A stretch of 64,000 nucleotides of DNA from Jiangella alba (GCF_900106035.1 NZ_FNUC01000004.1:1178001-1242000), one strand, 5' to 3'. Counted from the stretch's first letter, positions 1 to 64,000 are shown. The notes: generated by a model from the letters alone, not told the origin. A program made the numbers and translations.

Positions 1-71
1 TGACGGCGCTGCTGTACTGCGACGACTGCCGCCGGATGATCCCGCGCCAGACCATCGACCGGGTGGTGTGA
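1..71 (+). CDS. 3' end of a small element-encoded protein (partial)
   Basis: Only the last 22 codons are visible; the reading frame enters from the left edge and stops with TGA at 69-71. The visible tail contains a CDDC pair followed by a basic stretch, like one half of a zinc ribbon. The stop lies 3 bp before the next start, so it probably belongs to the same tightly packed AICE operon. Function is unknown. Nothing upstream can be seen, so length and family cannot be judged. Confidence 0.5.
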   Translation, partial: TALLYCDDCRRMIPRQTIDRVV

Positions 72-74
72 CCG

Positions 75-287
75 ATGCCCACCCCGCTTGGCAGGACGCG
101 CCGTCCGCGTCTGCACACCCGGCACTGCAACCGCTGCGGCGGCCGTCTCAACGGCGCTGGGATGCCGCTGTACCGGGCCGGGACGCTGTGCCCGGACTGC
201 TGGTGCACCACCCGCGTGGAGCGCTTCGAGGCCAACATGCGCGCCGCCGTGGCCGCCCAGCTCGACGACGAAGGACTGTCCCGATGA
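75..287 (+). CDS. small zinc-ribbon protein of the AICE (70 aa)
   Basis: A 70-residue basic protein with two paired-cysteine motifs, CNRCGG near residue 18 and CPDC near residue 39, followed by CTTR. The spacing fits one treble-clef or zinc-ribbon metal site. It begins 3 bp after the preceding stop, and its TGA overlaps the start of the FtsK-like gene (ATGA), so the three are translationally coupled. Small zinc-ribbon proteins of unknown role often sit between conjugation and replication genes of actinomycete integrative elements. DNA binding or an accessory role in transfer is a guess from context. Confidence 0.65.
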   Translation: MPTPLGRTRRPRLHTRHCNRCGGRLNGAGMPLYRAGTLCPDCWCTTRVERFEANMRAAVAAQLDDEGLSR

Positions 288-1777
288 ACCCCAACACCGC
301 TCTCACCCTCGCCAAGACGCTCCCGCTCGGCTGGATCGGCCGCCACATCCGTGGCACCGCCCACCGTGGCTGGTCCACCGTCCGGTGGCCGTTCCGCCAC
401 CTGATCCTGACCCTCACCATCGTCACAGTGGCCGTCCTTGTGACCGTCGCTGACGGGCCGCTGCTTCTCGCCGCCGCCGTCGCCCCGGTCGCGCTCGGCG
501 TCGTCTGGCATCGGCTGCACCCGCGCTCGTTCGCGCCGATCCGGTCCCGGCTGCTCGGCTCGATCCGTGGCCCGCTGCTGTACCGGTGGCGCTGGCGTCG
601 GCTCTGCCAGGCGTGCGGGCTGACGAAGAAACCCAACCCGAAAGGCGACGAAGAGGCACCGATCCTGGTCCGGGTGCGTGCCGTCCCGGCCGGTGACCAA
701 CTCCACGTCCGGCTGCGGGCCGGGCAGATCCCCGACGACTTCACCCGCCGCGCCGAAGACCTCGCGCACGCCCTATCCGCCCGCGAGGTCCGCGTCACCT
801 CGCCCAAACCGGGCTGGGTGCGGCTGCTCGTCTCCCGCCGCGACGTGCTCGCAGACGGTCTCACCCTGACGACCGTTGCGCCGTCGCTCGACCTGACGCG
901 GGTGCCGTTCGCGGTCGGGGAGGACGGCATGTGGCGGCACCGCTCCTACGCCAACGTCTCCGGCGAGGTCGGCGGGGGCCTACCCGGCTCCGGCAAGACG
1001 GCCGGCGAAACCTCCCTCGTGGCCGGGCTGATGCAAAACCCCGCCGTCCAGTTCGTGGTCATCGACGGCAAGGGCGGTCAGGACTGGGCCTGGATCGCCC
1101 CCCGTGCCTCGATCTACATCGCCGATGACGAGGACTTCACCGTCGTGCGTGACGCGCTCGCCACCGTGGTGCGGGTCGCTCAGCACCGGGTCCGGACCCA
1201 GCGCGAACGTCGCGGCAACTCGAACTACTGGAACCTGCCCATCGTGCCGGAACATCCGTGGCTGGTCGTCATCGTCGATGAGGTCCAGACCTGGACCGAG
1301 GCCCGCGCCATCACCGACAAGGCACAACGCGAGCTGGCCAACGAGATCACCGCGCTCATGGGCCGCCTGGTGAAGAAGTACCGCAGCGCGGGCGTGGTGA
1401 CCCGGTTGTTGACGCAGAAGCCGACCGGCGACACCCTCCCGACCCACATCCGCGACAACACGTCGATCCGGACCGCGTGGCGGGTCAAGTCCCGCGCTGC
1501 CGCCGTCTCCATCCTCGGAGACGACGCCCTCGACGGCACCACCATCACCCCCACCGGGATCAGCGAACTCACACCCGGCGTCGCGGTGGTCGCGGACGAC
1601 AAGGGCAACCTCGAACGCGTCCGCTTCCCCTACGTCCCCGAAGACCTCGCCGAACGCATCGCCACCGACACCGCCCACCACCGCCGCGACCTCCGGACAC
1701 TGCTGCCGCTCGTCACACCCAGCCTCACCCCGGCCGACAGCGACGACCAGGACGACGACAGCGATGTGGCGGCATGA
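284..1777 (+). CDS. FtsK/SpoIIIE-type DNA transfer protein of an AICE (TraB/TraSA-like)
   Basis: A 497-residue protein with one hydrophobic hairpin near residues 45-80 and then a RecA-like FtsK/SpoIIIE motor domain. Walker A is GLPGSGKT with K238, and Walker B is VVIVDEVQ with D332-E333. This is the architecture of the single-protein double-stranded DNA translocases by which actinomycete plasmids and AICEs pass between mycelial cells without a relaxase-based type IV system. I chose ATG 284 because it overlaps the upstream stop; a longer open frame from 68 runs through the zinc-ribbon gene. Its own stop overlaps the next small gene. Unlike the FtsK-like protein at 55.8 kb, its catalytic motifs are intact. 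Confidence 0.85.
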   Translation: MNPNTALTLAKTLPLGWIGRHIRGTAHRGWSTVRWPFRHLILTLTIVTVAVLVTVADGPLLLAAAVAPVALGVVWHRLHPRSFAPIRSRLLGSIRGPLLYRWRWRRLCQACGLTKKPNPKGDEEAPILVRVRAVPAGDQLHVRLRAGQIPDDFTRRAEDLAHALSAREVRVTSPKPGWVRLLVSRRDVLADGLTLTTVAPSLDLTRVPFAVGEDGMWRHRSYANVSGEVGGGLPGSGKTAGETSLVAGLMQNPAVQFVVIDGKGGQDWAWIAPRASIYIADDEDFTVVRDALATVVRVAQHRVRTQRERRGNSNYWNLPIVPEHPWLVVIVDEVQTWTEARAITDKAQRELANEITALMGRLVKKYRSAGVVTRLLTQKPTGDTLPTHIRDNTSIRTAWRVKSRAAAVSILGDDALDGTTITPTGISELTPGVAVVADDKGNLERVRFPYVPEDLAERIATDTAHHRRDLRTLLPLVTPSLTPADSDDQDDDSDVAA

Positions 1778-1926
1778 CCGGGCGCGCCTCGCTCACCTGC
1801 CGCCGCTGCGGTCACCGCCTCGATCCCATCCTGGCTCGCCTCGGTGTGCACGTGATCTGCTGCGACCCCGCCTGCCAGCAGTGGCCGTGCGACGGTACCC
1901 ACCTCGACAGTCAGGTCGCGGCATGA
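1774..1926 (+). CDS. 50-aa zinc-ribbon protein
   Basis: A short ORF linked by ATGA overlaps to the genes on both sides: its ATG at 1774 overlaps the FtsK-like stop, and its TGA overlaps the ATG at 1923 of the replication gene. It encodes CRRCGHRL near residue 9, a CC pair at 29-30 and CQQWPC at residues 34-39, enough for at least one zinc site. It resembles the 70-residue protein upstream in style but not closely in sequence. A role as an accessory to the replication initiator is inferred from the coupling only. Confidence 0.6.
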   Translation: MTGRASLTCRRCGHRLDPILARLGVHVICCDPACQQWPCDGTHLDSQVAA

Positions 1927-3341
1927 CCTCGACCTCCACGGTGCACGCCCTCGACGTGGACCAGCTCGCCGCCCGCATCTCGGTGTCGCGCGCTGAGCAG
2001 TCCACCCGGGGGTGCTCGAACCCGATCCGGCTGCAAGGCTCGTCGGTGCATGTCGACGCCGCGACGGGTGAGGTCGTCGGCACCTACTCGTCCGACGACG
2101 AACCGGACGGGCACACCTACGTCCGGTGCGGGAACCGGCGCGAGGCCGTCTGCCCGTCCTGCTCGCGGGAGTACAAGGGCGACGCCTGGCACATCCTCAT
2201 GTGCGGGCTTGCTGGTGGCCTCGGCGTTCCCGAGTCGGTGCGCACCCACCCCAGCGTGTTCGTCACCCTCACCGCACCCAGCTTCGGCCCCGTCCACCGC
2301 GCCACCGGTAAGAAGGGCCACGGTAAGAAGGCACCGTGTCGGGCACGCCGCGACCGGCCCGTGTGCCCGCACGGACGACCGCTTTCGTGCACCCGCCGCC
2401 ACACCGACGACGACCGGTTCGTCGGGCAGCCGCTGTGCCGGGACTGCTACGACTACACCGCCCACGTGATTTGGCAGTGGCACGCGCCCGAACTCTGGCG
2501 CCGGACCACGATCGCCCTTCGCCGCCAGCTCGCCCGCGCGGTCGGCATGACGGTCAAGGACTTCCGCGATCTCGCCCGGCTCTCCTACACGAAGGTGACC
2601 GAGTTCCAGGCCAGGGGAGCGGTGCACTTCCACGCCGTCATCCGCCTCGACGGCCCGGCCGGACCCGACACACCGCCACTGCTCGACCTGAGCGCCGCCG
2701 ACATCACCGCCGCTGTCCGCGCCGCCGCCGACCACGTCTACGCCGACGCCGCGACACCTGACGGCGGCACGCTGCGGTTGCGGTGGGGTGCCCAGCTCGA
2801 CACCCGCACCATCACCCACGGCGCTGGCCGCGACGACAGCGAGGGTCCGGCACACCCGGAGATGGTCGGCGCGTACCTGTCCAAGTACCTGACCAAGTCC
2901 ACGGAGGAGTTCGGGCTGCCCACCACCGGCCGCGTCCGCTCCGCCAGTGATGCCCGCCACGCCGGGGCCACCGACCACGCCTGCCGGATCATCGCCGCCG
3001 CCGCACGCCTCGTCACCGTTCACGAGGACTACCGGCCCATCGCCCGCCGCCTCGCGACGCTCGGCTACCGGGGCCACCCCATCACCAAGAGCCGCGCCTA
3101 CTCCGTCACCTTCGGGTCCCGCCGCGCCGCCCGCCGCACCTGGCGACGCCGCCGCGCCCACCTCGAGCCCGATGCCGTCGTGCGGGACGTGCTCGACCTC
3201 GACCCCGCCACCGACGACCAGGTCGACGCCGTCATCACCCTCGGCTCCTGGACCTACGCCGGACGCGGCTACCTCACCGACTTCGACGCCGCCAACGCCG
3301 TCCGCACCCACACCCTGACCCGCATCCGACGCGCGCAGTAA
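1923..3341 (+). CDS. repSA: RepSA-type HUH replication initiator of the AICE
   Basis: A 472-residue protein with the marks of the RepSA/pSAM2 initiator family, which nicks and re-ligates the excised circle for rolling-circle replication. An N-terminal cysteine cluster (RCGNRREAVCPSC, about residues 69-81) and a second one (CRDCYDY) look metal-binding. The HUH motif is HFH at residues 235-237, inside GAVHFHAVIR. A candidate catalytic Tyr lies in YLSKYLTK (Y318 or Y322). ATG 1923 is supported by the overlap with the preceding stop. The C-terminal third is basic and Arg-rich. The family call is strong; which Tyr is catalytic is inference. Confidence 0.85.
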   Translation: MTSTSTVHALDVDQLAARISVSRAEQSTRGCSNPIRLQGSSVHVDAATGEVVGTYSSDDEPDGHTYVRCGNRREAVCPSCSREYKGDAWHILMCGLAGGLGVPESVRTHPSVFVTLTAPSFGPVHRATGKKGHGKKAPCRARRDRPVCPHGRPLSCTRRHTDDDRFVGQPLCRDCYDYTAHVIWQWHAPELWRRTTIALRRQLARAVGMTVKDFRDLARLSYTKVTEFQARGAVHFHAVIRLDGPAGPDTPPLLDLSAADITAAVRAAADHVYADAATPDGGTLRLRWGAQLDTRTITHGAGRDDSEGPAHPEMVGAYLSKYLTKSTEEFGLPTTGRVRSASDARHAGATDHACRIIAAAARLVTVHEDYRPIARRLATLGYRGHPITKSRAYSVTFGSRRAARRTWRRRRAHLEPDAVVRDVLDLDPATDDQVDAVITLGSWTYAGRGYLTDFDAANAVRTHTLTRIRRAQ

Positions 3342-3425
3342 ATCCTTCGACCGCGGCTGCCGGATTCGCCCGCTGGCCAGCTGCTCCCACAGGAAATCTT
3401 CCGGCCCTCAACCTTGGAGGACATC

Positions 3426-3641
3426 ATGTCTGTGCAGGCAGACCGACTGCTCACTGTCGATGAGGCCGCCGAAGTACTCGGCACCACCGTCCGCTTCCCT
3501 CGCCGCCTCATCGCCGAGCGCCGCATCCGCTTCGTTCGGGTCGGCCGCCACGTGCGTATCCCGGCCTCGGTGCTCGCGGCCTTCATCGCTGCTGGGACCG
3601 TCGAGCCACTGACGCCCGGTTGGTCGCGGCGGGCAGCCTGA
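3426..3641 (+). CDS. xis: excisionase-like helix-turn-helix protein (Xis)
   Basis: A 71-residue protein with the HTH_17/MerR-like winged-helix pattern LLTVDEAAEVLGTT followed by IRFVRVGRHVRIP, the usual fold of excisionases and directionality factors. GGAGG at 3415-3419 precedes ATG 3426. Its TGA shares one base with the integrase ATG, a standard xis-int arrangement. An 84-bp gap separates it from repSA and may hold the excision-module promoter. The protein would shift the integrase towards excision and may also repress; neither can be read from sequence. Confidence 0.8.
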   Translation: MSVQADRLLTVDEAAEVLGTTVRFPRRLIAERRIRFVRVGRHVRIPASVLAAFIAAGTVEPLTPGWSRRAA

Positions 3642-4762
3642 TGCCGCGCCGCCGCTCCTTCGGCAGCATCCGCAAGCTGCCGTCCGGGAAGTACCAAGCC
3701 CGCTACCGCGACCGTGACGGGCAGATGATCAACGGGCCGCAACCGTTCGACCGCAAGGGCGATGCTGAGCTGTTCCTAGCCGATGTCCAGGCATCGATGG
3801 CCCGTGGGGACTGGATCGACCCGGAGGCAGGCAAGGTCACCCTCCGCGACTACGGAACGGCTTGGCTCGCCCAACGTTCCGACCTCGCCCGGAGGACGCA
3901 CGAGCGGTACGAGGGCGCGTTTCGGCTCCATGTCTGCCCCACGCTGGGCGGCAAGCCGCTGAAGGAGATCACCCCGGAGGTTGTGCGGATCTGGCACTCG
4001 GGGCTGCTGGCGGCTGGTACGCCGTGGCCCACGGTTGCCAAGGCATACCGAGTGCTGCGGGCGATCATGACGACTGCCGTCGACGACGAGCGCATCCGCC
4101 GCAACCCGTGCAAGATCAAGGGTGCTGGGGATGATCGCAGCCCGGAGCGGGAGGTGCTGAGCGTCGATGAGGTCGAGGCCGTCATGTCAAAGATCGACCA
4201 GCGCTACCAGGTGATGGTCCTGCTCGCCGCGTTCACGACGTTGCGCCTCGGGGAGCTGGCCGCGCTGCGCCGACGCGACATCGACCTCGTGGGCGGCTGG
4301 GTGCACGTCCGTCGTGCGCAAGCTGAGCTGGACACCGGCGAACTGATCATCAAAGCGCCCAAGTCCGACGCAGGCGTGCGCAAAGTCGGCATCCCCACGG
4401 ATCTGATCCCGTCGCTGCGCTGGCACCTGGACACCTACTCCGAGCCTGACCGCAACGGTCGCGTGTTCGTCGGTCCCAAGGGTGGCTACGTGCGTCGGCA
4501 GAACTTCCGCCGCCTGTGGGTCAAGGCGCTGACGGCGGCAGGGCTGACAGACGTTCACTTCCACGACCTCCGGCACACCGGCAACACCTTGGCCGCTGCG
4601 GCTGGCGCGAACCTTCGGGAGCTGATGGAACGGATGGGCCACACCAGCACCCGTGCCGCCGTCATCTACCAGCACGCCGCCAAGGGCCGCGACCGTGAGA
4701 TCGCGGACGGCCTGAACGTCCACATCGGCGGGAAGATGAAGCTTCCGGGGGTGGCCTCGTGA
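3641..4762 (+). CDS. int: tyrosine site-specific integrase of the AICE
   Basis: A 373-residue phage-type tyrosine recombinase. The N-terminus has the beta-strand arm-binding pattern (SIRKLPSGKYQARYRD), followed by a SAM-like core-binding domain around residues 75-165. Catalytic residues are R202 (TLRLGEL), H308-x-x-R311-H312 (HDLRH), H334 (MGHT) and Y343 (VIYQH), all present. ATG 3641 overlaps the xis stop by one base. The gene ends 79 bp from the 3' end of tRNA-Ala and points at it, as expected when the tRNA 3' end is the attachment site. Confidence 0.92.
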   Translation: MPRRRSFGSIRKLPSGKYQARYRDRDGQMINGPQPFDRKGDAELFLADVQASMARGDWIDPEAGKVTLRDYGTAWLAQRSDLARRTHERYEGAFRLHVCPTLGGKPLKEITPEVVRIWHSGLLAAGTPWPTVAKAYRVLRAIMTTAVDDERIRRNPCKIKGAGDDRSPEREVLSVDEVEAVMSKIDQRYQVMVLLAAFTTLRLGELAALRRRDIDLVGGWVHVRRAQAELDTGELIIKAPKSDAGVRKVGIPTDLIPSLRWHLDTYSEPDRNGRVFVGPKGGYVRRQNFRRLWVKALTAAGLTDVHFHDLRHTGNTLAAAAGANLRELMERMGHTSTRAAVIYQHAAKGRDREIADGLNVHIGGKMKLPGVAS

Positions 4763-4841
4763 CCGGCGAAACCGGGGGACTGTGGCACGTTCGTGGCATG
4801 TCGTGCCGCTCGACGAGGGCTGCTGGTGGTGTTTGCGCTGG

Positions 4842-4890
4842 TGGAGACGAGGGGAATCGAACCCCTAACCCCCGCCTTGCAAAGGCGGTG
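4842..4890. other. probable attachment site within the tRNA-Ala 3' half
   Basis: Inferred attachment region covering the acceptor 3' strand, T arm and part of the anticodon arm of tRNA-Ala. The integrase gene ends just to the left. Between them, at 4782-4813, GTGGCAC/GTGGCAT direct repeats and an interrupted GGCACG...CGTGCC inverted repeat could be integrase arm sites. An identical copy of the tRNA 3' end should mark the other boundary outside this window. Confidence 0.45.
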
Positions 4891-4914
4891 CTCTGCCAAT
4901 TGAGCTACGTCCCC
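4842..4914 (-). tRNA. tRNA-Ala (anticodon UGC)
   Basis: The reverse complement folds as a 73-nt cloverleaf. The acceptor stem GGGGACG/CGTCTCC carries the G3-U70 wobble that identifies alanine tRNAs. The anticodon arm CCGCC-TTTGCAA-GGCGG gives anticodon TGC, and the T arm has GGTTCGATTCC. The terminal CCA is not encoded. It pairs with tRNA-Ile 1.5 kb away, as is usual downstream of gyrA in actinobacteria. Its 3' end faces the AICE integrase. Confidence 0.95.
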
Positions 4915-5074
4915 GCTGGTGCGGAGCGGCCACCGCACCGAGGGCGCAGGGCCGGACCGCGCCAGCAACCATAGCGCGTCACCGCGTTGTACAGCGAATT
5001 CATGCCCGAACCCGGGCGGCCACGCAGACCTCGCCGCGAACGGGCGAGGGCTCACGTGGCCGTCGGTGGGTGGG

Positions 5075-5215
5075 TCAGCGCGGGTCGGCGGGCGGGATCG
5101 GATCCGTAGCCTCAGCCCACAGGTCCTGCTCGGCCCGTCCGGACTGGTAACGGCGGTAGCCGAGGTACCCCACCACAGCCACGACCGCTCCGAACAGGAT
5201 CTTCTTGTTGAACAC
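5075..5215 (-). CDS. DLW-39 family micro-protein
   Basis: A 46-residue protein with one N-terminal membrane segment (ILFGAVVAVVGYLGY, residues 6-20), a basic patch, and the acidic motif AEQDLWAEATDP that defines the DLW-39 family. The family is encoded next to tRNA-Ala near gyrA in many actinobacteria; its function is not known. I start at GTG 5215, with GGAGG 9 bp upstream. A longer open frame to 5299 has no ribosome site and extends past the usual family length of about 40 residues. The conserved position supports a real gene. Confidence 0.8.
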   Translation of the reverse strand: MFNKKILFGAVVAVVGYLGYRRYQSGRAEQDLWAEATDPIPPADPR

Positions 5216-5300
5216 GATGGTCCGCCTCCAGACGGTGGTCGACTCTCGTGTGAGGTTAACGCAGAGATCCCGGCGGCAGCAGGGCGACATCGGAATCACG

Positions 5301-5831
5301 TCACTCCAGCATGCGCTCCATCCGCATGATCTCGGCCTGCTGCGCGTCGACGATCTCCTCGGCCAGCTCGCGTGCCTCGGGATCGATGCCGTCGTCGAGC
5401 TGGGTCTCGGCCATGTCGACGGCGCCCTCGTGGTGCTCGATCATCATGGTCAGCCACATCCGCTCGAACTCGGCGCCGGTGGCGGCGCCCAGCGCGGCGA
5501 GGTCGTCCTCGGTGAGCATTCCGGCCATCTCGTGCGCGTGACCGCCCTCCAGCGGTGGCGGTACGAAGCCCCAGCGGTCGAGCATCGCGGTCATCTGGTC
5601 GATCTCCGGCTGCTGGGCGCCGGCGATGGCGGCGGCCAGCTCGACCAGCTCCGGACTGACGCCGTCGGCCGGCAGCATGGCGGCCATCTCGACGGCCTGG
5701 GCGTGGTGCGGAATCATCTGCCGGGCGAAGTCGACGTCGGCGGGGGTGAACTCCTCGTCGTCGCCGGACGAGCCGCAGCCGGCCAGGACGACGAGGGCGA
5801 GGGCGGGCAGGGCGAGGCGCCTGCGGTGCAT
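5301..5831 (-). CDS. DUF305-domain lipoprotein
   Basis: A 176-residue exported lipoprotein. The signal peptide ends in LAG-C with the lipidated Cys at residue 19. The mature part has the two ferritin-like DUF305 signatures, FARQMIPHHAQAVEMA and the related MMIEHHEGAVDMAE, with paired His-His and downstream Met residues that could bind metal. DUF305 proteins are often found near copper-handling genes. The start is ATG 5831, directly before the Arg-rich signal n-region. Its neighbour upstream on the same strand is a small membrane protein 56 bp away, suggesting a two-gene unit. Confidence 0.85.
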   Translation of the reverse strand: MHRRRLALPALALVVLAGCGSSGDDEEFTPADVDFARQMIPHHAQAVEMAAMLPADGVSPELVELAAAIAGAQQPEIDQMTAMLDRWGFVPPPLEGGHAHEMAGMLTEDDLAALGAATGAEFERMWLTMMIEHHEGAVDMAETQLDDGIDPEARELAEEIVDAQQAEIMRMERMLE

Positions 5832-5887
5832 GGGAAGTGGTCCCTTCAGGGGTGCGTGGACGGTGGCCTGGGGCGACGCCCCGGGCG

Positions 5888-6235
5888 TCACGTCCGCTGT
5901 ACGCACAGGGACGTCAGCAGCGCGGCACCGTGCGGACGCGGCGGCGGCCGCGCCCAACGCGTCCACCCGGCCACGAACGCGTCGCGGGGCCGCCCCACGA
6001 CGTCGGGGAGCCGAGCCGCTCGCAGCCGGCCGGCCAGCACCAGCGCGGCCGCCGTCAGCACGGCCAGGCACAGGTGCGCGAGCCCATGCCCCGACGGCGA
6101 CGGCTCGTGCTCGGCGTGGGCGGCGGCCGCCGTGGCCTCGCGCCCGTCGGTATGACCGGCGCCGGCGACGTGGTGCATGGCCACGAGGCCGAGCAGCAGC
6201 GCGGCCAGCACCAGCAGCCGCGACACCGTCCTCAC
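5888..6235 (-). CDS. small membrane protein, DUF6153-like
   Basis: A 115-residue protein starting at GTG 6235, with an N-terminal membrane segment (RLLVLAALLLGLVAMHHV), a His-rich loop (MHH, GAGHTDG, HAEHE) and a second segment near residues 52-70. The pattern of a TM segment ending in MHH, followed by His/Asp-rich residues, resembles DUF6153 proteins, which I recall lying beside DUF305 genes. This assignment rests on pattern alone. It lies upstream of the DUF305 lipoprotein on the same strand. His and Met residues in both products suggest copper or other metal handling, which is inference. Confidence 0.55.
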   Translation of the reverse strand: MRTVSRLLVLAALLLGLVAMHHVAGAGHTDGREATAAAAHAEHEPSPSGHGLAHLCLAVLTAAALVLAGRLRAARLPDVVGRPRDAFVAGWTRWARPPPRPHGAALLTSLCVQRT

Positions 6236-6343
6236 GGCCACCGAGCCTACCGGGACGCCCCGGACGGCGGACCCGCCGCGACCCACCAGACCGTGGGCGC
6301 TACGGCATGCCGATCCACCACGGCGAGTGGGTGATGAGGGCAC

Positions 6344-6377
6344 GAGAAAGCCCCTACCGCGGTAGTCGATAGGGGCT
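6344..6377 (-). terminator. intrinsic terminator of tRNA-Ile
   Basis: An 8-bp perfect stem (AGCCCCTA / TAGGGGCT at 6349-6356 and 6370-6377) has a 13-nt loop and is followed on the minus strand by TTTCTCG. It lies 10 bp beyond the tRNA-Ile 3' end, the expected place for its rho-independent terminator. Confidence 0.75.
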
Positions 6378-6387
6378 CTGAAGTGGG

Positions 6388-6461
6388 TGGGCCTAACAGG
6401 ACTTGAACCTGTGACCTCTTCCTTATCAGGGAAGCGCTCTAACCGTCTGAGCTATAGGCCC
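6388..6461 (-). tRNA. tRNA-Ile (anticodon GAU)
   Basis: The reverse complement forms a 74-nt cloverleaf: acceptor stem GGGCCTA/TAGGCCC, D arm AGCTCAGACGGTTAGAGC, anticodon arm TTCC-CTGATAA-GGAA with anticodon GAT, T arm CAGGTTCAAGTCCTG and discriminator A. CCA is not encoded. It lies directly after the gyrA-DUF3566 unit, the conserved actinobacterial position. Confidence 0.95.
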
Positions 6462-6548
6462 GGGAATCTCGCACCGAGTGCGCCGCGCCAGCGTACCTCA
6501 CCGTCGGCGGCCAACCCAAACCGGCTGACCGCCGCCGCGAGCGCCGGA

Positions 6549-7606
6549 TCAGTCGTCCTCGGCGAGGGTCAGCTCGAGGCCGCCGAGCAGGCTGGCGGAG
6601 AGGTTGTACAGGAACGCGCCCAGCGTGGCCAGCGCCGTCAGCAGCACGACGTCGACCACCGCGATGAGGGTGGTGAAGCCGAGCACCCGGGACAGCTCGA
6701 CGTACTGGTTGATGTCGATGCCGGAGTTGCTGTCGGAGGCCGTCATGTCGGTGACGATCTCGTCGATCGAGCTGAACACGCCGGCGGCGTCGAGGACGGA
6801 CCAGAGCACGGCGACCGCGACGAACATGGTGATGCCGAGCGCCACCGACAGCAGGAACGCCGTCTTCATGACCGACCAGGGGTCGACCCGCAGCAGGCGC
6901 AGACGGGCCTTGCGGACCCGGCCGGGACGGCGCGAGCTGGTGGACCGCGACGTGGCGGCGGAGGCGGCCGACTTGGCCGAGCCGGACGTGCGCGGCGTGG
7001 CCGGCGGAACCGCCTCGAGGCTGGCCTGGGTGTCGGCGGCGAGGTCGGACGGCGGCACGGGCGCGGCCGGGACGGGGCCGGGCGGCGTGCCGGGAGCAGC
7101 CGGAAACGCCGCCGGAGCGGCGGCGTTCTGCTTGGCCACCAGCGACGGCGGCGGCACCGGCCCGTTCGGCGTGGCGGCCGGGCCACCGTTGGGCGAGCTC
7201 GGCCCGGTGGGCCGCTTGCCGTTGCCCTGCGGCTGCCCGCCACGCTGGCCGTTGCCGTTCTGGGGACCGCCGTTCTGCGGGCCGCCGTTCTGCGCGGGCT
7301 GCTCGGCCGGCCGGGACCACGGGTTCTGCGTGGCGTCGCCGACGGAGCGCGGCGTGGTGTCCTCGCGGGAGCGGTTGCGCGTGGCGACGCGAGCGGCGGC
7401 AGCGCCGCGCGGCTGCTGCCCGCCACCCTGCTGCCGGCGGTTGTCGACCGCGGGGTCGGCGTCGCGCTGCCCGTTGGGGGACCCGTTGTCACCGGGTGCC
7501 CCGGGCTTCGCGCCGTTGGCCTGCTGGTCCTGCCGGTCCGCAGGAGGCGCGTTCTTCTTACGCGCGTCCTGGTCGGACCCTGGACGCCCGGTCGCGCCGC
7601 TGCTCG

Positions 7607-7610
<4 letters not shown>
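6549..7610 (-). CDS. DUF3566 transmembrane protein downstream of gyrA
   Basis: A 353-residue protein with a long disordered N-terminal half rich in Pro, Gly, Asn and Gln (residues 1-225, with [12 protein letters not shown] repeats). The C-terminal DUF3566 domain is marked by [17 protein letters not shown], and membrane segments lie around residues 252-275 and 315-340. It starts at GTG 7610, overlapping the gyrA stop as GTGA, so it is translationally coupled to gyrase. This gyrA-DUF3566-tRNA order is conserved in actinobacteria. The molecular role is unknown, although the mycobacterial homologue is studied as a cell-division-associated membrane protein (from memory). The N-terminal tail is the variable part. 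Confidence 0.88.
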
Positions 7611-10156
<2,546 letters not shown>

Positions 10157-10259
10157 GAGTGGTTCCTCCAGGTGCGACCTGCCGGCCACACGTCAGATAT
10201 GACGCGCGAGACAGGCCCACGGTTGTCTTCGTCCCCGTTGTGTTTCATGTCCGGCGCGA

Positions 10260-12266
10260 CTAGATGTCCAGGAAGCGGACGTCGCGGGCGTTGCGCTGGA
10301 TGAACTTGCGCCGGCTCTCGACGTCCTCGCCCATCAGGGTGCTGAAGACCTCGTCGGCCTGAGCGGCGTCGTCGAGCGTGACCTGCAGCAGCAGCCGCTG
10401 CTCGGGGTCCATGGTGGTCTCCCACAGCTCGTCGTCGTTCATCTCGCCCAGACCCTTGTAGCGCTGGATGCCCTCGTCCTTCGGCAGCCGCTTGCCGGCC
10501 TCCTGGCCGGCCTGGATGAGCGCGTTCCGTTCGCGGTCGGAGTACGCGTACTCGGGGTGGGCGTCGCGGCCGCCCCACTTGATCTTGTACAGAGGCGGCT
10601 GGGCGAGGAACACGTGGCCGTGCTCGACGACCGGCTTCATGAACCGGAACAGCAGGGTGAGCAACAAGGTCTGGATGTGCTTGCCGTCGACGTCGGCGTC
10701 GGCCATCAGCACGATCTTGTGATAGCGCAGGCGGTTGAGGTCGAACTCCTCGTGCACCCCGGTGCCCAGGGCGTTGATGATCGCCTGGACCTCCTGGTTC
10801 TGCAGAATCTTGTCGATGCGCGCCTTCTCGACGTTGAGGATCTTGCCCCGGATCGGGAGGATGGCCTGCACCTTCGGGTCGCGGCCCTGCTTGGCCGGGC
10901 CGCCGGCGGAGTCGCCCTCGACGATGAAGAGCTCGCACTCCTCGGGGTTGGTCGACTGGCAGTCGGCCAGCTTGCCCGGTAGGCCACCGCCGCCCATGAG
11001 GCCCTTGCGGCTGCGGGCGGCGTCGCGTGCCTTACGGGCGGCGACGCGGGCGATGGCCGCGCTCTGCGCCTTGCGCGCGATGAGCTTGCCCTCGGCTGGG
11101 TTCTGCTCGAACCAGGCGCCCAGCTGCTCGTTGACGATGCGCTGGACGAACCCCTTGGCCTCGGTGTTGCCGAGCTTGGTCTTCGTCTGCCCCTCGAACT
11201 GCGGCTCGGCGATCTTGATGCTGATGATGGCGGTGAGGCCCTCGCGAACGTCGTCGCCGGTGAGGTTGGCGTCCTTCTCCTTCAGCACGCCCCAGTCGCG
11301 GGCGAACCGGTTGACCAGCGTGGTCAGCGCGGCGCGGAAGCCCTCTTCGTGCGTGCCGCCCTCATGGGTGTTGATGGTGTTGGCGAACGTGTGCACCGAC
11401 TCGGTGAACTGGTCGTTCCACTGCAGCGCCAGTTCCAGGCTCATCGGCTGGCCGTCGACGTCGGTCGACTCGGCCTCCCAGGAGATGACGGTGGGGTGGA
11501 TCGGCGTCTTCGAGGTGTTGAGGTGGTTGACGTAGTCGACCAGGCCGTCGTCGTAGCGGTACCGGACCTCGCGCGGACCGTCCGGAGCCTCGGAGTCGGC
11601 GTCGACGTCGTCCTCGGCGCCGGCGTCGGGCTCGGTGGGACGCTCGTCGCGCAGCACGATGGTGAGGCCCTTGTTGAGGAAGGCCATCTCACGCAGCCGG
11701 GTGGACAGCGTCTCGAAGTCGTACGTGGTGGTCTCGAAGATGTCCGAGCTCGCGTAGAACGTCGTCGAGTTGCCGGTGCGCTCCGACGTCTCATGCCGCT
11801 CCAGCGGGGCATCAGGGACGCCGTACGTGTACGACTGCGTCCACCGGTAGCCGTCGCGGTGGATCTCGACGTCGACCTTCGTGGAGAGCGCGTTGACGAC
11901 GGAGACGCCGACGCCGTGCAGGCCACCGGAGACCTTGTAGCCGCTACCGCCGAACTTGCCGCCCGCGTGCAGGACCGTCATGACGACCTCGACCGCCGGC
12001 CGCTTCTCGACCGGGTGCAGGTCGACGGGGATGCCGCGGCCGTTGTCGACCACACGGACGCCGTCGCCCGGGAGCAGCGTGATGTCGATGTGGTCGCAGT
12101 AGCCCGCCAAGGCCTCGTCGACGGAGTTGTCGACGACCTCGTAGACCAGGTGGTGCAGACCTCGCTCGCCGGTGGAGCCGATGTACATACCAGGGCGTTT
12201 ACGGACCGCTTCGAGACCTTCGAGTACGGTGATGGCGCTGGCGTCGTAGGACGTAGTGTCCGTCAC
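10260..12266 (-). CDS. gyrB: DNA gyrase subunit B
   Basis: A 668-residue ATPase subunit of gyrase. The GHKL domain has [13 protein letters not shown] (Mg-binding Asn) and DNGRGIP; the transducer domain and TOPRIM domain follow, with EGDSAGG and later DADVDG. An acidic insert ([14 protein letters not shown], near residue 220) lies in a variable loop. GTG 12266 is preceded by AGGAGG. A TAGAAT -10 element lies about 100 bp upstream. Gyrase promoters in actinobacteria often respond to supercoiling; that cannot be seen here. Confidence 0.97.
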
Positions 12267-12362
12267 GAGCGGGGGACCTCCTGCCAGGGATCAGGCCGCA
12301 CCACGCCTCCCTCAGGCCGCTTGAGAGGCCCAGGAGACCGTGCGGCCTGGATGGACGCCCCC

Positions 12363-12368
12363 ATTCTA
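12363..12368 (-). promoter_or_regulatory. possible gyrB promoter -10 element
   Basis: TAGAAT on the minus strand fits the actinobacterial TANNNT -10 element. It lies in the 252-bp gap between dciA and gyrB, about 97 bp before the gyrB start. No good TTGACA-like -35 is present at the right spacing, so this is tentative. Confidence 0.35.
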
Positions 12369-12518
12369 CCTTGTGCCGACGCGAGAATGCGCGTTCTGCG
12401 GCCCTGAATGCCCCGTGGAGCCGCGTAGATCGCCTCGCATGTGTCCCCATACCCACACCGGGCGCCTCGGCGTCGCTGGGGGCCGTCTGGCGCCGCGGAG
12501 CGGATCGGCCGAATTCGG

Positions 12519-13160
12519 TCAGCCGTACGTATCGCGCGGGCCGCGCCCGGGCACGCTCCGGGGTCCGCGCCGCCAGCTCGGCGCCTGCGGTCCGCGCACG
12601 TCGACCCTGGTGACAGAGCCGTCGCCGATCTCGGCGTTGAACCGGCGGACCAGCTCGGCCGCGAACAGCCTGACCTGCGTCGCCCACGCGGTGGAGTCGG
12701 CGCGGACGGTCAGCACGCCGTCCTCGTAGTGCTCAGGCTGGACGTGCGCCGCGACCTCGGGCCCGACGACGTGGTCCCAGCGGGCGACGGCGCCGTGCAC
12801 GGCGATGTCCTCGGCCCAGCCGTGCTCGCCGATCAACCGGTCGACGGCCGAGCCCACGGCCTGTGGGTCGCGGTCGTCGGAGCCGGGTCCGCTCCAGCCG
12901 GCGCCCGGGGCACGGCGACGGCGCCAGGTGCGCCCGCCGCTCCCGCCGTCGCCGGACTTGCGCGACGGTGCGCGACGGCCCGTGCGGCCCGCCACCTTCG
13001 CCCGCGCGAGCAGCGCCTTCGCCAGCTCCTCGCCGTCCGGGTTCCACGTGAAACCGTCGGCGGGCCCGACGGGTTCGGTGGCCGGCGCCGGCAGGTCGAC
13101 GTCAGGCCTCGGAACGGTGACATCGTCGCTGTCACTCATCGGCCGTGCACCTCCCGTCAC
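12519..13160 (-). CDS. dciA: DciA-like (DUF721) replicative helicase-associated protein
   Basis: A 213-residue protein with a disordered, basic N-terminal half and a C-terminal DUF721 domain (about residues 105-185). The domain has the pattern [18 protein letters not shown], then [20 protein letters not shown]721/DciA proteins interact with the replicative helicase DnaB at initiation and take the place of DnaC-type loaders in most bacteria. GTG 13160 overlaps the recF stop as GTGA, indicating coupling; an in-frame ATG at 13139 is an alternative start. The recF-dciA-gyrB order is the usual actinobacterial one. Confidence 0.85.
13041..13054. other. parS-like site (one mismatch) inside dciA
   Basis: GTTCCACGTGAAAC differs by one base from the 14-bp parS palindrome GTTTCACGTGAAAC. 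It lies about 8.3 kb from the perfect site in the rsmG leader. It could be a weak ParB site; coding constraint alone could also produce it. Confidence 0.5.
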
Positions 13161-14332
13161 TCCGCCCGCCGGACCTCGCCGCCGAGCACGTCGACCCTGG
13201 CCCCGGTCAGCCCGGCCGGCACGTCGGCCGGCACCGCGGCGGTGACCAGCACCTGCTCGGCGCCCGCCGTCAGCTCGGCCAGCCGGTCGCGCCGGCCGGA
13301 GTCGAGCTCGGCGAACACGTCGTCCAGGACCAGTACAGGGTCACTGCCGGCAGAACGCAACAACTCGTAGGAGGCGAGTCGCAGCGCCAGCGCGAACGAC
13401 CACGACTCGCCGTGGCTCGCGTACCCCTTCGCCGGCATCGGGCCGAGCGACAGCACGAGGTCGTCGCGGTGCGGCCCGATCAGTGACACGCCGCGGTCGA
13501 GCTCGTCGCGGCGGACCCCGGCCAGCGCCTCGAGCAGCGCCGCCACCAGCGTGTCGCGCGACGGCACCAGCTCGGCGCCGGGGCCGAGCGACGACTTGTA
13601 CGTGAGCCGCGCCTCGCGGTCACCGGACGGGCCGGAGCCGCCGGCCACCGCGTCGTACGCCTTCATGACCAGCGGCTGGAGTGCCTCGACGAGGTCGAGC
13701 CGGGCGGCCAGCAACTCGGCGCCGGCCTGCGCCAGGTGGGTGTCCCAGACGTCCAGCGTGCTGAGGTCGGGCCCGCGCGGCGACCCACCGCCGCGACTGG
13801 CCCGCATGGCCATGCCGGCCGACTTCAGCAGGGCGTTGCGCTGCTTCAGCACCCGGTCGTAGTCGGACCGGACGCCGGCGAACCGCGGCGCGCGGGCGAC
13901 CAGAAGCTCGTCGAGGAACCGGCGCCGCTCGGACGGGTCACCCTTGACCAGCGCGAGGTCCTCGGGCGCGAACAGCACGGTCGTCAGCACGCCGAGCAGC
14001 TCGCGCGGCCGCGGGACCGGCGACCGGTTCAGTCGGGCGCGGTTGGCCTTGCCCGGCGTGATCTCGATCTCCAGCAGCGTGCTGCGCGGCTCGCCGCCCA
14101 TGGTCTCGACGACGCTGCCGCGCACGACCGCCCGCTCGGCGCCGAGCCGGACCAGGGGAGCGTCCTGCGCGACCCGGTGGCTACCCAGCGTGGCGAGGTA
14201 GTTCAGCGCCTCGACCAGGTTGGTCTTGCCGTGGCCGTTGGGGCCGACGAACGCCGTGACGCCGGGCTCGAGCGGCAGCTCGACCGAGGCGTAGGAGCGG
14301 AAGTCGGCCAGCGACAGATGGGCGACGTGCAT
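13157..14332 (-). CDS. recF: DNA replication and repair protein RecF
   Basis: A 391-residue SMC-like ABC ATPase that helps load RecA at gaps through RecFOR. Walker A is GPNGHGKTN with K36. The signature region lies before the Walker B motif [12 protein letters not shown] near residue 335, followed by the D-loop. ATG 14332 matches the family N-terminus ([14 protein letters not shown]). The gene lies 10 bp after gnd and overlaps dciA, so it is part of the gnd-recF-dciA run. Confidence 0.96.
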
Positions 14333-14342
14333 GCGCGAGCCG

Positions 14343-15263
14343 TCAGGCCCGGGTGTCGCCGGTCCCGGACGTCGGCCCGGCCTCGGCCGCCTTGACCGCG
14401 TGGCCGCCGAACTGGTTGCGCAGCGCGGCCACCGCCTTCATGGCCGGGGAGTCGTCCTGCCGGGACTCGAACCGGGCGAACAGCGCTGCCGTGATGACCG
14501 GCGCCGGCACGGAATTGCGGATGGACTCCTCGACCGTCCAGCGGCCCTCGCCGGAGTCTTCGACGTACCCCTCGATCTCGGCCAGCGCGGGGTCCTGCTC
14601 GAGCGCCCGCACCAGGAGGTCGAGCAGCCAGGAGCGCACGACGGTGCCACGCGACCACGCCTTGAGCGTGCCGTGGATGTCGTCGACGACGCCGGAGGCG
14701 GCGAGCAGCTCGTAGCCCTCGCCGTAGGCCTGCATGAGGCCGTACTCGATGCCGTTGTGCACCATCTTGGCGTAGTGACCTGCGCCGACGCCGCCGGCGT
14801 GGACGAAGCCCTCGTCGCGCGGACCCTCGGGACGCAGCGCGTCGAAGATCGGCATGAGGCGCTCGACGTGCTGTTTGTCGCCACCGGCCATCAGCCCGTA
14901 GCCGACGTCGAGGCCCCAGATGCCGCCGGACACGCCGCAGTCGACGTAGCCGACGCCGTGACCGGCCAGGATGTCGGCGTGCTCGCGGTCGTCGGTGAAC
15001 CTGGAGTTGCCGCCGTCGATGACGAGGTCGCCGTCGTCGAGCAGCTCGCCCAGCTCCTGGACGGTGGCCCGGGTCGCCTCGCCGGCCGGCACCATGACCC
15101 ACACCGCACGTGGCGCCGACAGCCGTTCGACCAGCTCTTTCAGGCTGCCGACGTCGCTGACCTCGGGGTTGCGGTCGAAGCCCACCACTGTGTGGCCGGC
15201 GCGCCGCAGCCGCTCGCGCATGTTGCCGCCCATACGACCGAGGCCGACCAGGCCCAGCTCCAT
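14343..15263 (-). CDS. gnd: 6-phosphogluconate dehydrogenase, short NAD-type
   Basis: A 306-residue decarboxylating dehydrogenase that converts 6-phosphogluconate to ribulose 5-phosphate. The N-terminal Rossmann motif is [12 protein letters not shown]. The substrate loop [10 protein letters not shown] and the catalytic HNGIEYG motif (Lys in KMVHNG) are present. At about 300 residues it is the short type found in actinobacteria and Gram-positives, rather than the 470-residue type. ATG 15263 matches the family start; the open frame continues upstream without a ribosome site. Its position between dnaN and recF is conserved in Streptomyces-type origins. Confidence 0.93.
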
Positions 15264-15402
15264 GACGTTCCCTTCCGTGGCCACCAGAGTTCCTCCCCGT
15301 GACGATGCGCCGTGCGGCGCGAGCCCGATGTCACCATCCTCGCGCGCCGGACCAGCCGCGTGCGACCAGGGGTCGTTTGCCCGGATGAGCCGGCACAGGC
15401 CG

Positions 15403-16536
15403 TCAGCCCGACAGCCGGATGGGCATGGCGAGGTACCGGTAGCCGCCGGCGGGCTCGGCCTCGGCGCTGTCGACACCCTGGATGACCACCGGCTTCAGCG
15501 GCGTGTCGGTGAACGACAGGTGCGCGAACGGGGTGCCGAGCGCCTGCAGGCCGTCGAGGAGGTACGTGGGGTTGAAGCCGGTGGCGATGGCCGGGCCCTG
15601 GACCTCGGCGGGCAGCGCCTCGGAGGCCTGCGCGTCCTCGCCGCTGCCGGCCTCGAGCACGACCTGGCCTTCGTCGAAGGCGAGCCGGACCGGGGTGTTG
15701 CGCTCGGCCACCAGCGCTACCCGCTTCACCGACTCGACCAGCGCGGAGATCTCGACCCGCGCGACCGTGGCGGTCTCGGCCGGGAACAGCCGGCGGTAGT
15801 TGGGCACCCACTCGCCGTCGATGAGCCGGCTGGTGGTGTGCCGGCCGCCGGCGGCCAGGCCGAGCAGGCTGTCCTGGGTGCCGGTGCCGAGCGCCAGCGT
15901 GACCTCGCCGGCCGGGCCGAGCGTCTTGGCGGCGTCGACCAGCGTGCGGGCCGGCACCAGCGCGACCGCGGAGATGTCGGGGGAGCCGGGGTTCCAGGTG
16001 AACTCGCGGACCGCCAGCCGGTACCGGTCGGTGGCGCCGAGCGTGACGGTCTCGCCCTCGATCTCGATGCGGATGCCGGTGAGCGTGGGCAGCATGTCGT
16101 CGCGGCCGGCGGCGACCGCGACCTGGCTGACCGCCTCGGCGAGGACGGCGCCGTCGACGGTGCCGGAGGCGTCGGGCATGGAGGGGAGGTCGGGGTACTC
16201 CTCGACCGGCAGCGTCAGCAGCGTGAACCGGGCGCTGCCACACGTGATGGTGACCTTGGCGCCGTCGGCGTTGAGGTCGACCGGCTTGTTCGGCAGCGAC
16301 CGGGCGATGTCGGCCAGCAGCCGGCCGGAGACCAGGACGGTGCCACCGTCGGCGACGTCGGCGTCGACGGACACGCGCCCGGACACCTCGTAGTCGAACG
16401 ACGAGAACGTCACCTGGGTGTCAGACGCGTCGATGCGCAGGCCGGCCAGGACCGGCACCGTCGGCCGGTTGGGCAGGGTGCGGGCCGTCCAGGCCACCGC
16501 CTCTGCCAGTACATCGCGATCGAGCCGGAACTTCAC
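15403..16536 (-). CDS. dnaN: DNA polymerase III beta clamp
   Basis: A 377-residue sliding clamp of three similar domains that forms a ring dimer and tethers the polymerase. The N-terminus MKFRLDRDVLAEAVAW is typical, and the protein ends in the conserved RYLAMPIRLSG-type tail that lines the peptide-binding pocket. ATG 16536 is the only plausible start. A 139-bp gap separates it from gnd. The oriC region lies immediately upstream. Confidence 0.97.
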   Translation of the reverse strand: MKFRLDRDVLAEAVAWTARTLPNRPTVPVLAGLRIDASDTQVTFSSFDYEVSGRVSVDADVADGGTVLVSGRLLADIARSLPNKPVDLNADGAKVTITCGSARFTLLTLPVEEYPDLPSMPDASGTVDGAVLAEAVSQVAVAAGRDDMLPTLTGIRIEIEGETVTLGATDRYRLAVREFTWNPGSPDISAVALVPARTLVDAAKTLGPAGEVTLALGTGTQDSLLGLAAGGRHTTSRLIDGEWVPNYRRLFPAETATVARVEISALVESVKRVALVAERNTPVRLAFDEGQVVLEAGSGEDAQASEALPAEVQGPAIATGFNPTYLLDGLQALGTPFAHLSFTDTPLKPVVIQGVDSAEAEPAGGYRYLAMPIRLSG

Positions 16537-16945
16537 CGGTCCGTCCTCCCCTCGGGCACGCGCCCGGGTCGTTGTGGTTCGACGTCATCCTTCCACGGGC
16601 TACCGACAGTGGCGGCCAGAGGCGTCAATCGGCGGCCGTGAATCACACGATCCACAGGAACCGGCCCGCAAGGCTTGTGCGCTGCCAGTCGATCCATGGA
16701 TAGGTCAGTCATGTTCATAGCGTTGGTGGAAAGTGTGGAAAACCATGAACGTCGCAGGTGAGCGTGGCTACCGTTGTCCACGGAGGCTGTGGGCAGGGCC
16801 AGTGGGTGACGTGGACCGTTCGAGGTTGTCCACCGATGAGTGACACTTTCCCCGGGTCGGTCCACGGCGATGGCACTCATGTCCACAAACTTGTCCACAG
16901 CCTGTGAGAAGTCGATCACGCCGTGCGCGTGTGCTTCTCGGACCG
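16537..16945. other. oriC: oriC region between dnaA and dnaN with DnaA boxes
   Basis: This gene-free 409 bp holds a perfect actinobacterial DnaA box, TTGTCCACA at 16891-16899. Near matches are ATGTCCACA at 16879-16887, TTGTCCACC at 16826-16834, TTGTCCACG at 16774-16782, and TGTGGAAAA (opposite strand) at 16734-16742. CGATCCACA at 16648-16656 is weaker. The spacing is irregular, as in Streptomyces and mycobacterial origins. The stretch also carries the dnaN leader, and its base composition is less GC-rich than its surroundings. Confidence 0.85.
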
Positions 16946-18424
16946 TCACGACTGCCGGGCCTGCTGCTTGATGCGGTTGGTCAGTTCGGTGACCTGATTG
17001 AAGACGCTGCGCCGCTCGGCCATCAGCGTGCGGATCTTCCGCTCGGCGTGCATGACCGTGGTGTGGTCGCGGCCGCCGAAGTGCTGGCCGATCTTCGGCA
17101 GCGACAGCTCCGTCAGCTCGCGGCACAGGTACATGGCGATCTGGCGGGCCGTGACGAGCACCCGGCTGCGGCTGGTGCCCTGCAGGTCCTCGATGGTCAG
17201 CCCGAAGTAGGCCGACGTCTGCGCCATGATCGTGGCCGCGGTGATCTCGGGACCGGAGTCGGTGGGCACGAGGTCGCGCAGGACGATCTCGGCCAGCGAG
17301 AGGTCGACCGGCTGGCGGTTGAGGCTGGCGAACGCCGTGACGCGGATCAGGGCGCCCTCGAGCTCGCGGATGTTCGTGGCGATGCGGCTGGCGATGTACT
17401 CGAGGACGTCGGGCGAGACGTTGAGGTGGTCCTGGGTGGCCTTCTTCGACAGGATCGCGATGCGGGTCTCGAGGTCGGGCGGCTGCACGTCGCACGTCAG
17501 GCCCCACTCGAACCGGTTGCGCAGGCGGTCCTCCAGCGCGGACAGCTGCTTCGGCGGGCGGTCGGACGTGATGACGATCTGCTTGTTCGCGTTGTGCAGC
17601 GTGTTGAACGTGTGGAAGAACTCCTCCTGCGTCTGGATCTTGCCCTCGAGGAACTGGATGTCATCGATGAGCAGGACGTCGACGTCGCGGTAGCGGCGCT
17701 GGAACGCCGACGCCTTGTCGTCGCGGATGGAGTTGATGAAGTCGTTGGTGAACTCTTCGGAGCTCACGTAGCGCACCCGGGTGCCGGGGTACATCGTCCG
17801 TGTGTAGTGCCCGATGGCGTGCAGCAGGTGGGTCTTGCCCAGCCCGGACTCGCCGTAGACGTGCAGCGGGTTGTAGGCCTTGCCCGGCGCCTCGGCGACG
17901 GCGACGGTGGCGGCGTGCGCGAACCGGTTGCTGGAACCGATGACGAAGGTGTCGAACGTGTACCGCGGGTTCAGGTGCGGTTCGGTGTCACCACGCCGCG
18001 GGGACTCGGCCGGCGGGCGTGGCACGAATGCCGGCGCCTCGGTAGCGGCACTGACCAGCGGGATCTCCTCGGTGTCGACCGAAGACGATGACGGTGCGTC
18101 GAGGAAGCCGCCCGGCATCGGTGGCGGTGGCGGCACGCCGTCGGGTGCGGCGCCGTCGGGCGGCGGCGCGACGCTGACGGCCAGGCCGACCGGCCGGCCG
18201 AGCACCTCGGACAGCGCGTCGATGATGACCGAACGCAGCCGCTGCTCGACCTGGGCTCGCGCGAAATCGCTCGGGACGGAGATGACGGCGGTACCCTCGA
18301 CGAGAGTGACGGGGCGGGCCTGCGACAGGAATGCGCGTTGTTGGGGCCCGATCTCGATGGAGTCGAGCTCAGCCAGAGCCTTGGCCCATGCGGTGGGGAA
18401 GTCGATTCCGGCCTCGTCTGCCAC
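16946..18424 (-). CDS. dnaA: chromosomal replication initiator DnaA
   Basis: A 492-residue AAA+ initiator that binds DnaA boxes and opens oriC. Domain I lies at residues 1-90. A Pro- and Gly-rich linker follows (residues 90-145). The AAA+ domain has Walker A GESGLGKT (K197) and Walker [14 protein letters not shown]. The C-terminal domain IV contains the helix-turn-helix signature [15 protein letters not shown]. It starts at GTG 18424. DnaA boxes lie on both sides of the gene, which suits autoregulation as well as initiation. Confidence 0.97.
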
Positions 18425-18746
18425 CGTTCACTCCAAACTGGCGGCATCTGGCTGGCCACCCCGTCGTGTTGTCCACACGGTCGTCCACAGGGTGTGGAGG
18501 GTGTCGACACGTGCGGTTTTGTCTCCATCCGCTCCATTGTGACCTGCGCGAACGCGGTTGCGATACCGTGGTGCGGTACAGGGCGGACAGCGTGCTGGAG
18601 CACGTGACGCTAACAACATGCGGCCAGCGCTTCAACTGATGTCCACAGGTTGCCCCCAGATGCCGGCGTGTCGTTGCCGGCGCCGCGCTGTCCCTCAGTG
18701 CCATGATGGACGGTTGTCGCCATACGCGACGCAGCGGGTCGCGAGT
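18425..18746. promoter_or_regulatory. dnaA upstream region with a second DnaA-box cluster
   Basis: The gap before dnaA contains a perfect box TTGTCCACA at 18469-18477, TCGTCCACA at 18481-18489, and ATGTCCACA at 18639-18647. The first two lie within 65 bp of the dnaA start, where DnaA binding would repress its own transcription. The leftward dnaA promoter must lie here, but I could not identify its hexamers. Confidence 0.6.
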
Positions 18747-18776
18747 TTGACCTGAAGCGTCGCCACCGCGTACCGT
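18747..18776 (+). promoter_or_regulatory. predicted promoter of the rpmH operon
   Basis: TTGACC (18747-18752), an 18-bp spacer and TACCGT (18771-18776) fit the main vegetative sigma consensus of actinobacteria. The predicted transcript would have a leader of about 110 nt before rpmH, in a region with no other rightward signal. Confidence 0.5.
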
Positions 18777-18890
18777 AAATCGGTCCGACGAGGGCTCCTG
18801 TTGTCATGCCCGGGCTGCATAGTCCGGGGATGCGTGGACTCCGCGCGGCAACCCGAAGCACATCTCATCGATCGACACAGGAGCTCGGAC

Positions 18891-19028
18891 GTGGTCAAGC
18901 GCACCTTCCAGCCGAACAACCGCCGTCGTGCGAAGACTCACGGCTTCCGGCTGCGCATGCGTACGCGTGCCGGCCGTGCCATCCTCGCCGCCCGCCGCAG
19001 CAAGGGCCGTGCCAAGCTGTCCGCCTGA
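18891..19028 (+). CDS. rpmH: 50S ribosomal protein L34
   Basis: A 45-residue, very basic ribosomal protein with the family core [18 protein letters not shown] and the ending GRAKLSA. GTG 18891 is used, with AGGAG 7 bp upstream; the next codon GTC cannot start. L34 sits in the 50S subunit. It begins the conserved rpmH-rnpA-yidD-yidC-khpB-rsmG run pointing away from dnaA. Confidence 0.96.
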
Positions 19029-19065
19029 TCCGGCTGGCACGCTTGCGCTCGCTCGACGATCCGAG

Positions 19066-19437
19066 GTGCTGAAGGCCGAGCACCGCCTGCGGCGCTCGGC
19101 CGACTTCCGGGTGATCGTGCGCCGTGGGGTTCGCGTCGGACGGCCGACCATGGTCGTGCACCTGTTGCCCGCCGGCGAGTCCGGCGACGTCGCAGGTGCC
19201 GGCCCGGCGTCGGTGGGTCTGGTCGTCGGACGCACGGTTGGGGGTGCAGTGGTGCGCAACACGGTACGGCGCCGGCTGCGTCATCTCCTCGCCGAGCGGG
19301 TCGACCGTCTCCCCTCCGGTTCCAAGCTCGTGGTCCGGGCGCTGCCCGGTATCGCCGGCGCTCCCAGCTCCGCTCTCGCGCGTGAGCTCGACGCGGCCAT
19401 CGACCGCGCCGTCACCCGAGCGGAGCACCGGCGATGA
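19066..19437 (+). CDS. rnpA: ribonuclease P protein component
   Basis: A 123-residue protein subunit of RNase P, which with the RNA subunit matures the 5' ends of tRNAs. It has the family start [15 protein letters not shown] and the RNA-binding RNR-like motif [14 protein letters not shown] at about residues 63-76. GTG 19066 matches homologues; the open frame upstream overlaps rpmH and is not coding. Its TGA overlaps the yidD ATG. Confidence 0.94.
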
Positions 19438-19781
19438 AGACCATCCTGGTCGCCCTCCTCAAGGGCTACCGACTCGTCATCAGCCCGCTGTACGGGCAGA
19501 CCTGCCGCTACTACCCCAGCTGCTCGGCGTATGCCTTGAGCGCGGTGGAGCGGCACGGTGCCCTGCGCGGAAGCTGGCTGGCCCTGCGTCGACTCGGCCG
19601 CTGCCACCCCTGGTGCGCCGGCGGCGTCGACCTCGTCCCCACGCGCGAGAACTACCGCTGGTGGGGCCGGGCCGCCGGGACTGACGGCGACGACGAGCCG
19701 CACGCGGCTCCGTCGCATGAAGCTTCCGCGCCGCGGACGGACCTGCCGCCCGCCGCACCGACCTCACTCCGAGGAGTCTGA
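19434..19781 (+). CDS. yidD: membrane protein insertion efficiency factor YidD
   Basis: A 115-residue small protein with the strongly conserved YidD core: [25 protein letters not shown] and [14 protein letters not shown], both with Cys residues. It is thought to assist YidC-mediated insertion at the membrane. An amphipathic N-terminal helix precedes the core. The ATG overlaps the rnpA stop (ATGA). The last 35 residues are a variable Pro-rich tail. yidC follows 7 bp later. Confidence 0.94.
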
Positions 19782-19788
19782 TACACCC

Positions 19789-20715
19789 GTGGATACCATC
19801 CTCGCGCCGTTGTACTACCTGGTCAGCTGGATCATGATCGGCTGGCACTGGCTGTTCTCAGAGCTGATCGGCATCAATCACGACGGCGTGAACTGGGCGC
19901 TGTCGATCATCGGCCTCGTGGTGGTCATCCGCATCCTGCTGATCCCGCTGTTCGTGCGGCAGATCAAGTCGCAGCGGAAGATGCAGATCCTCCAGCCGCA
20001 GCTGCGCGAGCTGCAGAAGAAGTACAAGGGCGACCGTGAGCGCCTGCAGCAGGAAATGATGAAGCTGTACAAGGACACGGGCACCAACCCGTTCGCGTCC
20101 TGTCTGCCCATCCTGCTCCAGGCGCCGTTCCTGTTCGCGCTGTTCCGGGTGCTCGACGGCATCGCGAAGGGGCACGAGCGGGGCGCGTTCACCAGCCAGC
20201 CGGACCTGTTCGAGTCGGCGGGGCGGGCGGAGATCTTCGGTGCGCGGCTGGCCGACTCGTTCATCAGCTCCGACAACATCAACACCAAGATCATCGCCGC
20301 CATCATGGTCGTGCTGATGGTGGTCACGCAGTTCATCACGCAGCGCCAGATCATGCGGAAGAACATGCCGAAGGAGGCCCTGGAGGGCCCGTTCGCGCAG
20401 CAGCAGAAGATCCTCCTGTACGTGCTGCCGCTGGTCTTCGCGTTCTCCGGCGTCTACTTCCCGCTGGGCACCGTCCTGTACTGGCTGACGTCGAACTTCT
20501 GGACCATGGGCCAGCAGCTGTACGTCATCCGCCGGATGCCGGCGCCGGGCACCGAGGCCGAGAAGGCGCACCAGCGCCGCCTGGAGGAGAAGGCGCGGAA
20601 GAAGGGCGTCGAGCTGCCCACGCCCGACACCGGGGAGCCGGAGGAGCCGGAGCAGACCGAGGTGGTTCGGCGGCAGCCGAAGAAGACGACGCGCTCGCAG
20701 CGCAAGAAGAAGTAG
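19789..20715 (+). CDS. yidC: membrane protein insertase YidC/Oxa1
   Basis: A 308-residue insertase of the short Gram-positive type, lacking the periplasmic P1 domain. Five membrane segments are visible, near residues 4-28, 36-58, 110-130, 165-185 and 210-230. The cytoplasmic hairpin after the second segment is rich in Gln and Lys (KYKGDRERLQQEMMKLYK). GTG 19789 is used; the open frame extends upstream into yidD. The C-terminal tail is strongly basic (ending RSQRKKK), typical of ribosome-binding YidC tails. Confidence 0.95.
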   Translation: MDTILAPLYYLVSWIMIGWHWLFSELIGINHDGVNWALSIIGLVVVIRILLIPLFVRQIKSQRKMQILQPQLRELQKKYKGDRERLQQEMMKLYKDTGTNPFASCLPILLQAPFLFALFRVLDGIAKGHERGAFTSQPDLFESAGRAEIFGARLADSFISSDNINTKIIAAIMVVLMVVTQFITQRQIMRKNMPKEALEGPFAQQQKILLYVLPLVFAFSGVYFPLGTVLYWLTSNFWTMGQQLYVIRRMPAPGTEAEKAHQRRLEEKARKKGVELPTPDTGEPEEPEQTEVVRRQPKKTTRSQRKKK

Positions 20716-20793
20716 CCGGCGGCGACGACCGCACGGCGGCAGGGCTCGGCGGGCAGCAGACCCGCCCCACAACGAACGTAGAAGGAGTCGACG

Positions 20794-21315
20794 GTGAGCG
20801 ACGCTGGCACGGAACTCGATGCGGCGCAGGAACGAGAGAGCGAGGCCGGCGAGCCGCTGGCGAAGCGGCTCGAGCGCGAGGGCGACATCGCGGCGGACTA
20901 CTTGGAGGAACTGCTCGACATCGCCGACCTCGACGGCGACATCGACATGGACGTCGAGGGCGACCGCGCGGTCGTCTCGATCATCGGTGACGGTCTCGAC
21001 GCCCTGGTGGGCGACAACGGCAAGGTGCTCGAGGCGCTGCAGGAGCTGACCCGCCTCGCGGTGGTCCGCGAGACCGGCGAGCGCAGCCGGCTGATGCTCG
21101 ACGTCGGCGGCTTCCGGGCCAACCGGCGGGCCGAGGTGCTGGAGCTGGCCAAGCGGGTCATCGAGGCGGTCCGCACGTCGGGCGAGCCCGAGTCGCTGGG
21201 GGCCATGTCGCCGTTCGAGCGCAAGGTCGTCCACGACGCGGTCGCCGAGGCGGGGCTGCGCAGCGAGTCCGAGGGCGAGGAGCCCCGGCGCTACGTCGTG
21301 GTGATGCCCGGTTAG
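20794..21315 (+). CDS. khpB: KhpB/Jag RNA-binding protein (KH and R3H)
   Basis: A 173-residue protein with an acidic N-terminus, a KH-type domain at about residues 50-110 (IIGDGLDALVGDNGKVLEAL carries the GxxG-like loop) and a C-terminal R3H domain (RRAEVLELAKRVIEAV, then SPFERKVVHDAV). KhpB acts with KhpA as a small-RNA/mRNA-binding complex linked to cell elongation and division. GTG 20794 has GAAGGAG upstream. It follows yidC, as the name SpoIIIJ-associated protein (Jag) reflects. Confidence 0.92.
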   Translation: MSDAGTELDAAQERESEAGEPLAKRLEREGDIAADYLEELLDIADLDGDIDMDVEGDRAVVSIIGDGLDALVGDNGKVLEALQELTRLAVVRETGERSRLMLDVGGFRANRRAEVLELAKRVIEAVRTSGEPESLGAMSPFERKVVHDAVAEAGLRSESEGEEPRRYVVVMPG

Positions 21316-21323
21316 TGGTCCAC

Positions 21324-21337
21324 GTTTCACGTGAAAC
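21324..21337. other. parS: perfect parS site in the rsmG leader
   Basis: GTTTCACGTGAAAC is the exact 14-bp ParB-binding palindrome. It sits between the khpB stop and the rsmG ribosome site, about 0.7 kb before parA and 4.4 kb from oriC. ParB loads here, spreads, and organises the origin for segregation. Confidence 0.95.
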
Positions 21338-21368
21338 CACATCGCTGACATTCTCAGGAGGCCGAGTC

Positions 21369-22049
21369 TTGGACGACGTTCTCGCCGTGCCGGACTCGGC
21401 CTCCGTCGTGTTCGGGGACCGGCTGGAGCTGGCGGCGGCGTACGCCGCGCGGCTCGCCGGCCCCGGCATCGAACGCGGCCTGCTGGGGCCGCGCGAGGTC
21501 CCGCGGATCTGGGGCCGGCACATCCTGAACTCGGCCGTCGTGGCGGAGCTGATCGACGATGGCCGGGCAGTGGCGGATGTGGGTTCCGGCGCCGGCCTGC
21601 CGGGTATACCCCTGGCGATCGCGCGGCCCGATCTCGAGGTGGTCCTGATCGAGCCGCTGCTGCGGCGTAGCGAGTTCCTCGCCGAGACGGTCGAGGCGCT
21701 CGGGCTCGACGGCGTGACCGTCCTGCGGTCGCGGGCCGAGGACGTCCAGCCACGGGCCCGGTTCGACGTGGTGGCGGCGCGCGCCGTCGCGCCGATGGAC
21801 CGGCTGGCGGGCTGGACGCTGCCGCTGCTGCGTCCCAATGGGGTGCTGTTGGCGCTCAAGGGGCAGTCGGTTTCTGAAGAGTTGCGCGATTCCGCCGCGT
21901 CATTGGCGAGAATGGGCGCTGCGTCGTGGAGAGTTGAAGAAGTCGGCGCCGGTGTGGTCGACCCGGCCACACGGGTCGCCGTCGTGGTCGCCGGCCGAAC
22001 GGGGACGGCGCCGAAGCACAGTGCACGACTACGGAGGACGAAGAGATGA
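21369..22049 (+). CDS. rsmG: 16S rRNA (guanine-527-N7) methyltransferase
   Basis: A 226-residue SAM-dependent methyltransferase of 16S rRNA G527; loss gives low-level streptomycin resistance in other bacteria. The class-I fold shows VADVGSGAGLPGIPLAI (SAM-binding, about residues 71-87), and the family sequence RPNGVLLALKG follows. I choose TTG 21369 because AGGAGG lies 7 bp upstream (21356-21361). The longer frame from 21315 would translate the parS palindrome. Its stop overlaps the parA start (ATGA). Confidence 0.92.
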   Translation: MDDVLAVPDSASVVFGDRLELAAAYAARLAGPGIERGLLGPREVPRIWGRHILNSAVVAELIDDGRAVADVGSGAGLPGIPLAIARPDLEVVLIEPLLRRSEFLAETVEALGLDGVTVLRSRAEDVQPRARFDVVAARAVAPMDRLAGWTLPLLRPNGVLLALKGQSVSEELRDSAASLARMGAASWRVEEVGAGVVDPATRVAVVVAGRTGTAPKHSARLRRTKR

Positions 22050-23203
22050 CCGATGCCACCGTCGTGGCGGGCCTGGGGTGGCCCGTAGCCGGTGGGGTCG
22101 TCGCAATCGAGAGCGCTACGGGGGAACGGCGGTCGGCCAACGGCTGGCCGCTCATCAGTGGGACCATTGATCCGACGGGCGGACCGTCGAACCTGGAGCG
22201 TGAGATTTCGGTGAATGCGGGCGACCGACCGGCCGAACCGGCCGCGAGCACCCACGTACGTTCGACGGCCGACCTCGCGGACTTCGCGATGTCCGGCTCG
22301 CTGGCCGACCTGGACACCCCGATCGCCCGCGAGGCCGCCGTCGCGCTGATGGCGGTGGGCCGGCGCACCGCGCCGATGCCGAAGCCCGACCAGACGCGCA
22401 TCATGGTCGTCGCGAACCAGAAGGGTGGGGTGGGCAAGACCACCACCACGGTGAACCTCGCCGCCGCACTCGCCGTCAGCGGCCTGCGCGTCCTGGTGAT
22501 CGACCTCGACCCGCAGGGCAACGCGTCGACCGCCCTCGGCATCGACCACCACGCGGAGATCCCCAGCATCTACGACGTCATGGTCGAGGAGACGCCGATC
22601 GGCGAGGTCGTGCAGAAGGTCGAGGAGATCGACGGCCTGTGGTGCGTGCCCGCCACCATCGACCTCGCCGGTGCCGAGATCGAGCTGGTGTCGATGGTCG
22701 CGCGCGAGTCGCGCATGCGGAAGTCGCTCGACCAGCACCTGCAGGAGCCCGGCGTCGAGTACGACTACGTCTTCATCGACTGCCCGCCGTCCCTGGGCCT
22801 GCTCACGGTCAACGCGCTCGTCGGCGGCGACGAAGTGCTGATCCCCATCCAGTGCGAGTACTACGCGCTCGAGGGCCTGAGCCAGCTGCTCAAGAACATC
22901 GACATGGTGCGGGCCCACCTCAACCGCGACCTCGCGGTCTCGACGATCCTGCTCACCATGTACGACGGCCGCACGCGACTGGCCGCGCAGGTGGCAGACG
23001 AGGTCCGCCGGCACTTCGGCGACACCGTGCTGAAGACGGCGATCCCGCGCTCGGTGCGCATCAGCGAGGCGCCGAGCTACGGACAGACCGTGATGACGTA
23101 CGACGCCGCCTCCAGTGGCGCGCTGTCGTATCTGGAAGCCGCGCGCGAGATCGCCGAGCGGGGAGCATCGGGCAGTACACATGGGGAGACGACACATGGC
23201 TGA
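22046..23203 (+). CDS. parA: chromosome partitioning ATPase ParA (Soj)
   Basis: A 385-residue Walker-type ATPase that binds DNA non-specifically and moves ParB-parS complexes apart. The deviant Walker A is [10 protein letters not shown] with the signature K126 and K131. Walker A' and B regions (VIDLDPQGN and FIDCPPSLG) follow. The first 115 residues are an extension with low predicted order, as in Streptomyces ParA but long. ATG 22046 overlaps the rsmG stop. It overlaps parB by 8 bp. Confidence 0.96.
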
Positions 23204-24218
23204 GAAGAGGCGGGGGTTGGGGCGCGGTCTCGGCGCCCTGATCCCGACGGGGGAGCCGGCGAGTGGCGACGCGCTGCGTAAGTCGCCGGTCGACGCCTTC
23301 GTTCTGGGCGGTGGCCCGGCGTCCAACGGCTCGACGGCGCACGTTTCACGTGAAACGGAGCCGGACGACGACGAGCTGCTGCCGGTCGACGGCGCGACGT
23401 TCGCCGAGATCCCGGTCGACGCCATCGTGCCGAACCTCCGGCAGCCGCGGCAGGTCTTCGACGAGGACGCCCTGGCCGAGCTGGTGTCGTCCATCCAGGA
23501 GGTCGGTCTGCTGCAGCCGATCGTCGTCCGGCAGATGGAGTCCGGCCGGTACGAGCTGGTCATGGGAGAGCGGCGGTGGCGGGCGACCAAGGAGGCCGGC
23601 TTCCCGACCATCCCGGCCATCGTCCGCACCACGCGCGACGACGACATGCTGCGCGATGCGCTGCTGGAGAACCTGCACCGCAGCCAGCTGAACCCGCTGG
23701 AAGAGGCGGCCGCCTACCAGCAGCTGCTCGACGACTTCGGCTGCACGCACGACGAGCTCGCCGTGCGCATCAAGCGCAGCCGGCCGCAGATCTCCAACAC
23801 ACTGCGGCTGCTCAAGCTGCCGCCGCTGGTGCAGCGCCGCGTCGCCGCCGGCATCCTGTCCGCCGGCCACGCCCGGGCGCTGCTCGGCCTCGGCGACGGC
23901 GCCGCTCAGGAACGGCTGGCCCAGCGGATCGTCGCCGAGGGCCTCAGCGTCCGCTCCGTCGAAGAGATCGTGTCGCTGGACGACGCCGAGACGCCCAAGA
24001 CGCGGGCCCGTCGCGCCTCCCGTCCGGTGGCGCCGCGGCTCGGCGACATCGCGGCGGCGCTCTCCGAGCGGCTGGACACCCGTGTGAAGGTCGACCTCGG
24101 CCGTTCCAAGGGCAAGGTCACCATCGAGTTCGCCAGCATCGACGACCTCGAGCGCATCGTGGGCACCATCGACCCCCGCATGGTGAAGGCCGTCCGCGAC
24201 GCCAACGAAGCCGAGTAG
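23196..24218 (+). CDS. parB: chromosome partitioning protein ParB (CTP-dependent clamp)
   Basis: A 340-residue ParB. It begins [19 protein letters not shown], the ParA-interacting N-terminus. The CTP-binding/NTD region has ETELPVD-like [16 protein letters not shown] and the catalytic GERRWRA motif. The HTH domain for parS lies around residues 185-235, and a dimerisation domain follows. ATG 23196 overlaps the parA frame, showing coupling. The gene itself carries a perfect parS. Confidence 0.96.
23343..23356. other. parS: perfect parS site inside parB
   Basis: GTTTCACGTGAAAC, exact match to the ParB palindrome, within codons 50-54 of parB. It encodes the residues VSRET, so site and protein sequence constrain each other. 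With the site at 21324 it gives two strong sites 2 kb apart. Confidence 0.95.
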
Positions 24219-24248
24219 CGCGCCGGCGGCCGACAGCTCAGCCAGGGC

Positions 24249-24334
24249 GGTGGGAGGGGGCGCCGTCAGGGGTAGGCTGCGGGCGTCCGAGCGAGGAACG
24301 AGCGAGGCGGGCGGAGACGGCGTCCCCTCCCACC
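24249..24334. terminator. long inverted repeat between convergent parB and the ligase gene
   Basis: Two 19-bp arms (24249-24267 and 24316-24334) pair with a single G-T wobble. The 48-nt loop contains the direct repeat CGAGCGAGG twice. The repeat sits between two convergent genes, so it probably acts as a bidirectional terminator, although neither strand shows a clear T run. Confidence 0.6.
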
Positions 24335-24344
24335 GGCCGGACGC

Positions 24345-25304
24345 CTAAGCGCGGCGGTGCCGATCCACGGCCACGGCCAGCAGCTCCCGCGCCAGTACGC
24401 CGAGGTCGAGCCCGGCCGCCTGCACCGACTGCGGCAGCAGCGACGTCTCGGTCATGCCCGGTGCGACGTTGACGTCCAGCAGCCACGGGACGCCGTCGTG
24501 GTCGACGATGAGGTCGGTGCGGGACAGGTCGCTGAGGCCGAGCGTCTGGTGCGCCGCCACTGCCACCTCGGCCACGGCCGTCGCCGCGGCGTCGTCGAGG
24601 CGGGCGGGGACGAAGAACTCGGTGGTGCCGGCCGTGTAGCGGGCGTGGTAGTCGTACGTGCCGGACTCGGGGACGATCTCGACCGCCGGCAGCGCCGTCG
24701 GGCCGTCGCCGGTGTCGACCACGGACACCGCGACCTCGGTGCCGTCGATCCACCGCTCGATCAGCGCCCGCTCGCCGTACGCGAAGCACTCGACCATGGC
24801 CGCGGGCAGCTCGTCGGCCGAGCGCACCACCGTGGTGCCCAGCGCCGAACCGCCCCGGGCCGGCTTCACGACCAGCGGCAACCCGAGCCGGGCCACCAGT
24901 GCGTCGAGCAGCACACCGGCGCCCAGCTCGCGGAAGGTCGACTGCGACAGCACGGCCGACCCCGGCGTGGCGATGCCCACCCGTCGCACGATGGCCTTGG
25001 CCACCGGCTTGTCGAAGGCCAGCCGGCAGGCCGTCGGCGCCGAGCCGACGTAGGGCAGCCCGGCCAGCGACAGCACCTCCTGGATGGCGCCGTCCTCGCC
25101 GGAAATGCCGTGCAGCAGCGGGAAGACGACGTCGGGCGCGTCGCGGCGCAGCGACGCGAGGAGGTCGGCGTCGGCGTCGCGCTGTTCGACGTCGAGGCCC
25201 ACCTCACGCAACGCCTCGGCCACCCGCCGGCCCGAACGCAGTGACACGTCGCGCTCGTGCGAGAGACCGCCGGCGAGAACGAGAACGCGGCCCAGATCGC
25301 TCAT
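24345..25304 (-). CDS. D-alanine--D-alanine ligase-family ATP-grasp enzyme
   Basis: A 319-residue ATP-grasp ligase. The N-terminus has GGLSHERDVSLRSG, the usual Ddl signature. The substrate region is HGISGEDG. The ATP-grasp core has VVKPARGGSALGTTVV, and the metal ligands lie in PWLLDVNVAPGMTETSLLPQ. It would join two D-amino acids for peptidoglycan. Most actinobacteria have another ddl elsewhere, so this may be a paralogue with a different acceptor. ATG 25304 follows family length. It lies 16 bp after the aminotransferase on the same strand, so the two may act together. Confidence 0.85.
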   Translation of the reverse strand: MSDLGRVLVLAGGLSHERDVSLRSGRRVAEALREVGLDVEQRDADADLLASLRRDAPDVVFPLLHGISGEDGAIQEVLSLAGLPYVGSAPTACRLAFDKPVAKAIVRRVGIATPGSAVLSQSTFRELGAGVLLDALVARLGLPLVVKPARGGSALGTTVVRSADELPAAMVECFAYGERALIERWIDGTEVAVSVVDTGDGPTALPAVEIVPESGTYDYHARYTAGTTEFFVPARLDDAAATAVAEVAVAAHQTLGLSDLSRTDLIVDHDGVPWLLDVNVAPGMTETSLLPQSVQAAGLDLGVLARELLAVAVDRHRRA

Positions 25305-25320
25305 ACTGGAACGAAACCCC

Positions 25321-26658
25321 TCAACTCTGGTCTGGCGCCGGTGCGTCGAGGCCGGGCCGCTGTGCGGCACCCCAGGCCCCGAACGTGGCGCGCAGTTCCA
25401 TCTCCTGCTCGATGACCTGCGCCAACCGGCGCACGCCCTCGCGGATGCGCTCGGGCGTCGGGTAACAGTACGACAGCCGCATGGAGCGCGAGCCGAAACC
25501 GTCGGCAAAGAACGCGGTGCCGGGCACATAGGCGACCCGGTTGGTGACGGCGCGCGGCAGCATGGCCTTGGCGTCGATGCCGTCGGGCAGGGTGAGCCAC
25601 ACGTAGAACCCACCGGACGGCTGGGTCCAGTGCGCGCCGGCCGGCATGAGGTCGTCGAGCGCCTCGAGCATGGCGTCGCGGCGCTCGCGGTAGGTCTCGC
25701 GGAAGTCCTTGACCTGCGCCATCCAGTCGTGGCCGGCGAGGTACTCGGACACCGTGAGCTGGCTGAACGCCGGCGGGCAGAGCACGCTGTTCTCGGCCGC
25801 GAGCACCAGTTTCTCGCGGACGGCGTGCGGCGCGAGCGCCCAGCCGACGCGCAGCCCCGGCGCGAACGTCTTGGAGAACGAGCCCAGGTAGATGACCCGC
25901 TCGGCGTCGTCGGCCCGGATGGCCCGCGGCACCTCGCCGTCGAATCCGAGCAGCCCGTAGGGGTCGTCCTCGATGATGAGGACGTCGGCCCGGCGGCAGA
26001 TCTCGAGCACCTGGGTGCGCCGTTCCGCCGTCATGGTGACGCCGGCGGGGTTGTGGTAGCTCGGGATGGTGTACAGGAACTTGATGCGCTTGCCCGCGGC
26101 GCGGACGGCGTCGATGGCCGCGCTCAGCCGCTCGGGCACCAGGCCGTTGTCGTCCATCTCGACGTGCACGACCGACGCCTGGTAGGAGCGGAACGTCCCC
26201 AGCGCGCCCACGTAGGACGGCGCCTCGGCGAGGATGACGTCACCTGGGTCGATGAAGATGCGGGTGACGAGGTCGAGCGCCTGCTGCGAGCCGACCGTGA
26301 CGGTGACGTCGTCGGGGTGCGCCACGATGCCGACCGGACGCATGACGTCGCAGATCTGCTCGCGCAGCGCGGGATCGCCCTGGCCGGAGCCGTACTGCAG
26401 CGCCGCCATGCCCCGTTTGGTGACGAGGTCGCTGACCAGCGAGCCGACGACGTCGAGCGGCAGCCCGGAGATGTTCGGCATGCCGCCGGCCAGAGACACC
26501 ACCTCGGGCCGGGACGCCACCGCGAACAGCGACCGCACCTCGGAAGCGGTCATGCCGTGCGTGCGGGTGGCGTAGCGGTCGACGTATGAGTCGAGACGTG
26601 AGCCCGTGGCGGCTGCTGCGTCGGTCGTCTTCCGGTGCGGGCTGGACTGCTGGCTCAC
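25321..26658 (-). CDS. PLP-dependent aminotransferase, 2-aminoadipate/GntR-MocR-like fold type I
   Basis: A 445-residue aminotransferase of fold type I. PLP-lysine is K263 in GSFSKTFAPGLRVGW. Other cofactor contacts are PSYHNPAGV and EDDPYGLL, all standard for the AAT-I subgroup that includes LysN-type 2-aminoadipate aminotransferases. The substrate cannot be read from sequence. I start at the second GTG (26658), which has GGAGG 7 bp upstream; GTG 26664 is too close to that site. Next to a Ddl-like ligase and a cell-wall amidase, it may supply an amino acid for the wall. Confidence 0.85.
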   Translation of the reverse strand: MSQQSSPHRKTTDAAAATGSRLDSYVDRYATRTHGMTASEVRSLFAVASRPEVVSLAGGMPNISGLPLDVVGSLVSDLVTKRGMAALQYGSGQGDPALREQICDVMRPVGIVAHPDDVTVTVGSQQALDLVTRIFIDPGDVILAEAPSYVGALGTFRSYQASVVHVEMDDNGLVPERLSAAIDAVRAAGKRIKFLYTIPSYHNPAGVTMTAERRTQVLEICRRADVLIIEDDPYGLLGFDGEVPRAIRADDAERVIYLGSFSKTFAPGLRVGWALAPHAVREKLVLAAENSVLCPPAFSQLTVSEYLAGHDWMAQVKDFRETYRERRDAMLEALDDLMPAGAHWTQPSGGFYVWLTLPDGIDAKAMLPRAVTNRVAYVPGTAFFADGFGSRSMRLSYCYPTPERIREGVRRLAQVIEQEMELRATFGAWGAAQRPGLDAPAPDQS

Positions 26659-26756
26659 GTACACACCTCCCGGGACAGGACCGACACAGACAGGGTCAAC
26701 TGTGCCTCATCGCGACGTGGTGACGCGAATCCAATCCCGCAGTGTGAGCAGGCGTG

Positions 26757-27893
26757 TCATCCAGTGGCGAGGTCGTGGAACCGCAGCGCGCCGGTGGCGG
26801 CGTCCTCGCCCGAGGGCAGGTACACGCGCTGGATGGCGACCACGATGGCCTCGGCCACGACGTCGCGGAAGTCGGGGTCGGCCAGCCGGGCGGCGTCGCC
26901 GTCGTTGGTGATGTAGCCCAACTCGACCCGGACCGCGGCCATGCGGGTGTGCCGCAGCAGGTCCCACGTCTTCGGGTGCGCCCGGCAGTCGACGAGGTCG
27001 GTGCGGGCGACGATCTCGCGCTGCACCAGGCCGGCGAACTGCTCGCCGATGGCGCTGGCGGTGCCGGGCTCGCGGCTGCCGTAGAAGTAGGTGGCCACGC
27101 CGGCGGCGTCGGTGTTCGGGTGGGAGTCGACGTGCAGCGAGATCAGCAGGTTGGCGCCGGAGTCGTTGGCGAACGTCGCCCGCTCGGCTTCGGACGGAGA
27201 CGCGTCGGCGCCCGGGCCCCTGGTGAGGTACGTCTGGACGCCGGTGGCCGTCAGCCGGCCCTCGATGCGGGCGGCGAGGTCCTCGACGACGGCGGCCTCG
27301 TCGAGACCGTTGGCGCGGTGTCCGCGGTCGGGACCGCCGTGACCAGGGTCGATGACGACGACCTTGCCCGGCAGCCGCTTGCCGGCCTGCCGCAGGGCCT
27401 CGACGGCGCGCAGGCTCTCGGGCCGCCCGCCGGTGACGATGGGCGCCAGCCGGCCGAGCGACTTGAACGTGCTGGGGCCGCAGGTGCCGTCGGCGGGCAG
27501 GCCGATGTTGCGCTGGAACTCGCGCAGGGCGTCGCCGGTGCGCGAGCCGAACACGCCGTCGACGCGGCCGACGTCGAAGCCCAGCTCGGACAGCCGCCGC
27601 TGCAGCGCGATGACGTCGTCGCCGGCCTGCGGATTGCCCACCACGTAGGACAGCAGGCGGTCGCCGAGCCGCCAGCGGGCTTCGTCGAGCACCCGGTACG
27701 TCGTGGCGTCGACGACGCCGGTGGCCGTGAGGCCGCGCTCCTGCTGGAACTGGCGTACCGCCTGGGCGACGTCCTCGTCGAACGTGCTGGGGCCGGGCGC
27801 GGTGTCGTCGAGGAGTCCGAGCTGCGTGAGCTTGGAGCGGATCTCCGCGATCGCCGGACCGGTGTCGCCCAACTGGTAGCGAAGCGAGGTCAT
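26757..27893 (-). CDS. cwlM: CwlM-type N-acetylmuramoyl-L-alanine amidase homologue
   Basis: A 378-residue protein with two N-terminal peptidoglycan-binding (PG_binding_1) domains at about residues 8-68 and 88-145. A C-terminal Amidase_3 domain follows, with VVIDPGHGGPDRG (first zinc His), SLHVDSH (last zinc His) and VELGYITN (catalytic Glu). In mycobacteria CwlM lies near parA-parB and regulates MurA after phosphorylation rather than acting as a hydrolase, and it is cytoplasmic. No signal peptide is visible from ATG 27893, in line with that. The order par genes then cwlM is conserved, although here two genes intervene. Confidence 0.85.
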   Translation of the reverse strand: MTSLRYQLGDTGPAIAEIRSKLTQLGLLDDTAPGPSTFDEDVAQAVRQFQQERGLTATGVVDATTYRVLDEARWRLGDRLLSYVVGNPQAGDDVIALQRRLSELGFDVGRVDGVFGSRTGDALREFQRNIGLPADGTCGPSTFKSLGRLAPIVTGGRPESLRAVEALRQAGKRLPGKVVVIDPGHGGPDRGHRANGLDEAAVVEDLAARIEGRLTATGVQTYLTRGPGADASPSEAERATFANDSGANLLISLHVDSHPNTDAAGVATYFYGSREPGTASAIGEQFAGLVQREIVARTDLVDCRAHPKTWDLLRHTRMAAVRVELGYITNDGDAARLADPDFRDVVAEAIVVAIQRVYLPSGEDAATGALRFHDLATG

Positions 27894-27963
27894 CCGGGGG
27901 TGGTCCTTCCCTGGCCGAGGTTCTGACATCGGGCTGTACGACGTACCAGCTCCGTCGGTTCCC

Positions 27964-27977
27964 GTTTCACGTGGAAC
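27964..27977. other. parS-like site (one mismatch) upstream of cwlM
   Basis: GTTTCACGTGGAAC differs by one base from the parS palindrome. It lies 70 bp upstream of the cwlM start in non-coding DNA, so coding constraint cannot explain it. It is a plausible third ParB site and could link ParB to cwlM expression. Confidence 0.65.
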
Positions 27978-28139
27978 CCGCACAACCCTCCGCCACAGCT
28001 CGCGCCGATTCTACCCACAGCGGGCGCTCGCAACCGCCTCGCGGTCGGACCGGATTTCCGGCGCGGCCAGCGGAAATGACACCGGCCGTTCATGACGTTC
28101 CTGTTGCCGGTGTCATGTCTTGATCGCTATTGTCCCTGC

Positions 28140-28691
28140 ATGAGCGGCTCGTTTCCCCGGACGGGCCGGCGCTTCACGGTCGGCTTGGTGAGCTTCGCAG
28201 TCGTGGTCGCATGCAGCGGCGACGACGGCAGCGGCGATCCCGCGTCCCCCACACCCACGGCTGCTGTCACGCAGGACGCCGCTTCGCAGGTGGAAGATCA
28301 GATTCGAACGACGTTCGAGCAGTTCATCGCGGCCGTCGTCGAGGCGCAGAGCGGTGCGGCCGACGATCCCGCCGCGCTGTTCGAGGGCTTGGCCACCGAC
28401 GAGACCACCGAGCTGAACGTCGGCATCGCGTCGCGCTATGCCGACCAGGGCATTGTCCGCGTCGGCGAGCCAGTCATCAGCGATGTCAACGTCCAGGTGG
28501 TCGACCGGTCCGGGGTCGTCAGTGCCTGCATGGACGAGTCCGCGTGGGCGCCGCAGCTCACCAGCGGTGAGACCATCCCGCCCGCCGAGGAGCAGTTGAC
28601 GCCGCATCCCGTGGTGTACGAGGTCGTCGAGTCCGAGGGCGGCTGGCTCATCGGTGACCCGATCGAACCTGGAGGGACCATCACATGCTGA
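28140..28691 (+). CDS. putative lipoprotein, unknown function
   Basis: A 183-residue protein beginning MSGSFPRTGRRF, with a signal peptide ending in VVVA-C (Cys 25), a Ser/Asp/Pro-rich linker and a mature domain of about 130 residues with no family I recognise. The mature fold has one Cys pair (residues near 138 and at the C-terminus) that may form a disulphide. The VEGD-like C-terminal strand (YEVVESEGGWLIGDP) looks like an NTF2/SnoaL-type fold, which is a guess. It overlaps the next gene by 7 bp, so the two are probably co-translated. Confidence 0.7.
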   Translation: MSGSFPRTGRRFTVGLVSFAVVVACSGDDGSGDPASPTPTAAVTQDAASQVEDQIRTTFEQFIAAVVEAQSGAADDPAALFEGLATDETTELNVGIASRYADQGIVRVGEPVISDVNVQVVDRSGVVSACMDESAWAPQLTSGETIPPAEEQLTPHPVVYEVVESEGGWLIGDPIEPGGTITC

Positions 28692-29599
28692 CCCCCCGAC
28701 GCGTGTCCCAGGTCCTGACGGCGGTCGCCGTCCTGCTGGTCGGTCTGCTCGGCAGCATCGTTCCCGGTCAGGCGGCCGGCGTGCGCGCCGTCGAGCCCGC
28801 GTCCGACCCCTGCTATGTGTGGCTCGAGGTCAGCCCCGGCGTCTTCGAGTACGTCAACGTGTGCCCCGACCCGGACGAGGACGACAGCGGCGAGGACGGC
28901 GGCACCGGCGGCGACGGCCCGCGCTGCGACCTCACCGAAGAGCCGTACGACGAGTTCTGCCTCGGCACGAAGGCCTGCCGGGCCGACATCCCGTCGCCGT
29001 TGTCCGAGGACAAGTGGCCCGAGCACACCCGGCCGAGCCCCGACCACATCTTCACCTTCGTGCAGTGCCGCGTGCCTGGTGAGGAAGAGCTCTACGAGCG
29101 CTGGCGGTGGATCGAGCCGTACGAGGGCGCCCTCCCGGGCCTCGGCTGGCAGGCGCTCGGCCGGCTCGAGACGCCGCCGTTCACCATGAGTTTCAGCCCG
29201 GCCGGCCTGACCTACGTCGGCGCCGACACCCGGTACCTCCTCGACGGCCTCGGCGACGGCGAGATCATCGGCAGTGTGGCCGGCCCGCTGCAGGCCACCG
29301 GCACGCTCAGCCACGTCGAGATCGACCCCGGCGACGGATCCGATACCTTCGACTGCAACCCCGACCTCCGCTCGACCGCCTGCGAGCACGTCTACCTCGA
29401 GATGTCGCACGAGCAGACCGCCCAGGACATCGACGGCCACCCGGGCTTCGCCGCCCAGGCCCGCCTCGTCTACGACGTCACCTTCACCATGGGCGGCGTC
29501 GAGGTGAACCTGCCGGGCGTGCCCGACACCCTGGAGAGCCCCTGGAACGGCACCGTCGTCCCGGTCGGCGAGATCCAGGCGCTGGTCCAGAACCGCTGA
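28685..29599 (+). CDS. secreted protein of unknown function
   Basis: A 304-residue exported protein. The signal peptide covers residues 1-30 (LLVGLLGSIVPGQAAG). The mature part has an acidic linker (DPDEDDSGEDGG, near residues 60-72), several Cys residues and a PKD-like stretch (DPGDGSDTFDC, near residue 215). Three or more disulphides are possible. It overlaps the lipoprotein gene, and a secreted partner of that lipoprotein is the likely role. Placed just before the Tad locus, it could be exported with or onto the pilus, which is speculation. Confidence 0.7.
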   Translation: MLTPRRVSQVLTAVAVLLVGLLGSIVPGQAAGVRAVEPASDPCYVWLEVSPGVFEYVNVCPDPDEDDSGEDGGTGGDGPRCDLTEEPYDEFCLGTKACRADIPSPLSEDKWPEHTRPSPDHIFTFVQCRVPGEEELYERWRWIEPYEGALPGLGWQALGRLETPPFTMSFSPAGLTYVGADTRYLLDGLGDGEIIGSVAGPLQATGTLSHVEIDPGDGSDTFDCNPDLRSTACEHVYLEMSHEQTAQDIDGHPGFAAQARLVYDVTFTMGGVEVNLPGVPDTLESPWNGTVVPVGEIQALVQNR

Positions 29600-29608
29600 C
29601 GGCGGCCG

Positions 29609-30637
29609 TTACGCCGCGGTGGCGTACCGGTGGTCGAGGTAGCCGAGCAGGCTGCATACGAGCATGAGCGCCTGGACCGCATTGCGCCGGGAGAACTGCA
29701 GCGTGCCTACGCTGTGCGCCGTCGCGTGCCGGTTGAACGTCCGCGGGACGGGATCGCCTCTGTCCGCGAAGTAGCTCTGGTAGGCCGCCCAGATCGGGCT
29801 GAAGGCCAGCCATTCACGCACGGCGAGCTTGTCGTATCGCTCGGGGGTAGTGACCTTCTTGCTCGGCAGTAGTCCGGCCCGGTCCTCGGCCAGATGCGTA
29901 CCCAGAATCGTGTCGAGAAGGTTGGCAGCGAGCGCCTGCGCCGTCTCGTGGTGGCCGGATTCGGTCGCGTCCAGCGCCCGTTCCGCAAACCGAACGTGGG
30001 TTTGAACCGGTCCTGACCTGCAGCTTCCGAGGTGACCACGGCAGTCAGCCACGATGGCACGCCAGCGCCGGCCGAGGATCTCACGTCTCTTTGCCGCCGA
30101 CACCGCGCGAACGAGCTGCTCGGCGATCTCCGGTCGCGGTATGGCGTAGAGCGGGATGCCTTCGACCAGGATCACCTGCTCCAGTTCGGCGAGCCCGAGG
30201 TCCTCGATCGAACGGAGATTGGGCGGGTACGCCGCTCTCACGATGTCGACCTGCGGAAGGTGGATGAGCCACGTCGCCTGCGTCCGGGCGATCTGGGCGA
30301 CGACTTCGGAAAGCTGGCGGTTCCACCAGAAGTCCGCCTTCGCCACAATGCCGGCGGCCTTCGTCAGGCCACCGAGGTCGAAGCCCTTCAGGACGTTGAT
30401 GGCACCGACGTGGTCCAGCACGGTGAACGGCATCGGCGGCCGGACCAACTGAACGAGCCGCGCGGTCGTTGCCTGGAACTCACTGAGCTCGGACAGCTTG
30501 ATGGTGGACTGCAGGGCACGCATGGCCTCGAGCGTGGGGGCCAACACGCGGCGCTCGGCCGGTGTCAGCTCGCGCATGACCGCCGAGTCGTCGTCATCCA
30601 CGGAAGGATCGGTCTCCGACTCGGCGGTCACCTGCAC
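29609..30637 (-). CDS. protein with C-terminal HEPN-type RNase motif
   Basis: A 342-residue protein with no recognised family over most of its length. Near the C-terminus, residues 302-308 read N-R-H-A-T-A-H, an Rx4H motif (R303, H308) with His in the second position, as in HEPN ribonucleases and abortive-infection proteins. Predicted helices flank the motif (RRNAVQALMLVCSLLGYLDH). Codon use is less GC-biased than in the neighbours, suggesting recent arrival. It lies 13 bp after the Tad operon's LysM-BTAD gene on the same strand. The start is uncertain (GTG 30637 or 30631; no clear ribosome site). Confidence 0.6.
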   Translation of the reverse strand: MQVTAESETDPSVDDDDSAVMRELTPAERRVLAPTLEAMRALQSTIKLSELSEFQATTARLVQLVRPPMPFTVLDHVGAINVLKGFDLGGLTKAAGIVAKADFWWNRQLSEVVAQIARTQATWLIHLPQVDIVRAAYPPNLRSIEDLGLAELEQVILVEGIPLYAIPRPEIAEQLVRAVSAAKRREILGRRWRAIVADCRGHLGSCRSGPVQTHVRFAERALDATESGHHETAQALAANLLDTILGTHLAEDRAGLLPSKKVTTPERYDKLAVREWLAFSPIWAAYQSYFADRGDPVPRTFNRHATAHSVGTLQFSRRNAVQALMLVCSLLGYLDHRYATAA

Positions 30638-30650
30638 GAGGCTATTGCGG

Positions 30651-33600
30651 CTAGAGGCGCTCCGGCACCCCGGAGTGCTCCGGCGCCGGGCTGGTGAGCT
30701 CGGCGATCAGCCGGACGGTGGCGACCTCGAGGTCGTCGCCGAGGTCGGCGCTGATGGCGGTCATGCGGGCGACGGCGTCGTCGATGCCGGGCCGGTTGCC
30801 GGCCAGGTGCTCGGCCTTGATGCGGTCGCGCCAGAGCAGCTCCATGCCGGGCTCGACCTGCAGGCCGATGGTCGACGCCTTGCGGGCGAGGTGGGCGTCG
30901 CCGCCGCGGAGGGCGCGCTGGGCGAGCTCGTGGGCGGTGTCGACGATGGCGGCGATCATCTCCTGCTTGAGGTGCTCGGCCCAGCCGTAGCGGCGCGGGT
31001 TGACGCCGGTGAACGGCTGGCCGCGGACCAGCTCGAGCGCCGCGACCAGCTGCTGCGTACCGGCCAGCGCGGGGTCGTCGCCGACCAGTGAGCGCCACTC
31101 GTCCCAGTCGGTGGTGACGCCGGGGTGGAACCGGTAGCCGGTGTCGACCCGCGGCAGGTAGTCGTCGCCGTGGGTGTCGCGGCCGAACCAGCGCCGCAGC
31201 TTGGAGATGGCGGTGTTGCGGGTGTTCTGGGTGACCCGGCTGCCCGGCCACATGGCGTCGTCGAGGGCGGCGTGCCCGAGGCCGGGGTGCAGCGCGATGA
31301 ACGCCGCGATCTCGGTGAGCTGCCGGTACTTCGACTGCTCGACCGGCCCTTCGGCGTCGTCGACCTCGACCGGCCCGAGCAGCAGGACGGTGGGCCCGTC
31401 GCCCGGCACCCGGGGCGGCGCGGGCGTCAGGGGCGTCGCCGCGACCGGCGTCGCGGGCAGCTCGTCCGCCACCGGCTCGGACGCCGCATCGGGCGCGGCC
31501 AGGCGGTCGAAGTCGGCCTCGAGGCTGTCCAGCAGACCGGGACCGACGTCGCCCGGCTCGGGCTCGTCGGCGGGGCGGCCACCGGCGTCGATCCACGGCC
31601 GGGATGGCTGCGTCGTGACGCCCAGCAGCTCGAGGATCTGACGGTACTGGTGCTGGTCGAGCCGCTGCGGCTGGACGTCGACGCCCACCGGCTGCAGGAC
31701 GGCGGTGTCGGGCTCGCCGGCGGTCAGCTCGAGCGACCACTGGCCCACGGCGCCGTGGCCGCTGGTGACGGCGGCGACGGCCACCCGCGGCAGCGACTGC
31801 ACGAGTTCGGCCAGTTGGGCGTCCTGGTCGGGCCCGAGCGGCTCGCCGAGCAGCACGATCTCGGGCGTCCACGCGGCGACGGCGACCCCGCGGGCGCGTG
31901 CGTCGTCGAGCGAGTAGGCGCCGGACTCGGCCATGGCCACGCGGTCGTGCCGGGCTCGCGTGCTCAGCTCGGTGAGCAGGCTGCCGACCGACGGCAGGTA
32001 GCGGATGCGGCCGGTGTCGAGGCCACTGGCCAGCTCGGGGCAGGTGCCGACCAGCGTGACCTGGAGGTCGTCGGCCCACGGGCTGGTGGCCAGCTCGACG
32101 GCGAGTGCGGCCATGACCTCGCGGGACGGCTCGCGGTCGCCGACGACGGCGAGGGTGCCGAGCCGCTCGAGGTCGAGCAGCAGGTGGCCGTCCTCGGGGC
32201 CGTGCCCGACGGTGACCAGGCTCGGGTACGGCGCCGGCACGTCGCGCAGCGCGGCGGCGTCGAACGCGCGCCCGGCGGCGGCCGGCAGCAGCCACACGTG
32301 GGCCTGCTCGGTCGCGACGAACGGCGGCGGCAGCACGGCTTCGTCGGCGAGGTACAGCTCGAACTGCTCGGACGTGAGCCGCGCGATGCGCAGCGGGGGC
32401 AGCGACACCCCGCGCTGGGCGCAGTCGGCGGCCAGGCCGCGCAGTGCGACGTCGACCACCTCGACGCTCATCGGGTCGGCGACGCCGCGCAGCTCGCGCT
32501 CGGTGTCGGCGGCCGCGCCGGCGGGCATGGCGATGCGCTCGCCGGGCTCGCGTCGGCGCTGCTGGGAGCGGCGGCGGGCGGCGAGGAAGGCGAGCACCCC
32601 GGCGGCCAGCAGGGCGCCGACGCCGGCCGTGGTGCGGATGGGGACGTCGACGCCGTCGCCGACGGCCTGAGTCGCGGAGTCGCCCAGCTCGGTGTCTTCG
32701 GGCTGCTCGGCGGCCGGCGGCTGCACCGGCTCCTCGACCGGCGGCTGCTCCTCGACGGGCGCCTCCTCGGCCGGCGCCTCCTCATGGGGCTGCTCCGGTG
32801 CTGGCGGCTGCACCGGCTCTTCCGGTGCTGGCGGCTCGACCGGCTCGCGCGACACGGGGTCGCCGACCACTGGCGGCGTACCCGGTGCGCCCGGGACGGT
32901 GATGGTCCAGCCCGGCCGGATGAGGTCGGGGTCGGTGAGCCTGCTGCCGTCGGGCTGGACGGTGTCGCGGGAGGCCTCGACCAGCTCGGGATACCGTGCG
33001 CCGTCGCCCAGCCGCTGCTCGGCGATGCCCCACAGGGTGTCGCCCTCGGCCACGACGTGCGTGGCGGCGCCGGTGTCGGCGACCGTGACGGCGGACGGCG
33101 CGGGCTCGGGCGGCAGCAGCAGCTGCCAGCCGGGGTCGATCCAGTGCGTGTTGTCGAGCGCGCGGCCGCCGGGCTGCTCGACGCCGTAGTTGAGCTCGGC
33201 GATCTCCGGCCAGCGCGCGCCGTCGCCGAGTTCCTGCTCGGCGATGCGCCACAGCGACTCACCCCGCTGGACGGTGTGCGTGCGCTGCACCGTGGCCGGC
33301 TGGGCGTCGGTGTCGGGGGCCGCCTCTGTCGTCGCGACCTCGGACGCTGCCGGCGTCTGCGCCGTGGTGACCGGGGCCGGCTGCTGTGCGGGCGGCTGCA
33401 CCGGCTCGGCGGCCGTGGCCACACCCACCGGCCCGACGACGAACGCGGCGGCCACGGCGGCGACCAGGCCGGCGGCGGCGCGCTGCTGCACGCGCAGGAC
33501 GGGCAGCCGCGGCGCCTTGCGGCCGCTCAGCGCGGCCGGGATCTCGACCAGCAGGCCCGCGGCGAACGTGAGCCAGCCCAGCCAGCCGATGACGACCAGC

Positions 33601-33815
33601 GCCTGCAGGAACAGCGACCCGTCGTCGGGCTCGGTGAGCGCCGACGTGACGTCGTCCCAGCTGGGCACGGAGCCCGGGAACGGGTTGCCGGCGACGGCGA
33701 TCAGTGCGAGCGGGATGCCGACCAGGACCGCGACGATGACGGCCAGCGCTCCCAGAGCACGCAGGACCGAGGCGGTCGTGCGCCGGGGGCGGGCGGTTCG
33801 ATGGGTTCGAGGCAC
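30651..33815 (-). CDS. membrane-anchored LysM and BTAD-domain protein of the Tad locus
   Basis: A 1054-residue fusion. Residues 1-130 hold three hydrophobic segments. Two LysM repeats follow (about 180-230, HTVQRGESLWRIAEQ; 252-300, HVVAEGDTLWGIAEQ), then a Pro/Glu-rich linker, a further membrane segment (AGVGALLAAGVLAFLAARRR), a large cytoplasmic region, and from about residue 805 a winged-helix plus BTAD domain (VLLLGPVEV, then TRNTAISKLRRWF) as in SARP regulators. LysM binds peptidoglycan; BTAD domains bind DNA or act in signalling. GTG 33815 has GGAG upstream; the open frame runs further through tadG but is not coding there. Sensing of the wall and control of pilus genes is inference. Confidence 0.85.
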   Translation of the reverse strand: MPRTHRTARPRRTTASVLRALGALAVIVAVLVGIPLALIAVAGNPFPGSVPSWDDVTSALTEPDDGSLFLQALVVIGWLGWLTFAAGLLVEIPAALSGRKAPRLPVLRVQQRAAAGLVAAVAAAFVVGPVGVATAAEPVQPPAQQPAPVTTAQTPAASEVATTEAAPDTDAQPATVQRTHTVQRGESLWRIAEQELGDGARWPEIAELNYGVEQPGGRALDNTHWIDPGWQLLLPPEPAPSAVTVADTGAATHVVAEGDTLWGIAEQRLGDGARYPELVEASRDTVQPDGSRLTDPDLIRPGWTITVPGAPGTPPVVGDPVSREPVEPPAPEEPVQPPAPEQPHEEAPAEEAPVEEQPPVEEPVQPPAAEQPEDTELGDSATQAVGDGVDVPIRTTAGVGALLAAGVLAFLAARRRSQQRRREPGERIAMPAGAAADTERELRGVADPMSVEVVDVALRGLAADCAQRGVSLPPLRIARLTSEQFELYLADEAVLPPPFVATEQAHVWLLPAAAGRAFDAAALRDVPAPYPSLVTVGHGPEDGHLLLDLERLGTLAVVGDREPSREVMAALAVELATSPWADDLQVTLVGTCPELASGLDTGRIRYLPSVGSLLTELSTRARHDRVAMAESGAYSLDDARARGVAVAAWTPEIVLLGEPLGPDQDAQLAELVQSLPRVAVAAVTSGHGAVGQWSLELTAGEPDTAVLQPVGVDVQPQRLDQHQYRQILELLGVTTQPSRPWIDAGGRPADEPEPGDVGPGLLDSLEADFDRLAAPDAASEPVADELPATPVAATPLTPAPPRVPGDGPTVLLLGPVEVDDAEGPVEQSKYRQLTEIAAFIALHPGLGHAALDDAMWPGSRVTQNTRNTAISKLRRWFGRDTHGDDYLPRVDTGYRFHPGVTTDWDEWRSLVGDDPALAGTQQLVAALELVRGQPFTGVNPRRYGWAEHLKQEMIAAIVDTAHELAQRALRGGDAHLARKASTIGLQVEPGMELLWRDRIKAEHLAGNRPGIDDAVARMTAISADLGDDLEVATVRLIAELTSPAPEHSGVPERL

Positions 33816-33826
33816 GGGGGTACTCC

Positions 33827-34258
33827 TCACTGTTCCGTACCGACGCCACGCGCGAGGCGAGCCTGCGCGCTGCCTGTGGCTTGGGACGTCGGGGGCCCGA
33901 TCAGCGACAGGAAGACGTTGTCGTAGGTGACGGCGGTGTCGACCTGAACCGTCGTGTCGTTGACGCGGCGGCAGTCGGTGGCCTGACCGCCTGCCGCCGT
34001 GACATAGGTGGTGGCAGCGGTGCAGGCCCGGGCGAAGTCGATGGTCGGGTGCCCGGCGCCGTTGCCGTCGATGATGACCGCCTGCGCCGCCGTGCGGGCG
34101 GCCTCGGCGGCCATGGCGTTGGCCCGCTGCATGGCCCGGATCTTCCCGCCGCCGTCGACGACCAGCCCGATGGCCAGGAACAACGCCATGACGATGACGA
34201 CCGCGAAGATCGCGACCGCGCCCTGCTCGGCGTCGGAGCGCCGCGCCCGGGCCGTCAT
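33827..34258 (-). CDS. tadG: TadG-like pilus assembly protein
   Basis: A 143-residue protein with the prepilin-like N-terminus DAEQGAVAIFAVVIVMALFLAIGLVVDGGG, which marks TadG/RcpC-type pseudopilins (Gly-Ala processing point, one membrane helix, then VDGG). Only about 110 residues follow the helix, so the von Willebrand domain of full TadG is missing. ATG 34258 overlaps the upstream tadE stop (ATGA). It lies 11 bp before the LysM-BTAD gene. Confidence 0.82.
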   Translation of the reverse strand: MTARARRSDAEQGAVAIFAVVIVMALFLAIGLVVDGGGKIRAMQRANAMAAEAARTAAQAVIIDGNGAGHPTIDFARACTAATTYVTAAGGQATDCRRVNDTTVQVDTAVTYDNVFLSLIGPPTSQATGSAQARLARGVGTEQ

Positions 34259-34692
34259 CGGCGCATCCGGTAGGTGTCGAGCGGGCTCTCGACCGTCTCG
34301 GTGATCTCCCGCGAGCCGGGCAGGCCGGGGATGGCGAGGTCGGACAGCTGGACGCGGCAGGTGACCGTCGCCGACACCGTGGCCGGCTCGCCCGGCGGGC
34401 GGCTGAACTGGCTGGTGTCGATCTGCACCGACGGGCCGCCGACGCACCGGAGGTCTTGTCGCTGCAGCGACGCCTCGGCGGCGTTGCGGCCCTGCAGCAG
34501 CGCGTCGCTCTCGGTGCGGGCGATGGACGCGGTGCGTGCGGCCTCGGCGGCGGCGTGCTCGACCGAGCCACCGGCGATGGTGACCCGGCCGCCCAGCACC
34601 AGCAACGCGATGATCATCAGCAGGCCGGGCCCGACCACCGCCAGTTCGACGGTGGCGGAGCCGCGCTCACTGCGTGCTGCCTGCGCGGCCAT
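34255..34692 (-). CDS. tadE: TadE-like pseudopilin 2
   Basis: A 145-residue pseudopilin. The prepilin-type N-terminus is SERGSATVELAVVGPGLL, with cleavage expected after Gly and Glu at +5, followed by one hydrophobic helix. The mature C-terminal domain has a Cys pair (C-V-G-G and V-T-C-R). Minor pilins of this type assist Flp pilus assembly. ATG 34692 lies 1 bp after the previous gene's stop region; the stop overlaps tadG. The longer open frame to 34989 is a shadow of the neighbouring tadE. Confidence 0.85.
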   Translation of the reverse strand: MAAQAARSERGSATVELAVVGPGLLMIIALLVLGGRVTIAGGSVEHAAAEAARTASIARTESDALLQGRNAAEASLQRQDLRCVGGPSVQIDTSQFSRPPGEPATVSATVTCRVQLSDLAIPGLPGSREITETVESPLDTYRMRR

Positions 34693-34693
34693 G

Positions 34694-35128
34694 TCAGCCC
34701 GGCCCGGTGAAGCGCTCGACCGGACCGCTGGCCGACTGCGATACCTGGTGCCCGGACCAGCCGGGGAACAGGCTCTGTGACGAGCCCTGGACGGTGATGG
34801 TGACCTCGACGTCGCCACCGTCGCCGCTGACGGTGACGCTGCTGAGCACGCCGTCGGCGCCCGCCTCGGCGGCGAACGAGCGCGCCTCGGCGACGCCGGA
34901 CGCGAGCGACCCGCCGTTGCCGGTGGCTGCGCGCACGCCTTCCTCGGCGGCGGCGAGCGCGACGTTGCGGGCGTGATACCACAACGCACCCTCGATGACG
35001 CCGAAGGTGATCAGCAGGACGACCGGGAACAGGACCACGAGCTCCAGCGTCGCCGCGCCTCGTTCGGGACGTCCGGGGAGACGGCGCCGGGTACGACGCC
35101 GCTGCCCGTCACGTGGCCGGCGGCTCAT
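34694..35128 (-). CDS. tadE: TadE-like pseudopilin 1
   Basis: A 144-residue pseudopilin that starts with a strongly basic cytoplasmic tail (RRPRDGQRRRTRRR) and the prepilin motif RPERGAATLELVVLFPVVLL, with Glu at +5 from the Gly-Ala cleavage point. One helix and a beta-rich C-terminus follow. It lies 3 bp after flp and 1 bp before the second tadE. Two tadE-like genes side by side are common in actinobacterial Tad loci. Confidence 0.85.
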   Translation of the reverse strand: MSRRPRDGQRRRTRRRLPGRPERGAATLELVVLFPVVLLITFGVIEGALWYHARNVALAAAEEGVRAATGNGGSLASGVAEARSFAAEAGADGVLSSVTVSGDGGDVEVTITVQGSSQSLFPGWSGHQVSQSASGPVERFTGPG

Positions 35129-35131
35129 GAC

Positions 35132-35332
35132 CTACTGGATCTTCGCTTGTTCGCGGTTGATGACGCCGATGATGATGCCCACCAGGGCGACGGCGGCGAC
35201 GAAGACCGCGGCGGCGATGACGACGTACTCGAGCGTCGTGGCGCCCTGCTCGCGGCGGCGGTCGGTCAACTCGGAGTAGCGCTCGCGCAGCTCGGCGGAC
35301 AGGACCGTCATCCATGTCTGGAGTTGCAGCAT
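35132..35332 (-). CDS. flp: Flp-type IVb pilin
   Basis: A 66-residue major pilin. A 30-residue leader ends in Q29-G30, and the mature protein begins ATTLEYVVIAAAVFVA, with Glu at +5 and Tyr at +6, the Flp signature. The mature pilin is about 36 residues, almost all one membrane helix. ATG 35332 is preceded by GAGAGG. The pilin is the expected substrate of the TadA/TadB/TadC machine; its prepilin peptidase is not in this window. Confidence 0.9.
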   Translation of the reverse strand: MLQLQTWMTVLSAELRERYSELTDRRREQGATTLEYVVIAAAVFVAAVALVGIIIGVINREQAKIQ

Positions 35333-35456
35333 TGTCGTGTTCCTCTCGGGGGTGCGGGCTGTTCCCGACCCGTCACAGCTGTAGGCATGTCCGGGGAGAC
35401 TTCTGTGACGTGTCAGGACCGGGGAATTCCTGACTGAGGAAATTACGGACAAAGAG

Positions 35457-36362
35457 TCATTCGAGCATACGCATCACCGTTGGAGCCGCGAGTAGAGCCA
35501 TGAAAACCACGCCCAGAAGTGCGACGGGCATGACCATTCGTTCGCTGTCGGCATTGGCGCGGGCGTGCTCGGCCGACAGCATGGCGTCGCGCAGCCCGCT
35601 GGCACGGGCGCGCAGGCTCTCGTAGACCGTGGCGCCCTCTTCGCCGGACAGCCGCATGATGTCGGCGAGGTCGTCGAGGTCGCTGAGCCCGAGCTGGACC
35701 GAGAGCGTGTGCAGGCCCTCCCACGGCGTCGTGCCGGACCACCGGGCCCGGGCCAGCTCTTCGCGCAGCCGCTGGAACACCCAGGAGTCGCCCACCTCGG
35801 CGGCGTTCTCGAGCGCCTGGGTGGAACCGGCGCCGCCGGCCCGTTCCAGCGCGACGAGGTCGATGTAGGCGCCGAGTGCGCGGGTGAACTCCTCGCGGGC
35901 GTTGTTGGCCTTCTGCCGGGTCTCGATGTCGGGCAGGAACCACATGACGACGGCGAGGATCAGTCCGACGAACGCGGGCACCGTGAACGGCAGCGAGACG
36001 CCGGTGATGGCCAGCGTCAGCGTCAGGATGGCCGGGAAGGCCAGGCCGAGCAGCGCCCACAGCGCCTTCTCGCCGTAGTAGCGGTAGGCGGGGATGCGCA
36101 GGAGGTCCAGTTCCTGGCGCGGCAGCCGGAAGCCGACCAGCGTCGGCAGTCGTTGTTCGAGGAACCGGCCGAGGCGGTCCTGGAACAGCGAGCCCGACTG
36201 GGTGGCCTGCGGCTCCAGCGCGCGCGTGCTCTCGGTGCCGGTGTCGTGCAGCCGGCCGAGCGTCGCGCGCAGGTGCGGCTGCGCCGGGACCAGCTCGCGC
36301 ACCACCAGCGCCAGCCCGAGCCCGGCCAGCGCGCCGGCGAGGATGCCCAGCTCCCAGATCAT
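35457..36362 (-). CDS. tadC: TadC-type inner membrane platform protein
   Basis: A 301-residue protein of the GspF/TadC family. The domain around residues 170-280 (VALERAGGAGSTQALENAA then TTPWEGLHTL) is the T2SSF domain. Membrane segments lie near residues 5-22, 100-125, 130-145 and 275-295. With TadB it forms the inner-membrane platform on which TadA acts. ATG 36362 overlaps the tadB stop (ATGA). A gap of 124 bp before flp may hold a separate pilin promoter or processing site. Confidence 0.88.
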   Translation of the reverse strand: MIWELGILAGALAGLGLALVVRELVPAQPHLRATLGRLHDTGTESTRALEPQATQSGSLFQDRLGRFLEQRLPTLVGFRLPRQELDLLRIPAYRYYGEKALWALLGLAFPAILTLTLAITGVSLPFTVPAFVGLILAVVMWFLPDIETRQKANNAREEFTRALGAYIDLVALERAGGAGSTQALENAAEVGDSWVFQRLREELARARWSGTTPWEGLHTLSVQLGLSDLDDLADIMRLSGEEGATVYESLRARASGLRDAMLSAEHARANADSERMVMPVALLGVVFMALLAAPTVMRMLE

Positions 36363-37267
36363 CGCGCCTCCGCCCGGGTCGGTCCGGTGGACGAGCGCAG
36401 GTCCCAGCCCATGATCCGCGGCAGCGGCCGGGGCCGGGTGATCTGCCGCATCCACAGCAGGCACAGCACGTAGCAGCTGAGCAGGACGATCAGCACGATC
36501 TGCCCGATGGCCGAGCCGTACGGCTCGATGTAGGAGCTGTTGAACGTCATGAAGGCGAGCACGACCAGCGTGATGATGGTGACCATGCGGGCCGTCGTGC
36601 GCGGCTTCGACCGGTCGGCCTCGATCTTGCGGCGCACCTGGACGTCCTGGGCCACCGTCGCCGCCAGCCCTTCCAGCACCGCCGCCAGGCCGGCGCCGCG
36701 CCGCGTCGCACCGAGGATCAGCGACGACGCGATGAGGTCGCCGGTGGCGTCGTCGAGGTCGTCGGCGAACGCGCGCAGCGCCGCCACCGTGGGCCAGCGG
36801 GCGCGCAGCCGCGCGACCAGCGTCGTCACCTCCGGCCGCAGCGCGTCGGGGGTCGACTTCATGGTGGCCGTGATGGCTTGCTCGAGGCCGACGCCGACGG
36901 TGAGCACGCCGGCCAGCGACCGCGTCCACTCCTCCATCGCCTCGAGCTTCGCGACCGGGGTGGCCGTGGCCGGCGGGGCGAGCAGTGCGGGCAGGCCGAT
37001 CAGCGCGGCCGGTACCAGCAGCACGAGAATCAGCCAGCCGGTGAGCAGCCAGCCCACCATGCCGCCGGCGATGCCGATGCCGAGCAGGACGCGCAGCTGC
37101 CGGGCTGCCGCGTTGCGGCCGCCGGTCATGCTGACGAACCGTGCCCTGAGCCGCTGGCCGGGCGTGGCCGGACGCGCCTGCACCGGCTGCGGGATCAGCC
37201 CGAGCACGATCACGAGGATGCCGCCGAGCACCAGGATGGCCGCGAACGCCGCGGCGAAGGCCGTCAC
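36359..37267 (-). CDS. tadB: TadB-type inner membrane platform protein
   Basis: A 302-residue T2SSF-domain protein. The N-terminal membrane segment (AAFAAILVLGGILVIVLGLI) and a second pair near residues 60-100 precede the cytoplasmic T2SSF domain (residues 120-235, EEWTRSLAGVLTVGVGLEQAI then SSLILGATRRGAGLAAVLEGL). Two C-terminal membrane segments follow. GTG 37267 overlaps the tadA stop (GTGA). It partners TadC, and the two genes are coupled by ATGA. Confidence 0.88.
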   Translation of the reverse strand: MTAFAAAFAAILVLGGILVIVLGLIPQPVQARPATPGQRLRARFVSMTGGRNAAARQLRVLLGIGIAGGMVGWLLTGWLILVLLVPAALIGLPALLAPPATATPVAKLEAMEEWTRSLAGVLTVGVGLEQAITATMKSTPDALRPEVTTLVARLRARWPTVAALRAFADDLDDATGDLIASSLILGATRRGAGLAAVLEGLAATVAQDVQVRRKIEADRSKPRTTARMVTIITLVVLAFMTFNSSYIEPYGSAIGQIVLIVLLSCYVLCLLWMRQITRPRPLPRIMGWDLRSSTGPTRAEAR

Positions 37268-38865
37268 GGCACACCGCCGTGGTCGAGCAGCCGCGGGTTG
37301 AAGCCGACCCGCTCGAGGTCGCCCAGCCAGATCGGCGGGGTGCCGGGCACGGCGTGGCCGTCGGGGCCGGGCTGGAAGACGTCGGTGACGGCGGGCAGGC
37401 CGTGCTCGCCGGGCTCGATGGCGATGATCTCGCTGATGTAGCGCGATCGCTTGCCGCCCGAGTGGCTGTTGTCGACCAGCTCGATCTGGACGATGAGGTC
37501 GATGTGCTCGGCGATCTGCCGGTACGCGAACGACTCGGTGACGTGCTGGCCAGCCTCCATGGCGCAGGTGACCAGGCGCTCGATCGCCGCCCGCGCGGAG
37601 TGCGCGTGCGTCGTCGACAGCGAGCCGGCGCCGGACTGCATGGCCTTGAACATCGGCAGCACCTCGCGGCCGCGCACCTCGCCGACGATGAGCCGCGAGA
37701 GGTTCATCCGCAGCGAGTCGAAGACGAGGTCGTCGAGGGTGATCTCGCCGACGGCGCGGCCGTCGGGCCCGCGCTCGCCGCTGCCCGGTCGCGCCTCCCA
37801 CGCCACGATGCGCTTGTGCCGCTCGGGCATGTCGTGCAGATGGAGCTCGTACTCGGTCTCGATGGTGCCGATGCGCTCCATCGGGTCCAGCTCGTTCGTC
37901 AGGGCCCGGACCAGCGTGGTCTTGCCCGCACCCTGCGCGCCGGAGACGACCAGGCTCTTGCGGGCCTGGACGGCCGTGGCGAGGAACGCCGCCGCGGCCG
38001 GACTGAGCATGTCGAGGTCGACGAGTTCCTTGATGCCGATGTCGGTGAGGCGGTGCTTGCGGATGACGGCGACCGGCCGCGGCGTGATCCACGCGGTGGC
38101 CGCCAGCCGCGAGCCGTCACGCAGCCGCAGGTGCAGCCGCGGGTTCGACGGCGAGAACGGCCGCTCGTTGGTGCCCGTGCGGGTGGCCAGGAACGACAGC
38201 GTCTCGATCAGTTCCTCGTCGCTGTCGGCCACCGGCGGGCCGTCGACGATGCGGCCGTCGTCGTAGATCAGGTGCACGTTGTCGTGCCCGTTGATCTCGA
38301 TGTTCTCGATGCCGGGGTCGTCGACCAGCGGCTGCAGCCGGCCGAGCCCGAACAGCGCGGCCATGATGGCCTCTGCCAGCTGGATCTGCTCGTCCGGGGT
38401 GATGATCGGCAGGCCCTTGGTGAGCGCCCGCTCGGCGTGGTCGGCGAGCAGCTCGACGACGATGCTGCGGCCCAGCTCGCGCCGACCGGCGTCGTCGAGG
38501 CCCTCGCGGCTGCGCAGCGCGTGCGCCAGCTGGTCGGCGGCCTGCTCGCGGTAGGCGCGGACCAGGCCCCAGTCGACCTCGCCGCCACGGCTGGTCGGGC
38601 GCAGGATGCCGCCGCTGCGCTCGAGCGCCGTGAGGTCGTCGTCGGCGCGGCGGGCGTGCGCGCCGCTCGGCAGCGGGCCGCGGCCGCGTTGCGCCGAGGC
38701 GGAGGCGAGCCGGGCCTGCAGCGACCGGCGCAGGTCCGTCTGGCCCGGGCCGCTGAGCGAGTGGTGGGTGTCGCCCCACTCGTCGCCGTTGCCGTTGCCG
38801 TTGTCAGGCTCCGCGAACAGCGGCAGGTTCTCCAGGCTCGCCGCGGCGTTCGTGGGGTCAGCCAT
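37264..38865 (-). CDS. tadA: TadA/CpaF-type pilus assembly ATPase
   Basis: A 533-residue secretion ATPase of the PulE-VirB11 superfamily that powers Flp pilus extension, and in TadA homologues also retraction. Walker A is SGAQGAGKTT with K315. The Asp box (EYELHLHD) and the Walker B region (SRLIVGEVRGREVLPM) and His box (STTHAHSA) are present. An acidic, disordered N-terminus of about 90 residues precedes the family start. ATG 38865 overlaps tadZ by 8 bp. Confidence 0.93.
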   Translation of the reverse strand: MADPTNAAASLENLPLFAEPDNGNGNGDEWGDTHHSLSGPGQTDLRRSLQARLASASAQRGRGPLPSGAHARRADDDLTALERSGGILRPTSRGGEVDWGLVRAYREQAADQLAHALRSREGLDDAGRRELGRSIVVELLADHAERALTKGLPIITPDEQIQLAEAIMAALFGLGRLQPLVDDPGIENIEINGHDNVHLIYDDGRIVDGPPVADSDEELIETLSFLATRTGTNERPFSPSNPRLHLRLRDGSRLAATAWITPRPVAVIRKHRLTDIGIKELVDLDMLSPAAAAFLATAVQARKSLVVSGAQGAGKTTLVRALTNELDPMERIGTIETEYELHLHDMPERHKRIVAWEARPGSGERGPDGRAVGEITLDDLVFDSLRMNLSRLIVGEVRGREVLPMFKAMQSGAGSLSTTHAHSARAAIERLVTCAMEAGQHVTESFAYRQIAEHIDLIVQIELVDNSHSGGKRSRYISEIIAIEPGEHGLPAVTDVFQPGPDGHAVPGTPPIWLGDLERVGFNPRLLDHGGVP

Positions 38866-39667
38866 AGGTGTGCTCCTCCATCAGGGACTCCGCGGCCGGG
38901 GCCAGCCGGGTGCGATGGCGGTCGACCAGTTCGTGCACGGCGCCGATGACGACCCGCGTGCTGCGGAACAGCGGGGCCGCCGCGAATCGCCGTCCGTACG
39001 GAGCCCCGACGCTGAGGGAGTCGGACGCGGCCTGGTCCCACGCCAGGGAGGCCAGCACCGGGACGCCCAGGGCGGAGTGGATCTCGCGGGCGCGGTACGG
39101 CTGGCCCTCGCCGATGAGCAGCATCGCCAGCGTGTCGTCGCCCTGCCCCAGCTCGACGAGGTCTTCGCGCAGCACGTTCACCCGGGCTCGCGCCGAGCTG
39201 ACGGCGGGCAGCGTGGTGCGCGTGACCAGCAGGACGGCGTCGGCGGAGCGCAGCAGCGGCATCGGGCCGTGCCGCATGCCCAGCCGCCCGGCGTCGACGA
39301 TGACGTCGGTGCCGGTGCGTTCGAGGTTGGCCAGCACGATGCTCAGCGGCGACCACAGCTTGTCCATGCTGGCCGCCTGCTGGGCGTTGACCAGGCCGGG
39401 GACGAGCCGGACGCGGTTCTCGATGAGCGCGACCGTCTGGTCGTAGAACTTGTCGTCCAGCACGCCGCGGCGGTGCGCGACGGCCAGGCTGACCAGCCCG
39501 CGGTCGGGCGGGACGGTGCCGCGGAGGTACCCCGCGAGAATGCTGCTGCTGCCGGCGACGTCGGCCTCGACCAGCACGACCGGCCGCGGCCACAGCATGG
39601 CCATCGCCAGTGCCGTGGTCGTGACGCCGGGTGCGCCTCGTGCCGAGGTGAGAGCGACGACCGCCAT
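38858..39667 (-). CDS. tadZ: TadZ/CpaE-like MinD-family protein with degenerate P-loop
   Basis: A 269-residue protein of the MinD/ParA fold that places Tad pili at the right site. The expected KGGxGKTT loop reads SARGAPGVTTTA: both Lys residues are missing. DVIVDAGRLG occupies the later DxxG position. Other TadZ proteins also have weakened P-loops, so it may bind nucleotide without hydrolysis. ATG 39667 is favoured over GTG 39670 because GGAGG lies 6 bp before it. It overlaps the cpaB stop by one base. Confidence 0.8.
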   Translation of the reverse strand: MAVVALTSARGAPGVTTTALAMAMLWPRPVVLVEADVAGSSSILAGYLRGTVPPDRGLVSLAVAHRRGVLDDKFYDQTVALIENRVRLVPGLVNAQQAASMDKLWSPLSIVLANLERTGTDVIVDAGRLGMRHGPMPLLRSADAVLLVTRTTLPAVSSARARVNVLREDLVELGQGDDTLAMLLIGEGQPYRAREIHSALGVPVLASLAWDQAASDSLSVGAPYGRRFAAAPLFRSTRVVIGAVHELVDRHRTRLAPAAESLMEEHTYG

Positions 39668-40368
39668 CACTCACCTCCCGTCGCGCGCGACCCCAGGATG
39701 ACGACGATGCGCCCGGTCGCGACGCGGGCGGCGAGGTCGGGAGCACGCACCTCGGGCACGACGACGTTGACCATGCGCTGGCCGGTCTCGTCGTCCGTCG
39801 TCGTCGACACGACCGTCGCCTCGATGGAGTCGGGCGTCGAGCTGGGTGGGTTGTCCTGCGGGTTCGGGGTGTCGACGATGCGGACGGTGTCGCCGGGGCG
39901 CAGCGGCTCGCTCGGCAGCTGGGCCGCCGTGACCGCGACGCCGACCATCGACTCGCCCTCGGCCGGCTGGATGGCGCCGCTGAAGGAGTTCGCGGTGACG
40001 AGCGTGCCGGCCGGCAGGTCGACGGACGCGTACTGGCCCACGACCTCACTGCTGCGCTCGGCGCGGATCGGGTCGAGCGCGGGGTCGGCGTTGATGCTCG
40101 CCGTCGTGAGGTCGTCCTCGGTGATCTGCTCGCCGCGTGCGACGTCGGCGCGCACCGCGAGGACGTCGACGGTGTCACTCATGCTCGTGGCCAGCCAGGC
40201 CGCGCCCAGGCCGCCGAGGGCGACCAGGGCCACGCCGAGACCGATCAATGCCGGCCGGCGGCGCTGCTTCGGCGGCGCGGCGACGGCCGGTTCCAGCTTG
40301 GCCTCGGCGATGTCGAACTCGTCGTCGAGGTGATCGGGTGCCGGCTGATGGGTGGGGGGCGAACTCAT
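39667..40368 (-). CDS. cpaB: CpaB/RcpC-like SAF-domain pilus assembly protein
   Basis: A 233-residue protein with a short cytoplasmic tail, one membrane segment (ALIGLGVALVALGGLGAAWLA, residues 40-60) and an extracytoplasmic SAF domain (VRADVARGEQITEDDL, residues 72-87) followed by an RcpC-type domain. It assists pilus assembly in the envelope. No secretin gene is present, as expected for a one-membrane bacterium. It is the first structural gene of the leftward Tad operon; the stop overlaps tadZ. Confidence 0.85.
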   Translation of the reverse strand: MSSPPTHQPAPDHLDDEFDIAEAKLEPAVAAPPKQRRRPALIGLGVALVALGGLGAAWLATSMSDTVDVLAVRADVARGEQITEDDLTTASINADPALDPIRAERSSEVVGQYASVDLPAGTLVTANSFSGAIQPAEGESMVGVAVTAAQLPSEPLRPGDTVRIVDTPNPQDNPPSSTPDSIEATVVSTTTDDETGQRMVNVVVPEVRAPDLAARVATGRIVVILGSRATGGE

Positions 40369-40421
40369 CGTTGCCGTCCTGCTTTGTCCGGGGAAGGTGT
40401 TGTTCGTGCTGCGGTGCTGCG

Positions 40422-40847
40422 TTACGTCGGGCTGTCCAGGTAGAAGGTGAGGGCCAGGGTCGCCAGCCGGCTGCGGGATCCGGCGCCGAGCTCGGTGACC
40501 AACCGGTCCAGGACCTCGTAGTCCTGTTCGTAGAGCCGGATGTTGAGCGGCGAGAGGGGCTGGGCCACGGGAAGCTGGGGCTTCGCCGTGCGGGCGGTGA
40601 AGAGTCGGCCTCCTATGCTGTTGGACTCATTGTGCTGTTTGACCAGGTGATCGTGGCCGGCTTCGATCGCATCGATGAGGATCTGCCCGTTCGACCGGCC
40701 CGACCTCTGGCGTTCCGCCGCCACCAACGACACCAGCGACGACGGAATGTGCACGACGCTCGGTTTGATGACGGGCGCGCTGTCGGCATCCACCACCGGA
40801 TCCGTGCCCTGCCGCAAGAATTCAGTGGTTGGAGTGCTCTCGGTCAA
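40422..40847 (-). CDS. putative tandem ribbon-helix-helix protein, candidate Tad operon regulator
   Basis: A 141-residue protein. Two segments look like ribbon-helix-helix units: VVHIPSSLVSLVAAERQRSG (about residues 31-50) and LNIRLYEQDYEVLDRLVTELG (about residues 101-121), each a short strand followed by two helices. If real, one chain would carry two DNA-binding units. It starts at TTG 40847, with AGGAGG 6 bp upstream, so the start is firm despite the rare codon. A palindrome lies just upstream. It is the first gene of the Tad run, 53 bp before cpaB. No family recognised. Confidence 0.6.
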   Translation of the reverse strand: MTESTPTTEFLRQGTDPVVDADSAPVIKPSVVHIPSSLVSLVAAERQRSGRSNGQILIDAIEAGHDHLVKQHNESNSIGGRLFTARTAKPQLPVAQPLSPLNIRLYEQDYEVLDRLVTELGAGSRSRLATLALTFYLDSPT

Positions 40848-40870
40848 CGCCGGCCTCCTCGAGACACCTG

Positions 40871-40899
40871 CGAGGCCGTGCCCTGCACGGACGGCCTCG
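40871..40899. promoter_or_regulatory. palindrome, candidate operator of the RHH-like gene
   Basis: CGAGGCCGT (40871-40879) and ACGGCCTCG (40891-40899) form perfect 9-bp arms around 11 nt. It lies 24-52 bp upstream of the TTG start, where a repressor site would block the promoter. A hairpin in the leader RNA is the alternative. Binding by the downstream product is inference. Confidence 0.45.
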
Positions 40900-42164
40900 T
40901 GGCATGAGGGTATGTGACTGAGCCCACAACTGCATAGGGCGCGAATTGTTAAGTCTTGGCGAGCGTCTGGTGGCTGTATGACCCATGTATGGGCTCCGTC
41001 CGGGGCGACGCGAGCCTCCCTGCCGGCTCGGCCGTTCAGACGATCTTCACGGCTGACCAGTGGCGGCGCAACCCGAATGGCCCACTTCCATGATCATCCC
41101 GCGTCCCGAGTGACGGACGTGAACTGTGTACGCGCGTGATGCAGGGGTGCAGGTCATAGGTCTAGACCTCAGTCGCGGGTTGTCCCACGATGCGGGCGGT
41201 TTGCTGGGCCGTGTTGCTTCGGTTCGCCGTCTGCGCCGCCCTCTGGGCTGACGGGCGCCTCGGCGGCAGGATCGTCCAGACCTGACACGCGGGCCTGTGC
41301 CCCTGCCACTCGGGGACGCCGTTCGCGGTGCGGGCGCGCCTGGCTGACTCCGGCCCACACCGCTTGGCGACTCGACATCGTCGGTTGCCTTGCCGAGTAC
41401 GTCCGCCGGCGGTGGTCAGCGCCGCCGTGCCCGCGTTGCCGGGTACCTCGCGCCTGCGGGCCGGCACCGACCCATGTCCGCCGACCGCAGCGACCCGCCG
41501 GCACATCGGCTCCAGCCGCTCAGCCACTGCCGGCGGACCCGCCGCCCCGGCCGGCCGAACCGCGCACGCTGGCCTGGCTGGTGGAATCGCGCGGGCCGCC
41601 GGTGGCGCCGGCCGCTCGCCGCCCTGGCTGGCGCAGCCGCCCGGGTTGCCGCCCGGGTTGCCGCCCGGATCGTCAGAGCTGTCGGCAGCGTCCGGGCCGC
41701 ATGCGGTCCTGACTGGTGGAGCCGCCCGGGCCGCCGCCGGCGCCGTCAGAGCTGCCGGTAGCGCCCCGGCCGCCGGTAACGTCCGGGCCGGTCGCCGCCG
41801 TCCGTACCGGCCAAGCCCTCCTGACGGCCGCCAGCGTCGTCCGCGTCGCCGGCATCGCCGGAGCCGCGCGCGTCGTCCGACTCGCCCGGGCCATCGCCGG
41901 CGCCGTCGAGGAGGCCGGTCTCGCGTTGGTCGCCGGGAGCGTCCGGGTCGCGGACGTCCTCCCATGCGCCCGGGCCTGCGGCATCCTCGAGGCCGCCGGA
42001 AGCGCGCAGCCCGCCGGCACCGACCAGGCCGCCGCCGGCACCGCCGGGAGGCCGAGGCCGCCGCGGTATGCGGCACGTCCGCCAGGGCGCCACCCGGCCG
42101 GCGTCCATCGGGAACCGCCGCCGCCGAGCGCAGGCCTTGCCGCGCCGCCTGCGCCGGGGGCCGC
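40900..42164. other. 1.26-kb stretch without a convincing gene, partly low-complexity
   Basis: 40900-41160 is ordinary, less GC-rich intergenic DNA and probably holds the promoter of the leftward Tad operon. 41160-42160 is very GC-rich, with short degenerate repeats (GCCGCCGG, and CCGGGTTGCCGC twice near 41641). Open frames overlap in all directions. The least bad candidate is leftward, 41746-42108, a 120-residue low-complexity acidic product with PG, GD and DD runs and GC-biased third positions (ends RPGRYRRPGRYRQL). It may be a decayed or low-complexity gene following the sigma-like gene. I do not call it. Confidence 0.5.
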
Positions 42165-42965
42165 TCACGCCGCCGCGGGGACGTCGGTGCGGAGGGCGCG
42201 CGCCACCTTGCGGATGGCGCGACTGGCCCGTTGCCGCGCCGCCGGCCAACTGAGCCCGTGCCGTTCGGCCGCCGCCGCGCCGCCCTCGGTGCCCGGGGCC
42301 GGCGTGTAGATGTCGAGGATCAGCGTGGCGTCGGCCGCCGTGATGGTGCCGTCGTCGACGGCCCACGTGAGGAGGTCGAGCAGTTCGTGGTCGGCGGTGG
42401 TCCGCTCGGACGGCGGCAGCGGCATGAGGTCGGCGGCCAGGACGTCGGGACTGGTGGGGGTCTCGCTGAGCTGATGGGTCAGCTCACCGGTGACGGCGCG
42501 CAGCGTCTCCATGGCGAGGTTGGCCGCCACCTTCACCGGCCGCCGCTCGATCGGATAGGTCGCGATGGTCGTCCACAGCGCGGCGACGGCGGTGTGCTCG
42601 AGCGCCGGCTTGGTGTCGCGGCCGGACCGCGTCATGGCGATGCGGACCGCCTTGCCGAGCATGAGCTGCAGGACGGTCCGCCCGGCCAGTGAGTCGCCGG
42701 CCTGGGCGAGGCGCAGCAGCGCGAGCAGGATGCGGTCGGCTTGCTCGGCGCCGGCCGCGGCGACGGCCAGTTCGACGTCCTCGAGGGCGAGGCAGCCGGA
42801 CAACTCCGGGTGCCGGCGGGCCCACTGGGCGACCGCGGACTCGGTGCGCGGGTCGGCGCACAGCCCGCTCCATTCGGTGTTCAACCGGCCCACGAGACTC
42901 GCGTCGGCACGACGGCGGGCGCCGCTGCAGGTGACGTCGGGGGCGGTGGTGACGGGTGTCGGCAT
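42165..42965 (-). CDS. helix-turn-helix protein resembling a sigma-like regulator
   Basis: A 266-residue protein with ATG 42965 and a GGAGGAG site. The last 60 residues (ADATLILDIYTPAPGTEGG, then SWPAARQRASRAIRKVARAL) look like a sigma region-4 or LuxR-type helix-turn-helix. The N-terminal 200 residues are helical and unfamiliar, and no region-2 motif is visible, so it may not be a true sigma factor. It diverges from the type IV secretion-like genes (254-bp gap) and is a natural candidate for their regulator. Confidence 0.6.
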   Translation of the reverse strand: MPTPVTTAPDVTCSGARRRADASLVGRLNTEWSGLCADPRTESAVAQWARRHPELSGCLALEDVELAVAAAGAEQADRILLALLRLAQAGDSLAGRTVLQLMLGKAVRIAMTRSGRDTKPALEHTAVAALWTTIATYPIERRPVKVAANLAMETLRAVTGELTHQLSETPTSPDVLAADLMPLPPSERTTADHELLDLLTWAVDDGTITAADATLILDIYTPAPGTEGGAAAAERHGLSWPAARQRASRAIRKVARALRTDVPAAA

Positions 42966-43218
42966 CGGGTGTCTCCTCCGGGGTGGATCGACGCTTCAAC
43001 CGTGGTCGGAGGGGCTTGCCCTGGGTCTTGCCCGGACGGGTCGAGAGGCCGGAATTTCACTTGCCCGGTTGGGGAGTGTGCAGGTCAGCGGCTTGCCCGA
43101 TGACCGTGATGATCCAAATGCCCGATCCGCCGCCGCAACCCGCCCCGATCACCCCGTCACAAGACGCCACCCCCCGGCACCTACGCAGACAACCGACCCG
43201 CCGACCGAGGAGCCCGAG

Positions 43219-43545
43219 ATGACAGAGCGCTTCAGCAACCGGCAGTCCCTCATGGACGCGGCCACGGTGCTGGCGGCGCGACGGGCCATCGACCGGGAGC
43301 TCGCTCACCTCATCGCCGACCCCTTCGATCGCGACGCGGCCAAGCGGCTGCACGACGCGGTGGGCGCCAACGCCGACCGCGCGCAGGAGGCGCTCGAACG
43401 GCTGGTGCACGTGACGGAGCTACGCGAGCCGTGGGAGCCGGGCGTGGTCGGCACAGGCTCCGGTGCGGGCTCGGACGGTGAGGTGGCTCCTCCGTCCTCG
43501 AGCCCGCACCGGTACGACGCGACTCACGAGGAACCGGCGCCATGA
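43219..43545 (+). CDS. small helical protein, first gene of the T4SS-like locus
   Basis: A 108-residue protein, MTERFSNRQSLMDAA..., helical for about 75 residues and then disordered and Gly/Ser-rich. GAGGAG lies 5 bp before ATG 43219. Its stop overlaps the TcpC-like start (ATGA), so it belongs to the operon. No family is recognised; a cytoplasmic accessory factor is possible. The longer open frame from 42565 lies opposite the sigma-like gene and is not used. Confidence 0.65.
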   Translation: MTERFSNRQSLMDAATVLAARRAIDRELAHLIADPFDRDAAKRLHDAVGANADRAQEALERLVHVTELREPWEPGVVGTGSGAGSDGEVAPPSSSPHRYDATHEEPAP

Positions 43546-44774
43546 AGATCAACTGGGGCTTCGGGCCACCGAAGGACGACGACGCCGGCGGGCGCAAGGC
43601 CCGCGGGCGCGGGGCCGGTCCGCGCGGCGCCGCCGCCGACTCCCCGGACACTGACACCGACGGCCCGCGGTCCGAGCAGCACACGTGGACCGGCGGCTCC
43701 CAGCTCGCCACCCGCATCGTCGTCGGCCTGCTGTGGGTCGCGCTCGTCGCCGGGCCGATGGCGCTGGCGCTGCAGGTGCTCATGCCCGAGAGCCGTCCCG
43801 TCGTGAACCAGGACGGCTACGTCGACCGCCTCGGCGAGGCCGCCGCCGTCAGCGAGTTCGCCGAGCGCGCCGTCGTCACCTGGCTCGAGACGCCGGGCGA
43901 GCAGTCCGACGAGCTGCGCCCCTACTTCGGCGACCTCGGGCAGAGCCGGCCCGACGTCCCGTGGACGACGTCCGGCTCGGCCGTCGCCGAGATCGTCAAG
44001 GACGACACCGGCCTCTGGGCGGTCACGGTGGGCGTCGACGCCGCCGAGGGCAAGCCGCCGGCCGACGCCGAGCCCGCGGCCGACGCGCCGGCCGAGCCCG
44101 CCGAGACCCCCGACGGCGACGCCGCCGAGGACGACGCCGACGCCGAACCCGTCGAGCGCATCACCTCCGGCCGCCTCTACTTCCAGGTGCCCGTCCTCTA
44201 CGTCGACGGCGAGATGATCGCGCAGGCGCTGCCCGCACCGGTGCCGGCGCCCGACGAGTTCGAGCAGCTGGCCTCCGCCTACGACCACGGGCTCGCGGCC
44301 GACCACCCCGCGTACGCCCGCGTCGCCAACTTCCTCAACGCCATGCTCGTCAGCGGCGACCAGGCCTCGCTCGAGGCCTACAGCAGCCCGGGCACGTCGT
44401 TCCGCGCCCTGAACCCGGTGCCGTACGCCGGCGTCCAGGTCGACACCATCGTCGCCGCCGGCGGCGAGGCGCCGAGCGAAGAGCCGTCCGACGGCGAGAC
44501 CACCGAGGTCCAGGCCAACGTCACGCTGAGCGGCTCCAACGGCGAGCAGCTCGGCGCCCAGTACTCCCTGGTGCTCCGTGCGCGCGAGGGCCGGTGGGAG
44601 GTGGCCCGGCTGCGCACGTCGCCCGCGCTGGCCGAGCCGGTCCCGCTGCCCGAGCCGGCGCCGGTCACCACCCCGACTCCTGGGACGAGCGGGACCTCGT
44701 CCCAGGGCCCAACGCCGACGAGGGAGGCCGAATCAGACCCACCAGCCACCGGGTCGACCACCGAGTCGCCCTAG
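43542..44774 (+). CDS. TcpC-like conjugation-type membrane protein (VirB8 fold)
   Basis: A 410-residue bitopic protein. A charged cytoplasmic tail (1-50), one membrane helix (TRIVVGLLWVALVAGPMALAL, about 57-77), then two NTF2-like extracytoplasmic domains separated by an acidic Ala/Pro/Glu insert (about residues 165-206), and a Ser/Thr/Pro-rich tail. The tandem NTF2 design is that of TcpC from pCW3 and Tn916, the VirB8-like scaffold of Gram-positive transfer systems. The acidic insert is unusual. ATG 43542 overlaps the previous stop. Confidence 0.8.
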   Translation: MKINWGFGPPKDDDAGGRKARGRGAGPRGAAADSPDTDTDGPRSEQHTWTGGSQLATRIVVGLLWVALVAGPMALALQVLMPESRPVVNQDGYVDRLGEAAAVSEFAERAVVTWLETPGEQSDELRPYFGDLGQSRPDVPWTTSGSAVAEIVKDDTGLWAVTVGVDAAEGKPPADAEPAADAPAEPAETPDGDAAEDDADAEPVERITSGRLYFQVPVLYVDGEMIAQALPAPVPAPDEFEQLASAYDHGLAADHPAYARVANFLNAMLVSGDQASLEAYSSPGTSFRALNPVPYAGVQVDTIVAAGGEAPSEEPSDGETTEVQANVTLSGSNGEQLGAQYSLVLRAREGRWEVARLRTSPALAEPVPLPEPAPVTTPTPGTSGTSSQGPTPTREAESDPPATGSTTESP

Positions 44775-44820
44775 CCGACCACGTCCACGCACCTCAGCCC
44801 GCACACAAGGAGAAGGAGCC

Positions 44821-45144
44821 ATGAGCCTCATCACCGGACTCACGGCGACGGCACCCGACCTCGCCACCTCGTCCATCACCATCCAGGCCGGACTGCTCGA
44901 CTGGACCACTGACACCGCCTCGAGCCTGCAGACGGTGCTTCGCGTGGTGGCCATCACCGTGGCCATCCTGTTCGTGGTCTACAAGGCCGTGAACTCGAAG
45001 TTCGCCATCGGCACCATCATCGTGTCCGCGCTCGCCGCCGGCGTCTTCATCTGGATCGTCTACAACGTCACCGCCCTGCGCGACACCGTCGGCGAAGACC
45101 TCCCCGGGTCGGCGCCGGTGTCACAGCAGGTCGACCTGACGTAG
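44821..45144 (+). CDS. small two-helix membrane protein (TcpD/VirB2-like position)
   Basis: A 107-residue protein with two membrane helices (VLRVVAITVAILFVVYKAV, about 39-57, and IGTIIVSALAAGVFIWIVY, about 62-80) and no signal peptide. GAAGGAG precedes ATG 44821. Size, topology and place between the TcpC- and TcpE-like genes match the small membrane subunit (TcpD or a VirB2/TrbC-like component) of Gram-positive transfer systems. Sequence identity to a named family cannot be judged here. Confidence 0.65.
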   Translation: MSLITGLTATAPDLATSSITIQAGLLDWTTDTASSLQTVLRVVAITVAILFVVYKAVNSKFAIGTIIVSALAAGVFIWIVYNVTALRDTVGEDLPGSAPVSQQVDLT

Positions 45145-45186
45145 CCGCCCCCGCCCCCGGCCAGCCGCGAGAGGAGGTGACGATCG

Positions 45187-45921
45187 ATGGCCGACGACCC
45201 CGAGGAACTCGAGACAGTCAAGTACTACACGCGGGCGCGCAAGTTCCCGCAGCTGCTCGGGCGCATGCCCGACGGCACGAAGATCCCCGGCGGGCCGTAC
45301 ACGGTTCAGCAGCTGATCGCGGCCATCCTCATCATCGTCATCGGCGGGCTGACCATCGACACCTGGGGTGTGTTCGGGGTCTTCGGCAACATCGCCCTGT
45401 TGTTCGGCACGGCGTTCGGCGCGGTCTTCCTCATCGGCCGGTTGCCGATGAACGGCCGCAACCCGCTGTACGCGCTGCTCGGCCTGTACCGCGTGCTGAA
45501 CGCGCCCGCGTCGGGGCGGTACCAGGGCAAGCAGGTGCGGTTCCGGCGGCCGCGGCGGGTCCGCAGCCGCACGAACGTCTACCTCGGCCCGCTGCCCGGC
45601 ACCGACCCGTGGAGCGGTCTCGAACCCGGCGTCGCCGTCGCCGCCGGTCGCGAGCTGCCCGACGGGTTGCGGCGTCGCCTCGACCGCACGCCCGAACCGG
45701 CGCCCGAGCCGCTCGACGATCCGCTCGCCGCGGTCGATCCGGCGCACCCGGGCGCGCCACTGAGCGGGGTGCAGGCGCTGCTGGCCCTGCTCCCGGCCGA
45801 CCAGCACGACCAACCCGCGAGCGGACGCCGTCAGGCGTCACGTCAGCGGGGCCAGCAGCGCACCGCCGTCCGGCAGGGGAGCGGCGAGGTCAGCGATTCG
45901 TGGGGTGAGGACGATGCGTAG
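45187..45921 (+). CDS. TcpE-family conjugation-type membrane protein
   Basis: A 244-residue protein with the TcpE-like core: a basic amphipathic N-terminus (YYTRARKFPQLLGRM) and two adjacent membrane segments (residues 41-57 and 62-85), then a basic region RRPRRVRSRTNVYLGPLPG. TcpE is a VirB3-like partner of the VirB4 ATPase. The C-terminal 100 residues are a Pro/Gln-rich tail. AGGAGGTGA before ATG 45187 is one of the strongest ribosome sites in the window. It overlaps the ATPase gene. Confidence 0.8.
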   Translation: MADDPEELETVKYYTRARKFPQLLGRMPDGTKIPGGPYTVQQLIAAILIIVIGGLTIDTWGVFGVFGNIALLFGTAFGAVFLIGRLPMNGRNPLYALLGLYRVLNAPASGRYQGKQVRFRRPRRVRSRTNVYLGPLPGTDPWSGLEPGVAVAAGRELPDGLRRRLDRTPEPAPEPLDDPLAAVDPAHPGAPLSGVQALLALLPADQHDQPASGRRQASRQRGQQRTAVRQGSGEVSDSWGEDDA

Positions 45922-48532
45922 TCCGGCGCGGGCCATGGCCGGCCATCTGCTCTGGTCGCGGGGCGGCACGGTGTGGGCGACGTGGCGGCTGCAGGCGCTG
46001 CCGTACGGCTTCCGGCCCGACAAGGACAAACACGGCGTGCGGGCGGCGCACCAGGCGCTGCTGCGGGCGCTGCCGGGCGAGGCGCTGCTGGTGGGCGCCT
46101 GCGCGGCGCTCGATCCCGCGGCCATCGTCGAGCGCATGATCAACGGCATCCCGCTGGAACACTGCCCCGAGTGGGCGGCCGAGTGCGAGGCCACCCTCGA
46201 CACCCTCGACGACCTCGCGCTGGGCCAGCGGACGTTCTGGCTGAGCGTGCCGCTGCGCAACGGCGGCCGGTTCGGCAACCTCAACGAGTCGTTCCGGGCC
46301 GCCGTCGACGACTTCCGCGACCAGCTGGCGCTGCCGCGGCACGGCATCTCGCCGGCCGAGCTGAAGGTGCGCACGGAACAGGCCCGCAAGGTCGAGCTCG
46401 GCATCCCCGCCGTGTTCCGGCCGCGCCCGGCCACCGTCGCCCAGCTGGTCTGGCTCTACCAGCACACGTTGCAGCGCGGGCTGTTCGCCGACATGGACCT
46501 CCCCGAGACGCGGGCCGACCACGAAGCCGCCGTCGTGCCCCGTCACGGCGTGCTCTGGCCCGACGCGCTGATCGACGAGGGCGGCCAGTCCGAGCTCGAC
46601 CGCCGTCAGCTCAAGAGCTGGAACCCGCTGCGCCGCAAGTTCGTCAAGATCACCCAGCCCGACCACCCCGACGCCGTCTCCTACCAGGGGCTGCTGGCGC
46701 TGGCCGACACCCCCGCCGACGGCATGGTCTTCCCCGGCGGCGAGTACCTCGGCCGCGTCGACGACGCCGGCCTCGACGTCGACTGGGCGGTGCGGCTGCA
46801 CACCCGCACGCGCGAAGAGGTCATCGCGCGCAACCGGCGCGCCGTCGCCAACCTCAACGACCAGTTCCTCCAGCAGGAGGGCCAGCTCGCCACCGGCATG
46901 CACGCCATCGAGCGGTCCGCACGCGACCTCGCCGAGTACGAGGCGCTGCTGTCCGCCGACGACCTCGAGGTCGAGGTCGAAGCCACGGTCATCTTCTGCG
47001 TCGCCGGGCGCACCGGCGAACAAGTCATGGAGCAGGCCAAGGAGCTGCAGGCGTTCTACGGCGCCTCCGGTTTCAAGCTGACGCACCCGCTGGGCAACCA
47101 GGAAGACCTCTGGTGGGCCATGCTGCCCGGCGCGCCGCTGTCCAAGTCGGTCCGCGAGTTCGGGCAGATCACCACGTCGCACTCCTTCTCCGCGTCGGTC
47201 CCGGTGGTCACCTGCGACGTCGGCGACAGCAAGGGCAGCCTGCTCGGCCTGAACATCTCCACCGGCCAGACCGGCGTCGTCCACCACGACCCCGCCGGCG
47301 CCACCACCAGGCTCGACGTCTCCGGCTCGCTGGCCATCGCCGGCGAGCTGGGCGCCGGCAAGTCCGTCGCGCTGAAGAAGATCGCCGCCGACACCGTCGA
47401 CCGCGGCGGCCGGTTCATCGCGCTCGACCGCACGGAGTCCGGCGAGTGGGTGACCATGGCCCGCGCGCTCACCACGCCCACCGTCGTCTCCGTCGTCGAC
47501 CCCACCATGAGCATGGACCCCCTCCGGGTGTTCGACCGTCACACCGGGTCGCGGGTCGCGCAGTCGTTCCTCACCCCGCTGCTCAACGTGTCGCCGACGT
47601 CCGAGCGCGGCGTGCTGCTGTCCGAGGTGCTGGAGGTCGGCTACCTCGCCCGGCACGGCGTCCGCGGCCTCGGCGACCTCACCAAGCACCTGCTCGAGAG
47701 CTGCACGCTCGACGGCGCCTACGAGCTGGGCCGGCTGATGAACGTGTTCGCCCGCAAAGAGTTCGGCCGGGTCATCTTCGACACCTCGCTGCCGCCGGTC
47801 GAGCTCAGCGACCGCGCCATCGTGTTCTGGACCCGCACGCTGGAACTGCCCGACCGCGACGAACTGCAGCACGCGCACCTGTTCGAGCAGCTGAAGCTGG
47901 AGAAGATCTTCGGCCGGGCCATGTACGCGCTGATGGCCAGCATGGGCCGTCAGGTCTGCTTCGGCGACCGGTCCGAGCTGGCACTGTTCATCGTCGACGA
48001 GGCGCACCACGTCACCGCGTCGCCCGAGGGCGAGCGCGAGATCACCGTCTTCGTCCGCGACGGCCGCAAGCACCAGGCCGCGGTCGCGCTGGGCAGCCAC
48101 GACCCCGAGAGCGACTTCGGCGACGCCACCCTGCGCGGCCTCATCCCCACCCGCATCCTCATGCGCCACCGCGACAAGACGCTGGCCAAGCGCGGCCTCA
48201 AGTGGCTCGACCTCGACCCCGACGACGAATCGCTGGTCGCGCTGATCACCGAGCACACCAGCCCGGTCGGCCCCGACGGCGTCCCCGAGATGCGCCGCGG
48301 CGAGGCGCTCATGCGCGACGCCCTGGGCAACGTCGCCCGCATCAAGGTCATGCCGCCGTCCCGGCCCGAGCGGTTCGAGGCGATGAAGACGTCGCCGCCC
48401 GAGGTGCTGATCGGCGGCCACCGTCCCGGCGGCGCGCTGGGCGGGCGAGCGCCGCACGCCGGTGAGCTCGAGCCCGGCGACGCACCGCCCGAGCTCGAGG
48501 CCGGCCGCGCCGTCGGCTCGAGGCCCGCATGA
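45914..48532 (+). CDS. VirB4/TcpF-like secretion ATPase
   Basis: An 872-residue ATPase. The N-terminal half is the VirB4-type docking domain. The motor domain has Walker A GELGAGKSVALKK (K483) and Walker B LALFIVDEAHHV (D695-E696), and the HDPESDFGD segment that follows is typical of the VirB4/HerA class. All catalytic residues are present. It would energise assembly and substrate passage. The start is ATG 45914 or GTG 45905; neither has an ideal ribosome site, and TcpE overlap suggests coupling. The stop overlaps the next gene. Confidence 0.88.
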   Translation: MRSPARAMAGHLLWSRGGTVWATWRLQALPYGFRPDKDKHGVRAAHQALLRALPGEALLVGACAALDPAAIVERMINGIPLEHCPEWAAECEATLDTLDDLALGQRTFWLSVPLRNGGRFGNLNESFRAAVDDFRDQLALPRHGISPAELKVRTEQARKVELGIPAVFRPRPATVAQLVWLYQHTLQRGLFADMDLPETRADHEAAVVPRHGVLWPDALIDEGGQSELDRRQLKSWNPLRRKFVKITQPDHPDAVSYQGLLALADTPADGMVFPGGEYLGRVDDAGLDVDWAVRLHTRTREEVIARNRRAVANLNDQFLQQEGQLATGMHAIERSARDLAEYEALLSADDLEVEVEATVIFCVAGRTGEQVMEQAKELQAFYGASGFKLTHPLGNQEDLWWAMLPGAPLSKSVREFGQITTSHSFSASVPVVTCDVGDSKGSLLGLNISTGQTGVVHHDPAGATTRLDVSGSLAIAGELGAGKSVALKKIAADTVDRGGRFIALDRTESGEWVTMARALTTPTVVSVVDPTMSMDPLRVFDRHTGSRVAQSFLTPLLNVSPTSERGVLLSEVLEVGYLARHGVRGLGDLTKHLLESCTLDGAYELGRLMNVFARKEFGRVIFDTSLPPVELSDRAIVFWTRTLELPDRDELQHAHLFEQLKLEKIFGRAMYALMASMGRQVCFGDRSELALFIVDEAHHVTASPEGEREITVFVRDGRKHQAAVALGSHDPESDFGDATLRGLIPTRILMRHRDKTLAKRGLKWLDLDPDDESLVALITEHTSPVGPDGVPEMRRGEALMRDALGNVARIKVMPPSRPERFEAMKTSPPEVLIGGHRPGGALGGRAPHAGELEPGDAPPELEAGRAVGSRPA

Positions 48533-50697
48533 GCGTCGTCGCCGGCGCCGTCAGCATCGCCGCCGAGGCCTGCCAGGTCCCCGGCGGCAACGGCCTGGGC
48601 GACCAGTTCATCAACCCGACGGGCAACTGCGAGCTGTCGGCGTTTCACGTGCAACTGTCGTTGGCCGGCGGCATCACCGACCCGTTCCACCTGATCTTCA
48701 AGGTGCTCATGACGATCACCTGGGCGATCTACCAGTTCCAGGTCATCGCGCTGGCGTGGGTCACCGACTTCGTGCTCGGCATGACCTGGCTCGACTGGTT
48801 CACCGGCATCGCCGGAGACTTCCAGGACTCCATCGCCGGCATGTTGTCGAACCTCAACATGTACGTCGCGATGCTGACGATCACGGCGTTCATCTGCATG
48901 CTCTGGATGGCCAGAGGCATGTGGGGGAAGGGCCTCGTGCAACTCCTGTTGTCGCTGATCATCGCGAACTATGCGGTGGCGGCCATCAGCTACGACAGCC
49001 AGCATCCCGACAACAACCTGGCGCCGATCAACCCCATCACCTGGCTGGTCGGCGACAACGACAGCCAGGAGGGCCTGCTCTACGACGCCCGCGACACCTC
49101 CCAGTACCTCGTCGGCCAGATCGTCAACGACGACGAGTACCTCGACGACCTGACCAATCCCGAGAACCAGCGGGTCAGTCCGGGCGAGAGCATCCTCAAC
49201 ACGTTCCTCTACCACCCGGCCATGCTGGTCAACTTCGGCTACATCCTCGAGGGCGACTGCGAAGAGGCCTACGTCGTCGCGCTGTCCCACGCCGGCAACA
49301 GCTCGTCGAAGGACGACCTCCGCGGCGACCTCGAGGACCGCGACCTCGCCGGCCGCGGGTCCGCCGCCGACGGCATCGACACCGGGTCCGAGCTGACCGA
49401 CCCCGGCACCTGGTGGGGCGGCACCGGCGACGAGCCCGTCGACTACGACCCCGAGGTCTGGAAAGTGGTCGGCAGCTGCCTCAACGACGAGGTCGACACC
49501 TTCGCCAAGATGGCCCGGCCCGACAGCTGGATGGCGCAGTTCGCGATCCAGCCGGCCGTCACCATCCTCGCCGTGCTGATCCTCATCATCGCCGGCGTCG
49601 TGTTCATCGCCGGCCTCTCGGCGCTCGTGCAGTGCATCAAGCTGCTGGTCACGCTGCTGCTGGCGATTCTCCCCGGCGGCGCCAGATCGGTGCTGTGGCG
49701 CAACATCGGCCAGCTGTTCGCCACCGTCCTCATGCTGATGTTCTGCATCGTCTTCCTCGGCGTGTTCCTCCACGTCGTCACGGACATCATGGCGGCCGGA
49801 CGAGCACCCACCGGCAACCCCGACGACCGCTCCGTCCGCTGGGCCGAGATCGGCAAGTTCCTGCTCATCGACCTGCTGCTGATCGCCGGCATCGTCCTCT
49901 TCTGGCGTGGCCGCGGCGCCGTCCACGAGACCAAGGACCGCGTCGCCGCCGCCATGGCGTCGAAGTTCAACTCTGGCGGTGGCGGAGGCGGCGGCGGGTT
50001 CGGCGGCGGCTCGTCCCTCATGCCGACAGGTGGCCCGGGCGGTGCCATGCGCCGTCTGAACGGCATCAACGCCATGGGCGACGCGGTCCGCAACGTCAAG
50101 GGCATCACGAAGACCGCAGGAATCGCCTGGGCCACCGGCGGCGGCTCCGTCCTCGCCAGGGGAGGCACGGCCGTCGCCAAGTCGACCGTCGTGCGCGGAA
50201 CCCGCCAAGCGGCGGCCAACCGTGGGGGCCAACTCGTCGAACAGGCGCGGAGGCAGCGCGTCAAGCACCACCTGAAGCAGGGCAACCACGAGGCGGTCCA
50301 CAAGGTGAGGACCTTCAGCCGGCGGGCTGAGGTCGCGCGCGCCGACCGCATGGACGAGGCACGGTTGCGGAAGTTCGACCGGCAGACCAAGCGGGCCGAG
50401 GTCGGAGCGCGCCTGACGAACGGCCGCCTCGGCGCCAAGAGGGTGAATCACGCCCCGGACCGGCGCACGGAACTGCAGTCCGATCTCGCGGCCAAGCGCC
50501 AGGCGATGCTGGACAGGCACACCGCGGAACGTGAGGCCGAGCGAGCGAGGCTGACCCCCGACCAACGACGCGTGGCCGAGGCGCGAGAAGACAGACTCAA
50601 GCAGCGCGACCTGTGGCGACAGGCGAGGCGCGATGCCAGATCACCGAAGCCGGGTGGTCAGTCCAATGGCTCGATGGACGGAGGAACGACTCGATGA
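48529..50697 (+). CDS. polytopic VirB6/TcpH-like channel protein
   Basis: A 722-residue membrane protein. Hydrophobic segments lie near residues 55-85, 105-130, 140-155, 340-370, 380-395, 400-430 and 445-462. A large extracytoplasmic loop (about 155-335) carries several Cys. A Gly-rich linker follows (near residue 485), then a 220-residue basic, helical cytoplasmic tail rich in Arg and Lys. This is the layout of VirB6/TrbL/TcpH channel subunits. ATG 48529 overlaps the ATPase stop. The basic tail could contact DNA or the ATPase. Confidence 0.78.
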   Translation: MSVVAGAVSIAAEACQVPGGNGLGDQFINPTGNCELSAFHVQLSLAGGITDPFHLIFKVLMTITWAIYQFQVIALAWVTDFVLGMTWLDWFTGIAGDFQDSIAGMLSNLNMYVAMLTITAFICMLWMARGMWGKGLVQLLLSLIIANYAVAAISYDSQHPDNNLAPINPITWLVGDNDSQEGLLYDARDTSQYLVGQIVNDDEYLDDLTNPENQRVSPGESILNTFLYHPAMLVNFGYILEGDCEEAYVVALSHAGNSSSKDDLRGDLEDRDLAGRGSAADGIDTGSELTDPGTWWGGTGDEPVDYDPEVWKVVGSCLNDEVDTFAKMARPDSWMAQFAIQPAVTILAVLILIIAGVVFIAGLSALVQCIKLLVTLLLAILPGGARSVLWRNIGQLFATVLMLMFCIVFLGVFLHVVTDIMAAGRAPTGNPDDRSVRWAEIGKFLLIDLLLIAGIVLFWRGRGAVHETKDRVAAAMASKFNSGGGGGGGGFGGGSSLMPTGGPGGAMRRLNGINAMGDAVRNVKGITKTAGIAWATGGGSVLARGGTAVAKSTVVRGTRQAAANRGGQLVEQARRQRVKHHLKQGNHEAVHKVRTFSRRAEVARADRMDEARLRKFDRQTKRAEVGARLTNGRLGAKRVNHAPDRRTELQSDLAAKRQAMLDRHTAEREAERARLTPDQRRVAEAREDRLKQRDLWRQARRDARSPKPGGQSNGSMDGGTTR
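48642..48655. other. parS-like site (one mismatch) in the VirB6-like gene
   Basis: GTTTCACGTGCAAC differs by one base from the parS palindrome. It encodes residues FHVQL of the channel protein. At 27 kb from the main parS cluster it is within the usual origin-proximal zone. It may be chance. Confidence 0.45.
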
Positions 50698-51236
50698 GTC
50701 AACTCGACAGGTTGCGAGCCGGCATGCCCGCCACTCCAGAAACGGCGCGTGGTCCACGTGTGTCGCACCCCGACGCACGTGGGCGGCGCAGCGACGGCGA
50801 CGAGCTGATCATCGAGGTGCTCGCCAAACTGGGTGCGGATCACGTGGCTGATGGCGACGAGATCAGCGGCATCTGGGAGAACGGTCTGTTCTTCTTCGGC
50901 ACCTTGGGGGGTGCTCAGGCCGGCGAGGACGTCTTCCACATCCGCGGGGTGTGGGAACGCGCCGTGCACGTGGACGAGCTCTCCAAGGGCCTGATGTTCG
51001 CCAACGACTGGAATGCGGAACATGTCTGGCCCAAGGTGTTCGTCCAGCAGGACGAGACGGATCTCCTGTTCCATGGCGAGACCACCGCGGATCTCGGCGC
51101 CGACCCTTCGTTCGAACTCGTGGAGAAGCTGATCACGACGGCTGTCAGTGCGGCACTCGAGGTGTTCCACGTCGCCGAACGAGCGTTCCCGAATGCGCAC
51201 CTCATCGCGGAGTCGCCGCCTGGCTGGCGCGACTGA
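50694..51236 (+). CDS. YbjN-like protein (type III chaperone-like fold)
   Basis: A 180-residue protein whose residues 45-165 fit the YbjN/secretion-chaperone fold: a strand followed by ENGLFFFGTLGG, VHVDELSKGLMFANDWNAEH and a helical end (LITTAVSAALEVFHVAE). YbjN proteins are small, soluble and of unclear function; some have been compared with type III secretion chaperones. ATG 50694 overlaps the channel stop (ATGA). Within a secretion operon, a substrate or assembly chaperone is a reasonable guess. Confidence 0.65.
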   Translation: MSQLDRLRAGMPATPETARGPRVSHPDARGRRSDGDELIIEVLAKLGADHVADGDEISGIWENGLFFFGTLGGAQAGEDVFHIRGVWERAVHVDELSKGLMFANDWNAEHVWPKVFVQQDETDLLFHGETTADLGADPSFELVEKLITTAVSAALEVFHVAERAFPNAHLIAESPPGWRD

Positions 51237-51250
51237 CAGCGAAGAGTGTT

Positions 51251-52159
51251 GTGCCTAGGGTTGTCACCAAGGTCGACGGTGAGATGAGGGACCCCCGGAT
51301 GTCGGCATTGCAGGGAAGACGGGGCGATGCTCCCGATCGCCGCTCTACTCGTGCGCCGTCGAGGCCACACGATCCTGGGCCATCGGCATCCACGTTGGCC
51401 GGTCGGTTCGAGCCGATCCGGGGTACGGCCTGGCAGACGTGGGACGATCTCCCGTACCAGGTGCGCAGGGCACTGAAGGGTGCGCACTGCCTGCCGTCTG
51501 CCGAGTTCGTCGGCGGTGCTCGGCCACCGGCGCCGCCTGCCCACGACGACGACCGCATCGAGTACGCCGAAGCGTGGACCGTAGGCGAGGACTCATGGAT
51601 CTTGATCGAGGGGCGCCGCCCACGAGCACTGCGGGGTAGCGCTGCTCGGCCATGGAACCTGACGGTGCGCCGCTACCGCTACGTCGGGGAGATCAAGAAT
51701 CGGTGTGGGGCCGTTGCCGTCGATGCCGATGCGACCAGGGCCAGCGGCGAGAGACATGATCTCGACGACGAGCAGCCCTCCGTGCTCGACGTCCTGCCGG
51801 CAGCCGTGCGCGCCCAGCTGATGAACACCGTGCCTGATCCTCGGTTCGAGGATCAGTTCCTGGTCCAGGATCGGCACAAGGGCCGGCCGTACAAGCACCG
51901 GGCGGGTGTCATCAGGGCATCGCCGAGGCAGATCATCGCCGTGCTGGCAACCCGGCAGATCGAGCAACGCCGCTCGGGTTCGGTACGCGAGGCGGAGAGA
52001 CAGCTGGCGTCGGCCCCTTGGGACCTGCGGGCCCTCACGGCGCGGTTCGGGCGCGAGGAGGTCGTCACGCTCGAGGTCGTCGACGACGAGGTCGCACTCG
52101 ACGGAGGCGGTGCGATCGCGCTGCCGCCGTCGAGCTCCGACGCGGGGCGGAGTGGCTGA
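51251..52159 (+). CDS. unknown protein of the T4SS-like locus (302 aa)
   Basis: A 302-residue protein with a basic, disordered N-terminus and a mixed C-terminal part without membrane segments. A repeated Arg-rich tract (LATRQIEQRRSGSVREAERQ) precedes a helical end. No family is recognised. The start is uncertain (GTG 51251, ATG 51284 or ATG 51299). Its stop overlaps the J-domain gene by 8 bp, and it lies 14 bp after the YbjN-like gene, so it is in the operon. Codon use is slightly less GC-rich than in the tcp-like genes. Confidence 0.5.
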   Translation: MPRVVTKVDGEMRDPRMSALQGRRGDAPDRRSTRAPSRPHDPGPSASTLAGRFEPIRGTAWQTWDDLPYQVRRALKGAHCLPSAEFVGGARPPAPPAHDDDRIEYAEAWTVGEDSWILIEGRRPRALRGSAARPWNLTVRRYRYVGEIKNRCGAVAVDADATRASGERHDLDDEQPSVLDVLPAAVRAQLMNTVPDPRFEDQFLVQDRHKGRPYKHRAGVIRASPRQIIAVLATRQIEQRRSGSVREAERQLASAPWDLRALTARFGREEVVTLEVVDDEVALDGGGAIALPPSSSDAGRSG

Positions 52160-53384
52160 CGCGGTGCCCGACCTCGACTACTACGAACTCCTCGAGGTGC
52201 CGCCCACGGCGACCGCCGCGGAGATCAAGGACGCGTACCGGCGCGCCGTGCGCACGGCGCATCCGGACGTCGGCGGCACGACCGCCATGTTCCGCCAGAT
52301 CACCACCGCCTACGAGACGCTGAGCGACCCGGTACGCCGGGCCGACTACGACGCGGGGCTGGTACACCCCGGTGCCCGCACCACCGATGTCTGGCCCGAC
52401 GATCTGGACGCCGAGGCTCCCCAACCCGCAGACCCGGGTTGGGGACACGAGGCGTCGTGGGACGCGGCGGACGGGCGGCCGGACACTTATGTGGGCGACC
52501 CGGATGCGTGGATCCACGGGAGGCGTGGGCTCCTCGTCATCGAGCTGTCCTGGACGGTCGTCGCGGCCATCTTCGCCTTCGGCGTGGTGATCCTCCTCTA
52601 CACGCCCGAATGGCTACGGCCCGGCGCGGCCGGTCCCGATCTGCTGTCCTGGTACGGCGAGCAGCCCGTTGTGCGCCTGGTCTCGGTCGTCGCCTACCTG
52701 GCGATCCTCGGATCGGTGTGGGCCGATTCGGCCCGTGCCCTCGTCGCAGTTCACGCCGCCTTCGCCCTGCTACTGGTGGGCTGGGTCGTAGCGTACTGGG
52801 GAATCGCGACGACACCGGAACGCTGGTGGTTCGGCGCCGGAGTCGTGCTGTGGCTGTTGTACAACGTCCTCCTGACCGCGACCGTCTATCTCTCCGGGGC
52901 GCGTGAGGAGTTCGCAGCGCATCGACGCCGATCAGATCCATCGCAGGTCAGTGACCTGACGCGGTGGGCGCGGACGGACGCGGGCGGCCGCGCCGTGCAG
53001 ATCGGCTACGGCGTGCTCGCGGTCACGTTCGTGTTCCTGGCAGTGGTCCTGCTCGTGGCGAACGGCCTCATCCGGCCGGCGGCCGCCGGTCCCGACGCGC
53101 TCGACGTCGGGCTGCGGTACCCGCTCGCCGTGGCGATCGTGGTGGTGCTGTACGGCTATATCGCCTACATCTCGATCGGGCACCGCAGCGGCCTGGAGCT
53201 CGTGTTCGTTCCCGTGGCCATTGGCCTGCTCGCATGGCCGCTGGCGTACTGGGACCTTGCGACGACCAGCGAGCGGTGGCTGTTCGGCCTGGTCGTGGTG
53301 GCTTGGGCGCTCCACGTCGCAGCGATGTACGCGACCTCGTCGCTGATCGATCGGCGCCGGCCGACGCCGGAGTGGACGCGGTAG
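52152..53384 (+). CDS. J-domain membrane protein with internal duplication
   Basis: A 410-residue protein. Residues 8-70 form a DnaJ-type J domain with the HPD motif at 37-39 (TAHPDVGG). An acidic linker follows, then about eight membrane segments in two blocks, roughly residues 125-260 and 281-405. The blocks share similar elements: LRPGAAGPD then AYWGIATTPERWWFG, and IRPAAAGPD then AYWDLATTSERWLFG, so the membrane part arose by duplication. J domains activate DnaK, so it may recruit Hsp70 to the membrane system. GTG 52152 overlaps the previous stop. Confidence 0.75.
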   Translation: MADAVPDLDYYELLEVPPTATAAEIKDAYRRAVRTAHPDVGGTTAMFRQITTAYETLSDPVRRADYDAGLVHPGARTTDVWPDDLDAEAPQPADPGWGHEASWDAADGRPDTYVGDPDAWIHGRRGLLVIELSWTVVAAIFAFGVVILLYTPEWLRPGAAGPDLLSWYGEQPVVRLVSVVAYLAILGSVWADSARALVAVHAAFALLLVGWVVAYWGIATTPERWWFGAGVVLWLLYNVLLTATVYLSGAREEFAAHRRRSDPSQVSDLTRWARTDAGGRAVQIGYGVLAVTFVFLAVVLLVANGLIRPAAAGPDALDVGLRYPLAVAIVVVLYGYIAYISIGHRSGLELVFVPVAIGLLAWPLAYWDLATTSERWLFGLVVVAWALHVAAMYATSSLIDRRRPTPEWTR

Positions 53385-53518
53385 AGGCTGGCGGGCGGCC
53401 GGATCCCCCGCGCGCCTGATCCGTCCGCGGGCGACCTGTCACAGAACCACCCCGGCGACGACCTACACAGACGTCCGCTAGCAGCCGCCGTGGCAGGCGC
53501 CCGGATGGAGGGCGGGGT

Positions 53519-54889
53519 ATGGCACAGGGTTCGGTCGCCGCCGGCGGGGCCGTCGTCGCCAGGCGCACCAAGACGAAGCCGGCGCGCACGCCGGGCGGCA
53601 AGGGCTCCGGCCGGGTCCGCAAGTGGATCCTGGGCATCGCGCTGCTGACGGTGTTCGGCGTCGTCGGCGCGGCGTCGCTGGCGTTCGTCCCCGTCGCGAC
53701 GGTCATGGCGCTCTGGTGCGAGATCACCGACCGCGCGCCGCTGGCCGAGTGCACCATGACCCCCGGCGGCGACGTCTGCACCGGCGGTGCCACGCTGGCC
53801 AACGTCCCCGAGCCGTGGGCCGAGATCTTCACCTCCGCCGGCGACGAGTTCAGCATCGACCCCGCCTACCTCGCGGCCATCTACCTCACCGAGAACGGCA
53901 ACACCTGGAAAGACCTCGACACCGACTGGCCGAGCTCCGGCTGCTGCTTCGGCCCCATGCAGTTCAACCTCGGCGCCGGCACCTGGGACGCGTACAAGTA
54001 CAGCGCCGGTGGCGGTCCACCCGACTACATGGACCCCGGCGACGCCGTCTTCACCGCGGCGAACCTCTTCACCCATACCGACGGCGTCTACGGCAGCGTC
54101 ACCGCCGAGACGCCGCTGGGCGACGCCGCCCGCTGGGATCCGGGCACCTTCGTCTACTCCGCCGCCAGCTACAACGCCGGACCGGCGGGCAACTGGAACA
54201 ACGACGAGACCAGGCGCTACGTCGAGAACGTGCACGCGCTCATCTCGTCCAACTTCACCCAGGGCGGCACCGGCGACTACGGCCAGTACGCCACCTATCC
54301 GCCGCCGAGCGGCATGGGCATCGGCGAGGGCGGCGACGGCGACCAGGGCGAGGGCGGCGGCTGGGCCGGCTGCGGCGGCATCAGCGGCGGCGGCCTCGAC
54401 GGCGTCGTGCGCATCGCGGAGCAGGAGTACGCCAAGGGCATCGTCGAACAGCCGCTGGGCAGCAACTGCGGGCCGACCATCACCGACACCTACATCGCCA
54501 GCGGCTGCGAGCAGTGGTGCGCCGACTTCGTCAGCTGGGTCTACCTCGAGGCCGGCATCCCGTTCCAACCCGAAGCCGGTACCCAGATGTACTTCTGGCG
54601 ACATCAGTGGCAGATCCCGGCCGTCATCGGCATGAAGGCGTGGTTCGAGTCCGGCGGGCAGGGCCAGGAGTTCATCCCCGTCGGCAGCGCCGGCCCCACG
54701 AAGCCGCCCCGCCCCGGCGACGTCATGATCTACTCCGGGCACGTGAGCATCGTGGTCGAGGTCGACGAAGCCAGCCGCACGCTGGTCACCATCGGCGGCA
54801 ACGAGAACGACAGCGTCCAGCGCTCGCCCGGCACGTTCAGCGTCGGGCCGAGCGGCCCGGTGCTCGGCTACGGGCGGATGAACCCATGA
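53519..54889 (+). CDS. lytic transglycosylase and CHAP bifunctional cell-wall hydrolase
   Basis: A 456-residue VirB1/TcpG-like hydrolase. A basic tail and one membrane anchor (residues 36-62) precede an SLT-type domain with candidate catalytic E125 (IYLTENGNTW) and the ASYNAGPAGNW motif near 222. After a Gly-rich linker comes a CHAP domain (from about 300) with C334 (QWCADFVSW) and H408 (SGHVSIVVEV). It would cut both glycan and peptide to open the wall for the secretion channel. GGAGG lies 7 bp before ATG 53519. A 134-bp gap separates it from the J-domain gene. Confidence 0.85.
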   Translation: MAQGSVAAGGAVVARRTKTKPARTPGGKGSGRVRKWILGIALLTVFGVVGAASLAFVPVATVMALWCEITDRAPLAECTMTPGGDVCTGGATLANVPEPWAEIFTSAGDEFSIDPAYLAAIYLTENGNTWKDLDTDWPSSGCCFGPMQFNLGAGTWDAYKYSAGGGPPDYMDPGDAVFTAANLFTHTDGVYGSVTAETPLGDAARWDPGTFVYSAASYNAGPAGNWNNDETRRYVENVHALISSNFTQGGTGDYGQYATYPPPSGMGIGEGGDGDQGEGGGWAGCGGISGGGLDGVVRIAEQEYAKGIVEQPLGSNCGPTITDTYIASGCEQWCADFVSWVYLEAGIPFQPEAGTQMYFWRHQWQIPAVIGMKAWFESGGQGQEFIPVGSAGPTKPPRPGDVMIYSGHVSIVVEVDEASRTLVTIGGNENDSVQRSPGTFSVGPSGPVLGYGRMNP

Positions 54890-55680
54890 CCCGGTCGCGC
54901 TCCTCGCTGCTGCTGGTCGCCGCCGCGGCGGTGCTCGCCGTCGTCGGGCTGCTGCTGGTGTTCGGCGGTGGTGGCGACGACGGCGATGGCGGCGGCCCCC
55001 CGGGTGGCGCCGCCGGCGTCGCGCCGAGCCCGGTCGAGTCCACCGACCTTGACCCGCCGGACGACGCCGCCGCTGGCTCCGAGCCGCCGGCCGCCCCGCC
55101 GACCGACGCCGCTACCAGCGACGCCGCCGACGAGCCGCTCGAGCCGTCCGACACCCCGACCGCCCAGCCGACCCCCGCACCCCGTCAGACCCCCACCCTC
55201 CCGCCGGGCATGCGCCAGCCCGAACCCGTCGTCGTGCCCGACCCCGCCGCCGTCGACGACGCCGACCCGACCGCCGTCGCCGTGGCCGCTCTGACCGCCG
55301 CCTACAGCTTCGACGCCGCGAGCGACGCGTCGGCCGAGGACGCCATGGCCCGGGTCCAGGCGTGGCTGGCCGCGCCGCACGACGATGCCGCCTACGACCT
55401 CGACGGCCTGCGGCAGGACGTCCAGCGCGACTGGGAGCAGTGGGCGCAGCACCAGGCGTTCGCCTCGATCAACGCCATCGACCCGCACACCACCGACGTC
55501 GACACCCCCGACACCGCGACCCGCGCCGAGCGCCGGTTCTACGTCCGCATGACGCCGATCGGCCGCGACGCGTGGAACGGCCCGCTGGTCGAGCACCAGT
55601 GGTTCGCGTTCCTCGCCCGTGCGTCGGCGGCCGAGCCGTGGCGCATCGTCGAACTGCAGACGCCGCTGGCGCACCGCTGA
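54886..55680 (+). CDS. membrane-anchored protein with Pro-rich stalk
   Basis: A 264-residue protein with an N-terminal membrane anchor (SLLLVAAAAVLAVVGLLLVF, residues 7-26), a Gly/Asp then Pro/Thr/Ser-rich extracytoplasmic stalk of about 80 residues, and a helical/beta domain from about 120 to the end (ADPTAVAVAALTAAY, then FYVRMTPIG and IVELQTP). The last domain could be NTF2/VirB8-like, which is a guess. ATG 54886 overlaps the hydrolase stop, suggesting the two proteins work together across the wall. Confidence 0.65.
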   Translation: MTRSRSSLLLVAAAAVLAVVGLLLVFGGGGDDGDGGGPPGGAAGVAPSPVESTDLDPPDDAAAGSEPPAAPPTDAATSDAADEPLEPSDTPTAQPTPAPRQTPTLPPGMRQPEPVVVPDPAAVDDADPTAVAVAALTAAYSFDAASDASAEDAMARVQAWLAAPHDDAAYDLDGLRQDVQRDWEQWAQHQAFASINAIDPHTTDVDTPDTATRAERRFYVRMTPIGRDAWNGPLVEHQWFAFLARASAAEPWRIVELQTPLAHR

Positions 55681-55759
55681 CCCGGCGTCCCACCCTTGTC
55701 ACAACACCCCGTCCGCGCGCACCTTCGACAGTGAGGACCGACAACGGAGAGGCAGTCCC

Positions 55760-57622
55760 GTGGCGCCACATGACCCGGCCGACACCTTCGCCGCCGCGTC
55801 CGGGCCGCCCGACGCTGACGGCAGCGACGACAGGTTCGCGTCGGCGCGCCCGGCCGAGCCCACCATCAAGGGCTTCACGCCGTGGCAGCTGGCCGCCAGT
55901 GCCGTCGGCGTCGTCTTCCTGGCCGTGTCGATGTGGGCCATCCTGGCCGCGCTCGACGAGCCCGACATCGGCGTGCTGTTCCTGCTGCCGACGCTGGCCT
56001 GTGCCGGCGCACTGTATGCGGTGTCGGTCCGGCGGCGGCTGCGCCAGAACGCCGTCACCGACCTCGCCGAGGCGCTGGTCCGGCACCTCGGCGTGCCCGA
56101 CGCCTCGTACCTCGACATCGACGCGCGGCAGTGGCAGGGCGGCTGGGTCGGCGTCCCGCACGTGCTGAACATCCAGTACCCGACCGAGGTCGACGACTCC
56201 GCACCCGGCTGGGCCGCCGGCGTCGCCGAGGCCGTGCACCTGCAACTGGACGAGCAGTACACCGTAGGCCGCCACAACGTCCGCGGCCACCGGCTCACGC
56301 TGCGCGACCCCACGCGGAGCGCCGGTTCGCTCACCCCCGAGCCGGCCGCGCGCGCCGAGCGGGCCCGCGACGCCGTCCGCCGGGCCTTGCCCGACCACAT
56401 CGCCCGGCCGGTGCCGACCCAGGCCGACCTGTCGTCGTGGCTGCTGCCGCTCGGCGTCGACGCCAGCGGCACGCGGGTCGGCTGGAACCTCGCCGCGCCG
56501 CAGGGACATCTGCTGGTGCTCGGGCGGTCCGGCGCCGGGAAGCGGGTGCTGCTCACCGGCATCGCCGTCGAGGCGGCCGCGCGTGGCTGGCCCGTGTGGA
56601 TCATCGACCACCGCCGCGTCGACCTCCTCGGCGTGCGCGACTGGCCGAACGTGCAGATCGTCGCGTCCACGCTCGACGACCAGATCGTCGTGCTCAACCA
56701 GGCGTGGCGCGAGATGGAGGGCCGGGTGGCGCTGATCGAGTCCGGGTCCAGCCGCAGCGAGCTCGAGCCGCTGGTCGTCGTCGTCCACCACTTCCGCGAG
56801 TTCGCCACCGCCGTCGCCGACGCTGCCAACCGGGCCGGACAGAGCGCGGCCGCCGCGTCGCTGGCGCACGACCGCGTCACCGACCTGCTCCGCCACGGCC
56901 GCCAGGTGAACGTCTATCTCGTCCTCAGCATGCAGCGCGCCGACGACCCGCTGCTGCGTGACGAGCACCGCGACGACGTCGGCACCGTCGTGGCGCTCGG
57001 CCGCCTCGACAGCCGCGTCGCGTCGGCGCTGTGGGGCAGCGACCGCCCGACCGAGCCGGCCGAACCAGTGCCCGGCCGGGCCACCGTGCAGTCCGGCGAC
57101 GCCACGCCGGCGCTGATCCAGTGCTACTGGACCCCCGACCCGCGTGAGGCGCGCCGCGTCAACGACGAGCAGGACCTCTACCTGCTCGACGCGCTGCGCC
57201 CCAGTGTCGTCACGCACCCCGTCCTGCACGTGCAGCGTTCCCGCGCGCTGGCCGACAGCCCCGAGGCGTCGTGGCGGGTCAACCTCAACGCCGACCTCGC
57301 CGAGGGCTACAGCGCCGGCACGTCCGGCCTCGCTGACTGGAGCCGCGCCCGCTCCTCCGGCGGCGGGTCGGCGGCGGCCGCGTCCACGCAGGTCGAGACC
57401 GCCGGCTGGTCCGAGATGATCATGGTGTCGCAGCTGCAGGCCGGCAGCCTCGCCCGCCTCGACGACGACACCGGCTGGGTCATCATCGAGCAGGTCGAGC
57501 CGGTCCAGAACGACGGCACCAAGCTGCAGCTCCACTGGCGCGGCAACGACGGCGCCGGGTCCCAGGTGGTGTCGCGCACGCGGGCGGTGCGCATCCGGCA
57601 CCTCAGCGACGGCATCTACTGA
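55760..57622 (+). CDS. FtsK/TcpA-like protein with degenerate nucleotide-binding motifs
   Basis: A 620-residue protein with two N-terminal membrane segments (about residues 45-90) and a cytoplasmic FtsK/SpoIIIE-like domain, the position and topology of a coupling ATPase. The catalytic motifs are altered: the P-loop reads GRSGAGKR, with R262 where Thr or Ser should coordinate magnesium, and Walker B reads LVVVVHHF, with H343-H344 for Asp-Glu. It may bind but not hydrolyse ATP, or serve as a receptor. GTG 55760 has GGAGAGG upstream. It may have no free DNA to pump, since no relaxase is present. Confidence 0.75.
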   Translation: MAPHDPADTFAAASGPPDADGSDDRFASARPAEPTIKGFTPWQLAASAVGVVFLAVSMWAILAALDEPDIGVLFLLPTLACAGALYAVSVRRRLRQNAVTDLAEALVRHLGVPDASYLDIDARQWQGGWVGVPHVLNIQYPTEVDDSAPGWAAGVAEAVHLQLDEQYTVGRHNVRGHRLTLRDPTRSAGSLTPEPAARAERARDAVRRALPDHIARPVPTQADLSSWLLPLGVDASGTRVGWNLAAPQGHLLVLGRSGAGKRVLLTGIAVEAAARGWPVWIIDHRRVDLLGVRDWPNVQIVASTLDDQIVVLNQAWREMEGRVALIESGSSRSELEPLVVVVHHFREFATAVADAANRAGQSAAAASLAHDRVTDLLRHGRQVNVYLVLSMQRADDPLLRDEHRDDVGTVVALGRLDSRVASALWGSDRPTEPAEPVPGRATVQSGDATPALIQCYWTPDPREARRVNDEQDLYLLDALRPSVVTHPVLHVQRSRALADSPEASWRVNLNADLAEGYSAGTSGLADWSRARSSGGGSAAAASTQVETAGWSEMIMVSQLQAGSLARLDDDTGWVIIEQVEPVQNDGTKLQLHWRGNDGAGSQVVSRTRAVRIRHLSDGIY

Positions 57623-57630
57623 GGGGCGCC

Positions 57631-57939
57631 ATGGCCGACAACGTCTCCGACAACGACGTGTTCATGATGTTCCTGGCCGCGCCACTGGCCCTGCCGGTGG
57701 TGGCGCCGCTGGTGTTCAGCTCGTGGGACGAAGGCCGCGAGTGGATGATCGACCGCGGCTTCATCGCCTCCGCCGACGACGCCGTCTGGGAGGTCCCCGG
57801 CTGGGACGGCGCCGGCATCAGCGGTGCCCACGTCGTCCTGCTGGTGTGCCTGGTGCTGTTCGTGCTGGCGCTCGGCAGCATCCTGGCGCGGCGCAACCGC
57901 AACCGGAAGATCGACACCGAGGGCTGGGGCACCAGCTGA
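57631..57939 (+). CDS. small two-helix membrane protein
   Basis: A 102-residue protein with two hydrophobic segments (MMFLAAPLALPVVAPLVF near 12-29 and HVVLLVCLVLFVLALGSIL near 66-85) around a Trp-rich extracytoplasmic loop, ending in a basic cytoplasmic tail. It starts 8 bp after the FtsK-like stop, the last gene of the operon. No family recognised. The order and size fit an accessory membrane subunit of the T4SS-like machine. Confidence 0.6.
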   Translation: MADNVSDNDVFMMFLAAPLALPVVAPLVFSSWDEGREWMIDRGFIASADDAVWEVPGWDGAGISGAHVVLLVCLVLFVLALGSILARRNRNRKIDTEGWGTS

Positions 57940-58105
57940 CGTTCGCCCCTTCGGCGGCCGCCCTCCCTTCGCCGCCGACCCTGCCCGACCCGGCCGACTC
58001 GCAGGGCTGCGTACGTTCCGGTTGAGGGTCGGTCGACCGGCCGTGGCCCGTGGAGTTTGCGCGCCCACCAATCCCGCAGACCCGGCCGGCTCGCGGACCT
58101 GCTGC

Positions 58106-58335
58106 ATCGGGCCCGCTGATCCCCACGCCGTCCGAGCTGGCCTGGCTTGCCCGGCCGAGCCCGCCGATCGGGCACGCTGATCCCCACGCCATTCGGGCCG
58201 GTCTGGCCGGCCCTGCCGAGCCCGCTGGATCGGGCTCGCTGGTCCGCGACGTCCGAGCCGGTGAGGCCCACACTGCTGGATCGGGCCCGCTGGTCCGCGG
58301 CGTCCGAGCTGGCCTGGTCCGCCCGTTCGCCGAGC
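58106..58335. repeat. four degenerate tandem repeats of 51-62 bp
   Basis: ATCGGGCxCGCTG starts a unit at 58106, 58167, 58229 and 58280. Units share ATCGGGC, CGCTG, TCC and GTCCGAGC-like blocks and differ elsewhere. They fill a gene-free 475-bp stretch (57940-58414) between the T4SS-like operon and the convergent acetyltransferase gene. The remaining part of the gap shows no gene. The repeats may act as a termination or structural zone, or be a decayed gene end. Confidence 0.65.
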
Positions 58336-58414
58336 CTTTCGGCCCGCGGCCGGTCGGCGAATCGGGCGACCGGCCGCGGGCCCCCGCAGCCGGTCGCTGT
58401 GCCCCGCGGCTGGG

Positions 58415-59644
58415 TCAGAAGACCTCTACCGTGACCGGCGCCCGGTGCCAGCCGAACGCCGTCGAGAGGCGCGCGACGGAGCCGGGGGTGCGCTCGGTCA
58501 CCAGGCCGCCGGCCGCCAGCGTGGCCGCCGAGACGCCGCCGAGGTAGAGCGAGCCGAGCGCGCGGACGTCCAGGGCGAGGTCGGCGTCGGCGTCGGTGGG
58601 CGTGACGTCGGCCTTGGCGTCGTCGGCGACCAGCCGCCAGCGGCCGGTGTTGCCGGCGAACGTGGGGTCGGTGACCTCGAGCACGACGTCGACGGGCGCG
58701 GCGTAGCGCCGGGCGGCGAGCGCGCCCGCGACGTCGAGGATGCGGACCCACAGCGAGGCGCCGGCCGACCCGACCAGCGCGTCGGGGTTGTTGACCAGGT
58801 GCGGCAGCGGGTCGTCGACGGGGCCGTGGGCGTACTTGACCGTGCGGACGAGGTCGACCGAGGTCAGGAACCGCCAGAGCGCGGCGTGCGCCTCGGGCGT
58901 CTCGGCGAGCAGCTCGGTGACCCGGACCTCACCGTCGGGGCCGGTCTCGTTCCAGCCCGACTTGAGGCGGTACCGGGCGTAGCCGCGCACACCGCCGTCG
59001 TCCTCGTACACGACGGTGCGCTCGGACGACATGCCGCGCCGCCAGCCCTTCGGGTCGGCGGTGAGGTACTCCCACCACTGGCCCGGCCGGGTGGACAGGC
59101 CGGGACGCTGCACCAGCACGCGGTCGAACACCGCCCGGACGTCGTCGAGGACGTCGCGGGTGGCGGCCGTCCGCAGCCGCCCGCCGTCGGGCGTGCTGCC
59201 TCCGACGGTGATGTCGCGGCTGCCGATCTCGTACGACACCCGCCACGACGCCAGGCCGTAGCCGTAGCGCCCGTAGATGGCGCCCTCGCTGGCCCAGAGC
59301 ACGGCGAGCGGCTCGGTGCCGCGGTCGTGCGCCTCGGTCAGCATGGCGTTCATGAGCGTCGTCAGCACGCCGCGCCGGCGGTGCGTCGACGCGACGCCGA
59401 CCCCGGTGACGTGGGCGGCCGGGATGACGCCGCCGGGCACGCTGAGATCGCGCGTGAGGATGAGGCCCGAGCCCACGATGCGCCCGGCGTCGGTCATCAG
59501 TTGGGTGCGGCCGGGCTCGAAGATCATCCGGTTGTGGTCGGCGGTGTCTTCGTCGACGTCCTCGAGGAACGCGTTGGCGATGTGGGCTTCCAACTCGGCG
59601 TAGTCGGCGTCGGTGGCTGTGCGCAGGACCAGGTCGTTCGTCAC
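58415..59644 (-). CDS. eis: Eis-family GNAT N-acetyltransferase
   Basis: A 409-residue acetyltransferase of the Eis type, with two GNAT halves and a sterol-carrier-like C-terminal domain. The acetyl-CoA loop is GVGVASTHRRRGVLT. Y124 (EGAIYGRYGYG) corresponds to the general acid Tyr126 of mycobacterial Eis. The chain ends in Phe, whose carboxylate is used in catalysis by Eis. Such enzymes acetylate aminoglycosides and other amines at several positions. It starts at GTG 59644 and is convergent with the T4SS-like operon. Confidence 0.85.
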   Translation of the reverse strand: MTNDLVLRTATDADYAELEAHIANAFLEDVDEDTADHNRMIFEPGRTQLMTDAGRIVGSGLILTRDLSVPGGVIPAAHVTGVGVASTHRRRGVLTTLMNAMLTEAHDRGTEPLAVLWASEGAIYGRYGYGLASWRVSYEIGSRDITVGGSTPDGGRLRTAATRDVLDDVRAVFDRVLVQRPGLSTRPGQWWEYLTADPKGWRRGMSSERTVVYEDDGGVRGYARYRLKSGWNETGPDGEVRVTELLAETPEAHAALWRFLTSVDLVRTVKYAHGPVDDPLPHLVNNPDALVGSAGASLWVRILDVAGALAARRYAAPVDVVLEVTDPTFAGNTGRWRLVADDAKADVTPTDADADLALDVRALGSLYLGGVSAATLAAGGLVTERTPGSVARLSTAFGWHRAPVTVEVF

Positions 59645-59735
59645 CGTCCTTGTCTAGCGCATGCTTCCCGGCCGGGCCAGGGGTTTTCGGCGCGGCCGGG
59701 CCTGTGAGGTGACCGGATCTAGCGGCGCGGCCGGG

Positions 59736-60128
59736 TCAGGCGGTGCGGTGCTGGGCCTGACGTGCCTGTTGTTCGGCCTCCTCACGTTGCCGCTGCCGGT
59801 GCTCGGCGTTGTGTAGCGCCGCGGCGACCCCCTTGCCGGCCTCCTTCAGGAGCTTGACGATCTCGTCCCAGCGGGCGTTGAGTGCGCGGCTGGCCGTGGT
59901 GAAGGAGGACTCGATGGCGCTGCCGATGCGCTCGCGGATGGCGGCGTCGCAGGGGAGCGCCTGGCCGGTCTTCGCGGTGATGCGCTGCTGGACGGCAGTG
60001 AGGTCGGCGGCAGTGGCGTCACGGCCGCGCACCGCCGCGGCGACGGCGTCCTGGAGGGCCCGCTGCGACTCGCGCAGCAGGCGGATCTCCTCCTCGATGC
60101 CGCCGAGGGTGGACGGCGCCCTGGACAT
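59736..60128 (-). CDS. 130-aa coiled-coil protein
   Basis: A 130-residue soluble, almost wholly helical protein (EEEIRLLRESQRALQDAVAAA; later RQRQREEAEQQARQAQ), lacking membrane segments and family marks. It lies 2 bp after the next coiled-coil gene on the same strand, so the two are coupled. A structural or scaffold role with that partner in the FtsK-like operon is the likely job. No WXG motif is seen. Confidence 0.65.
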   Translation of the reverse strand: MSRAPSTLGGIEEEIRLLRESQRALQDAVAAAVRGRDATAADLTAVQQRITAKTGQALPCDAAIRERIGSAIESSFTTASRALNARWDEIVKLLKEAGKGVAAALHNAEHRQRQREEAEQQARQAQHRTA

Positions 60129-60130
60129 GG

Positions 60131-60736
60131 CTACCGCCGCGCGACGTGGACGGCTTCGCGGCCACGGTCGCGGACGGCGCGTGCGGCGGCCGGGATGACC
60201 TGGGCGAGCCGCTTCTTCACCTGCGCGAGGTTGGACGTGACCTGGCCGGCGCCCTTCGTGATCTGTTCGCCGTGGTCGAGGAGCTGATCGGTGCTGCGGC
60301 CGATCTGCTGCGCGCCCTCGGCGACGCCGTCGACCGCGCGTTCGAGGCGCTCGGCGCTCTGCCGCAGGCTCTCGGTGAACTGAGTGACCTGCGCGGCGAT
60401 GGGCCGGATCTGCGGCTCGAACGCGCCGGCCAGGTCGGCGTCGCCGCGCTGGAGGTCGTCGCAGGCGGACTGCAGCAGGCGAGCGCCGTCCTCGGTGACC
60501 GAAGCGGCACGCTCGAGTTCTTCGAACTTCGCCCGTGCGTTGTCGGCCCGAGCCCGCAGCCGTTCCGCGGCCGCCTTGGCCTCCTCGGCCGGCGCGCGCA
60601 GGTCGTGCAGTGCCTCGATGGCCGCGTTGGCCTTCTGTTCCAGCTCGGTGAGCCCGCGCGAGGTCTCGTCTCCGCCGCGGGTCAGCCCGCTGGCGACGTC
60701 GATGAGGATCTCGCCCGATTCCTTGATGCTCGGCAT
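60131..60736 (-). CDS. 201-aa coiled-coil protein
   Basis: A 201-residue protein with ATG 60736, helical throughout, with heptad-like stretches (residues 30-85, AEEAKAAAERLRARADNARAKFEELE, shown only in part, and 110-190) similar in character to methyl-accepting or laminin-like coiled coils. No membrane segment. The open frame upstream to 60967 is not coding. It is followed by the 130-residue coiled-coil gene. It could form filaments or a scaffold with it; substrate of the FtsK-like ATPase is another possibility. Confidence 0.65.
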   Translation of the reverse strand: MPSIKESGEILIDVASGLTRGGDETSRGLTELEQKANAAIEALHDLRAPAEEAKAAAERLRARADNARAKFEELERAASVTEDGARLLQSACDDLQRGDADLAGAFEPQIRPIAAQVTQFTESLRQSAERLERAVDGVAEGAQQIGRSTDQLLDHGEQITKGAGQVTSNLAQVKKRLAQVIPAAARAVRDRGREAVHVARR

Positions 60737-60843
60737 GGCTGCCGCCCTTCTCGTTCTGGCCCCCACCTGCCGGGTCGGATCGGGCCGCTTACTTTCCTGT
60801 AGGTCGTTTTGAGCGGGCGAATGTGACAGGTGGCGCTGATATT

Positions 60844-62436
60844 TCAGAGGGCGCCGGCCGCGACGTTGGCCACCGTCAGGGCGAGCAGCGCCGCCCCGCC
60901 GATGCGCGCGCCGCACCTGACCAGCGCTGCTGCGTCCGGCCGGCGCGCGAGCCCGGCGCCTCGGCACACGCGGGGGAGCCGGCGGGCCGCGGCCACGCCC
61001 AGCCCGACCGCGACGACGGCCAGCGTGCAGACGACCAGCAACACGAGCGTCATGGCGGCGGACATGCGCGTGCCGGCGACGACCATGACGGAGGCCCCGG
61101 CCAGCCCTGCGCCCGCGACGGCGGTCGTCGTGACCCGCCGCGACCGTTCGTCGTGGGCGATGAGCCAGGTCTCGAAGTCGGTCTCGGCCAGCTTCAGCTC
61201 GTCGCGCCTGCGGCCGAGCGCGGTCAGGGCCACGCCGAGGTCGGCGCCGCCGGTGCGACGCAGCCGGTCGAGCGCCGGCGTCGGGTCGTCGACCGGGCGG
61301 GTGGTTCGCCGCACGACGGGCTCGGTGTGGACGGCGGTGGTGGCGCCGCCCGTGGGACCTGCCGTGCTGGCGCCGGCCGGGTGAGCGGCGTACAGGTGAT
61401 CGGCGGAGGGGCCGTAGCCGGAGTCGACGCCGAACCTGTCGTCGACGGGTGGACGGTGGCCGGTGGGCGGACCGTGGTCTGGGTCGGTGTCGGCGCGCGA
61501 TGAATGGTCGCCGGCGGTGCTGGCCGCCAGCCCGTATTCGGCAGCGGCGGTAGCCGAGGGACCGTTGCCGGTGGGCGGCGGACTGTCGTAAAAGGCGGGG
61601 TCGACGGGGTGACGGCCGGCCTTGCCGATGTCGGGGCGCGCGTCGTAGGTCCAGTCGGGCGGACCGTGGTGCGGACCGGCGGCGGGCGACGAGGGCCGGC
61701 CGGCGGCGTCGAAGGACCGGCGATCGTCGGGATGAGGGGTGGGGAGGTGACCGGCGGACGGGTCGGCGGGGGCGGGGCCAGGGCCGGGGGCGTTGCCGGG
61801 GTAACGGGCGGACGGGTCGGCGGCGGCGGGGTCAGGACCGGGACCGGGGTGCGGGTCGCCGGCGAGCGGATCGACGAGGGGGGCGGCAGCGCCGGGGGCG
61901 TGGGCGGGGTGCGAATGGTGGATGCGCGGGTTGGCGGGGTCGGGACCAGGGCGCGGGTAGCTGGCGAACGGATCGACGATGGCGGGGTCGGGACCAGGGC
62001 CGGGGTGCGGGTAGCGGGCCGACGGATCGGGGGTCGGGCCGGGGACGTGGTCGGGGTGCGGGTGGCCGGTCGACGGATGGTCGGTGGCGATGGCGGGGCC
62101 GGCGGCGGGGCCGGGATCCTGGTCGGGACCGTGGCCGGGGAGGGGCATGAGGCCGTACTCGGAGCGGACCGTGGCGCAGTGGGCGAGCCCGTCGTCAGCG
62201 GCGGAGGAGGCGCGATGAATGCCACGGAGCCGGGTGGCGGCGGTCTGCTCGCGCTGCTCGGTGTCTTCGCGCGTGCCGGCGTCGTCGTTGCGCAGCAGCT
62301 GCTCCGTGCTCTGCACCGACGACGTGAAGCGGGCCAGGGTGGCGCAGTAGGCGCGCATGGCCGGGGTGCGGGCGGGCGCTGCGGAACTCGGCGTGGCGGG
62401 GTCGCCGGTGGTACCGAACTCGACCTCGGCGGTCAT
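60844..62436 (-). CDS. Pro-rich membrane protein partnering the FtsK-like ATPase
   Basis: A 530-residue protein with a helical N-terminus (1-75), then a long disordered middle (80-355) built of degenerate repeats rich in Pro, Gly, Asp and His (DPSARYP, PGPGPDPA and similar units), and a C-terminal domain with helical stretch and two pairs of hydrophobic segments (about residues 425-445 and 455-475, and near the end). ATG 62436 overlaps the ATPase stop (ATGA), so they are co-translated. Function unknown; a membrane anchor or periplasmic-facing partner of the ATPase fits. Confidence 0.65.
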   Translation of the reverse strand: MTAEVEFGTTGDPATPSSAAPARTPAMRAYCATLARFTSSVQSTEQLLRNDDAGTREDTEQREQTAATRLRGIHRASSAADDGLAHCATVRSEYGLMPLPGHGPDQDPGPAAGPAIATDHPSTGHPHPDHVPGPTPDPSARYPHPGPGPDPAIVDPFASYPRPGPDPANPRIHHSHPAHAPGAAAPLVDPLAGDPHPGPGPDPAAADPSARYPGNAPGPGPAPADPSAGHLPTPHPDDRRSFDAAGRPSSPAAGPHHGPPDWTYDARPDIGKAGRHPVDPAFYDSPPPTGNGPSATAAAEYGLAASTAGDHSSRADTDPDHGPPTGHRPPVDDRFGVDSGYGPSADHLYAAHPAGASTAGPTGGATTAVHTEPVVRRTTRPVDDPTPALDRLRRTGGADLGVALTALGRRRDELKLAETDFETWLIAHDERSRRVTTTAVAGAGLAGASVMVVAGTRMSAAMTLVLLVVCTLAVVAVGLGVAAARRLPRVCRGAGLARRPDAAALVRCGARIGGAALLALTVANVAAGAL

Positions 62437-64000
62437 GGCGTCGCTCCGAACCCGGTGGCGGGCGCCTCGCCAGCGCCGTGCGGCCCGGCGGCGTCGGGGG
62501 CAGGCCCGCCATGGGGTGCAGCCGGACGGGGATCGGGGAGGACGGCGCCGACCTGGAGGGGATCGAGCAGGACGGGGTCGGCGTCGCCGGCGAGGTCGTG
62601 GAACCAGAGGCGCCCACGCGACGCGGGGAAGGGTGGGCGGACGCGGAGGAAGGAGGTGGTGTCGATGAGGTCTCCGCCGGCGTCGGCCCGCAGCTGCAGC
62701 CGTTCGCCGTGCTGGCCGAGCTTGCGCATCCGGTCGGGGGTGTCGAGCCAGATGAGCGGGAACACCGACAACGCCGGCCCGGTGCCGCACAGCCAGCCTA
62801 GCGGGTGGGGCTCGTCGGAGTAGAGCGGCGCCTCGACGCCGGAGTACTGCAGGCCGAGGACGGCGACGAACACCGGGCCGGATGGGCGGGTGGCGACGCG
62901 GGGGAGGTCGTCGAGCTGGGACTCGTCCAGCACCTCGACCCGCGGGCCGAGCCATTCGACCACCTGGTCGAGGGGGCGGCGGCCGGGGATGCGCGGGGGC
63001 AGGAGATCGACGACGACGAAGCCGGCGTCGTCGGAACCGGGCTGCAGGGCGAGCCCGGCCAGCATGGCGCTGACGGCGCCGACGGCGTGGGCTTCGTCGC
63101 GGCCGGCCAGCAGCAGCCCGCGCCCGTCGCCGGCACGGGCCGGCACCCCCACCAGCGGCGGCGAGACACCCACGGGCGCGCCGACGTAGACGGTGGGCGA
63201 AGGGGCGGACGCCAGCACGGGCGCGGCGTCGGCCAGCTCGACGCCGCCGGTGCCGCGGCTGACGCGGATGCGGGGATCGGGGCCGAACCGGGCGACGACG
63301 GAGTCGCGGATGCGGCGGCGGTCGTCGGCGTCGAGCAGCCCGCCCTGAAACAGCTGGTCGGCGTCTCTGTCGCCGCGCGCGTGGTTGAGCACGCCGGAGC
63401 CGCGGCGGCCGGTGTCGAGGCGGTCGCGGACGGTGCGGTCGAGCAGCAGGCTGAGTTCGTCGGGCTTGCACCGCAGCCCGACCCGCAGCTCGAGCTGGTC
63501 GAAGACGGACGCCTTCTGGGCGGCCCGGCCGGTGCCGACGGAGTTGAGGCTCTGCGTGGCCAGCAGCACGTGGACGCCCTGGCTGCGGCCCTGCTTGACC
63601 AGGACGTCGAGGGTGTTCCAGGCGGCGTCCTCGGTGGGCCCGGCGAGCATGAGCTGGAACTCGTCGGCGACGAACAGCACCCGCGGCAGCACCTCACCGG
63701 TGGCCTCGCGGTACTGGGCGATGTTCTTGATCTCGCGGCCGCTGGCGGCGGACGCCTCTTTGAACAGCTGCTTGCGCTGGGCGTCGACGGCGGCGAGGTG
63801 CTGCAGGACGCCGAGCGCGAAGGTGGCGTCGGCCTCGATGCCGACGGCGCGCACGTGCGGCAGCGCGGGCCGCCCGGGCCGGGGCGCGTACTCGGCGAAC
63901 TCGACGCCGGCCTTCATGTCGAGGAGGTACAGCTCGACCTCCTCGGGCGGGTACCGGTGCGCGAGCGCGTGGATGAAGGCGTGCAGCAGCGTCGTCTTGC
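62433..64000 (-). CDS. FtsK/SpoIIIE-type ATPase with second degenerate domain (partial)
   Basis: Cut by the right window edge; 521 C-terminal residues are visible, beginning inside a Walker A (GKTTLL). Walker B is LFVADEFQLML. A Gln-containing motif LATQSLNSV follows. After about 250 residues a second FtsK-like core starts (GRGLLLAGRDEAHAVGAV), lacking the GKT residues. Several FtsK domains with a dead downstream copy are the pattern of EccC-type type VII motor proteins, though no WXG100 substrate is visible. The missing N-terminus would show whether it carries membrane segments. Confidence 0.8.
   Translation of the reverse strand, partial: KTTLLHAFIHALAHRYPPEEVELYLLDMKAGVEFAEYAPRPGRPALPHVRAVGIEADATFALGVLQHLAAVDAQRKQLFKEASAASGREIKNIAQYREATGEVLPRVLFVADEFQLMLAGPTEDAAWNTLDVLVKQGRSQGVHVLLATQSLNSVGTGRAAQKASVFDQLELRVGLRCKPDELSLLLDRTVRDRLDTGRRGSGVLNHARGDRDADQLFQGGLLDADDRRRIRDSVVARFGPDPRIRVSRGTGGVELADAAPVLASAPSPTVYVGAPVGVSPPLVGVPARAGDGRGLLLAGRDEAHAVGAVSAMLAGLALQPGSDDAGFVVVDLLPPRIPGRRPLDQVVEWLGPRVEVLDESQLDDLPRVATRPSGPVFVAVLGLQYSGVEAPLYSDEPHPLGWLCGTGPALSVFPLIWLDTPDRMRKLGQHGERLQLRADAGGDLIDTTSFLRVRPPFPASRGRLWFHDLAGDADPVLLDPLQVGAVLPDPRPAAPHGGPAPDAAGPHGAGEAPATGFGATP

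Follow-up and report, generated by a model that had tools for sequence, protein, structure and literature searches.

The type IV secretion system (T4SS)-like locus of the Jiangella alba chromosome makes up the right-hand half of an island of ~38 kb that appears to descend from a Tad-pilus and T4SS module of actinobacterial plasmids. Comparative evidence indicates that the island entered the chromosome once, before Jiangella and Haloactinopolyspora diverged, in the interval separating an amidase gene from trxA, and that it has been kept since. Its coupling protein is predicted to have lost ATPase activity, and a cassette comprising the VirB6 tail and three adjacent genes has evidently been exchanged repeatedly between related species as an allelic unit. 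We infer, with close to even confidence, that this T4SS has been domesticated, carries a specificity module that can be swapped, and probably handles a protein substrate.

The window analyzed is a stretch of 64,000 nucleotides, in which 13 genes, all in the same orientation and several overlapping, occupy positions 43219 to 57939 (Table 1), as the initial annotation proposed. Its assignment of a T4SS core stands for TcpC, VirB4, the CHAP hydrolase and FtsK_SpoIIIE, all recognized by Pfam, but “TcpE-like” (g4) and “VirB6-like” (g6) have no Pfam or NCBIfam match, and these labels derive from gene order and from homologous plasmid genes. The TcpC-like g2 scores 37.3 bits against PF12642 (cut-off, 27), and the VirB4 g5, the only VirB4 detectable in the genome, scores 149 bits against PF12846 (E = 1.8e-43). 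The Walker A (GELGAGKS) and Walker B (LFIVDEA) motifs of VirB4 are intact, as in 13/13 copies, and its dN/dS is 0.03 to 0.10; the gene is frameshifted in one genome (G010). The g6 protein has six hydrophobic segments (the last at amino acids 441 to 459), with a conserved membrane part to ~50096 followed by a variable basic C-terminal tail (50097 to 50697). The small protein g3 is 77 to 100% identical across the genus and Haloactinopolyspora, and the CHAP Cys motif of g10 is present in 13/13 copies, its SLT match falling below the cut-off. No Pfam or NCBIfam match was found for g11, profile comparison with g2 indicated no relation, and PDB sequence searches with the VirB4 and TcpC profiles gave no result.

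TABLE 1 Features of the island and its T4SS-like locus (window coordinates)
Feature	Position	Strand	Basis
Genomic island	27984..64000, on to ~66,439 past window end		Amidase-trxA junction comparison
Two secreted/lipoprotein-like genes (199 and 304 aa) accompanying Tad cluster	28092..29599	+	At same place in Haloactinopolyspora
LysM protein, 1306 aa, Tad cluster	30651..34571	-	PF01476
Tad/Flp pilus genes (group)	34694..40368	-	Pfam
TadE	34694..35128	-	Pfam
TadB-like T2SSF	36359..37249	-	Pfam
CpaF	37264..38865	-	Pfam
Unknown gene within Tad cluster	38858..39670	-	
CpaB/SAF	39667..40368	-	Pfam
Divergent gene, sigma/HTH-like, between Tad and T4SS halves	42165..42965	-	Homologue in all plasmid-type loci
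g1, small soluble protein, 108 aa	43219..43545	+	Chassis-conserved, including distant relatives
g2, TcpC/VirB8-like	43542..44774	+	PF12642, E = 3.5e-9
g3, small two-TM protein, 107 aa	44821..45144	+	Two hydrophobic segments
g4, two-TM protein at TcpE/PrgI position	45187..45921	+	Conserved in plasmid loci
g5, VirB4 ATPase	45914..48532	+	PF12846
g6, VirB6-like polytopic protein	48529..50697	+	Hydropathy, position, plasmid-locus homologues
Exchangeable cassette (VirB6 tail, g7, g8, g9)	50097..53407	+	Alignment breakpoints
g7, YbjN, class-I secretion-chaperone fold	50694..51236	+	PF10722
g8, novel ~290-aa protein	51284..52159	+	No family or fold match
g9, J-domain and 8-TM membrane protein (4-TM in type B)	52164..53384	+	PF00226
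g10, wall hydrolase (SLT-like and CHAP)	53519..54889	+	PF05257
g11, exported/anchored protein	54886..55680	+	No recognized family
g12, FtsK-like coupling protein, predicted pseudo-ATPase (GKR, HH)	55760..57622	+	PF01580
g13, small two-TM protein	57631..57939	+	Also follows FtsK in plasmid loci
Coiled-coil/WXG-like small proteins and second FtsK/EccC-like ATPase	59736..64000	-	Pfam, motifs

The initial annotation saw nothing element-like bounding the locus, which comparison with relatives contradicts. A sharp-edged island of ~38.4 kb (window ~27,984 to ~66,439) separates the amidase gene (26757 to 27983) from trxA (66440 to 66763), and the two genes are directly adjacent and uninterrupted in five relatives, representing the empty site. 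In 12/12 Jiangella and 2/2 Haloactinopolyspora-group genomes (14/14), the island is found at one chromosomal position, close to dnaA/parAB. No convincing pair of att repeats was found at its edges, only a single 14-bp direct repeat. Given its patchy distribution within the family and its element-like boundaries with an empty site, the island is, on comparative grounds, a plasmid-type transfer module that inserted long ago. Besides the T4SS genes it holds Tad-pilus genes upstream (30.6 to 40.4 kb) and an FtsK/coiled-coil module downstream (59.7 to 65.3 kb). The Tad half, the putative pseudo-ATPase and the exchangeable cassette had no place in the initial annotation.

Relaxases of the TrwC, MobA and Replic_Relax types are absent from the vicinity of the locus; genome-wide, relaxase matches were confined to two TrwC proteins on another contig (C3), and neither PF03432 nor PF13814 has a match in the genome. 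No tyrosine integrase (PF00589) was matched between 1,205,984 and 1,244,440 of contig C4 (the island), and no serine or DDE recombinases were seen in Pfam scans of the region. The nearest tyrosine integrase (window 3620 to 4762) is part of a distinct RepSA-type element located at tRNA-Ala. The lack of a relaxase, the lack of an integrase and the fixed site rule out an active ICE. The reading of the locus as relaxase-less, resident and not an active ICE thus holds, a further support being the coupling ATPase, which is conserved although its motifs predict it to be inactive; the patchy occurrence and element-like boundaries with an empty site, which the initial annotation had named as speaking against its view, are in part what was found.

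The same module, in syntenic order, is carried by the actinobacterial plasmids pXCEL01, pKRAD01, pAL1, and pBD2. The shared order is Tad cluster (so placed in pXCEL01, pKRAD01, and partly pAL1), divergent sigma/HTH-like gene, g1, TcpC, small membrane proteins, VirB4, VirB6, hydrolase, FtsK, and g13. Homologous Tad genes adjoin the T4SS in pXCEL01, pKRAD01, pAL1, and Brachybacterium, and homologues of the LysM protein occur in pXCEL01 and in Nostocoides, Tessaracoccus, and Marmoricola-MAG loci. The divergent gene lacks a Pfam match, and its homologue in pBD2 is annotated as sigma-70 family. The secreted/lipoprotein-like pair also lacks Pfam matches; a similar pair, judged by eye, lies beside the LysM gene in plasmid-type loci. 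The downstream module is island specific, with high-identity copies only in Jiangella and Haloactinopolyspora, and the motifs of its FtsK/EccC-like ATPase (62433 to 65270) are intact. VirB4 is 31 to 35% identical to distant Streptomyces plasmid VirB4s.

Unlike the plasmid module, the Jiangella island is chromosomal and fixed at one site rather than carried on a replicon or mobile element, it has lost the coupling ATPase motifs, and it contains the cassette. All three of g7, g8, and g9 are absent from every plasmid-type relative examined, which bears out the earlier view that they are foreign to known Tcp systems. MOB-suite recognized no relaxase in the typed plasmid relatives, and at least pAL1 is reported to be conjugative (PMC3534580); pBD2 is termed transmissible in a title cited by PMC4443254. 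The absence of a relaxase from the locus is therefore real but weak as an argument: it is normal for the plasmid Tad-T4SS family and proves nothing by itself.

The state of the coupling protein is better evidence against conjugation. The match of g12 to FtsK_SpoIIIE (PF01580; 25.3 bits) is barely above the cut-off of 24, and in 14/14 chromosomal copies Walker A has changed from GKT to GKR and Walker B from DE to HH, whereas both motifs are intact in 11/11 plasmid-type homologues. By motif, none of the chromosomal copies is a functional FtsK/VirD4-type coupling ATPase. A dN/dS of 0.14 to 0.21 indicates purifying selection, and g12 is best described as a conserved, predicted pseudo-ATPase. VirB4, the wall hydrolase, and the Tad ATPase remain intact.

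Compared with genome G010, nucleotide identity is 96% up to 50096 and 93% from 53408; the intervening cassette is unalignable except for the J-domain, and the same breakpoints recur in other pairs of unlike cassette type. Among 13 cassettes there are two architectures (A and B), the VirB6 tail likewise has two allele types, and cassette and tail types agree in 13/13. Architecture switches number at least four on the left- and right-flank trees and one on each cassette-gene tree. Cassette dS is 2 to 4 times that of the flanks and dN/dS is mostly 0.15 to 0.32, indicating ordinary purifying selection; as synonymous sites are also raised, fast protein evolution is rejected as the cause of divergence.

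The AF2 model of g7 (pLDDT, 82.5) matches YbjN, AmyR, and T3SS chaperones in Foldseek, consistent with the known YbjN fold (PMC5398634, PMC3575483), although proteins of this fold also have nonsecretion roles (PMC5398634). As in a secretion chaperone-substrate pair, g7 adjoins a partner gene, g8, in both architectures. The g8 protein has a disordered N terminus with a G-x-S-x-S-T-L motif followed by an alpha/beta core, and it is a candidate cargo or recognition protein. Among 394 genomes it was found only in this locus; no match was found on plasmids, phages, or viral contigs, and delivery of the cassette genes by known plasmids or phages was rejected. No secretion signal was recognized in g8, searching its model against known folds yielded nothing meaningful (best TM, below 0.2), and PDB sequence searches with the g7 and g8 profiles returned nothing. 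The HPD motif of g9 is intact in 13/13 copies, its TM count being based on hydropathy.

For the domesticated T4SS we propose the following mechanism. As its coupling protein lacks both catalytic ATPase motifs, the machine would no longer pump plasmid DNA through that protein, and g12 may serve as a scaffold or receptor while VirB4 powers an envelope channel. The cassette would set what the channel handles: g7 could bind and guide g8 or another protein substrate, g9 could recruit Hsp70 to the membrane and keep the substrate unfolded, and the matching VirB6 tail may dock it. If the tail docks what the trio handles, tail and trio would have to match. T4SSs that export proteins without a coupling protein are known (PMC12857230). 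More tentatively, a monoderm conjugation machine may have become a polymorphic, VirB4-driven protein-delivery or kin-recognition system with a conserved pseudoenzyme coupling ATPase and with its specificity set by a recombining cassette that pairs the VirB6 tail with a secretion-chaperone-fold protein, a new family (g8), and an Hsp70-recruiting membrane protein.

Among related systems, T4SSs that have no working VirD4 (Bordetella Ptl, Brucella VirB, and Bartonella Trw) likewise keep the VirB machine without the coupling function; Trw also has sequence-variable parts. Those systems are diderm and lack VirD4 wholly, whereas monoderm Jiangella retains the protein as a putative pseudo-ATPase. Firmicute Tcp/Con-type T4SSs (pCW3, Tn916, and ICEBs1) share the TcpC/VirB8-like protein, VirB4, VirB6-like protein, wall hydrolase, and FtsK-like coupling protein, but the Jiangella locus lacks a relaxase and integrase and has an attached Tad pilus, and its VirB4 is only ~21% identical to Enterococcus plasmid homologues.

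The main rival to a protein substrate, though unlikely, is an entry-exclusion or self-recognition module, in which the cytoplasmic VirB6 tail is recognized by the cognate g9, g7, or g8 of a same-type neighbor, giving allotypes A and B and subtypes. In F and SXT/R391, TraS/Eex act on TraG, the homologue of VirB6, with cytoplasmic regions involved, and their genes lie next to each other (PMC11493245). Similarly, the VirB6 tail here varies in step with its neighboring genes, one of which encodes a polytopic membrane protein, as allele groups swapped between species, and cassette members are all homologous and under purifying selection, as in recognition groups and unlike unrelated toxins. However, one small membrane protein normally suffices for exclusion, whereas the Jiangella cassette has three genes, including a secretion-chaperone fold and a J-domain; moreover, as the machine probably no longer transfers DNA, there would be less to exclude.

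Persisting DNA transfer is improbable. It would require the second FtsK-like ATPase of the island, which is co-inherited, keeps its motifs, and could replace g12, or a coupling protein encoded elsewhere, to feed DNA (chromosomal or from the TrwC elements of contig C3) into the channel. The conjugative or transmissible designations of pAL1 and pBD2, the two TrwC relaxases, and the lack of any other detectable VirB4 fit this explanation, but the motifs of the cognate coupling ATPase are degenerate in 14/14 copies and the island has no relaxase or Replic_Relax protein. Very doubtful is a developmental envelope complex of the Streptomyces coelicolor cmdABCDEF kind, with a role in sporulating cells or in segregating the chromosome. 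Like the island, cmd is a relaxase-less cluster that includes membrane proteins. By its published description it is chromosomal and has a VirB4-like ATPase, and its deletion alters sporulation while an SLP2-derived plasmid is still transferred normally (PMC2782261); the position of the island near oriC and the similarity to Streptomyces plasmid VirB4s agree with this. Nevertheless, cmd comprises six genes with no reported Tad, hydrolase, FtsK, YbjN, or J-protein partners, and a developmental role leaves allele swapping unexplained. That the island is merely the decaying remnant of a plasmid that once integrated and persisted by chance could account for the ATPase without motifs and the G010 frameshift but is highly implausible given that 14/14 genomes retain it at a single site, given uniformly low dN/dS, intact VirB4, hydrolase, and other motifs, and repeated cassette exchange, which implies function.

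For actinobacteria, the absence of a relaxase should not be equated with the absence of conjugation, because plasmid relatives also lack a recognized relaxase, and the state of the coupling ATPase is the better sequence test. According to a 2025 review (PMC12857230), nearly all known functions of Gram-positive T4SSs are unidirectional DNA translocation, and whether any are dedicated to translocating effectors has long been debated. A locus that is fixed and relaxase-less, with a putative pseudoenzyme coupling ATPase and a swappable module containing a secretion-chaperone fold, offers a concrete, culturable test case, and strains in which A and B have been swapped naturally (G000 and G010 having the closest flanks) provide a ready-made experiment on T4SS specificity. 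Together, the predicted pseudo-ATPase and the exchanged cassette suggest that the Jiangella machine now serves a different purpose, either exporting proteins or mediating recognition between cells.

The 13 rightward genes of the initial annotation proved to be real genes, and they lie in an oriC-proximal part of the Jiangella chromosome, downstream of gyrase-type genes, dnaA, parA, and parB (as read from translations). The named relatives returned by a VirB4 scan were Jiangella species. Pfam matches upheld the names TcpC (g2), VirB4-type ATPase (g5), YbjN (g7), DnaJ domain (g9), CHAP (g10), and, barely over threshold, FtsK (g12); “TcpE” and “VirB6” had no family match, and these labels reflect gene position and homologues in plasmid loci.

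Features of the Jiangella alba stretch (window coordinates)
Feature	Position	Content
pSAM2-type element	68-4914	FtsK-like gene, RepSA, tyrosine integrase
Integrase of this element	3620-4762	
tRNA-Ala	4839-4914	
Amidase gene	26757-27983	Left neighbor of island
T4SS locus	43219-57939	g1 to g13
Cassette	50097-53407	VirB6 tail, g7, g8, g9
Second FtsK module	59736-64000, on to 65270	FtsK/EccC-like ATPase (945 aa), small coiled-coil/WXG-like proteins, proline-rich membrane protein
trxA	66440-66763	Right neighbor of island

VirB4 is present in all 12 Jiangella genomes (92-99% identity) and, at 86-88%, in two genomes of a sister genus, including that of Haloactinopolyspora alba; elsewhere in the family a weak match occurs in one genome only (G015). 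Neighbors and gene order are constant across the genus, as far as contigs reach, and Haloactinopolyspora has an inversion limited to g10 and g11. The T4SS locus is part of an island that also carries an upstream Tad-pilus cluster and a downstream FtsK/coiled-coil module, the latter found at high identity only in Jiangella and Haloactinopolyspora. Element-like boundaries had been thought absent, but the amidase gene and trxA, ~38.4 kb apart in Jiangella, directly adjoin in five family members without the island (G012, G017, G019, G020, and G021). Neither an integrase nor a relaxase was found in the island, and a direct-repeat search at its edges gave one 14-bp direct repeat only; the view that the locus is not an active ICE therefore stands. 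A separate pSAM2-type element (RepSA, PF20199, E value 1.3e-146), whose integrase adjoins tRNA-Ala, is parted from the island by the gyrase, dnaA, and parAB genes.

The Jiangella locus works like the actinobacterial plasmid Tad-T4SS module and descends from it, but lacks a mobile replicon and, as predicted by motif, an active coupling ATPase. The closest plasmid VirB4s are those of pXCEL01 (55%), Rhodococcus linear plasmids such as pBD2 (44-46%), pAL1 (44%), and pKRAD01 (43%); T4SS gene content and order on these plasmids are as in Jiangella, and Tad genes also occur on pXCEL01, pKRAD01, and, partly, pAL1. On pAL1, a BREX defense system occupies the exact junction of the Tad and T4SS parts of the module. 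All four plasmids examined were typed as nonmobilizable, i.e., with no recognized relaxase. Since pAL1 is described as conjugative (PMC3534580) and pBD2 is called transmissible in the title of a reference within PMC4443254, relaxase absence is not informative in this plasmid family. In a Streptomyces linear plasmid version, a “replication-relaxation” gene directly follows the FtsK homologue; this family had no match in the Jiangella genome. Contig C3 of the J. alba genome encodes two TrwC relaxases (~3.23-3.32 Mb and 994095), one among ParB-like matches and integrases; as the genome yielded no second VirB4, they could rely on a helper T4SS.

In 14/14 chromosomal copies of the FtsK-like coupling protein, Walker A reads GKR instead of GKT/S, and Walker B reads HH instead of DE, whereas both motifs are kept in 11/11 plasmid-type homologues, including that of a second, mobile-type T4SS copy in J. 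rhizosphaerae. The latter, on a 15-kb contig, has a VirB4 of 64% identity and no cassette. Purifying selection acts on g12 (dN/dS, 0.14-0.21), which is thus a retained pseudo-ATPase rather than a decaying gene. VirB4 motifs and the CHAP cysteine motif of the hydrolase are each kept in 13/13 examined. The motif loss in g12 would have removed DNA pumping and suggests that conjugation was given up. The second FtsK-like ATPase of the island has intact motifs, and its module might act as a substitute motor or represent a minimal system of T7SS type. VirB4 of one compared genome, G010, is apparently frameshifted (two overlapping frames), which could be a pseudogene or a sequencing error. VirB4 of Actinopolymorpha pittospori (L086:10001-13870) contains an intein, a ~430-aa P-loop insert with a LAGLIDADG domain and the end VPTHN/T; the gene is preceded by a partial duplicate of VirB4 and by a transposase-like ORF.

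The three additional genes of the cassette, the most notable feature of the locus, occur in two architectures: in A (the window and seven others) YbjN, g8, and J-protein all point rightward; in B (five genomes) the order is J-protein, g8, YbjN, with g8 alone pointing leftward. The VirB6 C-terminal tail, which lies past the final membrane segment and a linker rich in glycine, is also of two types, and these agree with cassette type in 13/13. In G010, whose flanks are closest to the window, DNA identity is 96% up to 50096 and 93% from 53408; between them only the J-domain is alignable. Other A/B pairs have identical breakpoints. In trees of flanks and individual cassette genes (13 cassettes from one family), flanks require at least four changes of A/B label and each cassette gene one. 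Within a given pair, cassette genes diverge at synonymous sites 2-4 times as much as most flanking genes do, with dN/dS mostly 0.15-0.32. The simplest reading of these sequences is that the cassette, tail included, was repeatedly replaced through interspecies recombination, with divergent alleles maintained.

The YbjN model (pLDDT, 82.5) matches YbjN, DR1245, and AmyR (fold described in PMC5398634 and PMC3575483), followed by class I type III secretion chaperones (SrcA, ExsC, SycE, SicP, and VecA). The g9 protein retains the HPD J-domain in 13/13 and by hydropathy has eight membrane segments in type A (window) and four in type B (G010). The g8 protein has a disordered N terminus with a conserved G-x-S-x-S-T-L stretch and an alpha/beta core that matched no known fold; no homologue was found outside the locus in 394 Actinomycetes genomes or on the plasmids, phages, or viral contigs searched.

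Most likely, VirB4 would power a VirB6/VirB8 channel with the pseudo-FtsK as docking scaffold, the YbjN chaperone would hold g8 or another protein, and the J-protein would recruit Hsp70; the VirB6 tail, which is basic and presumably cytosolic, would accept the cognate substrate, and tail and trio would therefore have to match. The strongest alternative is self-recognition directed at VirB6, which might by analogy resemble TraG-TraS/Eex exclusion, where cytoplasmic parts of VirB6 and of an adjacent membrane protein set allele groups (PMC11493245). Continued DNA transfer through the locus, as on the related plasmids, is less likely given the degenerate coupling protein, as is a developmental role like that described for cmd of Streptomyces coelicolor (PMC2782261). 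That the locus is a relic is likewise less likely, with g12 under purifying selection. In its predicted loss of the coupling function, the locus resembles VirD4-less protein-exporting T4SSs (PMC12857230). The concept of chromosomal T4SSs that are “MOBless” already exists (PMC3158045), and the novelty therefore lies not in relaxase absence but in a conserved pseudo-ATPase combined with an exchangeable VirB6-tail cassette in a monoderm.
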